From: Brevinematales bacterium
Lineage (GTDB): Bacteria > Spirochaetota > Brevinematia > Brevinematales > JAOACQ01
NCBI GenBank assembly: GCA_020052515.1
Contig: JAGVOW010000060.1
Location: 1-41,161, forward strand
DNA: 41,161 nt
Reading direction: 5' to 3'
Shown: positions 1 through 41,161 of the stretch, piece by piece
Layout: each line of letters begins with the position of its first letter
Position numbering within the stretch: the first letter of the stretch is position 1
The notes under the pieces: generated by a model
What the model was told of the DNA's origin: nothing
What the model saw: the letters and a program-made list of their open reading frames with translations, nothing else
Database searches by the model: none
Made by a program: the position numbers and the translations under genes

Positions 1-92
1 CGCTAAATTAATAATTCTAATGTAGCCGCGGGCTTTAGCCCGCGTAAATTAAGCGCAAGCTAAAGCTTGCGGCTACATTTTTCAATTTAGCG
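1..92. repeat. Palindromic intergenic repeat, family 1, copy 1
   Basis: An inverted repeat with arms starting ATGTAGCCGC and ending GCGGCTACAT (about 20-79), enclosed by a second pair, CGCTAAATT (1-9) and AATTTAGCG (84-92). The core matches the reverse complement of the copy at 2579-2641 over nearly its whole length. Because both copies are intergenic and imperfectly matched, this is a dispersed REP-like element rather than a simple terminator. A short GGGG-rich hairpin (about 100-114) follows and may end transcription of the minus-strand gene beyond it. Confidence 0.8.
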
Positions 93-134
93 ACAACCTC
101 CCCTTAAAGGGGGTCATGGGGTCGTACACGCCTG

Positions 135-1199
135 TTAAAATCCGTCTTTTAAAATCCCATAGGATAGATAGGCATTCAAAAGAAAAAGATTGTTCTTTTC
201 CCGCATCAAAGCCAGCTGTGAGGAATGGTATTGAGCAAGAAACGATTTACAATAATAAAAATCAATTCTTTCTTTCTGGAAAAGGGAAATATAATAAGTG
301 AGGAAATCTTTCTCAAAGAGCAAGTTACCCTCTTCTATCTTGATTTTTTTCGAAAGTGCTTCCATCTCTTTTTTGACATTCCGGTAAACAATATCCCTCT
401 GCCGGAAAAGTTTATCGTTATCAATTCTCAGGTTTTGATTTTCAAGCTCTGTTCTGGCTTTATCATTTTCGCGATAAAATATCTCGGAAAACGAATATCC
501 CAATGACGCTCCGGCAGAATATAAAAACGTATTGGTTGTCAGATTGTAGCCCACTTCCCCTGATAAAGACAAAACCGGCAAAAAGTTGTCCAGGCTTCTC
601 CTGCGGATAAAACCGGAATGATCAGCCATTTCCAGTGCGTTTTTCTGCAATCTCATTTGAAAAACATCAGACCCTAAGGTTTCAGAAAAAATATTCTTCA
701 TGTTGGCTTCATACAATTGCAAACCGGTCCAGTTCAGGAAAATCAGAAAACTGTTTGTAAAATAGGCCTCATTCAAAGCCAGTTCATCTTTCTTTACCGC
801 AATTTCATTTGATAAAATTCTCAAGAAATTTGCCTTTTCCACCTGTTTTTCATGGCTGGATTGACAGGCGCTTTCAAAAAAAAAGTAATTGCTGATCTCC
901 ATTTTCTCTATTTCTATCTCTGCCCAATAAGATTGAAGTTCCACATAATTATCAATAATCCGGCCAATCAGCTCTTTCTTTCTGATTTCACTTTCCAGCT
1001 GGCTGGCAGAAAGTATATTCGCGGAAGAAAGAAAGACCTGAATCACTTCATCGAAACTGCTCAATGGTTTTGTCACATGAGCGTTCACAAAAGGCCCATT
1101 ATCATAACGGGTATCCGCCCGGACGTCCTGATAAATAGAACAGCCGCAGAATAATAAAAAAAATAGAGAAACACTAATCTGCCAGTTTAACAACCCCAT
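135..1199 (-). CDS. TolC-like outer-membrane efflux protein, possible lipoprotein
   Basis: A 354-residue protein predicted to be exported and to sit in the outer membrane as the channel part of an efflux or secretion system. The N-terminus has a hydrophobic stretch ending FCGC (Cys20), a marginal lipobox. The rest is long amphipathic helices broken by short beta strands, as in the outer membrane efflux protein family. The segment FLPVLSLSGEVGY also occurs, diverged, in the next gene upstream (FLPVLSLSLSASY), so the two are tandem paralogues. The start overlaps the upstream gene by 26 bp and has an AAGG ribosome site. It is shorter than typical TolC (about 430-490). No inner-membrane pump or adaptor gene is present, so the substrate is unknown. 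Confidence 0.6.
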   Translation of the reverse strand: MGLLNWQISVSLFFLLFCGCSIYQDVRADTRYDNGPFVNAHVTKPLSSFDEVIQVFLSSANILSASQLESEIRKKELIGRIIDNYVELQSYWAEIEIEKMEISNYFFFESACQSSHEKQVEKANFLRILSNEIAVKKDELALNEAYFTNSFLIFLNWTGLQLYEANMKNIFSETLGSDVFQMRLQKNALEMADHSGFIRRRSLDNFLPVLSLSGEVGYNLTTNTFLYSAGASLGYSFSEIFYRENDKARTELENQNLRIDNDKLFRQRDIVYRNVKKEMEALSKKIKIEEGNLLFEKDFLTYYISLFQKERIDFYYCKSFLAQYHSSQLALMREKNNLFLLNAYLSYGILKDGF

Positions 1200-2406
1200 A
1201 TTTCAACCTTTTTATCAAAATATACAAATCCACTTTGTTTTGCAGCAACCGGACCTCATCATCATAAGACATATTCCAGTATTTGTAATATTCGATAAAA
1301 TCAATTTCCCCTTTCAGATACCTGCGCAAATAATCTTTCTGTAATTCTTTCGCTATTCTTCCGTTTTCTTCGAGAAACAAAATTCTTTTTCCGAGAAGTT
1401 GAATTTCCTTTTTCATAAGAAACAAAGTGTAAATATTTTCTTTTATTAAATTAGAAATTTCCGTTACCAGAATTTCATTGGACAGCTTCACAATCTTGAT
1501 TTCGTTTTGTTTCTTGATAATGTCAAATATTTGAAAAGCAAAACCTAGATTCGCGGCATAAGAAAAATTATTGTTGAGTATGTCATAACTTGCTGATAAT
1601 GAAAGGCTCAAAACCGGCAGAAAACTTTCCCGGTTCTTTTTATCAATAGACATTAAATTATTCGAAATATTTATATTTCTATCCCGCGCTAAAAGAGAGT
1701 TTTCGCTGTTTGTTTCAAAATAAGCTGCTTCTATTTCATTTTCTTTAAACTTTAATTCAAAATTTAAGGTTTCAAGAACATTAGATAAACCCAGCAGATA
1801 CTGTAGGTATTCCAAATTTTTACCCAATGACGCCTGATCTAATTCCAATTCTCCCGTTCTCAATAAAATCTCATTCGAAAAACGGATCACATTCAACTGC
1901 AGTTCTTCTCCCTTGTTCCGCTTTTCTTTCAAAGCTTTATAAACATTTGATAAAAATTGAATGTTTTCTTCCTCTACTTCTATTTTCTTTTGATAACGAT
2001 AGACCGCTGTATAATAATCAACTACCTGATCAATAAAAACAATCTTTTTGATTTCTAATTCGATCTCACTTTTATTCAAATTGTTTTTCGAAATAATTAT
2101 ATCCTGGACAAAATTATCAATGTCCCCAAATGATTTTCCAATACTGACTGCCAATGAAAAATTAGTAGCCGGGTTATCATTTCTGTAAAAACTATTAAAA
2201 CTCACAGAAAGATCCGGCAGCAAAAAGAGCCCCGTATTGTTGTTTTTTAGGCGCTCCATCTTTAAAATATTATCAAATTTTTGCGCCATTGGGGAATTAT
2301 TCAAAGCCAGTTGAATCGCGTCATCCAATTCGTCCGCGAATGAGATACCAAAAAAACCTGAAAGAAGCAGCGTAAAAACGCAAAAAAAACGTTTTCCAAA
2401 GCTCAT
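1174..2406 (-). CDS. TolC family outer-membrane protein
   Basis: A 410-residue protein with a clear Sec signal (hydrophobic residues 8-22, then SFA before DELDDAIQLALNNSP). That start of the mature protein is typical of TolC-type proteins, whose first helix carries an A(I/L)xxALxNNP motif. Two halves with long helices and a central strand pair (residues about 255-285) fit the internally duplicated TolC fold. The upstream ribosome site is AAAGGA, and a sigma70-like promoter lies at 2434-2462. It is cotranscribed with the overlapping paralogue downstream. Two channel-like proteins without a pump is unusual: they may pair, or serve transporters encoded elsewhere. Confidence 0.7.
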   Translation of the reverse strand: MSFGKRFFCVFTLLLSGFFGISFADELDDAIQLALNNSPMAQKFDNILKMERLKNNNTGLFLLPDLSVSFNSFYRNDNPATNFSLAVSIGKSFGDIDNFVQDIIISKNNLNKSEIELEIKKIVFIDQVVDYYTAVYRYQKKIEVEEENIQFLSNVYKALKEKRNKGEELQLNVIRFSNEILLRTGELELDQASLGKNLEYLQYLLGLSNVLETLNFELKFKENEIEAAYFETNSENSLLARDRNINISNNLMSIDKKNRESFLPVLSLSLSASYDILNNNFSYAANLGFAFQIFDIIKKQNEIKIVKLSNEILVTEISNLIKENIYTLFLMKKEIQLLGKRILFLEENGRIAKELQKDYLRRYLKGEIDFIEYYKYWNMSYDDEVRLLQNKVDLYILIKRLKYGVVKLAD

Positions 2407-2433
2407 TTTATTTTCCTTTAAAAAAGATAATAC

Positions 2434-2462
2434 ATTTTAAGGATAGAATGGCAAAATGGCAA
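2434..2462 (-). promoter_or_regulatory. Sigma70-type promoter for the TolC-like pair
   Basis: On the minus strand, TTGCCA, a 17-bp spacer and TAAAAT, followed about 27 bp later by the start codon at 2406. The spacing is ideal and both boxes are close to consensus. Confidence 0.6.
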
Positions 2463-2510
2463 CCGCTTTTTTTGATTTTTTTAGAGAAATAACATAAAAT
2501 CTGTATGAAA

Positions 2511-2575
2511 AATCCCCCTTGCCCCTGGATTCGACAGGCTCACCACATCGCTTTGAAAAAAAGGGGGGGGGCAAA
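2511..2575. repeat. Dispersed repeat, family 3, copy 1
   Basis: A C-run/G-run bounded element containing TGGATTCGACAGGCTCACCA. The reverse complement of its centre (AAAGC, ATGTG, GAGCCTGTCGAATCCA) recurs at 39379-39448. It lies in the divergent region between the TolC-like genes and the aminotransferase. Confidence 0.65.
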
Positions 2576-2578
2576 GTT

Positions 2579-2641
2579 AATGTAGGCCGTAAGCTTTAGC
2601 TTGCGTTTAATTTACGCGGACTAAAGCCCACGGCTACATAA
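2579..2641. repeat. Palindromic intergenic repeat, family 1, copy 2
   Basis: Runs from ATGTAGGCCGTAAGC to CACGGCTACAT. Its reverse complement aligns with copy 1 (20-79) with only a few substitutions. The two copies are inverted relative to each other and bracket the two TolC-like genes. Confidence 0.8.
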
Positions 2642-2668
2642 TACCAAAGAAAATGGGAGCGTTTGGCT

Positions 2669-3775
2669 ATGATTTCAAAAAGGGCTATGAAGGTTGATTC
2701 TTCCGGGATCAGAAAAGTTTTCGAACTGGCTGAGAAAATTGAAAATCCTGTCAATTTCAGCATTGGCCAGCCGGATTTTGACGTACCGGAGATATTGAAA
2801 GAAAAAGCGATTGAAGCCATCCGGAAAGGCTTAAACCGTTATACTCTGACGCAGGGCATCGGCGAACTTCGGGAAAAAGTTTTACAGCACATCAGTAAAA
2901 CCCGTAAAAGAACGTTTCAGCCGAATGAGATCATCATTTCTTCCGGCGTATCCGGAGGGCTTTACCTGGCGCTTATTTCGATCATTGACCCTGGCGACGA
3001 AGTAATATTCTTTGACCCTTATTTTGTTATGTATAAACACTTGGTTAATCTTTTAGATGGGAAGCCGGTTATGGTGGATACCTACCCTGATTTTAAAATT
3101 TCAGAAGATAAATTAAAAAAAGCTGTTTCTGAAAAGACAAAAGCTATTATTATCAATAGCCCATCCAATCCCACTGGCTATGTGTACACAAAGGAAGACA
3201 TTGAAACCGTAGTACGCGTCGCGAAAGAAAAAAATATCCTGATTATCACAGATGAAATTTATGATGGCTTTGTTTATAATGGAAATTTTGAAAGCGCCGC
3301 CTCTTATTACGACAATGTCTTGATACTGGGCGGGTTTTCAAAAACTTACGCGATGACGGGCTGGCGTTTAGGTTATGTTGTTGGAAATAGTGAAATCATT
3401 GCCCAGATGATCAAAATCCAGCAGTATTCATTTGTCTGCGCCCCGGCGCCTTTTCAACACGCCGCTGTCGCCGCTCTGGACATAGACACCAGCGGTTTCA
3501 GGGAAATCTATCAGAAAAAACGAGATTTGATTTATGAAGGCCTGAAAGAAAGCTTTGATATTGTTAAGCCGGAAGGGGCTTTTTATATGTTCCCCAAACT
3601 CAAAAACGGAGACGCCAGCGCTTTTGTGGAAAAGGCCATTCAAAACAAGGTTTTGATTATTCCCGGGAACGTTTTTTCAGAAAAAAACACAAATTTTCGG
3701 ATATCTTTTGCCACAGACGAGGAAACCCTGAAGCGGGGAATTGATATATTGAACCGCTGCGCAAAGGATTTTTAG
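2669..3775 (+). CDS. Class I/II PLP-dependent aminotransferase, aspartate aminotransferase-like
   Basis: A 368-residue cytoplasmic fold-type I aminotransferase that moves an amino group between an amino acid and a 2-oxo acid through pyridoxal phosphate. Visible landmarks are FSIGQPDFDVP near the N-terminus, NSPSNPTG (cofactor pocket), the aspartate in ITDEIYDGF, and the Schiff-base lysine (Lys225) in GGFSKTYAMTGWRLGY, with a C-terminal arginine in NFRISFA. I chose ATG 2669 because GGGAG (2655-2659) lies nine bases upstream; the TTG six bases earlier is too close. Length is slightly below the usual ~390. The substrate cannot be read from sequence; aspartate or an aromatic/branched amino acid is possible. 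Confidence 0.88.
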   Translation: MISKRAMKVDSSGIRKVFELAEKIENPVNFSIGQPDFDVPEILKEKAIEAIRKGLNRYTLTQGIGELREKVLQHISKTRKRTFQPNEIIISSGVSGGLYLALISIIDPGDEVIFFDPYFVMYKHLVNLLDGKPVMVDTYPDFKISEDKLKKAVSEKTKAIIINSPSNPTGYVYTKEDIETVVRVAKEKNILIITDEIYDGFVYNGNFESAASYYDNVLILGGFSKTYAMTGWRLGYVVGNSEIIAQMIKIQQYSFVCAPAPFQHAAVAALDIDTSGFREIYQKKRDLIYEGLKESFDIVKPEGAFYMFPKLKNGDASAFVEKAIQNKVLIIPGNVFSEKNTNFRISFATDEETLKRGIDILNRCAKDF

Positions 3776-3848
3776 GCCGCCGCCTCATCCCCCCAACCCC
3801 CTTCTCCAGGTCTGGAGAAGGGGGGCCAGCAGGCCGGGGTGAGGCGGC
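3776..3848. repeat. Palindromic repeat, family 2, copy A
   Basis: Outer arms GCCGCCTCA and TGAGGCGGC enclose an inner hairpin CTTCTCCAG/CTGGAGAAG and a GGCCGGGG segment. It starts directly after the aminotransferase stop codon. Copies with the same architecture lie inside the nifEN coding sequence (21220-21284) and between nifK and nifEN (22620-22686). Confidence 0.8.
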
Positions 3849-3873
3849 ATGGAACTTGATAGGAGTATAAACC

Positions 3874-5091
3874 ATGAAACAAACCGTAAAAATTTTTCTT
3901 AAATATAGTTGGGTTTTGTTGATTGCAGCCATTCTGAGCGGCTGCAGCAGCAAACCCAATTTCATGAAATACGACGTAGTTTTCTACGCGCCTCTCGGTA
4001 CAAATATAAATGAAGTCGGCAGCAATATACCCATTCTTCAGCAGACTTATACCAATGATAAGAATTTTTTGATTGGAGATTATCTGGATGTGCCTTCTTC
4101 AATCGAGATTTTTGGCAACAAGCTTTACATAGCCGATAAATACAACCGGCGTGTATCGGTTTTCCCGTTGACACCGGGAGGAAACGCGACTAATTTCGCG
4201 ATTTTACCCACCGGGGAAGGCTATAGCTTCGGAACACCTTTTCAAGTCACTCTTAATAAATACGGCGAAATATTTGTACTGGCATCCGGATCCAATGAAA
4301 TGCCCTCTTTTACTCTTCAGACAAATGAAGATGAGACTATCCGTACGATACCCGGCAAGGGACAGACTAATTTTAATCTTTACTACATTTATAAATTCAC
4401 ACCGGACGGCAAGTTTGTTTACTTGATTGGTGAAAATGGAATCCATTCTGAGGGCATGCATTACCCGGAAAGAATTGATAATGATATGTTCGACAATCTA
4501 TACGCCTATTTCAAGGATTATGAAAACGAAAACCCGAATTGGCTGATTAAACGTTTTTCGCCCTCAGGGGAACTTGGTTTTGAATTCAACACAAAATACA
4601 TCTCCCCTACCAACACAAAAGACGGGAATGTTTTTCTGGGAAGGGTCAGCGATATTTATAACCTAAAAAATGATGAAAGACTTATGATTTACAGTGAAAA
4701 TTCTATTCTCAAAAGAAAGGATAAAGTAGTCGAAACGCCGGATGAGTTTTTTCACTCGATTGATGTCTACAGCGTTCTTCAAAACGCGATCACCCGCAAT
4801 GTTACTTCCTCTAAAAAATACCTGGATGAATTTATTTCCATAACAAAAGACGACGTTCTGGTTTTGTACTCTTTTGATAACAAATATTCGGGCATCCGCT
4901 TCCGGTTTATTGAAATTAGCAGCGCGATCAATAAAGAAGAGGTTTATTACGCTCCTGTCATTTCCGAGCACTACGTTTATATCAAATTCTATGTAGACAA
5001 CAATGGGCAGATTTACAGTATTATTGTCAAAGACAACAGTTATTTTGTAGTACTCCGGTGGAAGAAAGTGAAAAGCAGAGGGCTCTCATGA
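3874..5091 (+). CDS. Lipoprotein with NHL/beta-propeller-like repeats
   Basis: A 405-residue exported lipoprotein: positively charged start, hydrophobic segment, and lipobox LSGC with Cys24 as the lipid-modified residue. After it come repeats of the form LYIADKYNRRVSVF, GEIFVLASG and LYYIYKFTPDGKFVYLIG, the hallmark of NHL/6-bladed propellers, with DVPSSIEIFGNKLYIAD as the clearest blade. Such domains bind ligands or other proteins at the cell surface; no enzyme motif is seen. AGGAG at 3861 sets the start. It overlaps coaBC by four bases, so it is expressed with a housekeeping gene. The exact role is unknown. Confidence 0.7.
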   Translation: MKQTVKIFLKYSWVLLIAAILSGCSSKPNFMKYDVVFYAPLGTNINEVGSNIPILQQTYTNDKNFLIGDYLDVPSSIEIFGNKLYIADKYNRRVSVFPLTPGGNATNFAILPTGEGYSFGTPFQVTLNKYGEIFVLASGSNEMPSFTLQTNEDETIRTIPGKGQTNFNLYYIYKFTPDGKFVYLIGENGIHSEGMHYPERIDNDMFDNLYAYFKDYENENPNWLIKRFSPSGELGFEFNTKYISPTNTKDGNVFLGRVSDIYNLKNDERLMIYSENSILKRKDKVVETPDEFFHSIDVYSVLQNAITRNVTSSKKYLDEFISITKDDVLVLYSFDNKYSGIRFRFIEISSAINKEEVYYAPVISEHYVYIKFYVDNNGQIYSIIVKDNSYFVVLRWKKVKSRGLS

Positions 5092-6257
5092 AGATTCTCT
5101 TCTGTATTACCGGGGGGATTTCGATTTACAAAGTCCCAACTGTCATCCGCATGCTGGTAAAATCCGGCCATTCTATTAAAGTAGTCATGACAGAAAACGC
5201 GGCAAAATTGGTTTCGCCTATTGTGTTTCAAACGGTTTCTGGAAACGATGTTTTTTCTAAAGATTTTGATCCAGGGCACTCCCTTGCGCATATCCAGCTG
5301 GGAGATTGGGCGGACCTTGCCGTGATAGTTCCCGCTACCGCGAATACGATAGCTAAAATCGCGGGGGGCATCGCGGACAATTTGTTGACTTCGGTCATTC
5401 TTGCCTGCGATAAGAAAAAAATTCTCTTCCCGGCCATGAATGTCAAGATGTTTGAAAACCCCGCCACACAGGCAAATATCCAAACACTCAGGGAACGTTC
5501 CTTTGAGGTGATTGATCCCGCTTATGGCGATCTGGCCTGCGGTTATGAAGGTAAGGGGCGGCTTCCGGACGAGGAAGTGATCGCCGGCTTTGTTGACAGG
5601 GATATTTCAGAGCCGCTGAAGGGGAGAAGTTACATTGTCACTGCCGGAGGCACATTAGAAAAGATTGACCCTGTCCGCTTTATTTCCAATTCCTCCTCAG
5701 GCAGAATGGGGTTTGAATTAGCCAGAGTGTTATTTAAAAAGGGGGCAAAAGTCCTCCTTTTATACGGCAACACAGCATTGCCCGAGCCGGCTTATATTCC
5801 TTCCATCAAGATTGAATCAGCCCAGGATTTGCTGTCCGCGCTGGAAAAGAACCTCCCTGATTATAATGGATTATTTATGGCGGCCGCCCCAGCGGATTTT
5901 AAGGTGGAAAAACCCTCCGCTTCAAAGATTAAAAAAGACAAAGCCCTTCACTTGGATCTGGTGGAAAACCCCGACATTCTCAAGAAACTCGCTTTATCCA
6001 GCAAAGGTAAGCTTCTGGTAGGATTCGCGCTGGAAACAGAAGAGGGAATAGAGAACGCGAAGAAGAAGCTTTCAGAGAAGAATTTAGACTTCATTGTCCT
6101 GAATAGAATATCCGAAGAATTCAACCCTCTGGGAAATAAAGACAATCAAGCGCTTCTTCTTTCGAAAAAAGGAAATGTAAAAGAAAAGCCCATTGCCCCA
6201 AAAGAAGAGATCGCGGAGTGGGTCGTGGAAGAGGTTCTTTCGGAGTTTTTCGCATGA
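5088..6257 (+). CDS. coaBC: Bifunctional phosphopantothenoylcysteine decarboxylase/phosphopantothenate-cysteine ligase
   Basis: Coenzyme A synthesis. The CoaB half joins cysteine to 4'-phosphopantothenate using CTP, and the CoaC half (FMN-dependent) decarboxylates the product. The N-terminal flavoprotein shows the catalytic histidine in GHSLAHIQL (His68), Asn118 in PAMNVKM and the lid cysteine in ACGYEGKGRLP (Cys151). The C-terminal half has TAGGTLEKIDPVRFISN followed by SSSGRMG and AAAPADFKV. Length 389 residues is normal. I start at ATG 5088, overlapping the previous stop as ATGA, because the protein then begins MKILFCITGG as in the family; the upstream ATG at 5058 would add ten residues. 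Confidence 0.95.
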   Translation: MKILFCITGGISIYKVPTVIRMLVKSGHSIKVVMTENAAKLVSPIVFQTVSGNDVFSKDFDPGHSLAHIQLGDWADLAVIVPATANTIAKIAGGIADNLLTSVILACDKKKILFPAMNVKMFENPATQANIQTLRERSFEVIDPAYGDLACGYEGKGRLPDEEVIAGFVDRDISEPLKGRSYIVTAGGTLEKIDPVRFISNSSSGRMGFELARVLFKKGAKVLLLYGNTALPEPAYIPSIKIESAQDLLSALEKNLPDYNGLFMAAAPADFKVEKPSASKIKKDKALHLDLVENPDILKKLALSSKGKLLVGFALETEEGIENAKKKLSEKNLDFIVLNRISEEFNPLGNKDNQALLLSKKGNVKEKPIAPKEEIAEWVVEEVLSEFFA

Positions 6258-6763
6258 TCATCCTGGGAATAGACCCCGGTATTGAGCGATTAGGTTATGC
6301 GTTTACGGAGGTCAAAAGCAATTCCCTTCAGGCGCTTTCTTATGGATTAATCTCTACTTCAAAAGAAGAAAAAAAGCCCAGGCGGCTTCATCAAATCTAT
6401 GAAGATATAAAAAGCCTCATTGAGAAACACCATCCGTCATGCCTCTGCGTTGAAACGCTAATCTTCGCGAAGAATGTAAAGACCGCCTTAGTGGTAAGCG
6501 AAGTCAGGGGCGTTATCCTTCTGCTTTCCGCGCAGTTCGAGCTTCCTTTGCTGGAATTCACCCCGCTCCAGGTGAAGATGTCGCTCACCGGTTATGGACG
6601 CTCGTCGAAAAGCCAGATTCAGAGCGCTGTGAAGCTCATTTTATGCCTTCCTGAAATACCAAAGCCGGATGATATTTCCGACGCTATCGCTATCGCCATC
6701 TGCGGCGGAAACACGATGCGGTTTCAACAGAAAATCAATAAAGATATAGGCGCGGTTAATTAA
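6254..6763 (+). CDS. ruvC: Crossover junction endodeoxyribonuclease RuvC
   Basis: Cuts four-way Holliday junctions late in homologous recombination, normally with the RuvAB motor, whose genes are not in this window. The four acidic metal ligands are visible: Asp7 in ILGIDPG, Glu67 in CVETLIF, and Asp140/Asp143 in KPDDISDAIA. The FAKN stretch and LTGYGRSSKSQIQ are also typical. The 169-residue length is standard. The start at 6254 overlaps the coaBC stop as ATGA. The last codons and stop lie inside a perfect palindrome that also holds the end of the convergent miaB gene. Confidence 0.95.
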   Translation: MIILGIDPGIERLGYAFTEVKSNSLQALSYGLISTSKEEKKPRRLHQIYEDIKSLIEKHHPSCLCVETLIFAKNVKTALVVSEVRGVILLLSAQFELPLLEFTPLQVKMSLTGYGRSSKSQIQSAVKLILCLPEIPKPDDISDAIAIAICGGNTMRFQQKINKDIGAVN

Positions 6764-6776
6764 CCGCGCCTATATC
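6743..6776. terminator. Bidirectional terminator between convergent ruvC and miaB
   Basis: A perfect 34-bp palindrome, each half 17 nt around ATAGGCGCGGTTAA, centred on TTAATTAA. The ruvC stop (6761-6763) and the miaB stop (6770-6772) are both inside it. The central 28 bp recur identically at 32598-32625 between another convergent pair. The strong GC-rich stem fits a two-way terminator, although the flanking T-runs are poor. Confidence 0.75.
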
Positions 6777-8071
6777 CTGAAAATGGCCTTGCCTCTTACA
6801 CCGCTCCCGCTCACGCCTTCAATTTTTACCGGAAGAATCTGCCCAATCCATTCTTTCTTTCCCTCGATAAAGATAGAAATGCCGTTGTGCGACTTTCCGG
6901 AAAGCTCATTTGGATTCTTCTTGCTGACGGAATCCAGCATCAAAAGGAGAGTATTGCCGATCTGGGCAGAAAGCATTTCCTGAGAAATGGCCCTCTGGGT
7001 TTCTATCAAATAGGAAAGCCTCTCTTTCTTAACCTTTTCCGGCACCTGATCGGGCAATTTCTCCGCGGCTGTTCCGGGACGGACATTGTAATGGTAAGTA
7101 AAGGCTTCCGTATACCGCACCTTCTTAACCAATTCCACTGTTTCCAGAAATTCTTTTTCCGTCTCTGAGGGAAATCCCACTAAAATATCAGTGGATAAGG
7201 CCGCATCGGGAATTTTCCGTGCCATCTCTATTTTTTTTAAGTATTCTTCTGTGGTGTATTTACGGTTCATCAGGTTCAAAATCCGGCCGCTCCCGGATTG
7301 AAGAGGCAGATGAATGCTTTTCATAATATTGGAGTGCGCGGCAACCACGTCCACCAGTTCCTTTGAAAAATCCTTCGGATGGGAAGTCAAAAACCCTATT
7401 CTTTCCATTTTCGTTTCAACAGCGATCCTGTCTAATAGCTCGGGGAAAGAAAGATTTCCGTCCCGGTAAGAATTGACATTTTGCCCCAGAAGGTTTATTT
7501 CTTTTACCCCCTGGTCCGATAGCTTCTGAATATTAGCCAGAATGTCTTTCGCGCTCCGGTGAACCTCTCTGCCCCTGACAATAGGGACTATGCAGTAGCT
7601 GCAAAAATTATCACACCCATGGGAAATCGGGACAAAACTCTTAAAAGGATATTTGCCTTGAGGCTGGGCGTCCATAAAGCGGTAATCAGAAAGCTCCAGA
7701 AAATTACCCTTTGATCTCAAGCTGTTCAGGTACTCCAAAACACCTTCTTTATTATAAGTGCCCCATACCAGCTTTATTACATCGGGAAACTTTTTCTTCA
7801 TCGCGAGGCCGGCATTCTGGGCCATACAGCCCATCAGCACAACCCGTATGTTTCTACCTTCCGTTTCGTTCAGAGTGCGGTAAAAGCCAAAACGCCCCAC
7901 AATTCTTTGCTCTGCCGTCCTGCGGACACTGCAGGTATTAATGATGGCCACTTCCGCCTCGCGGGGATTTTCCACCCATTCATGGTGATGAATAATCAGA
8001 AGATTCCGAAGGGAATCGCTCTCCGAAACATTCATCTGACAGCCATAATTCTCTATAAAAAAACGCGCCAT
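6770..8071 (-). CDS. miaB: tRNA-2-methylthio-N6-dimethylallyladenosine synthase
   Basis: Radical-SAM methylthiotransferase that adds a methylthio group to i6A37 of tRNAs reading UNN codons. The N-terminal UPF0004 domain has Cys11, Cys47 and Cys82 for the second 4Fe-4S cluster; the radical-SAM motif is Cys153-x3-Cys157-x2-Cys160 in HGCDNFCSYC. A C-terminal TRAM domain ends at GVRGKAIFRI. The sequence NYGCQMNVSESD and the GREVHRSAKDI region favour MiaB over MtaB or RimO. Length 433 residues is normal. It starts 21 bp after the small coiled-coil gene, so the two probably share a transcript. Confidence 0.95.
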   Translation of the reverse strand: MARFFIENYGCQMNVSESDSLRNLLIIHHHEWVENPREAEVAIINTCSVRRTAEQRIVGRFGFYRTLNETEGRNIRVVLMGCMAQNAGLAMKKKFPDVIKLVWGTYNKEGVLEYLNSLRSKGNFLELSDYRFMDAQPQGKYPFKSFVPISHGCDNFCSYCIVPIVRGREVHRSAKDILANIQKLSDQGVKEINLLGQNVNSYRDGNLSFPELLDRIAVETKMERIGFLTSHPKDFSKELVDVVAAHSNIMKSIHLPLQSGSGRILNLMNRKYTTEEYLKKIEMARKIPDAALSTDILVGFPSETEKEFLETVELVKKVRYTEAFTYHYNVRPGTAAEKLPDQVPEKVKKERLSYLIETQRAISQEMLSAQIGNTLLLMLDSVSKKNPNELSGKSHNGISIFIEGKKEWIGQILPVKIEGVSGSGVRGKAIFRI

Positions 8072-8092
8072 TTTGCCTCATCCGCCTCTATT

Positions 8093-8407
8093 CTACTTGC
8101 TCGCATTGATCCCAAATTCTTTCCAGCTCTCTTTTGCCATTTCCAGCTTCACAACCTTCTTCGCTTCCGACATCAGAGCTTCCATCTCCTTCATTGTCCC
8201 TTCTACCTGGACTGTTTTCTCCTTTAACCGGGACTTCAACGCTTCCTGTTCGTTGTCCAGAAGCATCGCTGTCTGCTGAAGCAATGAGAGCTTGTCCACC
8301 TTTTCATTGCCAAATCCTCTCTTCGCGATCCTGTCACTATTTGATTTCAGCCCCGACACCATCACTCTCACCGAATTAATCTGCTCCGCGAATGAACTTT
8401 TACCCAT
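8093..8407 (-). CDS. Small coiled-coil protein of unknown function
   Basis: A 104-residue, highly charged, helical protein. Residues about 35-95 show heptad-like spacing (KLSLLQQTAMLLDNEQEALKSRL and following), so a coiled coil is likely. No signal peptide, membrane segment or metal motif is seen. The start is supported by AAGGAG about ten bases upstream. It lies directly upstream of miaB and directly downstream of the 21-bp minisatellite. I do not recognise the family. Confidence 0.65.
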   Translation of the reverse strand: MGKSSFAEQINSVRVMVSGLKSNSDRIAKRGFGNEKVDKLSLLQQTAMLLDNEQEALKSRLKEKTVQVEGTMKEMEALMSEAKKVVKLEMAKESWKEFGINASK

Positions 8408-8457
8408 TTTAATACTCTCCTTATCTCAATTTTATTGAAATTTTTGATGAATTATCC

Positions 8458-8659
8458 TTTCCCCCACGTGGGGGAACGTTTCCCCAATGTGAATTATCTC
8501 TTCCTCCACGTCCGGGGACTCTTCCCCGACGTGGATTATTGTTTCCCCCATGTGGGGGGACTCTTCCCCAACATGGATTATCTCTTCCCCCACGTGGGGG
8601 AACGTTTCCCCAATGTGTAGGAAGCTTTCCCCCATGTAGATTATTGTCTCCCCAATGAC
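8458..8659. repeat. 21-bp tandem repeat (minisatellite), about 9.6 units
   Basis: Nine full units of exactly 21 bp plus a partial one, typified by TTTCCCCCACGTGGGGGAACG alternating with TTTCCCCAATGTGAATTATCT. That gives a 42-bp higher-order period. Because 21 is a multiple of three, every frame repeats a heptapeptide (minus strand HVGEEII/HVGEESP), and several frames stay open by chance. No ribosome site precedes any of these frames. It ends about 50 bp before the start of the coiled-coil gene, so it occupies that gene's upstream region. Confidence 0.85.
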
Positions 8660-8668
8660 GCAAGCTAC

Positions 8669-8740
8669 AACCCCCTGGCCCCCTTTTTTAAGGGGGAATC
8701 TTCCGTTCCATTCCCCCTTAAAAAAGGGGGCCAGGGGGTT
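8669..8740. repeat. Perfect 31-bp inverted repeat (hairpin), family 4
   Basis: Left arm 8669-8699 (AACCCCCTGGCCCCC, then TTTTTTAAGGGGGAAT) and right arm 8710-8740 are exact reverse complements, separated by ten bases. The end of the right arm, GGCCAGGGGGTTGTCC, is then repeated directly at 8755-8770. This could terminate transcription of the TPR gene that ends at 8791, but its size and the extra direct repeat suggest a MITE-like element. Confidence 0.8.
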
Positions 8741-8790
8741 GTCCTTCTTCGCATGGCCAGGGGGTTGTCCCTCCGCGGTGAGGCGCGTCG

Positions 8791-9987
8791 TTACTTATAA
8801 ATCTTCTGAACAGCCTTTCCTTTAACAATGATCTTATTATCTTCGGTAATGCCGATAATCTCGCCGAATACCACAACCTTATCGCCGTTAAAAACATTCT
8901 GAAAACCGGTGTAATGCGTTTCCGCGATGCCTTCTACCAGAGCCTGATCCACAAAATTGATCAGCAGATCAAAGACGGTTTCCTTTCTTTCTTTGTGCTC
9001 TAAATTCACCGCCGTGCCGCTCCAGTAAACCGCCACGCCCTTGTATAAGAACGGAATTTTGATCACATCCTGGACCGGAGGCACAAAATCCAGGTTTTCG
9101 CTATTAGCCTCAGGAACAAAACCCTGAAGGATCAATATACGCTCTTTTATATAATCGCTCGCGTTTGAATTCAACAGTTCGTTAATCAAAATAAGCGCCC
9201 GGTTGCGCTTTTTTTCTTCCAGGAAAGATTTTGCCATATCAAACTTTCTCTTAACCTCTTCCTCAGAAAGCCTGATGTTATAATGCGCCCTTTCTGAAAC
9301 CAGTTTCTCAATATCCTGTATGGCCACATGCTTTACCCTGCCCCTGCCCAATCCTCTCTTAAAAGAATGATCCTGCCACCAATTAACCAGCGTTGGGTAG
9401 GACAAATAGGCCGCAAAGCCGATTGCCGCAAGGATAAATAAAACAAAGAAAAAACGCATTTGAGGCAGTGTGACCAGCTCCGATGGAAAATGCCGCAATT
9501 TATCCCACAGGCTTTCTTTTGGGATATTAACAAAAACAAAATCCGACGGCTTTGTCAGTGAAAAGAAAACTTTTGGGTCTTTTATGTTGCGGAGTTTTTC
9601 CAGATTGCTTTTGAGCTTTTGATTGTTTTGATCGGTATAAATAGCGTCCAATAAACAATTGATCGCCTGATCGACATCAGAACCTTCCAGAGCAATATAA
9701 GCCAACGCGTTCATCACTTCACTGTCATTGCGGTTGATGGAATTTACCCTTTGAAAAGATTCTTTCGCGTCTTCAAACCGCCCCCTCTGGATCTGACAAA
9801 ATCCCGCCAGTTTCCGGGCAAGCAGATCATCCGGTTTTTCCTCCAGATAAGCGAAAAGCAAGTCTTCCGTTTCTTTATACCTGGAAGAAGCCTGCCCTTC
9901 TCTTAATTTTTTAATGGCCTGCCGTAAAAGAATCTCCCCCTTTAAAGGGCTTTTCTTCGAACTTTTACTCTTTTTTACAATAACCAA
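8791..9987 (-). CDS. TPR-repeat protein with one transmembrane segment
   Basis: A 398-residue protein. Residues about 35-135 form helical TPR-like repeats (ARKLAGFCQIQRGRFEDAKESFQRV, then SEVMNALAYIAL), followed by a single membrane helix at about 178-200 (MRFFFVLFILAAIGFAAYL). The C-terminal half has a further helical region and a strand-rich end (KVVVFGEIIGITEDNKIIVKG). TPRs mediate protein contacts, so it may scaffold an envelope complex. The start is TTG 9987, with AGAGGAG about seven bases upstream, and it overlaps the antitoxin-like gene by 13 bp. No catalytic motif; function unknown. Confidence 0.7.
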   Translation of the reverse strand: MVIVKKSKSSKKSPLKGEILLRQAIKKLREGQASSRYKETEDLLFAYLEEKPDDLLARKLAGFCQIQRGRFEDAKESFQRVNSINRNDSEVMNALAYIALEGSDVDQAINCLLDAIYTDQNNQKLKSNLEKLRNIKDPKVFFSLTKPSDFVFVNIPKESLWDKLRHFPSELVTLPQMRFFFVLFILAAIGFAAYLSYPTLVNWWQDHSFKRGLGRGRVKHVAIQDIEKLVSERAHYNIRLSEEEVKRKFDMAKSFLEEKKRNRALILINELLNSNASDYIKERILILQGFVPEANSENLDFVPPVQDVIKIPFLYKGVAVYWSGTAVNLEHKERKETVFDLLINFVDQALVEGIAETHYTGFQNVFNGDKVVVFGEIIGITEDNKIIVKGKAVQKIYK

Positions 9988-10208
9988 AAGGCTCTCCTCT
10001 CATTCTGCTTTCTTTGCCATCCAATACCTCTAATATCTTTGATAGAAACATCACGATTTTTCCAGAGCCCAAACAAATTTTTAATTTCGGTTGTGTTTTT
10101 ACTTCTTTCTTTATCCTCTTCTTTAATTTCCAGATAAGGAAGCTCTTTCAAAAATTCTATCAGCCTTTCCGCCCTGCTCTGATTCTCAATATGAATCGTT
10201 ATATTCAT
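9975..10208 (-). CDS. Antitoxin-like small protein, no toxin partner
   Basis: A 77-residue protein. The N-terminal strand MNITIHIEN and the C-terminal motif LFGLWKNRDVSIKDIRGIGWQRK resemble antitoxins paired with PIN-domain (VapC-like) toxins, where LFG-W-x-D-R-D and a final arginine-rich tail are common. I use ATG 10208 because GGAGGG sits just upstream; the earlier in-frame ATG at 10241 has none. A PIN toxin would be expected next, but the downstream gene encodes a TPR protein. So it is orphan, or acts elsewhere. Confidence 0.55.
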   Translation of the reverse strand: MNITIHIENQSRAERLIEFLKELPYLEIKEEDKERSKNTTEIKNLFGLWKNRDVSIKDIRGIGWQRKQNERRAFWLL

Positions 10209-10251
10209 ATTCCCTCCGTTACCCTTTCTTCTAAATCTCACTCAATAAAAT

Positions 10252-10280
10252 ATAATACTCAGAAGATTATAAAAATTCAA
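10252..10280 (-). promoter_or_regulatory. Sigma70-like promoter for the antitoxin-like/TPR genes
   Basis: Minus strand TTGAAT, 17-bp spacer, TATTAT, about 45 bp before the ATG at 10208. It lies just past the prfB stop codon, giving the pair its own promoter. Confidence 0.5.
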
Positions 10281-10287
10281 GTAAAAT

Positions 10288-11377
10288 CTACTTCATCTTT
10301 AAATAGCCGATGATAAACGAATCAATATTGCCGTCCATGACCGACTGCACATTCTTGTTTTCAATATTGGTCCGGTGGTCTTTTACCATCGTATAAGGCT
10401 GAAAGACATAACTGCGAATTTGACTGCCCCAGCCAATGGCTTTCTTCTCGGGCGTATTCCTCGCCTTTTCTTCTTCCTGTTTCTGCTTCTCGTATTCATA
10501 AAGCTTGGACTTCAGCATTTTCATCGCCATATCGCGGTTTTGTATTTGCGACCGCTCAATCTGGCAGGCCACCACAATTCCCGTCGGAAGATGCGTGATG
10601 CGCACCGCTGACTCCGTCTTGTTCACGTACTGCCCGCCGGCCCCGCCAGCCCGGTAAGTATCCGTTTTTAAATCCTTTGGATCAATCACAATCGTAATAT
10701 CATCGTCGATCTCCGGCGAAACACAGACAGAAGCGAAGGACGTCTGGCGCTTGTCATTTGCGTTAAAAGGGGAAAGCCTCACCAATCGATGAATGCCGTT
10801 TTCCGGCCGGAGATAGCCATAACAATAACTCCCCTTTATAAAAAGCGTCACGTCTTTAATGCCGGCCACTTCTCCCGCGTCAAAATTTACTATTTCTACG
10901 GGAAATCCATGCCGTTCCGCCCAGCGCTGGTACATCCGAAGGAGCATTTCCGCCCAGTCCTGCGATTCCGTACCGCCGGCGCCTGGATGAATATTCAAAA
11001 AAGCGTTGTTCTTATCAAATTCGCCGGTAAACATCATCACAATTTCCAGCTTGTTCAACTCTTCCAGAAGCCCTTCATATTCTTTTTCCAGGACTTTCAA
11101 GGTTTCCTCATCGTCCTCGCTTTCCGCCAGCTCCGCAAACTCTTTCAAGTCAGAAACCTTTTTCCCGAAAGCCTCCCAGCCGCCGATTTCCTTCTCTAGG
11201 CCGGAAATTTTCGAGGAAATCTCCGCTGTCAGCTTGTGGTCATTCCATAGCTTTTCATCCTGAAGTTTTTCCTTTAATTTTGAAAGCTCCTCAATCTTTT
11301 TATCGTTCTCAAAGATACCCCCAGTCTTTATTAAATTCAGAGAGCATTGACCCCACTTTCTCTAGAAAAGCCGCCAT
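10288..11377 (-). CDS. prfB: Peptide chain release factor 2, with programmed +1 frameshift
   Basis: Ends translation at UGA and UAA. The main frame contains the peptidyl-hydrolysis motif GGQ (in RAGGAGGQYVNK) and the stop-codon recognition motif SPF (in RLSPFNAND). The gene starts at ATG 11377 with GAGG upstream. Frame zero gives 22 codons ending W-G-Y-L and then UGA (11309-11311). A +1 shift on CUU at 11312-11314 joins it to the second frame, which begins E-N-D-K-K and runs to 10288, for 362 residues in all, the expected length. An annotation starting in the second frame alone (TTG 11148) would lose about 76 N-terminal residues. Confidence 0.95.
11309..11322 (-). promoter_or_regulatory. prfB autoregulatory +1 frameshift site
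   Basis: Minus strand GGGGGTATCTTTGA: an internal Shine-Dalgarno-like G-run three bases before the slippery CUU followed by in-frame UGA. This is the same arrangement as in the known prfB frameshift of other bacteria. Low RF2 stalls ribosomes at UGA and promotes the shift, so RF2 adjusts its own synthesis. The next base is G. Confidence 0.93.
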
Positions 11378-11409
11378 ATTTTTTTCCTCACTTTTTACTT
11401 TATCCTATT

Positions 11410-11438
11410 ATTATACATACTATTAAGCCTAATGTCAA
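11410..11438 (-). promoter_or_regulatory. Consensus sigma70 promoter for prfB
   Basis: Minus strand TTGACA, 17-bp spacer, TATAAT, all at exact consensus. It predicts a leader of about 25 bases before ATG 11377. It is back to back with the sigma54 promoter of nifA. Confidence 0.85.
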
Positions 11439-11467
11439 CTGGATGAAAAGCGCATCATTGAGCGAAT

Positions 11468-11484
11468 TTGGCACAATATTTGCT
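11468..11484 (+). promoter_or_regulatory. Sigma54 (-24/-12) promoter of nifA
   Basis: TTGGCACAATATTTGCT matches the RpoN consensus TGGCAC-N5-TTGCW at every defined position. The -12 GC is at 11482-11483, so transcription should start near 11494-11496, only about ten bases before the GTG at 11506 and just at the GGAGG ribosome site. This implies nifA is itself activated by an enhancer-binding protein (itself or an NtrC type). Confidence 0.85.
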
Positions 11485-11505
11485 AAAAAATGTTTGGAGG
11501 TGTTT

Positions 11506-13125
11506 GTGGAATTACTCAAAGAAAAAAATAAAACCAACCGTGAATTGAATGAGCTTTCATTGTTATTTGAGATCAGCCGTGCTTTGAGTGAATCGCTGGA
11601 TTTGCGTTCGGTACTGAAGCCGGTCCTGAGGATGACGGCGGAACATATGGAAATGCTTCGGGGTACACTGACCATATTAAACCGCAAGACCGGGGAAATA
11701 TTTATCGAAGAAGCTTACGGCCTTCTCCCCGAAGAGCAAGCCAAAGGAAAATACCGGCTGGGCGAAGGCATCACCGGTAAGGTCGTAGAAACAGGCCAGC
11801 CGGCCATTATTCCTCAAATATCAGACGAGCCTTTGTTTCTAGACCGCACCGGTTCCAGAAAACGCCTCAACAAAAAGGACATTTCCTTTATCTGCGTTCC
11901 AATCAAAATCGGCAGCGAAGTCATTGGGGCACTTTCTGTTGACCGCTTATTCAGCGATAAGGTATCTTTTGAGGAGGATGTGCGGCTTCTTACAATTATT
12001 GCCTCCAATATTTCACAGGCGGTAAAACTCCGCCAGCTCGCGCAGGAAGAAGTAAAAAAGCTCGCGGAAGAAAATCTGCGCCTGCATGAGGAACTCAAAG
12101 ACAAGTTTAAACCGGCAAATATTATCGGAAATTCGAAAGCCATGCGCAATATTTATCCCCTCATAGAAAAAGTGGGAAACACGAACACCACTGTTTTGAT
12201 TCTAGGGGAAAGCGGTGTGGGTAAAGAAAAAGTTGCTCAGGCGATCCATTACGGCTCCTGCCGCGCCGACAAACCCTTTATTAAATTCAACTGCGCCGCT
12301 CTGCCCGAAAACTTGATTGAAAGCGAGCTTTTTGGACATGAAAAAGGTGCGTTTACAGGGGCCTCTTCCACCCGCAAAGGCCGGTTTGAACTGGCCGACG
12401 GAGGAACAATTTTTCTGGATGAAATCGGGGAAATACCGACTTCCATACAGACAAAGCTGCTGCGGGTTCTGCAGGAAAAGGAATTTGAGAAGATAGGCGG
12501 AAACGACTCTATCAAAGTAAATGTCCGCATTATCGCCGCGACTAACCGCAATCTGGAAATAGCTATAAAAGAGCGGATATTCCGGGAAGACCTTTATTAC
12601 CGTTTAAATGTTTTCCCTATTGTTGTTCCGCCTCTCCGGGAAAGAAAAACCGATATTTTACTTCTGGCCGATCACTTTATCGAAAAATACAACCGCGAGC
12701 ATGGAAAATCGATCAAGCGCATTTCCACTACGGCGATCGACCTCCTGATCTGCTATAATTGGCCGGGTAATGTGAGGGAACTGGAAAACTGTATGGAAAG
12801 GGCTGTCATATTGTCGGCTGATAGCGTTATCCACGGTTTTCATCTTCCGCCAAGCCTGCAGACAGGGAATTCCAGCGGCACGGAGAAAAGCGGGAGCCTC
12901 GAGCAGATGCTGTCTTACTATGAACAGGAAATGATTGCCGAAGCGCTCAAAAGCACCAGTGGAAATATTGTCCAAGCCGCCAGCCAGCTTGGTATTACAG
13001 AACGCATTATGGGCCTGCGAATTCACAAATACAACATCGATCCTCAGTGGTTTAAGAATTGGAATAAATCCTCGCAAAAAACCGAGCATGATGCTCGATT
13101 AGCGATCAGTTCAGAAATAACCTGA
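11506..13125 (+). CDS. nifA: Nif-specific sigma54-dependent activator NifA
   Basis: A 539-residue enhancer-binding protein that activates RpoN promoters. Domains in order: N-terminal GAF sensor (about 20-180), charged linker, AAA+ domain with Walker A GESGVGKE (near 234) and the sigma54-contact loop GAFTGA (281-286), then a C-terminal Fis-type helix-turn-helix (AASQLGITERIMGLRIHKYNID), whose wording is typical of NifA. I start at GTG 11506, five bases after GGAGG. The frame is open back to 11347, but that would lie upstream of the sigma54 promoter and overlap prfB. The cysteine motif linked to oxygen sensitivity in some NifA proteins is not seen between AAA+ and HTH, and no nifL is nearby. 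It converges on the nif operon's last gene. Confidence 0.9.
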   Translation: MELLKEKNKTNRELNELSLLFEISRALSESLDLRSVLKPVLRMTAEHMEMLRGTLTILNRKTGEIFIEEAYGLLPEEQAKGKYRLGEGITGKVVETGQPAIIPQISDEPLFLDRTGSRKRLNKKDISFICVPIKIGSEVIGALSVDRLFSDKVSFEEDVRLLTIIASNISQAVKLRQLAQEEVKKLAEENLRLHEELKDKFKPANIIGNSKAMRNIYPLIEKVGNTNTTVLILGESGVGKEKVAQAIHYGSCRADKPFIKFNCAALPENLIESELFGHEKGAFTGASSTRKGRFELADGGTIFLDEIGEIPTSIQTKLLRVLQEKEFEKIGGNDSIKVNVRIIAATNRNLEIAIKERIFREDLYYRLNVFPIVVPPLRERKTDILLLADHFIEKYNREHGKSIKRISTTAIDLLICYNWPGNVRELENCMERAVILSADSVIHGFHLPPSLQTGNSSGTEKSGSLEQMLSYYEQEMIAEALKSTSGNIVQAASQLGITERIMGLRIHKYNIDPQWFKNWNKSSQKTEHDARLAISSEIT

Positions 13126-13581
13126 TTAATTAACAGGCAACAAGTGCCAGCATATCATACTGGTTGCTTTCCAGCCAAGCTTCTTATAAAATTCCAGGGC
13201 TCCCAGATTGGCTCTGTCCGCAAGCAGTTCCATTCTGAGCGCGCCTTTTGAAAGGCCCCATAGAGACAATTCTTTCAGCAGCGCTTTTCCAATCCCTTTA
13301 TTGCGATATTCGGGAAAAACCACGAGGTCTTCCACTTTGAGGGAGAATCCTCCCTCCGCGGTAGAAACCGCAAGCTGCCCGGTCACCATCCCGACAACAT
13401 TGCCGCACAAATCCGCCGCCAGTACAATGTTATCTTCAACCCTTTCCAATAAAAGGCGGAGCCCATTTTCCTGTTTCTCAGAATGGGCAACAAAATCGGT
13501 TTCTATAGAAAAAAGATGCCCTAATAACTCAGTCATTTTTTTAACGTCCGCAGGCGTAGCTTTACGAATAGAAAATTTCAT
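13126..13581 (-). CDS. GNAT-family N-acetyltransferase in the nif operon
   Basis: A 151-residue acetyl-CoA-dependent transferase. Motif A is VEDLVVFPEYRNKGIGKALL (acetyl-CoA pyrophosphate loop R-N-K-G-I-G-K), followed by LLADRANLGALEFYKKLGWK, which is the GNAT motif B region. The start ATG 13581 overlaps the preceding stop as ATGA, so it is translationally coupled to the homocitrate-synthase-like gene and is the last gene of the nif-mod operon. The substrate is unknown; the context suggests a target linked to nitrogen fixation or a metabolite of it. Its stop codon abuts the nifA stop. Confidence 0.8.
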   Translation of the reverse strand: MKFSIRKATPADVKKMTELLGHLFSIETDFVAHSEKQENGLRLLLERVEDNIVLAADLCGNVVGMVTGQLAVSTAEGGFSLKVEDLVVFPEYRNKGIGKALLKELSLWGLSKGALRMELLADRANLGALEFYKKLGWKATSMICWHLLPVN

Positions 13582-15113
13582 ATCACCTCTTTCTGCAGGG
13601 CCCAATTCACGGCAGATAGTATGCTTTCCACCATTGCCTGGAAACCAGCTCCCAGATAAGATTCTCCTGAAAAACGCGCGCCTTTATATTCCAGAATGAT
13701 CTTTGCCGACGACCCGGCTTTGCTTTCTACAGCAGAATGAGTCCATTGCGACTCGAGAATCCGGATTTTATACGGAAGAATTTTTTGAAGGGCAAAAATG
13801 ACGGCGGATTCCACTGAATTTCCCTTTCCTTTCAAGAGAACATTCTTTTTCCCTGGCTTTCGCGCAAGCAAAATTTCCACTTCGTGATCGTTCTTCATTT
13901 TGAATTTATAAGAACAATTTCTCAGGGCATAATATGGTTTTAACTGAAAGTTTTTGAATGAAGACAGCCATTCTAAAAGATCCGTACCGCTCACGGCTTT
14001 TTTGCCTCCGGCAAATTCTTTGAAGCCAGAAAGACTTGCGGCAGCGCCTTCATCGCTCAATACAATCCCTGTAAAATCAAAGACAGCTTTTGAGAGCCCT
14101 TCTTTGCCGGAATGCTGGCTCAGTGCCAATTGATTATCATCCCGGCCGATTTTCACTGGATCAATAATGGAATAACTCATGGCATTCTGGATCATTCCAT
14201 ATTGGTGCATCCCCGAACTGTGCCGGAAAGCATTCCAGCCTGTAATTGGCTTGTTTGGCGCGGGCGCGATACCAGTCAAAGCCGATAGCAGATTGGCAGC
14301 GCGTGTAATTTCACCCATCCGGATCTGGCCAAAAAAAACATCGCTGTAAATGTCCCGCCGGCAATTCAGCGCCAGTACAACTTCTTCCAGAGCAGCGTTT
14401 CCCGAACGCTCCCCGATACCGCCAACTGTAACCTCAATCTGCTCCGCTCCAGACTTGACCCCGGAAAGTGTATTGGCAACAGCCAGGCCCAGATCATTAT
14501 GACAATGCACACTGATGCGCACCTTTTTTCCTGAAGGAATGACAACTTCTTTTTTTACCCTGCTTACAATCGCGCCGAATTCATCAGGATCAGCACAACC
14601 TACCGTATCAGGAATATTAATAATACTAGCTCCCGCATGGATAACCACAGAGTAAAATTCCAGCAGAAAATCCATTTCAGTCCTGGCGGCGTCTTCGGCG
14701 CCGAACTCGACCTCATCTACATATCCACGGGCAAATTCCGTAAAATGAGAAGCCATTTTTAAAACCTCAGATTTGGATTTATGGAGCTTGTATTCCCGAA
14801 GGATGGGCGACACAGGAAGAGAAAGATGAATTATTTTTTTACGGGCTTTTTGAATGCCGCGAACAGCAGAAATAATATCTTCTTTTCTGGCCCTTGCCAG
14901 CACAGAAACAAAAGATTTTGAAAGTGCTTCCGCTATCATTTCGACAGCCCTTGTTTCTTCAGGCGAAGCGTACGGAAAACCCGCCTCAATTATATCTACC
15001 CCAAGATTTTCTAACTGAAGCGCGAACATCAGTTTCTCCTTTTCCGATAACGAAAATCCCGGAGCCTGGCATCCGTCCCGCAGAGTAGTATCCAAAATTA
15101 TCAAATTTCTCAT
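13578..15113 (-). CDS. Homocitrate/2-isopropylmalate synthase family protein, probable NifV role
   Basis: A 511-residue enzyme that condenses acetyl-CoA with a 2-oxo acid. The TIM barrel shows DTTLRDG at the N-terminus, [12 protein letters not shown], the metal-binding [28 protein letters not shown], and HSSGMHQYG. Residues about 390-511 look like the LeuA allosteric dimer domain, which most NifV proteins (about 380 residues) lack. By sequence it could be LeuA. Its place at the end of a nif-mod operon favours making homocitrate for FeMo-co. Cys follows DG where many relatives have Glu or Asn. It starts three bases after modC ends. Confidence is high for the family, moderate for the substrate. 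Confidence 0.75.
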
Positions 15114-15116
15114 ACG

Positions 15117-15989
15117 TTATCCATGATTTAATTTTGTTATGATTGGATTGAAAGCTTTTGCCGATATCCGGATGCGGTCCCCTACTTTCAACCCATCCGC
15201 GTCTGAACGGGTAACAACGACTTCTCCCGCGGTGTTGTCAATCGATAACTGAAGGACGATGAGAACGTCAGATTCTATTATTTTTAGTACTTCAGCATTA
15301 AAAGACAATTTGCGCGAAGAATCGCCTGTATTAAACAGTTTATCCGGGGAAATATTCATTTCCACATTACCGTTGTTTATTCCTATGACACGGGAAGAAA
15401 GCAAATAACTGTCCGCCAGATCATGACTGACCATAATCACCGTATGATTTTCCAACCGGCAAAGGTCTCTGATTTTAGTTCGCAGACAAGCCCTGAGATT
15501 TTGATCAAGTGCAGACAACGGCTCATCCAGAAGAAGTAGTTCACGTTCCGATGCAAACGCCCTGGCAATAGCGGCCCGCTGTTTTTGACCGCCTGAAAGC
15601 CTGTCGGGACGTCTGTTTTCAAGTCCGCCTAAATGAAAATTTTGGATCCAATAATCAATTTTATTTTTGTTTTTGTTGCCGTAAGCGATATTCTGATAAA
15701 TGGTCATGTTTGGGAACAACGCGTAATCCTGAAATACAAAACCGATATTCCTTTTCATTGTTGGCATTTTTTGTTTTTTGTTTGAATCATACCAGATTTC
15801 TCCGTTATTGAGAATACAACCTGAATCAGGCTCTTCCAATCCGGCGATCATTCTCAGGAGTGTTGTTTTTCCGCTTCCTGAAGGCCCCCTCAGTGAAACA
15901 AACTCCCCTTTCTCAATCGATAGCCTGATGTCCATAAAAAAAGAGCTGTCGGTTGAAGGATAATGTTTTTTCAAGCTGATATTCATCAT
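15117..15989 (-). CDS. modC: Molybdate ABC transporter ATP-binding protein
   Basis: A 290-residue cytoplasmic ATPase driving molybdate import. Walker A GPSGSGKTT, Q-loop FVFQDYALFP, signature LSGGQKQR, Walker B LLLLDEP and the switch histidine in VMVSHDL are all visible. A C-terminal TOBE-like region (about 225-290) is shorter than in E. coli ModC (352 residues), which carries two Mop repeats. The separate Mop-like gene upstream may supply that function. The start overlaps the modB stop as ATGA. Confidence 0.88.
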   Translation of the reverse strand: MMNISLKKHYPSTDSSFFMDIRLSIEKGEFVSLRGPSGSGKTTLLRMIAGLEEPDSGCILNNGEIWYDSNKKQKMPTMKRNIGFVFQDYALFPNMTIYQNIAYGNKNKNKIDYWIQNFHLGGLENRRPDRLSGGQKQRAAIARAFASERELLLLDEPLSALDQNLRACLRTKIRDLCRLENHTVIMVSHDLADSYLLSSRVIGINNGNVEMNISPDKLFNTGDSSRKLSFNAEVLKIIESDVLIVLQLSIDNTAGEVVVTRSDADGLKVGDRIRISAKAFNPIITKLNHG

Positions 15990-16663
15990 CTGGATTGCCC
16001 CGGGTTCAAATTTCTGTTCCAGGCATTGACCATAAAGACAAGCAGAATTGATATGCCTATCATAACAAAAGAATATACCGAGGCGCTCTGGTAATCAAGC
16101 ATCTCAACACTGTCAAAAATCGCTATTGAAGCAAGCCTGGTTTCGCCGGGAATATTTCCGCCGATCATCAGCACAACACCAAATTCTCCCAGCGTATGCG
16201 CGAATGTAATCGCCAGGGCATTAACAACCAACGGAACCATATTCGGCAATTGGACGGAAAACAGAGTTTTCATTTTACCTTTACCCAGCGATTCTGAAGC
16301 CTCGATGAGAGAAGCCGGTATTTGCGAAAGGCCGTTTTTCAGAGGCAAGAGCATAAAGGGCAAGGAATAAACGCAGGAGGCGATCACGAGGCCGGAAAAA
16401 TTGAATACAAGCCGTACATGGAAAACGGATTCAAGCCATAACCCGAAACCATTTCTGGGAGACAGAAATAAAAGCAGATAAAATCCGATCACCGTGGGGG
16501 GAAGGACCAGCGGCAATGTCAGGATTGTTTCCAACCAGATTTTCCAGGCGGATTTTGATTTACTCAGAAAATAAGCGATAGGAAGCGATACGAAAAATAA
16601 AACACATGTTGTGGCTATAGATAATTTAAAGGAAAGCAGAAAGGGCTGCCATTCGATATTCAT
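15986..16663 (-). CDS. modB: Molybdate ABC transporter permease
   Basis: A 225-residue inner-membrane protein with about five hydrophobic helices, including TTCVLFFVSLPIAYFL and ILTLPLVLPPTVIGFYLLLFL. The cytoplasmic EAA loop that contacts ModC is EASESLGKGKMKTLFSVQLPN. TLGEFGVVLMIGGNIPGET is the typical ModB/CysT signature. The length matches ModB (about 225-230). Start and stop overlap both neighbours by ATGA, so synthesis is tightly coupled. Confidence 0.9.
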   Translation of the reverse strand: MNIEWQPFLLSFKLSIATTCVLFFVSLPIAYFLSKSKSAWKIWLETILTLPLVLPPTVIGFYLLLFLSPRNGFGLWLESVFHVRLVFNFSGLVIASCVYSLPFMLLPLKNGLSQIPASLIEASESLGKGKMKTLFSVQLPNMVPLVVNALAITFAHTLGEFGVVLMIGGNIPGETRLASIAIFDSVEMLDYQSASVYSFVMIGISILLVFMVNAWNRNLNPGQSR

Positions 16664-17064
16664 AAATGTTCCTCGAACTCTGACAGAGATATTGCCAACG
16701 AAGGAATAATCGCAACAATGGGCTGCTCTATTTCATTGAGCCATTCTTTTACCGAGCTCACCGTCGATATGGATTTGATCATCCCAAGGCCGCTGTCTAT
16801 AACGATTTCGGAAAACAAATCTCCGCTTTCCCGGAGAATGAATTTCCCCCTGATTTTATTTTCAACACTAATTCCGCCCTCATAATCCTGACAAAGAATT
16901 ACTTCTGTTTCCTTAAATACCGCGAAGGCCTTTTTCCCCGCATAAACCCATGGAGGAATCTCGAGCGTTACAATCCGGAGGAATTCCTCTTTATGCCGAA
17001 ACAAAAGGGAATAAAAATGCCCGAATTTTTTAATATCAACAATTTTTCCTTCAATTCGGTTCAT
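16660..17064 (-). CDS. Mop/TOBE-like small molybdate-binding protein
   Basis: A 134-residue protein that appears to consist of two tandem TOBE/Mop-type strand domains: residues about 1-65 (RIEGKIVDIKKFGHFYSLLF) and about 70-134 (NKIRGKFILRESG, then EIVIDSGLGMIKSISTVSSV and VAIIPSLAISL). The second half follows the Mop pattern of a glycine-containing strand, a central S-V turn and a final I-P/K-x-x-x-V-x-L strand. Such proteins bind or store molybdate. The start at 17064 overlaps the HEPN-like gene's stop; the ORF extends upstream but without a ribosome site. The assignment is by pattern and by location between mod genes. Confidence 0.6.
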   Translation of the reverse strand: MNRIEGKIVDIKKFGHFYSLLFRHKEEFLRIVTLEIPPWVYAGKKAFAVFKETEVILCQDYEGGISVENKIRGKFILRESGDLFSEIVIDSGLGMIKSISTVSSVKEWLNEIEQPIVAIIPSLAISLSEFEEHL

Positions 17065-17462
17065 TTGAACAATTGTTTCTCCGTAAATATTTTTACTTCC
17101 AACGCGGTTGATAAAAACAACCGGACATCTTTCTCCTTTAAGGTTTTTCTGCCGCATTGGTCAATAGAACAGATATCCTGAAAACTATCCATTATCAGAA
17201 GTTTCTCCTTAAGCTTTCTTGAAAGAGGCATAACTTTAGTAACCTCATTTGCCAGATCTTCGAGTGTATGATTTTCCGGTAGTCTTTTATGGTAAAGAAG
17301 AAACCCCATAAATAATTTTTCAATGGCCATCGCGGAAATATTATAAAGAATAACCGGAGTAAAAACTTTTGGCCTATTCGAGGCGTTGAGCGCCGTTTTA
17401 AGGTAATCCAAGCCTTCCCGGTAAAACTGCTCCCAGATTTCATTATTCTTTACGCTATTCAT
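17061..17462 (-). CDS. HEPN-like helical protein in the mod gene cluster
   Basis: A 133-residue all-helical protein. The core ILYNISAMAIEKLFMGFLLYHKRLPENHTLEDLANEV resembles HEPN domains, in which A-x-x-A-x-E-K is followed by a long helix and a T/H-x-L-x-x-L element. The RNase motif R-x4-6-H of toxic HEPN proteins is not apparent, so a binding or scaffold role is more likely. It is placed between modA and the Mop-like gene and overlaps the latter by ATGA. I know of no established role for such a protein in molybdate uptake. Confidence 0.55.
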   Translation of the reverse strand: MNSVKNNEIWEQFYREGLDYLKTALNASNRPKVFTPVILYNISAMAIEKLFMGFLLYHKRLPENHTLEDLANEVTKVMPLSRKLKEKLLIMDSFQDICSIDQCGRKTLKEKDVRLFLSTALEVKIFTEKQLFK

Positions 17463-17485
17463 AACACCCCCTTTAGTACTCTCAA

Positions 17486-18250
17486 TTAAGGCTGTTGGTA
17501 CCCATATCTACGAAATATTTTTTGGGCCTGCTCCGAAAAAATAAATTTATAAAATTTCCGGACTTCGGGATTCCTGATCGAATTATTCAGGATCAGAATT
17601 CCCTGCTCTATTGGTTTATACAAATTGGTGTCTATTTTCACCCAATTTATCTTGGATCGGATTATTTCTTTCCGATTATTGTCATAAATCATGGATTCGG
17701 CAATGAAGCCAACGTCAGCCGATACGGCCACATATTCTGCGGCCTGCTGAATGTTTTCCGCGTAAATCAATTTGTGCTTTATTGAATCAAACAATCCGGC
17801 ATTCGACAAGGCAATAGCGGCGGCTTTTCCGTAAGGAGCGACTCGCGGATTTGCCAGAGCGATCTTTTTTATATTTGCCTGTGTCAGGAAAGATAACCCG
17901 CCGGACAAAGGCGAATGAACCGCTGTAAGTAAAAGCAGTTTTCCGTAAGCGTAAACCTTTGGAGGATAAAGCGCCAACCCTGATTCAAAAACTTTTTTCG
18001 GGTATTCCATGTCGGCCGACATAAAAATATCAAAAGGAGCTCCGTTCAATATCTGGGCAGCCAGCTTTCCACTGGAAGCCGTAACTATCAAAATTTCATT
18101 GCCAGGATTTTCGATGTTATAAGCTACTTTCAAATCCTTAACAACGGAGGCTAAATTGGCTGCCGCCGCAATAGTTATTGTGCTTTTATTTTCTGCATAT
18201 GCCTGGATAAGACTCATTGCGAATAACAGTATTGGCAATAACCATTTCAT
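17486..18250 (-). CDS. modA: Molybdate-binding periplasmic protein
   Basis: A 254-residue Sec-exported substrate-binding protein that captures molybdate for ModBC. Signal peptide residues 1-19 end AYA. The mature protein begins with ITIAAAANLASVVKDL and has TASSGKLAAQI, which supply the oxyanion-binding serines, then GAPFDIFMSAD, ALANPRVAPYGKAA and DVGFIAESMIYD, all ModA landmarks. The start is supported by GGAGG. It follows the ferredoxin gene by 16 bp within the nif operon. Confidence 0.92.
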   Translation of the reverse strand: MKWLLPILLFAMSLIQAYAENKSTITIAAAANLASVVKDLKVAYNIENPGNEILIVTASSGKLAAQILNGAPFDIFMSADMEYPKKVFESGLALYPPKVYAYGKLLLLTAVHSPLSGGLSFLTQANIKKIALANPRVAPYGKAAAIALSNAGLFDSIKHKLIYAENIQQAAEYVAVSADVGFIAESMIYDNNRKEIIRSKINWVKIDTNLYKPIEQGILILNNSIRNPEVRKFYKFIFSEQAQKIFRRYGYQQP

Positions 18251-18266
18251 ATTTCACCTCCAGGCT

Positions 18267-18575
18267 TTATGACATAAGATAATTCCCGGCAGGCTTTCCT
18301 TCCTCCAGTGCGTCGAGGATTTCATCGATGGCCGACTCACTTTCAACCTTGCCGTACCACCAGTTCTCCGGGTAAATAATCATGGCCGGCCCCCGGTCGC
18401 ATACTTTCAGACAGCCCGTGCTGGAAACGGATATTCCTGCCATTCCGCGGTCGGCTATTTCATTTTCCATATACTGCAGAAGGCGCATGCCTCCTTTCTT
18501 CGCACAGACACCCTGCGCCTCGCCGGACATCCGGAAGCTGCCACAGACAAAAATGTGACGTTTCGGTTTCTGCAT
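18267..18575 (-). CDS. Thioredoxin-fold [2Fe-2S] ferredoxin
   Basis: A 102-residue electron carrier with ligand cysteines 11, 24, 55 and 59 (FVCGSFRMSGEAQGVC and STGCLKVCDRGP). This pattern marks the thioredoxin-like 2Fe-2S ferredoxins that often occur in nif clusters. GPAMIIYPENWWYGKV is the usual C-terminal landmark. A role in electron supply to nitrogenase or cofactor assembly is inferred from position directly after nifB. AGGAG supports the start. Confidence 0.88.
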   Translation of the reverse strand: MQKPKRHIFVCGSFRMSGEAQGVCAKKGGMRLLQYMENEIADRGMAGISVSSTGCLKVCDRGPAMIIYPENWWYGKVESESAIDEILDALEEGKPAGNYLMS

Positions 18576-18615
18576 ATTTTACTCCTATGTATAAGGGGCT
18601 TAAGCCCATTTTTTA

Positions 18616-19869
18616 TCAACATCCGCCGCCCGTTCCGGAACAGCTGCCGGCATTACAGCGGCCGGGGGTTTTTAGAAAAATTTTAGGTATCTCTTTCCCT
18701 GAAAGCACGGCTTTAGAGGCTTCCGCTATCATTCCCTCCATGGTAATCACTTTTATTCCATGGTTTTCCAAGATTGTTTTAGGAATATCACCAATCCCGC
18801 TGACCAATACCGCCAAGCAGTCCAGAAGACTCTCGGATAAAGCAATCCACCGGTCAGTACCCCCGCCGGAAGGCGGTGCTTGACGGCGGTTCACCAGTTC
18901 TATTGCGCCATTGTTCATTTTGAATATCCAGAAAGCCTTTGCCTCCCCCATGTGTTGATTAACAAAAAGCCCTTCCATGCTGGCGACGGCGACATAAGGC
19001 CTTTCTTTCGATATTTTTGGGAGAGAAGCTTCTTTCAACAATTTAAAAGCCTCGGCGCTCATTGCCTCTCCAATTAACCCGGCGGCGTCGGCCCGGCAGC
19101 GGCTGCAATGGTTCATCTGGGGAAGAAGGCCAGCGGCCTGTTTTTTTATTTCAGCAAGCATATCATGGTTTGGGGGCAGGATTCCCTCAAACTCCGTTCC
19201 TTCGACATGGTAGAGCGGAATAAAGTTGATAATATCCGCTCCTAATTCTTTCGCTTTTCTGGCGACTTCCACGGCATGGGCCTCATTAATACCTGGAATA
19301 ATTACGGTATTTATTTTGACCGTTATGCCTTCCGCCTTGAGGCTTTTGATCGCTTCTATCTGTTTCTCAAGAAGAATTTTCGCGGCTTCCAGGTCTCTAT
19401 AAACTTTTCTGTCATAACGTACCCAGGCGGCTATTTTCGACCCAATTTCCGGATCAATGGCATTCAGCGTTATCGTCACATGGCTGATATTGACTTTAGC
19501 GAGTTCTTCCGTGTATTTTGAAACCTCAAGGCCATTGCTGGCTAAACAAAGAAGCATATCCGGATATTTCCCGCGAACCAGCCGGAGCGTCGAAATCGTT
19601 TCATCAGCGTTGGCAAATGGGTCTCCGGGGCCGGCAATGCCGACAACGCTAATGTTACTAATTTTTGTCATAACCTTATCCAGATATTCAACAGCTTGGA
19701 GCGGATTCAACACAATGCTCGAAACGCCGGGTCTCGACTCATTGACGCAGTCAAATTTACGGTTGCAGTAATTACACTGGATGTTGCACTTCGGCGCTAC
19801 GGGGAGGTGGATCCTTCCAAACTGATGACGCGCTTTCTCGTTAAAACAGGGATGGTTCTCAATATTCAT
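18616..19869 (-). CDS. nifB: Nitrogenase cofactor biosynthesis protein NifB with C-terminal NifX-like domain
   Basis: Radical-SAM enzyme that makes NifB-co, the 8Fe-9S-C core of FeMo-co. From ATG 19869 (417 residues) it shows HPCFN, the radical-SAM motif Cys28-x3-Cys32-x2-Cys35 (CNIQCNYC), GIAGPGDPFAN, and the later cysteine pair NHCSRCRADAAGLIGE. Residues about 295-400 form a NifX/NafY-like domain (VAVASMEGLFVNQHMGEA and onward), followed by a Cys/Gly tail ending GSCSGTGGGC. The GTG at 19881 overlaps the nifEN stop, but ATG 19869 has GAGGA at better spacing. No separate nifX is present, so this fused domain may carry the cofactor. Confidence 0.93.
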   Translation of the reverse strand: MNIENHPCFNEKARHQFGRIHLPVAPKCNIQCNYCNRKFDCVNESRPGVSSIVLNPLQAVEYLDKVMTKISNISVVGIAGPGDPFANADETISTLRLVRGKYPDMLLCLASNGLEVSKYTEELAKVNISHVTITLNAIDPEIGSKIAAWVRYDRKVYRDLEAAKILLEKQIEAIKSLKAEGITVKINTVIIPGINEAHAVEVARKAKELGADIINFIPLYHVEGTEFEGILPPNHDMLAEIKKQAAGLLPQMNHCSRCRADAAGLIGEAMSAEAFKLLKEASLPKISKERPYVAVASMEGLFVNQHMGEAKAFWIFKMNNGAIELVNRRQAPPSGGGTDRWIALSESLLDCLAVLVSGIGDIPKTILENHGIKVITMEGMIAEASKAVLSGKEIPKIFLKTPGRCNAGSCSGTGGGC

Positions 19870-19877
19870 AATTTTCC

Positions 19878-22607
19878 TCACAAATAACTATAGCCGACCG
19901 GCGAAGACTCCTGTTTACCTGCCAGAATGGTATTCACAATCCGGTCATAAAGCTCCTGGGTTCCCCTGTATCCTACATGATGAAGCCTTTGTGCTCCAAA
20001 GCGGTCGTGAATCGGAAAACCCGCGCGCACCAGAGGCACATTCAGCAACCGGGAAAGGGAATATCCCTTACTGCTTCCGATCAAAAAGTCTGATTCTATG
20101 TCTTTCATACTTTCCAGAATAGTCATATGATCCGCGTTCTCGATCACGCGAACCGCTTCCACCGTATTATTTAAGACCGCTTTCAAAGCAGATTCATATC
20201 CATTTTCTGAAGCGCCTGTCGCGCAGATAGCTGGAATGATCCCGACCTCATCCAGAAAAGAAGCCATTCCGATAACAAAATCGGCGTCGCCGAACACTAC
20301 CGCTTTTTTTTCAAAAACGACTTTGTGCCCGTCAATGTAAGAATCAATGAGCCTTCCCCTTTCCATCGCGTATTTTTCCGGTATTTTTCTTCTGCTGATC
20401 TTCTCCAGTTCCAGAAAGAAGGCGTCGCATTCGTCCATGCCGATCGGAATACCCAGATTCACTCTTTTTACCCCGAATTTTTCTTCCAGATAAGAGGCGG
20501 CAGTTTTTCTCCCTGGAAGCGTCCGCCCCAGCTCAAGAGAACCTGACGCACGTCCCATTCGCCTGATGAAAGCAAGGGGCGTTCCGCCTTTTGGGACCTT
20601 CTGGTATTCCTGCCAGTTCGGACCATCCAGAGTGTCTGAATAATCCGGCAGTAGGGTGTAATCCAGTCCAAAATCCGAAAGAATCTCTTTCAGGTGCCGG
20701 ATATCGGAAGCGGAAAGAAGGCCGGAAAATAAATTCACAAAAGATTCTTTTTCTCCTCCTTCAGCCATTGCTTCCACGGCTGAGCGCAGCGCGTTCTGGA
20801 ACCCGTCAGCATGTGTCCCGCTGTAGCTTGGCGTTGATGTCAGAATAAATTTAATATCTTTATATTCAGGATGCTTCTTTTTAAAATTCTCCAAAAACAT
20901 CGCGGTATCATCGCCTATTGTTTCCGATAGACAGGTGGTCGCGATTCCCACCGCTTCCGGCTGATACTGGCATATCACATTTTCCAGCGCCGCCTCCATA
21001 TTTTCACCACCGCCGAAGATAGCGGACTCTTCGCTAAAATTAGTCGAAGCCACATCCAGCGGTTCGCGATAATGGCTGATTATGTAGCGGCGGATATAAG
21101 TCGAACAACCCTGAGACCCGTGTACCAGAGGCACGCAGTTCTCAATTCCTTTATAAACAAAAACAGCGCCGAGCGGTGAACAAAGCTTGCACGCGTTCCT
21201 CGCCGAGACATGGGTTCTAGCCGCCTCACCCCAGTCCCCTCTCCAAATTTGGAGAGGGGCGGACGAAGGCCGGGGTGAGGCGGCCGCGTACTTCCACACT
21301 GGGCTCATGACACTCGAATAAACCTCACGGCAAAAATTCACCATCCCCGAAAATCCTGCAAGAGGGGTTTTGCGTTCGTGATTGTGATCGCAAAAGCCAA
21401 TCCCCATTTTGTAAGCGATCGGACGCTCTTTCACACCGCCGATTAATAGGTCTACTCCTTTTTCCCGGATAAATTTCGATAGTTCCAGCGGATTGGTGTC
21501 GTCCACAATCACCGTACCCGGATCGCAGATTTCTTTTAAATAATTGTAGTCGTCTTGATTACCGGTCTGTGAGCCGACCACGGATGTTGTCATACCAATA
21601 TGCCTCAAGGCCTTAACCAGCGAAAACGCTTTGAAAGCCCCGCCGACATAAATAGCCGCTTTTTTCCCGGCCAGCGCTTTTCTGTAACGCTCCATTTCCG
21701 GCAGGATTTTTGTGACTTCATCCTTTACCAGCTCTTCCGTTTTTTTCTGAATATCCGGGTAATTCAAAAACTTCGCCACATCATACAAAGCGCCTGCCAT
21801 ATCCTCAATGCCAAAATAAGAAACCCGGACATACGGAATGCCGTATTTTTCGAGCATCATCTTCGCCAGATGAGTCATAGAACCGGAACATTGAACCACA
21901 TTGAGCGCCGCATGGTGGGAAGCGCGGATTTCATCTACCCGTCCGTCCCCGGTAATACAGGAAAGAACTTTCACTCCCATTTTGCGGTAATAGCTCTTGA
22001 TGATCCAGGTTTCGCCGGCAACATTGAAGTCCCCCAATATATTAATGCTTTTTGGGATCGTCCCTTCGGAACCGCCAGTCCCGACAAGCTGAAATACCGC
22101 AACGCAGGCGGCTTTATAGCCGTCTTTCTTGGTTCCTCTAAATCCCTCTGACTGCACGGGAATTACAGGAATGCCGCTTTCAGCGGCAACTTTACGACAA
22201 ACCGCTTCCACATCGTCACCGATCAATCCCACAATGCATGTCGAATAAACAAACGCCGCCTTCGGCTGATGGTCCCGGATCAATTCAGTGAGAGAAGCGT
22301 AAAGCTTGTTCTCGCCGCCATAGATCACGTCTTTTTCGCATAGGTCAGTGGAAAAACTCAAGCGGTGGAGCTCCGGCCCGCTGGATAAAGCCCCGCGAAT
22401 ATCCCAGGTATAGGCGGCACAACCGATCGGGCCATGAATCAAATGAAGCGCGTCAGCTATCGGGTAAAGCACCACGCGCGATCCGCAGAAAACGCAGGCG
22501 CGCTGACTAACCGATCCAGCGAGGCTCTTTTTCTCGCAAGACAATTCATGGCTATCTTTCCCGTTCTCAAAAACCTGGGGTTTTCGTTTTTCCAGAATAT
22601 TTACCAT
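19878..22607 (-). CDS. nifEN: Fused FeMo-co scaffold protein NifE-NifN
   Basis: A 909-residue fusion of the two scaffold subunits on which NifB-co matures to FeMo-co. NifE half (1-441): cluster cysteines 38, 63 and 124 in RACVFCGS, GPIGCAAYTWD and YSTCIVGLIGDD, ending MSPVWKY. NifN half (from about 470): RNACKLCSPLGA, LVHGSQGCSTYIRRY and TTCLSETIGDD. The joint (residues about 442-463) is encoded by a palindromic repeat (21220-21284) and reads A-A-A-S-P-R-P, then ends W-G-E-A-A. No in-frame start codon with a ribosome site lies after the repeat, so NifN seems to be made only as a fusion. Start ATG 22607 follows AAGGA; an upstream ATG at 22637 lies inside the preceding repeat. Confidence 0.92.
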   Translation of the reverse strand: MVNILEKRKPQVFENGKDSHELSCEKKSLAGSVSQRACVFCGSRVVLYPIADALHLIHGPIGCAAYTWDIRGALSSGPELHRLSFSTDLCEKDVIYGGENKLYASLTELIRDHQPKAAFVYSTCIVGLIGDDVEAVCRKVAAESGIPVIPVQSEGFRGTKKDGYKAACVAVFQLVGTGGSEGTIPKSINILGDFNVAGETWIIKSYYRKMGVKVLSCITGDGRVDEIRASHHAALNVVQCSGSMTHLAKMMLEKYGIPYVRVSYFGIEDMAGALYDVAKFLNYPDIQKKTEELVKDEVTKILPEMERYRKALAGKKAAIYVGGAFKAFSLVKALRHIGMTTSVVGSQTGNQDDYNYLKEICDPGTVIVDDTNPLELSKFIREKGVDLLIGGVKERPIAYKMGIGFCDHNHERKTPLAGFSGMVNFCREVYSSVMSPVWKYAAASPRPSSAPLQIWRGDWGEAARTHVSARNACKLCSPLGAVFVYKGIENCVPLVHGSQGCSTYIRRYIISHYREPLDVASTNFSEESAIFGGGENMEAALENVICQYQPEAVGIATTCLSETIGDDTAMFLENFKKKHPEYKDIKFILTSTPSYSGTHADGFQNALRSAVEAMAEGGEKESFVNLFSGLLSASDIRHLKEILSDFGLDYTLLPDYSDTLDGPNWQEYQKVPKGGTPLAFIRRMGRASGSLELGRTLPGRKTAASYLEEKFGVKRVNLGIPIGMDECDAFFLELEKISRRKIPEKYAMERGRLIDSYIDGHKVVFEKKAVVFGDADFVIGMASFLDEVGIIPAICATGASENGYESALKAVLNNTVEAVRVIENADHMTILESMKDIESDFLIGSSKGYSLSRLLNVPLVRAGFPIHDRFGAQRLHHVGYRGTQELYDRIVNTILAGKQESSPVGYSYL
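21220..21284. repeat. Palindromic repeat, family 2, copy B, inside nifEN
   Basis: A 65-bp copy: outer arms GCCGCCTCACCCC and GGGGTGAGGCGGC, inner arms CCCCTCTCCAAA and TTTGGAGAGGGG. It falls exactly between the conserved end of NifE and the conserved start of NifN and is read through as a linker. Other copies are intergenic. Confidence 0.88.
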
Positions 22608-22619
22608 AAATTTTTCCTT

Positions 22620-22686
22620 CGCCTCACACCGCCTCACTTAGTTCGACACCCCTCTCCAAATCTGGAGAGGGGACGGGGGTGAGGCG
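22620..22686. repeat. Palindromic repeat, family 2, copy C, between nifK and nifEN
   Basis: Outer arms CGCCTCAC and GTGAGGCG with an inner CCCCTCTCCA/TGGAGAGGGG hairpin. It fills nearly the whole gap from the nifK stop (22687) to the nifEN ribosome site. It may also affect message stability or partial termination within the operon. Confidence 0.8.
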
Positions 22687-24063
22687 CTACATTACCAGCT
22701 CAAATCTTTCTTCCGGTGCATCCCTGTCCTGGCGGTCCATCACAGCGGAAAGAACCCTTTCCAAAAGCCTCAGGGCCCCTTTATACCCAACCATGGGAAA
22801 GTATTGATGCCCGATCCGGTCATAAATAGGGAAGCCGGTCCGAATGAGAGGAATATCCTCGTCTCTGGCAATATACTTGGCATACGTATTTCCAAAGATC
22901 AAATCCGGCTTGTCGTTTTTGACCAATTGATGGAATAGAAACATATCGCTTCCAAGGCCGTATTTCACAGTCGTCTTTTCCCCGGAAGCTTCATGCACCC
23001 GGCGTTCAAATTTCGGGCCGGCAGGTGTTCCGGTAACCACAACTGTTACTTTCATATCCAGGTCAGTCAGAAACTCCGCGAGCGAACTGAGCTGATCGGG
23101 GTCTCCCACCAGGGCGGCCTTCTTACCGTAAAAATACTGGTGCATATCAGTTATAACGTCCAACAACTGACCTCGTTCAAACTTAATAGAATCAGGGACA
23201 TTCACTCCGGCTGTCTTGCGGAGATTGTCGACAAATATATCTGTCGCGCGAAGTCCAATCGGTAAATCCAGTATTTCACAGGGGACTTTGCACTTAGTAT
23301 CCAGCGATTTTGCCGCCGGTAGTGAAGCCGTACGTCCCAGCGCCAGAGTAAAAAAACTGTCCCCCGCGCTCTTAATTTGATCCACTGTCGCTCCTCCATT
23401 CGGGAACATCTTAAATTTTCCGGTCATTGGCCCGTTCAACACGCCGGAGGTATCCGGAAACATCACGGACTTTACGCCCATTTCGGACATGATTCTTTTT
23501 AATTCAGCCATATCGGAGGGCTCAACAAATCCGGGAATCAGATTGATCTGCTTCTGCCGGCTACCGGTATTCTCCGAAAAGTAAGTTACCATGCTCTGCG
23601 TCATATTAGCGAAGCCGGTCACATGAGAGCCTTTGAAGCTAGGTGTATTGGTATGGATCACCCGTTTGCCCTTCGGAATTTTTCCCTCTTCCTGCGCTTT
23701 GCGGATGATTTGGTTCAGGTCATCACCGATCACTTCGGACAAGCATGTCGTGTGAACCGCGACTACATCGGGATCATAAACTGTGAAGATGTTGTTAATG
23801 CCTTCCAGCAGATTGGCCTGTCCGCCGAATACCGAAGCGCCTTCCGTGAAGGAACTGGTGGTTGCCATCACGGGCTCTTTATAGTGCCTCGTGAGTGCGC
23901 TACGGTGATATGAGCAACATCCCTGAGAACCATGGCTGTGCGGAAGGCATTTGTGTATTCCAAGAGCCGCGTACATCGCTCCTACTGGCTGGCATGTTTT
24001 AGCGGGATTGATTGTCAGCGCTTCCCGCTCCTCCAATTTTTTTGGTGTATGTCTTAATAACAT
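22687..24063 (-). CDS. nifK: Nitrogenase molybdenum-iron protein beta chain
   Basis: Beta subunit of the MoFe protein; with NifD it holds the P-cluster. Visible P-cluster ligands are Cys24 (KTCQPVGAMYA), Cys49 (SHGSQGCCSYHR) and Cys107 (TTCLSEVIGDD). At 458 residues it lacks the ~50-residue N-terminal extension of the Azotobacter/Klebsiella type, as usual in anaerobe-type nif clusters. AGAGAGG precedes the ATG, 14 bp after the nifD stop. Paralogous to the NifN half of the next gene. Confidence 0.96.
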   Translation of the reverse strand: MLLRHTPKKLEEREALTINPAKTCQPVGAMYAALGIHKCLPHSHGSQGCCSYHRSALTRHYKEPVMATTSSFTEGASVFGGQANLLEGINNIFTVYDPDVVAVHTTCLSEVIGDDLNQIIRKAQEEGKIPKGKRVIHTNTPSFKGSHVTGFANMTQSMVTYFSENTGSRQKQINLIPGFVEPSDMAELKRIMSEMGVKSVMFPDTSGVLNGPMTGKFKMFPNGGATVDQIKSAGDSFFTLALGRTASLPAAKSLDTKCKVPCEILDLPIGLRATDIFVDNLRKTAGVNVPDSIKFERGQLLDVITDMHQYFYGKKAALVGDPDQLSSLAEFLTDLDMKVTVVVTGTPAGPKFERRVHEASGEKTTVKYGLGSDMFLFHQLVKNDKPDLIFGNTYAKYIARDEDIPLIRTGFPIYDRIGHQYFPMVGYKGALRLLERVLSAVMDRQDRDAPEERFELVM

Positions 24064-24077
24064 AATATTTACCTCTC

Positions 24078-25730
24078 TTAGTTGTTCCAGGCATAGTTGC
24101 CGGCTAATTCCGGGCTATTGTCCCAGGGGGCTTTTACAAGACTGAAGACTTTTGTATTGACCAGCCGGTCGATCTCGCGGTAAAAATTGACCGCGCCTTT
24201 AAACCCAGCATAAGGCCCGCTGTAATCGTAACTGTGAAGCTGTTTGAGCGGAACTCCGCTTTTCTGGATCACATATTTTTCTTTAATGCCCGCGCAGAAT
24301 ACAGCCGGCTTATATTTTTCAATCAGCACTTCTGCCTCATAGTGGTTGAGGTCGTCAATAACAAGGGTATTGTCCTTCATTTCCGACATCATCCCTTCAT
24401 AATCATTAAACCGCATTCCCGATTTTTCGAGCTCTTTCATCTCCTTTTCCGTCTTTCTCTCCCGGTAGCGCTGGGGATCAGCTTCCACGGAAAGCTCCTC
24501 GATGTTTCGGGTATCAGCGTCCACCACAATGTTTGGGATAACCTTCCGGCCTTCATAATCATCGCGGTGCGCAAATTCATAACCGGCAGAAACGGTTTGC
24601 ATCCCGATTTCCGTAAACAACTCTTGGTAATGATGGGCGCGGGAACCTCCGACAAATAGCATCGCCAGTTTTCCTTCGCAACGTTCTTTTACTTCAAGAC
24701 GAATCTTTTCCACTTCAACCAATTCAGAGGCTATGACTTTTTCCGTTTGAGCAATTAGTTCTTTATCGCCAAAATAGGCTGCCATTTTACGCAGAGACTT
24801 TGCGGTTGCTTCCGCACCTACAAAATTTACTTTAAACCATGGAATGCCGTACTTCTTTTCCATCATTTCCGCAAGATAATTGATCGAACGGTGGCACATG
24901 ACCACATTTAGGTCGACTGTATGCGCACTAGCAAATTCGTCATATTCAGAATTGCCGCTAAATGTCGAATGCAGGGTAAATCCGCACTTGTCGATAATCC
25001 GCTCAATTTCAAAAGCGTCGCCGCCGATGTTGTACTCGCCCAGAATATTGAGCTTAAATTTTCCTTCTTTTTCCTCTTCGAGCTGACCCACGACATCGGT
25101 AAATACTTTGTTATTAGCCACATGGTGGCCTGCCGACTGGCTCACCCCTTTGTATCCCTCGCAGGAAAAACCAAAAATGTTCACGTCGGGATACTTTTCT
25201 TCCATTTCTCTCGCGACCGAGTGAACATCGTCGCCGATCAGTCCGACCGGACAGGTCGAAAAAATGCCGATGGCTTTGGGGTGAAAAAGCGCGACCGCTT
25301 CATCAATGGCCTTTTTGAGCTTCTTTTCACCGCCGAAGATAATCTCATCCTCCTGTAAATCGGTAGACATCGCATAAGGCATGTAATTCGGGTGCTTGTC
25401 CGATTTGGTCCTGGTCTGGTTCCTTCTGGTCAGCCAGCTATAGAAGCCGCAGCCGATCGGCCCATGCGTAATCTGCAATATGTCCCGCGTCGGCCCAAGA
25501 ACCACGCCTTTGCATCCCGCATAAGCGCATCCACGCATAGACAGGATGCCCGGAATAGTTCTCGTATTGGCCATAATCTCCTGAACCTGCTCGCCTTCAT
25601 TTACCTTATTTACAATAATTTGTTTCGCTCTTTTTCTGGCAACCTTGGCCGGATATTTCGCAAGAATTTCTTCTTTTACTTCCGCCGCATCGGGTAATTT
25701 TGCAATGCTTTTTTCTATCGTATTATCCAT
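24078..25730 (-). CDS. nifD: Nitrogenase molybdenum-iron protein alpha chain
   Basis: Catalytic alpha subunit carrying FeMo-co. P-cluster cysteines are 68 (MRGCAYAGC), 94 (GPIGCGFYSW) and 160 (FSTCPVGLIGDD). FeMo-co ligands are Cys279 (VVMCHRS) and His499 (QLHSYDYSGPYAGF), and the substrate-site histidine lies in SAGHHVANN. At 550 residues it is longer than the 490-residue proteobacterial form because of an inserted charged segment at about 410-455 (ADPQRYRERKTEKEMKELEK), seen in clostridial and methanogen-type enzymes. Residues fit Mo-nitrogenase rather than VnfD or AnfD, and no anfG/vnfG gene is present. GGAG precedes the ATG. Confidence 0.96.
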   Translation of the reverse strand: MDNTIEKSIAKLPDAAEVKEEILAKYPAKVARKRAKQIIVNKVNEGEQVQEIMANTRTIPGILSMRGCAYAGCKGVVLGPTRDILQITHGPIGCGFYSWLTRRNQTRTKSDKHPNYMPYAMSTDLQEDEIIFGGEKKLKKAIDEAVALFHPKAIGIFSTCPVGLIGDDVHSVAREMEEKYPDVNIFGFSCEGYKGVSQSAGHHVANNKVFTDVVGQLEEEKEGKFKLNILGEYNIGGDAFEIERIIDKCGFTLHSTFSGNSEYDEFASAHTVDLNVVMCHRSINYLAEMMEKKYGIPWFKVNFVGAEATAKSLRKMAAYFGDKELIAQTEKVIASELVEVEKIRLEVKERCEGKLAMLFVGGSRAHHYQELFTEIGMQTVSAGYEFAHRDDYEGRKVIPNIVVDADTRNIEELSVEADPQRYRERKTEKEMKELEKSGMRFNDYEGMMSEMKDNTLVIDDLNHYEAEVLIEKYKPAVFCAGIKEKYVIQKSGVPLKQLHSYDYSGPYAGFKGAVNFYREIDRLVNTKVFSLVKAPWDNSPELAGNYAWNN

Positions 25731-25743
25731 AATTTACTCCTTT

Positions 25744-25777
25744 GCCCCCTCACACCTTTAAGGGGGGTGGAGGGGGC
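25744..25777. repeat. Imperfect GC-rich palindrome between nifI2 and nifD
   Basis: GCCCCCT at one end and AGGGGGC at the other, with an inner CACACCTTTAAGGGGGGTGG. It fills almost the whole gap between the nifI2 stop and the nifD ribosome site. It could attenuate or protect the message, giving different levels of NifH/NifI and NifDK, or be a relic of the GC-rich repeat families seen elsewhere. Confidence 0.6.
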
Positions 25778-25784
25778 GTTTAAA

Positions 25785-26165
25785 TTATATTTCATCCAGG
25801 GTTCCATCTCCTTCTTCACCTGTCCTGACACGAACAGATTCCAACACAGGCAGGACAAAGATTTTACCATCGCCCGCCTTCCCGGTCTGATTCGTGTTAA
25901 TGATCGTATCTATTGTTTTCTTGACCAGTTTGTCCGGCAAGATAATGCTGATGATCCTCTTGGGAATCAGCCTCTGTGAATTACCGAGCTGGGAGATCGC
26001 TTCTTCGTAACCCTGTTCGACTCCTTTCAGGACGGAAAAATCTACCAATCCCTTTCCTCTTCCCAGGCAATCCTTCGCGTGCAGAGAAGATATTCCAGCG
26101 TCGGACAGAGCTTTCTTTGTCGCGTTCATCTGATTCATCCGGATGATCGCCATCACTTCTTTCAT
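25785..26165 (-). CDS. nifI2: Nitrogen regulatory PII-like protein NifI2
   Basis: A 126-residue member of the PII family. With NifI1 it binds NifDK and blocks it when 2-oxoglutarate is low (fixed nitrogen is plentiful), as shown for methanogens. The sequence MKEVMAIIRMNQMNATKKALSDAGI and the C-terminal GKAGDGKIFVLPV are PII landmarks. The T-loop region (about 36-66) lacks the GlnB uridylylated tyrosine context. Its location between nifH and nifD identifies it as NifI2. It overlaps nifI1 by ATGA. Confidence 0.93.
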   Translation of the reverse strand: MKEVMAIIRMNQMNATKKALSDAGISSLHAKDCLGRGKGLVDFSVLKGVEQGYEEAISQLGNSQRLIPKRIISIILPDKLVKKTIDTIINTNQTGKAGDGKIFVLPVLESVRVRTGEEGDGTLDEI

Positions 26166-26515
26166 ATTTTGACCTCCTCCGGCCCGGCCGTACTTTCTTT
26201 CACTCCGGAGCTGACCGTATAAACTTCCAGCACGGGCGAAACAAAAATCTTACCGTCGCCGAAAGCCCCTTTTTCACCGGTCCTGGCCGATTGGATAATA
26301 GTCTTAACAACCAGGTCTTTATCGTTGTCCGGCACGACAATCAACAGTAGTTCCTTTGGGATTTCATCATAAGTAATGTCCCCGATTTTGATACCGCGCT
26401 GTTTACCACGCCCGGCTACACTCATTTTTGTAACAGCCGGAAACCCTTCCGCCATCAATGTCTCCATAACAAAGTCTACCTTTTCAGGCCTAACAATCGC
26501 TCTTATCATTAACAT
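26162..26515 (-). CDS. nifI1: Nitrogen regulatory PII-like protein NifI1
   Basis: A 117-residue PII-family partner of NifI2 in reversible nitrogenase switch-off. MIRAIVRPEKVDFVMETLMAEGFPAVTKMSVAGRGKQRGI is the NifI1-type N-terminus with the G-x-G-K-Q-x-G T-loop entry, and GEKGAFGDGKIFVSPV is the PII C-loop. GGAGG lies eight bases before ATG 26515. The 53-bp gap to nifH holds no gene or clear hairpin. Confidence 0.93.
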   Translation of the reverse strand: MLMIRAIVRPEKVDFVMETLMAEGFPAVTKMSVAGRGKQRGIKIGDITYDEIPKELLLIVVPDNDKDLVVKTIIQSARTGEKGAFGDGKIFVSPVLEVYTVSSGVKESTAGPEEVKI

Positions 26516-26568
26516 ATCTAAGCCTCCTAATCATTCCGGTCATTGAGCAAATTCGAAATCCGCTAAAA

Positions 26569-27405
<837 letters not shown>

Positions 27406-27430
27406 TTATCTTATTAGTAGAATCTGCTTC

Positions 27431-27458
27431 TCTATATCAAGAATCGTACCATAAGCAA
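27431..27458 (-). promoter_or_regulatory. Candidate nifH operon promoter
   Basis: Minus strand TTGCTT, 16-bp spacer, TATAGA, about 35 bp before the start codon. The same TTGC also forms a good -12 half of a sigma54 site, but the -24 position reads TGCC instead of TGGC. The assignment is uncertain; a sigma54 site with a degraded -24 is the alternative. Confidence 0.35.
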
Positions 27459-27560
27459 AAAAAAAGGCATTTTTAGAAAAATCAAAATATAATCCATTTT
27501 ATAATATAGAATTAAAAAATAAAAAAACTTCCTTCCTTTGAATTGCAATCAAAGATATCC

Positions 27561-27605
27561 CTACATTTTGGTAGGATTACATAGAAAAGAACTACAAAAT
27601 GGTAA
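27561..27605. promoter_or_regulatory. Two tandem dyads, candidate regulator sites
   Basis: CTACATTTTGGTAG (27561-27574, a perfect CTAC-N6-GTAG dyad) and CTACAAAATGGTAA (27592-27605, one mismatch in the dyad), 31 bp apart, or about three helical turns. They lie about 170-210 bp before nifH, a distance suited to an enhancer-binding protein, and about 50-120 bp upstream of the promoter of the divergent GGDEF gene. The rest of the ~350-bp intergenic stretch 27394-27746 is AT-rich, with only the promoters listed here. Confidence 0.5.
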
Positions 27606-27653
27606 TGTCCTGCCAGACTATAGAAAACGAACCCCATCACAATCAAATTCCCC

Positions 27654-27682
27654 TTGCATTATTATCAAGCAAAATATATAAT
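27654..27682 (+). promoter_or_regulatory. Sigma70-type promoter for the GGDEF/receiver genes
   Basis: TTGCAT, 17-bp spacer, TATAAT, with a leader of about 57 bases before ATG 27747. It is divergent from nifH. Confidence 0.65.
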
Positions 27683-27746
27683 ATCCTTATTGTTTACTCA
27701 CCGTTTTTTTACAATCGAGGACTCAAAGGCTCTGCCTGGAGGTAGT

Positions 27747-28586
27747 ATGTTTTGTGAAAATAATTCTTACCAAAAGAAGATTTCTATTAAAAAAATTGTA
27801 TCATTAGTAGTTGGATTTGCTACGGTTGTGGCAATAGATAGAATAGACTTCTCCATGCATTCCGACCTTTCTCTATTTATTCTTTACTTCATACCTATTA
27901 TCGCGGTCACTTTGTACGCCGGGAAGTGGGCAGGACTCATCTTATCTATTCTTTCTGTTCTGCTTTTTTCCTTTAATCATTTTCCGCATTATCCGATTTC
28001 AAGTCCTCAAAGCTGGAATTTAATTTCAGATATTATTTTATTGTTTGCCCTATTCTTCATATTAACCAGATATTTAAAAGAAAGAGAGCTACAGAAACAA
28101 GACATTCTGACTAAAATAGGCAATAGAAAGCGGTTTGTCGAACTGATAAACTTTGAGATCAATCGATCAACGCGATACAGACACCCCTTTACTATTGTAT
28201 ATATTGAAATTGATAATTTTAAAAATGTAAATCAGGTGCTGGGACACCTGGGTGCGGATTCCCTTTTAATCGCTGTGGCCAATACTATTCAAAAAAATAT
28301 TAGGAATAGCGATAGTGTAACCAGAACCGGGGACCATGAATTTGCCATCCTCTTTCCAGAAACTAATAATGAGGTTTTTGTCCAGATCATCAATAAAATA
28401 AAAAGTCTCTTGTTGGAATTAGATGTAGTTAAAAGCAACGCATGGGATGTTTCTTTCAGTATTGGGTGTGTGACATTTTTGAAAGCTCCGGCTACCATTG
28501 ACGAGATGATCAATAAAGTAAACTCAGTCATAGACTCGATTCAAAGCAGCGGAAAGAATTCCATCTGCTTTGAGACCGTAGAATAA
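27747..28586 (+). CDS. Membrane protein with degenerate GGDEF domain
   Basis: A 279-residue protein. Residues about 15-110 hold three to four membrane helices (IVSLVVGFATVVAI, LSLFILYFIPIIAVTLYAG, WAGLILSILSVLLFSF, ISDIILLFALFFIL), and the rest is a GGDEF fold (ILTKIGNRKRF to the end). The signature, normally R-Y-GGDEF, reads R-T-G-D-H-E-F. The first metal ligand motif is EIDNFKNVNQ rather than D-x-D-x-F-K-x-x-N-D. It is therefore unlikely to make cyclic di-GMP, and may bind nucleotide or act as a sensor. ATG 27747 has GGAGG five bases upstream; the frame is open further, but those codons overlap the promoter. It is followed by a receiver gene. Confidence 0.8.
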   Translation: MFCENNSYQKKISIKKIVSLVVGFATVVAIDRIDFSMHSDLSLFILYFIPIIAVTLYAGKWAGLILSILSVLLFSFNHFPHYPISSPQSWNLISDIILLFALFFILTRYLKERELQKQDILTKIGNRKRFVELINFEINRSTRYRHPFTIVYIEIDNFKNVNQVLGHLGADSLLIAVANTIQKNIRNSDSVTRTGDHEFAILFPETNNEVFVQIINKIKSLLLELDVVKSNAWDVSFSIGCVTFLKAPATIDEMINKVNSVIDSIQSSGKNSICFETVE

Positions 28587-28613
28587 TATAAGATTCTAGC
28601 GGAGAGAACTTTT

Positions 28614-29081
28614 ATGGCTTTAATAGAGCGGAACCTTGCATTGGGACTGAACAAAAACAACAACCATTATTACACAGTAATGCTGGTAGATGATTCATCA
28701 GTAGTCCGGATGGTTTTGAAACGGATTCTTCTTGCAGAAAGTTTTGAGATAGTAATGGAAGCTGAAAACGGCAAAGTTGCAATTGAGAAACTCAAAAAAG
28801 CTGATAAAACACCAGATTTTCTTTTAATCGACAAGGAAATGCCGTTGATGGACGGTCTATCCGCTATAAAGGAAATTCATCCCGCTTACCCGGAATTAAA
28901 AATCATTATGTTTACCGGAGCCAGCGATAAAGAAACTGTTAAAAACGCAATTAATTTAGGCATATCCGGTTATGTTGTCAAACCAGAAGGGGGCAATCCC
29001 TTTGACCGCAGAGAACTATTGACCAGGATTGCAAAAATACTGGGCCGGGCGGACTACTGCGACAGATATATCAACGAATAG
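28614..29081 (+). CDS. CheY-like single-domain response regulator
   Basis: A 155-residue receiver with no output domain. Acid pocket in VMLVDDSSVVR, phospho-acceptor aspartate in FLLIDKEMPLMDG, the switch threonine in IMFTGASD and the lysine in GYVVKPEGG are all present. A 20-residue N-terminal extension and a short C-terminal tail (RADYCDRYINE) flank it. GGAGAG supports the start, 27 bp after the GGDEF gene, so the two are probably cotranscribed and may act together. No histidine kinase is nearby. Confidence 0.87.
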   Translation: MALIERNLALGLNKNNNHYYTVMLVDDSSVVRMVLKRILLAESFEIVMEAENGKVAIEKLKKADKTPDFLLIDKEMPLMDGLSAIKEIHPAYPELKIIMFTGASDKETVKNAINLGISGYVVKPEGGNPFDRRELLTRIAKILGRADYCDRYINE

Positions 29082-29101
29082 AATTGTTTTTTTAAACAAA
29101 T

Positions 29102-29130
29102 TTGACAAATGGATAAAGTTTATTTAAAAT
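29102..29130 (+). promoter_or_regulatory. Sigma70 promoter for the first GH26 gene
   Basis: TTGACA, 17-bp spacer, TAAAAT, with a leader of about 32 bases. A short AT-rich hairpin with a T-run just upstream (about 29083-29102) may end the receiver transcript. Confidence 0.7.
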
Positions 29131-29168
29131 ATCTTAAACGTTTCAGTAAAAAAGAAAAGGAGAAAAAT

Positions 29169-31478
29169 ATGATTTTTAAAGAACGAATTTTAAAGCCGGT
29201 TTTTAAATTTTTACTCTTTGTGTTCGCTGGAACTTTCATTTGTTTCTTTACCGCTTTTTCGGAAACTCAAAAATTTGAATCTCTAAAATTGGATAACTTT
29301 GGGACTCAAAAAATGGAAGTAGAACAGCTCCAGGCAAAGTGGATATTTGAAAACGACTCAGCGAATCATGGCAATTCAAAAGGAAATTTATCCTTTACTA
29401 ATGGTCACCAAGAGAACACCCAGGCCCTACTTCTTCGCTATGAACTGGGGCCAGCTTTGAATTACCGGTACGTCATAGTAAAATTGCCTTTCTTAAGCGC
29501 AAAAGATTTTTCAAAGTATAAACAGATCAAATTCTGGATGAAAGGCAGCGGCAGTAAAGTCAAAATTTGTATTGGATGCGAAGATGTAAAGGATTATGAT
29601 TATCACAATTATATAATTGCTTCGCCCAATAGTGGATGGAAAGAATATGGGGTACCATTATCAATGTTTAAACAGGACGGTTGGGGAAAGCCAAAAGGCT
29701 TAGATTTAACAAAAATCACTTTGATTCAATTACAAACCGGCTCTATGGAATCCGGAGAAAAAGGCGAATTTGCCATAGACAACATTGAACTTATTTCCGC
29801 GACAACCGAAGATCAGCTTTTGAATTTAGAAGGTTTTAAAGAACATAAGATTGTGAACCTGGACCAACAGGCCAGAGGCTGTTTTCTAGGCGTATTTGCC
29901 GAGAATTTTCAGAGAGACATTCCAAAAATTCATAAATTGGAGTCAATGACCGGGAAAAAATTTGCGCAAATCATGTGGTATCAGGACTTTACAAAGGAAT
30001 TTCCATTGGACGACTGCCAGAAACTCATTAAAAATGGCTATGTTCCCCATATTACCTGGGAGCCATGGTTTGCGGGAAACACCAACAGCATCAATTTAGA
30101 AAAAATCCTCTCCGGCCAGTGGGATCATTATATCAAAAACTGGGCAATCGCCTCAAAGAAATTAAAACAACCTTTTTTTCTGCGCTTTGGGCATGAATTT
30201 AACGGGAATTGGTACCCTTGGTCCATTCCACAAAACGATATGCAGGCGGCAAAATACATCCGGGCATACCGCTATGTGCACAATATTTTCCAAAAAGAGG
30301 GTGCTAAAAATGCCCAATGGATATGGTGCCCCTACAACGATACCATCCCCAACCATCCCAGCAACAATCTTTTTCTCGCTTATCCAGGTAATGATTATGT
30401 AGATTGGATCGGCATCGATGGGTACAATTTTGGCCAGCAAACCGGGTTTAATTATGGCTGGAATAGCTTTGACGATTTGTTTTCCGCTATTTACACCGCT
30501 ATTGTGCAAAAGATTACTAATAAGCCTATTATGCTGGCGGAATTCGCCTCTGGTTCAGTCGGCGGCAATAAAGAGGCCTGGATCCGGGAAATGGGAGAAT
30601 CTCTGCCGCTAAAATACCCCGCTATAAAATCCATTGTGTGGTTCAATATTAACAAGGAAACGGATTGGAGGATAGAAGAAAGCGCCCAAATCGCAAACGC
30701 TTTCTATGAAGCTGTTTCCAATAATTATTTTCTCACTTCGGACAAAAATTTGCTCAAAGCAAAGGATCAAATAAGCTCCGAAAGACAATCTTACCTGTAT
30801 GCCCTCCCGACTTTAAATCCATTCTGGAATAAGGCTGTTTTATCCATATCTAGATTAACAAAAACCATTAACATCGACGCAGATTTATCCGACTGGGATA
30901 ATATTCCAGTAAGCATTGACCTGAACAAAAATAACGCTGTCGGAGGAGCATCGCTTCCCTGGAACGGCGATGCCGATTTCCGGGCAAAGATAAAAATGGC
31001 AGCCGACTCGGAAGCCCTCTATATTGCCTGCGATGTTTCAGATGATTACCCAATGGTCAATCCCTATCAGGAAGAAGAAGCCTGGAAAGGAGATTGCCTT
31101 GAAATTGTCTTTGGCGCAAATCCAAAATCCGAACTAGACCGGATTTCTCTTGATCCCTCTGACTATCAAATTCTGGCCAGCACCGGGGACGAAAAATCCG
31201 GCAAACCTCCTTTTATCTGGAATTATTACCAGAAAAAAAATGGACTGGGAACAGTTCAGACAAAAAAGACAAAAACCGGCACTATTTTGGAGATGAAGCT
31301 CCTTTTTTCTTCGTTTGGTAAATTTTCTCCCTCAAAAAAAACAAAGTACGGGTTTGATCTCGCCTTTGACGACGCTGATCTAAAGGGGGAAAGGGATAAA
31401 CAGATTATCTGGACAGGCAAGAAAGATTTCTACAAGAATCCAGGCGTATGGGGATTAATTCAATTTGAGAGTAAATAG
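29169..31478 (+). CDS. Secreted multidomain GH26 glycoside hydrolase (beta-mannanase-like) with two carbohydrate-binding modules
   Basis: A 769-residue exported enzyme. The signal peptide (hydrophobic residues about 12-30) is followed by an N-terminal jelly-roll module (about 35-215, QIKFWMKGSGSKVKICIG, GEFAIDNIELI) resembling CBM11/CIA30-type domains. The GH26 catalytic domain (about 235-525) follows, with the acid/base Glu343 in RFGHEFNGNWYPW and the nucleophile Glu458 in IMLAEFAS. A C-terminal CBM9-like module (about 565-769, NIDADLSDWDNIP, ALYIACDVSDD) completes it. The likely substrate is beta-1,4-mannan or a related hemicellulose, but GH26 also includes beta-1,3-xylanases and lichenases. 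ATG 29169 is preceded by AGGAG; an earlier ATG at 29109 overlaps the promoter. Confidence 0.87.
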   Translation: MIFKERILKPVFKFLLFVFAGTFICFFTAFSETQKFESLKLDNFGTQKMEVEQLQAKWIFENDSANHGNSKGNLSFTNGHQENTQALLLRYELGPALNYRYVIVKLPFLSAKDFSKYKQIKFWMKGSGSKVKICIGCEDVKDYDYHNYIIASPNSGWKEYGVPLSMFKQDGWGKPKGLDLTKITLIQLQTGSMESGEKGEFAIDNIELISATTEDQLLNLEGFKEHKIVNLDQQARGCFLGVFAENFQRDIPKIHKLESMTGKKFAQIMWYQDFTKEFPLDDCQKLIKNGYVPHITWEPWFAGNTNSINLEKILSGQWDHYIKNWAIASKKLKQPFFLRFGHEFNGNWYPWSIPQNDMQAAKYIRAYRYVHNIFQKEGAKNAQWIWCPYNDTIPNHPSNNLFLAYPGNDYVDWIGIDGYNFGQQTGFNYGWNSFDDLFSAIYTAIVQKITNKPIMLAEFASGSVGGNKEAWIREMGESLPLKYPAIKSIVWFNINKETDWRIEESAQIANAFYEAVSNNYFLTSDKNLLKAKDQISSERQSYLYALPTLNPFWNKAVLSISRLTKTINIDADLSDWDNIPVSIDLNKNNAVGGASLPWNGDADFRAKIKMAADSEALYIACDVSDDYPMVNPYQEEEAWKGDCLEIVFGANPKSELDRISLDPSDYQILASTGDEKSGKPPFIWNYYQKKNGLGTVQTKKTKTGTILEMKLLFSSFGKFSPSKKTKYGFDLAFDDADLKGERDKQIIWTGKKDFYKNPGVWGLIQFESK

Positions 31479-31500
31479 AAAAAAACAATATGAAAGTAGG

Positions 31501-31529
31501 TTGATTTATCAAAAAAAGTTTGCTATAAT
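31501..31529 (+). promoter_or_regulatory. Sigma70 promoter (extended -10) for the second GH26 gene
   Basis: TTGATT, 17-bp spacer, TATAAT, with TG one base before the -10 hexamer (TGCTATAAT). Leader about 49 bases. The second GH26 gene can therefore be transcribed independently. Confidence 0.75.
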
Positions 31530-31584
31530 AATTTAGATAGAAAATAAATTGTAGAAAGACATCTAATCGGCCGGGAGGATAAAG

Positions 31585-32586
31585 ATGAAGAGACATTTAG
31601 GCATAGTTTTCGTTGTTCTTTGCTTTTTACTGAACATTGGATGGAGCGCAGGAGAAAGCGCTTTGAAGAAAAGTGTTATTCCTAAGAACGGTTGTTACAC
31701 AGGAGTTTATATTGAAAGTCAATTTATTAAAGACTTTGAAGATATGGTCGGAAAGAAAATTACCATCGTTATGAACTACTCTCATATCAATACAGGAACG
31801 GAAGATTTGCCTGTTTCTCTGATGAACGCCCTATGGAAACTTGGCCATTATTCTATGTTCACACTGCAGCCGGAAACCTGGACCTTGCAAGAAATAATAG
31901 ACGGCAAATATAATACTTTCATCAAAAAAGTCGCTAAGCAATCCGCTGAATTCGGCAAGCCTTTATTCTTGAGATGGATGCATGAAATGAATGGAAACTG
32001 GTACATCTGGAGTGGCGAGAAAAATGGCGCTGGAAAGCTCGATGGTTATGGCGATCCAAAAAAACCTGATGGCCCGGAAAGATATGTGGACGCATGGCGT
32101 CACATTTATAAAATTTTTGAGAAAGAAGGCGCCAAAAACGTGATCTGGGTATGGTGCCCTAATGATGAAACTCATCTGGGCGAATGGAACAACTTTGAAA
32201 ATTATTATCCGGGTGATGAATATGTAGACTGGCTTGGCATTGATAGTTACAATTGGGGAACCACGTCTGTTATTCCAGGTTCAAGATGGAAAAGTTTTTC
32301 AGAAATGTTTAGTCCTCTCTATTCAAGAATGGAAGCTATTAACAAGGATAAACCATTTATGATAGGGGAGTTCGCTACTACAGAAACCGGCGGCAGTAAG
32401 CCGGATTGGATCAAAGACGCTTTTGTACAGATGAAAAAGAAATTTCCCCGATTTAAAGCTTTTATCTGGTTCAGCATTTATAAAGAAACTGACTGGAATC
32501 TGGATTCAAGCGAAGAGAGTTTAGACGCGTTTTATGACGCGATGAAAAACCCTTACTATCTGGGCCATATTAATGGGGTGAAATAA
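31585..32586 (+). CDS. Secreted single-domain GH26 glycoside hydrolase
   Basis: A 333-residue exported enzyme with a signal peptide (residues 1-22) directly followed by a GH26 domain. Acid/base Glu134 lies in RWMHEMNGNWYIW and nucleophile Glu262 in MIGEFATT. IWVWCPNDE, YVDWLGIDSYNWG and AFIWFSIYKETDWN align block by block with the first enzyme (IWCPYND, YVDWIGIDGYNFG, IVWFNINKETDWR), so the two are paralogues. It lacks binding modules, suggesting it acts on soluble oligomers released by the larger enzyme (inference). GGGAGG sets the start. Confidence 0.88.
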   Translation: MKRHLGIVFVVLCFLLNIGWSAGESALKKSVIPKNGCYTGVYIESQFIKDFEDMVGKKITIVMNYSHINTGTEDLPVSLMNALWKLGHYSMFTLQPETWTLQEIIDGKYNTFIKKVAKQSAEFGKPLFLRWMHEMNGNWYIWSGEKNGAGKLDGYGDPKKPDGPERYVDAWRHIYKIFEKEGAKNVIWVWCPNDETHLGEWNNFENYYPGDEYVDWLGIDSYNWGTTSVIPGSRWKSFSEMFSPLYSRMEAINKDKPFMIGEFATTETGGSKPDWIKDAFVQMKKKFPRFKAFIWFSIYKETDWNLDSSEESLDAFYDAMKNPYYLGHINGVK

Positions 32587-32595
32587 GATTACCTA

Positions 32596-32627
32596 AATAG
32601 GCGCGGTTAATTAACCGCGCCTATTTT
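32596..32627. terminator. Bidirectional terminator between convergent GH26 and ribE
   Basis: A perfect 32-bp palindrome, AAATAGGCGCGGTTAA plus its complement, flanked by A and T runs, so it fits an intrinsic terminator in both directions. The central 28 bp (32598-32625) are identical to the ruvC/miaB terminator. Confidence 0.85.
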
Positions 32628-32641
32628 CAATCTACAGAAAT

Positions 32642-33265
32642 CTACTGAAAAATCTCCTCAAATTTCGCGTTCCTTTCTTTAGAAAACTTAAAAGAATATT
32701 TTGCAAACACATTGATTTCAATATTAACAGAGTTGCCTTCTTTTTTCTTTGAAAGGGCTGTGTTTTCAACTGTTTCCGGAATCACAGCAACCTGGAAGGA
32801 CCCATCACTGATATTAAAAAGCGTCAAGCTGACACCATCAATCGCTATAGAATCTTTTTCTACCAGATACCGAACCAGGCTATTTTCCGCCGTAAAACGG
32901 TACAGGTAAGCCTCTCCCTTTCTCTGAATGGAAGAAATCCGCCCAACTCCATCCACATGCCCTTGAACCAGATGGCCATCCAGAAAAGATCCTATGGTCA
33001 AAGGGAGTTCTAGATTAACAAAGTCTCCTGAAGAAAGCTCGTTTAGATTAGTTTTTTTCAAAGTCTCAAAACTGGAAAATACCGAAAATTGTTTTGTGTC
33101 AAATTCTTCCACCGTGTGGCAAGAGCCGTTAATCGCAACACTGGTGATACTCTTTTCCAGCCGCGACAAAATTCCGGAGTCCGCCTTTATTTGAAGCCGC
33201 TTGCCGCCTGGAACAGTCTGAAGTTTCATTACCTCTCCAAGATAGCGTATGATCCCTGTAAACAT
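32642..33265 (-). CDS. ribE: Riboflavin synthase, alpha chain
   Basis: Converts two 6,7-dimethyl-8-ribityllumazine molecules to riboflavin. Two homologous lumazine-binding halves: MFTGIIRYLGEV with INGSCHTV, and SIAIDGVSLTLFNISDG in the second. GSFLDGHLVQGHVDGVG is the diagnostic linker. The first half reads NGSCHTV where NGVCLTV is usual, a mild change in the substrate pocket. Start at ATG 33265 gives the canonical MFTGI; a longer frame from 33286 overlaps the upstream gene. 207 residues is typical. No ribD, ribBA or ribH are nearby. Confidence 0.92.
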   Translation of the reverse strand: MFTGIIRYLGEVMKLQTVPGGKRLQIKADSGILSRLEKSITSVAINGSCHTVEEFDTKQFSVFSSFETLKKTNLNELSSGDFVNLELPLTIGSFLDGHLVQGHVDGVGRISSIQRKGEAYLYRFTAENSLVRYLVEKDSIAIDGVSLTLFNISDGSFQVAVIPETVENTALSKKKEGNSVNIEINVFAKYSFKFSKERNAKFEEIFQ

Positions 33266-33273
33266 TTTTTCCC

Positions 33274-33831
33274 TCACTTTACCCAATTCACTTTTACACG
33301 CGCAAACTCCATCTCTTCCATTTCATGCGTAAAACTTTTCAAAATACTCTTGCCAAAATCCTCTGGATCGGCCCCTATTTCTTCCAAACATGAAACAGGA
33401 ATAGGCGTACCAGTATTTTTAATGTTCAATGCGCAATGAATCATTTTAGAAATGGGACTGGCTGTCGCAATTGATACAGACAGTTTGCGTTCTTCATAAT
33501 ACAAATCATCCCCATCCCTCTTAATTAGCAATTTTCCCATTCTTAAATTAAGCTCATCAGCAATTTTGCTCATCAAAAGCCTCTGGAGAAAAACCATGCT
33601 TAAAAGATCTCCTTGAAAAAGTTCCACAATAAAATGCAGCATTAAATCAGAAGAAATAGGCTCTTTGGCAATGATATCCTCAATATCCACCAGCTCTGTC
33701 AGAAGAACTTTTGCCGAGCCGATAAAGCCGACTATACTATCGCCGGCAATTTGAAAATTCCGATAAGCAAAATGAGAAGAGAGCTGCGTTCCATCATAGG
33801 TAATTTTATTTTCTGCCCAGAAAGACTTCAT
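33274..33831 (-). CDS. DUF366-like protein coupled to queC
   Basis: A 185-residue cytoplasmic protein. The segments SSDLMLHFIVELFQGDLLSMVFLQRLL and LSVSIATASPISKMIHCALNIKNTGTPIPVSCLEEIG resemble the uncharacterised DUF366 family, as I recall it. ATG 33831 overlaps the queC stop as ATGA, so the two are translationally coupled, which suggests a task linked to 7-deazaguanine metabolism. No known catalytic motif is recognised. The family assignment is from memory and should be treated as moderate. Confidence 0.6.
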   Translation of the reverse strand: MKSFWAENKITYDGTQLSSHFAYRNFQIAGDSIVGFIGSAKVLLTELVDIEDIIAKEPISSDLMLHFIVELFQGDLLSMVFLQRLLMSKIADELNLRMGKLLIKRDGDDLYYEERKLSVSIATASPISKMIHCALNIKNTGTPIPVSCLEEIGADPEDFGKSILKSFTHEMEEMEFARVKVNWVK

Positions 33832-34520
33832 TTTATACCCCAAACATTCATTTTCCTGAACTCATCCAGAAAATCGTTTCGAGAAAGAGCTCTTTTCAAC
33901 CGCCGGCAAGATTCGCATTCCCCGCACATCTCTTTTCTACCCCAGTAGCAGCTCCAGACAAACTCAAAAGGCGCTTCTGTTTTCCTTCCAAAGTCAACAA
34001 TCTGCGCTTTATCCATAGCAATCGTATAGCTCAAGACTTCCGGGTGATAAAGCGTGGAATACTTCAACGAAGCGTTGATTTTTTCAATAAATTCAGGCGT
34101 ATTGTCTGGAAAAGTAGCACCTTCCTCTTTATTGAAACCTGTAACAATAAAATCAATGCCCAATTTATCCGCGTAGGCTGCGGCAATATTGATCAAAACA
34201 CCATTCCGGTTGGGCACCCAGACTGCCTTTGCCGTGTCTAAAGAATAATTCCTGTCAGACAATTTGTTCTCATCAAACACCGGGATATTGCCCTTTGAAA
34301 GGCCTGTATCTAAAAACGAAAGATAAGGAAGCTCTATAAATTCGACTGGAATATGGTATTTTTCGGAAATCTTTTGAGCGGCTGACCTTTCCTTTGGCCA
34401 GGATTTCTGGCCATAATCAAAGGTTAAAACAAGAGAAACTTCCGTTTCATCGAGCGCTTTTTTGAAATTAACCACTGAGTCCAGGCCTCCGGACAGGAGA
34501 ACAATAGATTTTTTTTTCAT
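33828..34520 (-). CDS. queC: 7-cyano-7-deazaguanine (preQ0) synthase
   Basis: ATP-dependent enzyme turning 7-carboxy-7-deazaguanine into preQ0, a precursor of queuosine in tRNA. PP-loop SGGLDS (10-15), FDYGQKSWPKE, the VPNRNGVLINIAAAYAD segment and the C-terminal zinc site SCYWGRKEMCGECESCRR (four cysteines) are all in place. 230 residues is normal. queD, queE and queF are not in the window. Confidence 0.95.
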   Translation of the reverse strand: MKKKSIVLLSGGLDSVVNFKKALDETEVSLVLTFDYGQKSWPKERSAAQKISEKYHIPVEFIELPYLSFLDTGLSKGNIPVFDENKLSDRNYSLDTAKAVWVPNRNGVLINIAAAYADKLGIDFIVTGFNKEEGATFPDNTPEFIEKINASLKYSTLYHPEVLSYTIAMDKAQIVDFGRKTEAPFEFVWSCYWGRKEMCGECESCRRLKRALSRNDFLDEFRKMNVWGIK

Positions 34521-34528
34521 ATTAATTA

Positions 34529-36727
34529 CTACTGGCCCTTAAATTGATTATTCAGCCATTTCTGCTTGGACTCAGACTCAGATATAGCCTGATTCATCTT
34601 TCCATATTTCCTTCGCAAATCGACTTCATAATCATCTAAAGACCGGTTCATTTCTTCTATTTCTTTTTTATTGGCCTTTATCTTCTCATCATTAAAAACA
34701 ATTCTCCGCTCTATAAAGTTTCCAGCTCCTATAGCTATTCTCAAATCTTGATTTACTGAAACCGCTACACCGCTGTCCTTTACGTTATCACCGCTGCTAT
34801 CACTGGCGAACAGCTGCTCCACTCCGTCAAACTTCGTTTTTAAGATCATTTTCAATTTATCGGAATCTGTATTCAGGAGGCCGATTTTAGCCGCCCCCCA
34901 TTCTTCCGACGCGGCGCTAAACTGACCGGCTTTCTTTGTATAAAGCCCAATTTGCTCCAATACCGCTAACTCAGGGCCATATGAAGTTTTGTAAGCAAGG
35001 TTGGGCGAATTACGAAGTTTGTTTTTCAACACCATAAATGTAGTCTCAGTTTGAAATACCCCATCTTTTAAAGACTCCTGAGATCTCTCTCTCAAGGGAG
35101 TTCTGTCCAGATTAGGTTTGGTAAGTATGCTGAGATATTCCATAGCTTTGTTGTAACTGTCCACCCATGCAAGAATAGCGTCTTCCACTTTCTGATAATT
35201 GTGGTCTACATTCAAATGAATCGGCGCTTTTGATTCACTTTTCAAGTTTAAAGAGACTCCTTCGATTAAATCCTCAATTATATTTTTATCCCTTTTTACT
35301 TCTACTCCATCTAAACTGATTAAAGCATCACATGCCCTGGATATCACATTTCTCGGTACCACACCAGCTTCCCCTATTTTCGTGGAAATTTTGACATCTG
35401 AAATAAAAATATCCCTATCCGTATTATTGTTTTTTAGAATCATCTTTTCTACCGTTTTATTCTTATAAGATACTAAAGAATTTGTAAAACTGCCGGCAGC
35501 GTCAATAAAATAAGTCTTTATAGCCCCATCGTTAAAAACAATGGTAAAAATCTCAGTAAAATTACTGACTATCGGCGGCATTTCCTTTTTTTCCTCAAAA
35601 ATAGCGATCAGGCTGCCTCCCCTTACTTCAATATTGCTGACCTTAACGCCTTCCATAGGAGAAATTTCTATATTAGAAACAGCGCTGTTTTCTGAGCCGG
35701 CCATTTGATTCATTCGATTAATCCTGGCATTAAAAGTAAGAACTGTATTATCACGAATTTGAATATTTCTTTCTAAGAGGCTTAATTCACCTTGATCAGA
35801 AGCCTTTATCTGCGCTCCTTTTTCGTCTGAAACAATCTTTTTCTGAGTTAAAGAAACTATTTTTGAAAAATCTATGAGAAATTCTTCTTTCTTTTCTTCC
35901 CCATTCATCAGTAGACCCGCTTCAAAAAGAGTTTTTAAATCCCCCTCGAAACGCATCTTGTTTTTTTCTCCCGTTTCTTTACCGCTTATCATCAGAATAG
36001 AAGTCGAGGTAGTATCATTAACAATTTTAGTTTCAATTTTTTCACCCGCTTGGTCTTCAATAGCGGTTGCCAACTGATAAATAGTCCCCCCTCTAAATCT
36101 AACTTTGATGGTATTTTCGCCTAAAATAATGGTAAAATCAGACGCAGGGAGGGTTTTATTGCGGGGAAGGGAAACGCTCATAAAAGAATCCGGCTTTGCC
36201 GTTTGGAAAACAATGATTTTATAATTCTCTTTTTTCGCTTTTCTTGAAGCAGAAGCTTCCAGAATATTCTCATCAGAGGATTTACCCACCATATCACGAA
36301 AAGGAGTTTGAAAATCATAAAGATTACGGCATTTAGTGTCTAAATCCCTCAAATATTTTGACAAATCTTTCACAATATCATTTTCTATTTTGTAGTTTTG
36401 ACTATTGGCCTCTTTTTTTTGAATAGGCATCTTTTTTACCACAAGGAGCTTCTGAATGATATCTTCCGAATTAATTTTCTCACTCACTCCTGGAAGTGGA
36501 ATATGCACTTTTCCAGAAGAAGAAGTACTTTGGGAATGGACAAAACCCGTTAAAAGAAAAAAAGAAAGAATCATAAGGGCAGTTTTAAAAATTGAATTTT
36601 TTAAAGCCGTTTTGTCATTCTGAACAACGTGAAGAATCTTACCATTATAATCAAACCAATGAGATCTTTCGTTTTCCTCAGGATGACACTCGCAGTTTTT
36701 AAAACTGCCCATAATATACTGTTTCAT
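34529..36727 (-). CDS. FliD-like filament-cap protein with an N-terminal export signal
   Basis: A 732-residue protein from ATG 36727. The mature N-terminus (PLPGVSEKINSEDIIQKLLVVKKMPIQKKE) matches the FliD N-domain pattern. ISRACDALISLDGVEVKRDKNIIEDLIEGVSLNLK matches the FliD middle region, and the C-terminus (LRRKYGKMNQAISESESKQKWLNNQF) matches the FliD coiled-coil end. Unlike FliD, which leaves by the flagellar type III route, it has a hydrophobic signal (ALMILSFFLLTGFVHSQS). The first ~50 residues are encoded by an inverted-repeat element, so ATG 36574 within the signal is another possible start. No other flagellar gene is present. Confidence 0.65.
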   Translation of the reverse strand: MKQYIMGSFKNCECHPEENERSHWFDYNGKILHVVQNDKTALKNSIFKTALMILSFFLLTGFVHSQSTSSSGKVHIPLPGVSEKINSEDIIQKLLVVKKMPIQKKEANSQNYKIENDIVKDLSKYLRDLDTKCRNLYDFQTPFRDMVGKSSDENILEASASRKAKKENYKIIVFQTAKPDSFMSVSLPRNKTLPASDFTIILGENTIKVRFRGGTIYQLATAIEDQAGEKIETKIVNDTTSTSILMISGKETGEKNKMRFEGDLKTLFEAGLLMNGEEKKEEFLIDFSKIVSLTQKKIVSDEKGAQIKASDQGELSLLERNIQIRDNTVLTFNARINRMNQMAGSENSAVSNIEISPMEGVKVSNIEVRGGSLIAIFEEKKEMPPIVSNFTEIFTIVFNDGAIKTYFIDAAGSFTNSLVSYKNKTVEKMILKNNNTDRDIFISDVKISTKIGEAGVVPRNVISRACDALISLDGVEVKRDKNIIEDLIEGVSLNLKSESKAPIHLNVDHNYQKVEDAILAWVDSYNKAMEYLSILTKPNLDRTPLRERSQESLKDGVFQTETTFMVLKNKLRNSPNLAYKTSYGPELAVLEQIGLYTKKAGQFSAASEEWGAAKIGLLNTDSDKLKMILKTKFDGVEQLFASDSSGDNVKDSGVAVSVNQDLRIAIGAGNFIERRIVFNDEKIKANKKEIEEMNRSLDDYEVDLRRKYGKMNQAISESESKQKWLNNQFKGQ
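36577..36710. repeat. MITE-like element at the 5' end of the FliD-like gene
   Basis: Terminal inverted repeats GGGCAGTTTTAAAAA (36577-36591) and TTTTTAAAACTGCCC (36696-36710) are perfect complements. Inside, TGTCATTCTGAACAACGTGA (36613 on) pairs imperfectly with a segment ending CCTCAGGATGACA (to about 36688), a repeat type that recalls the CATTCTGA...AAGAATCT repeats found in many bacterial genomes. It lies within the reading frame of the FliD-like gene. Confidence 0.75.
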
Positions 36728-36758
36728 ACTTAAATTTTCGGAAGGTTTTTCAAAAGAG

Positions 36759-37244
36759 TTAGTTTGTCTGATAAACAATATTCGTAAGATTACTCGGCTT
36801 GCTCATTATATTATACACAGCGCTGTAAGCCATTACATAAAAGAAATAATTTGCGTTTGTCAGAAAAGGCTGCCCGTTAGAATAAACCGCCACATCGTAA
36901 GAATACATTTTAGCGCTACTCACCTTTGGTTCATTCGGCAGGGTTGAAGACTGGTTTGGATCACTATTTGGGACCATAAACCCAACCGGGTTCAGGGGAT
37001 CCCAGGCAGAAACTGAAAGAGGAACAATGAATATGCGATACCCCTCAAAATACGGCTCATCATTTAGCCCAAAGAAGCTCACATGAATATTTGTTGAGTT
37101 TGAAGCAATCAAAAGCGATAAGCCCAAAGGCGGTTTTAAGTCGATTACCGGTTCAAAGCTGTCAATAGCGCATGACTGCAAGCTCAATAATAAAACAACA
37201 AAAAGCACAAAAGCATAGTAAAAAAACAACCCTTGCCTTCGCAT
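36759..37244 (-). CDS. Small lipoprotein of unknown function
   Basis: A 161-residue exported lipoprotein: hydrophobic residues 7-21, then lipobox LQSC with Cys25. The mature part is strand-rich (IHVSFFGLNDEPYFEGYRIFIVPL, ANYFFYVMAYSAV) and may form one fibronectin-III-like sandwich, though this is uncertain. AGAGAGG precedes the ATG. It sits between pnp and the FliD-like gene on the same strand with tiny gaps, so it is probably cotranscribed with both. Confidence 0.65.
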   Translation of the reverse strand: MRRQGLFFYYAFVLFVVLLLSLQSCAIDSFEPVIDLKPPLGLSLLIASNSTNIHVSFFGLNDEPYFEGYRIFIVPLSVSAWDPLNPVGFMVPNSDPNQSSTLPNEPKVSSAKMYSYDVAVYSNGQPFLTNANYFFYVMAYSAVYNIMSKPSNLTNIVYQTN

Positions 37245-37259
37245 ATGTACCTCTCTTTT

Positions 37260-39338
37260 CTAGTTAGTCTCTACTACCGCAAGCCTTCTCTTTTCATCTA
37301 TATCCAGCACTTTAACTTTAACAACATCCCCTATCTTGAAAGCATCTCTGGGACTTACTTTCTTTAAGAAATTAGACCTGTGCAAAAGCGCGCTTTGCCC
37401 TGGAACCAGCTCCACGAAAACTCCATAATCCTCAATCCGGGTAACCGTTCCCTCTGCGGTTTCCTCTTTCCTGAAACCATGGGCAATGTGCTCCACAATA
37501 TAAACCGCTCTTGCAATCTTACTTTCATCCTTTGAGGAAATCATCACTTTTCCATCATCTTCAATGGAAATAGATACTTCTGTCTGCGCCATAATTTTTT
37601 TAATTACCCTTCCGCCGCCGCCTATTACGGAACCAATTTCTGTTTCGGGAATCTTGAGCGTCTTAATCTTCGGCGCGTTTTCTGACAAGGCGCCGCGCGG
37701 CGCTTCAATAACCGCATTCATTTTAGAAAGAATAAATTCTTTGCCTTCCCACGCCTGATCTAGAGCTTCTTTCATCATTTCCTTTGTTAAGCCAATTGTT
37801 TTTACATCCATCTGGAAAGCAGTAATTCCATCCTTTGTGCCAGCAACTTTAAAATCCATATCCCCAAAATGGTCTTCTAAACCTTGAATGTCGGATAAGA
37901 CTTTGTATTTCGAATTTTCCTTATCCCAAATCAAACCCATCGCAATACCAGCAACCTGCTTTTTTACCGGAACACCTGTCGCCATCAAAGAAAGGCTGGA
38001 ACTACAGACAGTCGCCATAGAAGAAGACCCATTCGACTCTAAAACTTCCGATACCAATCTAATCGTATAAGGGAAATCTTTTTCATCCGGCAACACACCC
38101 GCGATCGCTCTCCATGCGAGATGCCCATGCCCAATCTCTCTTCTGGAAGTCATCGTAGATTTTTTTACTTCGCCTGTACAGAAGGGAGGAAAATTGTAGT
38201 GGAGCATAAAACGCCTCGGTTCATCGTCCTCCAATCCATCTATATACTGCACATCACTGGATGAGCCAAGAGTCACAATCCCAAGGCTCTGAGTTTGACC
38301 GCGTGTAAAAAGAGCTGATCCGTGTACATTTTCAAGGATATCCAGTTCTATAGAAATAGGCCGAATTTCATCCGTTTTTCTTCCATCCGGGCGAATACCT
38401 TCTTTAATAATCTGTTCACGAATCACTTCTATTTCCAGTTCTTCCAAGTACTTCTTTGCTTCGCCAAAACTCTCGCTCTCCTTGGTGATTGCAAATTTCT
38501 CCAATATAACCTTCTGAGCTTTTTTCACATTCTCCGATCTCTCTTTCTTGTTTGGATTGGTACTGACATTTTTAATCAGCGGTATGCCAAAAGCCTTCAT
38601 TTCTTTCTTCAATTCATCAGTCAGTAAAGGCACAGGAACTTCAACAGGACGCTTTTCCTGCTTAACAAGGGCAACCAACTCCTCAATCAGGTCAATCTCT
38701 TCATTGATATATTTCTGGCCTAATTCAAGGGCTTTTAGCAAAACTTCTTTTTCTACTTCCTTTGCGCCGCCTTCCACCATAGTCAACCCGCCCCTTGTCC
38801 CCGCTACAACAAGGTCCAATTGCGAATCATCGACTTCCAGTAAAGAAGGATTGATAATATAATTCCCATCTTTGTAAACAATACGCACTCCGCCGGCCGG
38901 TTCTAAAAAAGGAATAGATGATACAGACAGAGCCGCGGAAGCGCCAATGATACCTAATATATCGGTAGAATAAATCTGGTCCGCGGAAAGAGTGGTCGCG
39001 ATAACCTGAACTTCATTGTAAAAATTCTCCGGGAAAAGAGGCCGGATCGGCCGGTCAATCAGGCGGGAAACCAGAATCTCTTTTTCGCTGGGCTTGCCTT
39101 CTCTCTTGATATAGCCTCCAGGTATTTTCCCAGCGGCATAAAACTTTTCTATGTAATTCACTGTCAGCGGGAAAAAATCTATCCCTTGAGGGATTTCTTT
39201 TGACATACAGGCCGTCACCAGTACGGCACTTTTTCCACATTTGACGACTACAGCGCCATCTGCTAGTTTTGCCATTTTTCCCGTTTCAATAGTAATTTCC
39301 TTATCGCCAATTTTTCTACTGACAGCTTGAAAACTCAT
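37260..39338 (-). CDS. pnp: Polyribonucleotide nucleotidyltransferase (PNPase)
   Basis: Phosphorolytic 3'-5' exoribonuclease of RNA decay. Two RNase PH domains: the first with NYIEKFYAAGKIPGGY and the second with LFTRGQTQSLG, TSRREIGHGHLAWRA and the catalytic aspartates in DIQGLEDHFGDMDFKVAGT. A KH domain (GSVIGGGGRVIKKI) and an S1 domain (AEGTVTRIEDYGVFVELVPGQSALLH) follow. I start at ATG 39338 behind AAAGGAG, giving 692 residues; the longer frame to 39431 is encoded by repeat sequence. Confidence 0.95.
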   Translation of the reverse strand: MSFQAVSRKIGDKEITIETGKMAKLADGAVVVKCGKSAVLVTACMSKEIPQGIDFFPLTVNYIEKFYAAGKIPGGYIKREGKPSEKEILVSRLIDRPIRPLFPENFYNEVQVIATTLSADQIYSTDILGIIGASAALSVSSIPFLEPAGGVRIVYKDGNYIINPSLLEVDDSQLDLVVAGTRGGLTMVEGGAKEVEKEVLLKALELGQKYINEEIDLIEELVALVKQEKRPVEVPVPLLTDELKKEMKAFGIPLIKNVSTNPNKKERSENVKKAQKVILEKFAITKESESFGEAKKYLEELEIEVIREQIIKEGIRPDGRKTDEIRPISIELDILENVHGSALFTRGQTQSLGIVTLGSSSDVQYIDGLEDDEPRRFMLHYNFPPFCTGEVKKSTMTSRREIGHGHLAWRAIAGVLPDEKDFPYTIRLVSEVLESNGSSSMATVCSSSLSLMATGVPVKKQVAGIAMGLIWDKENSKYKVLSDIQGLEDHFGDMDFKVAGTKDGITAFQMDVKTIGLTKEMMKEALDQAWEGKEFILSKMNAVIEAPRGALSENAPKIKTLKIPETEIGSVIGGGGRVIKKIMAQTEVSISIEDDGKVMISSKDESKIARAVYIVEHIAHGFRKEETAEGTVTRIEDYGVFVELVPGQSALLHRSNFLKKVSPRDAFKIGDVVKVKVLDIDEKRRLAVVETN

Positions 39339-39378
39339 ATTATCTCCTTTACAATTCCTATGTAATATCACTTGCCTA

Positions 39379-39448
39379 TCTCCCCCTTTTAAAGCAATGT
39401 GATGAGGCTCTGGGGAGCCTGTCGAATCCACTTGTTACACCAGGGGTT
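39379..39448. repeat. Dispersed repeat, family 3, copy 2, between rpsO and pnp
   Basis: Begins with a C-run and AAAGCAATGTGATGAG, continues GAGCCTGTCGAATCCA and ends near CAGGGGTTGGGCG. It is related to the reverse complement of 2511-2575. It occupies most of the 122-bp gap between rpsO and pnp, a site where other bacteria place RNA-processing signals. Confidence 0.6.
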
Positions 39449-39460
39449 GGGCGAATTTTC

Positions 39461-39763
39461 CTATTTTTCGGTCTCTGCTTCAACCGCGGCGGTTGTTTTC
39501 TTTAAACCAAGCTTTTTCATCAACGCCTTATAATTTTCTGGATTAGTCCTTTCAAGATACCGCATCAATCTTTTTCTTCTTCCAATCAGACGCATCAGGC
39601 CTCTTTTGGAATTATTGTCCTTTTTAAATTGAGTAAAATGCTCGGTCAAATGAGCAATTCTCTGGCTCATTACCGCGATCTGCACTTCTGCGGAACCTGT
39701 GTCCTTTTCATGCCTTGAAAATTGCTTCACCAATGTTTTCTTATCCGTTTTTTTTAAGATCAT
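39461..39763 (-). CDS. rpsO: 30S ribosomal protein S15
   Basis: Primary 16S-binding protein of the small subunit platform. DTGSAEVQIAVMSQRIAHLTEHF and RGLMRLIGRRKRLMRYL are the conserved S15 helices. 100 residues, with a C-terminal tail (KKTTAAVEAETEK) about ten longer than usual. GGAGG supports ATG 39763. It overlaps ribF by 23 bp in the ribF-rpsO-pnp order common in bacteria. Confidence 0.96.
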   Translation of the reverse strand: MILKKTDKKTLVKQFSRHEKDTGSAEVQIAVMSQRIAHLTEHFTQFKKDNNSKRGLMRLIGRRKRLMRYLERTNPENYKALMKKLGLKKTTAAVEAETEK

Positions 39764-40715
39764 ATCTATTTTCCTCCAAAATTAGACTATCTTTCTCCTT
39801 TTCAAAGAGCCTCAAAATAAACTCCTTATCATTATAAAGGTTTTTTCTTAATTCTTCAAGATTATGAAACTTTTTTTCATCTCTTATCTTTTTAACAAAG
39901 AAAATGGTCTGAATTTCTTCCCTTTTCACTTGATCCTCATTTCCCTCAAGGTTAATAATATGGGTCTCATGCCGCATTTGCGTTCCATTTAAAACAGGCC
40001 TATTCCCAATATAAGTCATCGCTGGAAAAATTTTATTCCCCAATCGATAAAGTGTAAAATAAACCCCTTTTTCCGGTAAAACCTGTTCATTTATTTTCAG
40101 ATTAATGGTTGGAAATCCAATGGTTTTACCTATTCCATCGCCTTTTTCGATAAAAAAGCTGATAAAATAATATCTTCCCAGCATCAGAGAAGCCTCTTCC
40201 ATTTTGCCTTCCTGAATTTTTTCCCGGATCAGGCTGGAACAAATAGTGGTGTTGTGGATTGTAATTTTTTCTATTTCTTTCACTGAAAAATTTAAACGAG
40301 CGGCTTCTTTTCTCAAGAAATGAATACTACCGGAATTATTTTTTCCGAATTTAAAATCGTGACCTACAAAGAGGTGGGGCTCTTTTACTCTCTCAAAAAT
40401 TAAAGAAAGAAATTTATGCGCGGGAATATCCATAACATCTGGGAAATGAAGAGAAACCATAAAATCAATACCCATTTGCTCCAGAAAAATTTGCTTGACG
40501 CAGGAAGGAAAAAGATACCCCTTAAAATGGCGGGAATTTAGAAATTCCAGGGGCGCTTTCTCGAAGGTGATCACCACGCTTGTTTTCCCTTTTGCTTCCT
40601 CGAGAAGAGTCTGTATGATTTTCCTATGTCCAAGATGCAACCCGTCAAAATTGCCAATGGTAAGATACACCGTGTCTAATTCCGGCAAATCAGTGAGTGA
40701 GTAGATTACTTTCAT
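39741..40715 (-). CDS. ribF: Bifunctional riboflavin kinase/FAD synthetase
   Basis: Turns riboflavin into FMN and then FAD. The N-terminal nucleotidyltransferase has TIGNFDGLHLGHRKI (the H-x-G-H motif) and FVGHDFKFGKNNSGS. The C-terminal kinase has GDGIGKTIGFPTINLKI and LPEKGVYFTLY. 324 residues from ATG 40715, which overlaps the murJ stop as ATGA; the upstream extension to 40796 is inside murJ. It ends inside the start of rpsO. Confidence 0.94.
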   Translation of the reverse strand: MKVIYSLTDLPELDTVYLTIGNFDGLHLGHRKIIQTLLEEAKGKTSVVITFEKAPLEFLNSRHFKGYLFPSCVKQIFLEQMGIDFMVSLHFPDVMDIPAHKFLSLIFERVKEPHLFVGHDFKFGKNNSGSIHFLRKEAARLNFSVKEIEKITIHNTTICSSLIREKIQEGKMEEASLMLGRYYFISFFIEKGDGIGKTIGFPTINLKINEQVLPEKGVYFTLYRLGNKIFPAMTYIGNRPVLNGTQMRHETHIINLEGNEDQVKREEIQTIFFVKKIRDEKKFHNLEELRKNLYNDKEFILRLFEKEKDSLILEENRYDLKKNG

Positions 40716-41161
40716 CGCTTTAATTCCAAATGAAATATTCTGGTTATAAGGTAATAACTCCCGCCAAATAAGGCAAATAAAACCGCCGCGAAGCAAAGAG
40801 ATAAAAGGGGCGTTTGTGCCTGGCTATAAATAAAATGATAGATTGGATATGCTGTTCCCGCCGCGGCAAGGCTGATGAAAACTAAAGCGATGATTTTAGA
40901 CCCAATTCCTTTGATGAGCAAACCAAAATCATAAGCCTTTTTTGAAAATACAATATAATACACCAGCACTCCCCATGCGGCAATCCCATCGGCGGCAATC
41001 ACACCGAACATTCCCCAATCAGGGAGAAAAGAAAAAGAATGAATTCCCGCAAAACTCAGAAGCGCCGAAAGGCTAAAAAAGAAATAAAGCGCAATGCCGA
41101 CAATAGAATTGACGGAATTCGCCCAAAAAGGCGTTTTAGCGTCATGCCGCGAATAAAAAAC
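40712..41161 (-). CDS. murJ: Lipid II flippase MurJ, C-terminal part (runs off the window)
   Basis: The last 149 codons of a multi-helix membrane protein; the frame is open to the window edge, so the gene begins beyond 41161. FYSRHDAKTPFWANSVNSIVGI matches the MurJ/MviN helix containing A-x-x-D-x-x-T-P. Helical segments continue through ALYFFFSLSALLSFAG, the glycine-rich FGVIAADGIAAWGVLVYYIVF and two final helices. MurJ moves lipid II across the inner membrane for peptidoglycan synthesis. Confidence 0.85.
   Translation of the reverse strand, partial: VFYSRHDAKTPFWANSVNSIVGIALYFFFSLSALLSFAGIHSFSFLPDWGMFGVIAADGIAAWGVLVYYIVFSKKAYDFGLLIKGIGSKIIALVFISLAAAGTAYPIYHFIYSQAQTPLLSLCFAAVLFALFGGSYYLITRIFHLELKR

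Follow-up and report, generated by a model that had tools for sequence, protein, structure and literature searches.

The small HEPN-fold gene located between modA and modB in the window (the whole stretch of DNA analysed here, 41,161 nucleotides) is tied to nitrogenase by itself, both by co-occurrence with nifK and by linkage to nif genes. Its adjacency to a Mop-like gene in the window is interpreted as two independent genes within one operon, namely a nif accessory gene and a component of a mod operon with a split regulator. We consider, with a probability of roughly 0.6, that the HEPN-fold protein serves nitrogenase, in its maturation or its control, as an accessory protein without nuclease activity, at a step suggested by genomic context. 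On a more specific proposal we are evenly divided: the protein would represent an undescribed nitrogenase accessory factor with an RNase-dead HEPN fold, whose former catalytic groove would serve as a Glu/His/Cys binding site. It would act in the maturation of the FeMo cofactor or in the control of nitrogenase, among anaerobic diazotrophs from two phyla or more.

The window carries the nif cluster of a spirochaete with a 2.6-Mb genome, in which the genes are arranged on the minus strand in the order nifH-I1-I2-D-K-EN-B-fdx-modA-HEPN-Mop-modB-modC-nifV-GNAT (Table 1), with a nifA-like activator gene at 11347-13125 convergent with the nif/mod run. A first-pass annotation of this DNA had described two small genes overlapping each other and modB inside a set of molybdate transporter genes, and this layout was confirmed by the coordinates: the HEPN and Mop-like reading frames overlap by ATGA, and the Mop-like gene overlaps modB by 4 bases. 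The transporter genes were likewise verified, modA and modB by NCBIfam models and modC by ABC_tran and modC-like matches. Plausible ribosome-binding sites precede the HEPN gene and modB, and an Rfam search of the window returned no match. In the window, nifE and nifN constitute a single reading frame of 919 aa (19878-22637), which in most relatives is divided into two. Two GH26 beta-mannanase-like proteins, read from the sequence only, follow the nif region on the opposite strand (29109-32586). FlaA (PF04620) gave 4 matches in the window's genome and 0 in 14 control genomes, a distribution that points to a spirochaete. Within the window's family, order and class, nifK was found in none of the other sampled genomes, and the closest nif core belongs to two genomes of another family (L030 and L031; NifK 77% identical), which together suggest horizontal acquisition of the region at 13578-27393.

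Table 1. Features of the nif/mod region of the window
Feature	Position	Strand	Evidence
GNAT acetyltransferase; recurrent neighbour of the HEPN gene	13126..13605	(-)	PF00583 5.2e-14
nifV-type homocitrate synthase; found repeatedly beside the HEPN gene in the window's phylum	13578..15113	(-)	sequence; tblastn neighbourhoods
short ModC-type ATPase, 290 aa, without full C-terminal di-TOBE	15117..15989	(-)	ABC_tran 3.4e-36; TIGR02142
modB permease	15986..16663	(-)	TIGR02141 2e-63, above cut-off
degenerate tandem Mop/TOBE protein (ModG-like / ModC C-terminal-like), 134 aa	16660..17064	(-)	TIGR00638; weak PDB Mop/ModG matches; relatives between modA and modB
HEPN-fold protein, 133 aa	17061..17462	(-)	ORF; PF05168 in relatives; AF2 and Foldseek; nifK co-occurrence; motif alignment
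modA molybdate-binding protein	17486..18250	(-)	TIGR01256 1.6e-51, above cut-off
thioredoxin-like 2Fe-2S ferredoxin/DUF1636-like (fdx); recurrent neighbour of the HEPN gene	18267..18575	(-)	
nif core upstream: nifH, nifI1, nifI2, nifD, nifK, fused nifE-N (919 aa), nifB	18616..27393	(-)	ORFs; NifK match; tblastn homology

The description of the first small gene as HEPN-like was upheld by structural comparison and by its relatives. PF05168 matched the window protein at E 0.11, below cut-off, and 6 of the 15 family members with a best E of 1.2e-5; one member (L067) exceeded the cut-off, at 23 bits against 22. An AF2 model built from five sequences (the window protein and those of L019-L022) reached a pLDDT of 85.8 and a pTM of 0.82. 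Its top Foldseek matches in the PDB were all HEPN proteins (1wol, 1ufb, 1o3u and 2hsb; probability 1.00, TM 0.68-0.79), and model and matches together identify a HEPN bundle of four to five helices. Fold comparison was needed because a sequence search of the PDB with the protein returned only coiled-coil noise. A profile of the family compared with one classical HEPN sequence gave a weak match (probability 10%). None of the 15 family members matched an NCBIfam model, the search of viral contigs and plasmids with the protein gave no matches, and no description of such a gene in a nif or nitrogenase setting was found in the open-licence literature.

The absence of an obvious RNase motif, also pointed out at first reading, extends to the whole family. 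Across the 28 aligned members, RX4-6H was conserved in none at the catalytic position, the end of helix 3; pattern matches were scattered elsewhere in the chain, and the one located in the catalytic region (L029) is not common to other members. Two residues are invariant in all 28 sequences, E48 in helix 2 and C98 at the end of helix 3, while position 65, in the loop between helices 2 and 3, is His in 26 members and position 66 is Thr in 27. In the published HEPN layout, the catalytic Arg and His lie at the end of helix 3 with an acidic helix-2 residue beside them, and in AF0298-like proteins the loop between helices 2 and 3 supplies an alternative His (PMC3710099). By this layout, E48, H65 and C98 would be expected along the former groove; in the model, C98 borders a low-confidence loop (residues 99-103). 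The ancestor was probably a HEPN-T-type RNase domain that has since lost RX4-6H, its former groove retaining the invariant Glu, the near-invariant His and a family-specific invariant Cys. The present protein is small and would most likely function, without catalysis, in binding or as an adaptor; this Cys might make it responsive to redox state or to metals.

The association with nitrogenase was evaluated in two phyla. In the window's phylum, with carriers called at E below 1e-6 and nifK at E 1e-50 or better, the HEPN family was identified in 12 of 393 genomes, and 11 of the 12 carriers were nifK-positive compared with 23 of 393 overall (Fisher p 2e-14, and 3e-13 when the query genome is left out; nominal values, since the sampled genomes are related). 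Among the Desulfobacterota, sampled around Desulforhopalus, 14 of 395 genomes carried the gene, 13 of them with nifK, compared with 103 of 395 overall (nominal p 1.6e-7, or 5.6e-7 without the seed genome), the two phyla being represented in their sampled form. The sole nifK-less carrier in the window's phylum (G285) has a truncated copy with an in-frame stop; an intact copy is present in G701, where nifK was not detected. The HEPN gene is absent from about half of the nif-positive genomes in the window's phylum and from about 87% of those in the Desulfobacterota sample, and it is therefore not essential to nitrogenase in general. Distances between HEPN proteins were correlated with those between NifK proteins (r 0.67, Mantel p 0.0002; 0.95 for NifK and NifD in comparison). 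The window protein is only 30% identical to the HEPN proteins of L030 and L031 despite the 77% identity of NifK, which indicates that the gene is either fast-evolving or exchanged.

Linkage was also observed, with 21 of the 26 sampled carriers having the gene inside a nif cluster (8 of the 12 from the window's phylum, 13 of the 14 from the Desulfobacterota). In Desulforhopalus singaporensis the gene likewise lies within the nif cluster. There it is accompanied by nifV, GNAT, a 2Fe-2S ferredoxin or nifB, and mod genes are usually not nearby. In the window's phylum the order is typically fdx-HEPN-nifV-GNAT; alternatively, HEPN and nifV form a pair on the opposite strand. The typical order in the Desulfobacterota is nifK-radicalSAM-fdx-GNAT-HEPN-nifE. 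GNAT occurs in 15 of 22 clusters with HEPN versus 13 of 49 without it (p 0.0015). In nif-positive genomes with unlinked copies, the gene was found beside a Nitro_FeMo-Co (NifX-like) gene at L024 and beside a Nif11 gene at L023; Desulfoluna also combines an unlinked copy with a nif-positive genome. These usual neighbours, nifV, fdx, GNAT and nifB, would be consistent with a role in nitrogenase cofactor maturation or its control. No signature of an MNT nucleotidyltransferase was detected near the HEPN members, the lone pattern match (L069) lying in a reading frame that reads as an amidotransferase, and at a control locus with a classical HEPN-MNT pair (L081, in G211), weakly found by the same HEPN profile, the signature was seen.

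Two other recurrent genes were noted in these neighbourhoods. Many Desulfobacterota nif clusters encode, between nifK and fdx, a radical-SAM protein that resembles NifB and shares about 30% identity with it (L019:6062-7234, with the same position in L021, L022, L069, L071-L074, L076 and L077). It is additional to a normal nifB in those cases where the contig is long enough to show one, and in L022 a Nif11 gene is also located near it. A protein of about 100 aa without a significant Pfam family recurs beside the nif-type HEPN gene in both phyla (L070:8581-8880, L072:9443-9739 and L024:9630-9944, the last lying by the unlinked HEPN copy beside the NifX-like gene).

The second small gene had been proposed to encode a tandem Mop/TOBE molybdate binder. 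Two Mop/TOBE domains are supported, in degenerate form. TIGR00638 matches half 2 of the window protein at E 0.0019, an alignment places a K-E-T motif in half 1, and PDB sequences of Mop and ModG match weakly (E 0.4-1). A relative at L084 (G028), 30% identical and encoded between modA and modB, exceeds the cut-offs of both TIGR00638 and PF03459 (TOBE). A single-sequence AF2 model was too poor for a fold search (pLDDT 43). In Tub, the type-2 oxyanion ligands are Ser4, Ser40 and Lys60 (PMC11980592). In the window protein, half 1 keeps the Lys and lacks the SAR segment, and half 2 keeps the Ser, has Pro for Lys and carries a Thr near the Ser40 position, leaving the set of oxyanion-binding side chains incomplete. 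With several canonical ligands absent, molybdate binding may have been lost.

The suggestion that this protein stands in for sensing domains missing from a short ModC was supported. TIGR02142 matches the window ModC only up to model position 242 of 353, though about 65 residues are kept beyond the ATPase, read by eye as a TOBE-like remnant, and the full length of the L084 relative can be aligned with ModC positions 238-350. A profile of the window and L084 proteins identified two further members, one in G063 and one in G180, each likewise located between modA and modB. The arrangement modA-diMop-modB-short modC is thus found in four genomes, with a ModC of 286-295 aa in each. A HEPN gene is inserted in the window only, being absent between modA and modB in all three other genomes (G028, G063 and G180), and nifK was not detected in G063 and G180. 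The Mop-like gene therefore belongs to a type of mod operon and not to nif. Judged from sequence and synteny, the protein is probably a split ModC/ModG regulator, that is, a ModG-like C-terminal di-TOBE region detached from ModC, which would most likely gate ModBC or buffer molybdate in trans. As to the mode of action, PMC4031551, citing Gerber 2008, describes inhibition of M. acetivorans ModBC through the regulatory domain of ModC, and by analogy we favour trans-inhibition of ModBC by the detached domain.

The first-pass annotation had gone further and combined the HEPN and Mop-like proteins into a joint molybdate storage or gating module dedicated to nitrogenase, and had proposed co-occurrence of the pair with modABC and nif as a check. 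This check separated the two genes: HEPN follows nif, the Mop-like gene follows mod, and the pair was not found together elsewhere. The joint module could draw on the ATGA overlap in the window, on the presence of mod genes in several HEPN-carrying nif clusters, and on L027, where a canonical 69-aa Mop (L027:9271-9480) lies between modC and the HEPN gene, directly upstream of the latter, in a modABC-Mop-HEPN-nifV operon. The L027 protein differs, however, in being a single-domain Mop, most nif-linked HEPN loci have neither a Mop gene nor mod genes nearby, and the three operons with a Mop-like gene and no HEPN include two from nifK-negative genomes. Since each gene recurs without the other, the module was rejected and we regard it as very unlikely, together with the dedication to nitrogenase that it implied.

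Other explanations concern the HEPN protein itself. It might regulate nif expression as an RNase-dead domain binding RNA or a NifA-type activator, in the manner of the MtlR repressor branch; RNA-binding or repressor roles have been proposed for HEPN domains without the motif, MtlR among them (PMC3710099). At L033 there is an overlap between the HEPN reading frame and the end of a gene for a GAF-sigma54 activator, and many HEPN-carrying clusters contain nifA-like genes, but these are also common in clusters without HEPN, and most HEPN members are not adjacent to nifA; we rate this explanation as unlikely. It is highly improbable that the protein is a remodelled enzyme of the AF0298 HEPN-T type, cleaving a specific RNA at an alternative active site that combines E48 and H65, joined in part of the family by a basic residue. 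The conservation of E48 and H65 would fit such a site, as would the alternative His-based site proposed for AF0298 (PMC3710099), whose structure (2hsb) is among the top structural matches. Against this, the motif's basic residue is not conserved, roughly 11 of the 28 members having it (alignment read by eye), and the invariant residue near its position is a Cys. Least credible of all is a residual toxin or defence protein hitchhiking into the nif cluster: HEPN domains are commonly toxins (PMC3710099) and the same phylum has classical HEPN-MNT pairs, as at L081, but this family is conserved across two phyla, recurs in synteny with nif, lacks RX4-6H at the catalytic position throughout, has no MNT gene nearby and gave no convincing PADLOC match. 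A PADLOC match to Cas11a (E 0.024) was dismissed as chance.

The accessory-protein reading is the one retained for the HEPN gene. The catalogue of nif accessory proteins derives largely from models that are aerobic or facultative. In anaerobic diazotrophs, a nif gene that is conserved yet unnamed would offer a testable missing part of nitrogenase maturation or control, relevant to efforts that build minimal nif sets, and its product would show a toxin-type fold drawn into metalloenzyme metabolism. The putative detached ModC sensing domain would constitute a smaller, easily tested variant of molybdenum transport control.

In comparison with known systems, the Mop-like protein shares tandem Mop/TOBE domains with the ModG and Mop molbindins (TIGR00638, PF03459). 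It differs from them in the location of its gene between modA and modB, in a half 1 without the SARN start and in a half 2 with SVEN, the window protein having also lost the Lys of half 2. The ModC C-terminal di-TOBE (TIGR02142) is matched by the L084 relative over the region given above, and the accompanying ModC is short; unlike that domain, the Mop-like protein is encoded by a separate gene and its ligand residues are degenerate. The nif HEPN protein has the same fold as the HEPN-T / PF05168 domains (TM0613, 1o3u; AF0298, 2hsb; ST0689, 1wol; TT1696, 1ufb), with a common Glu in helix 2 and His in the helix 2-3 loop. In contrast to these domains, it lacks RX4-6H at the catalytic position, has an invariant Cys at the end of helix 3, has no nucleotidyltransferase partner and is linked to nif. 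The HEPN family, without a curated NCBIfam model, is unrelated to Nif11, NifX/Nitro_FeMo-Co and ArsC-like proteins, and resembles them in being a small, optional and recurring neighbour in nif clusters.
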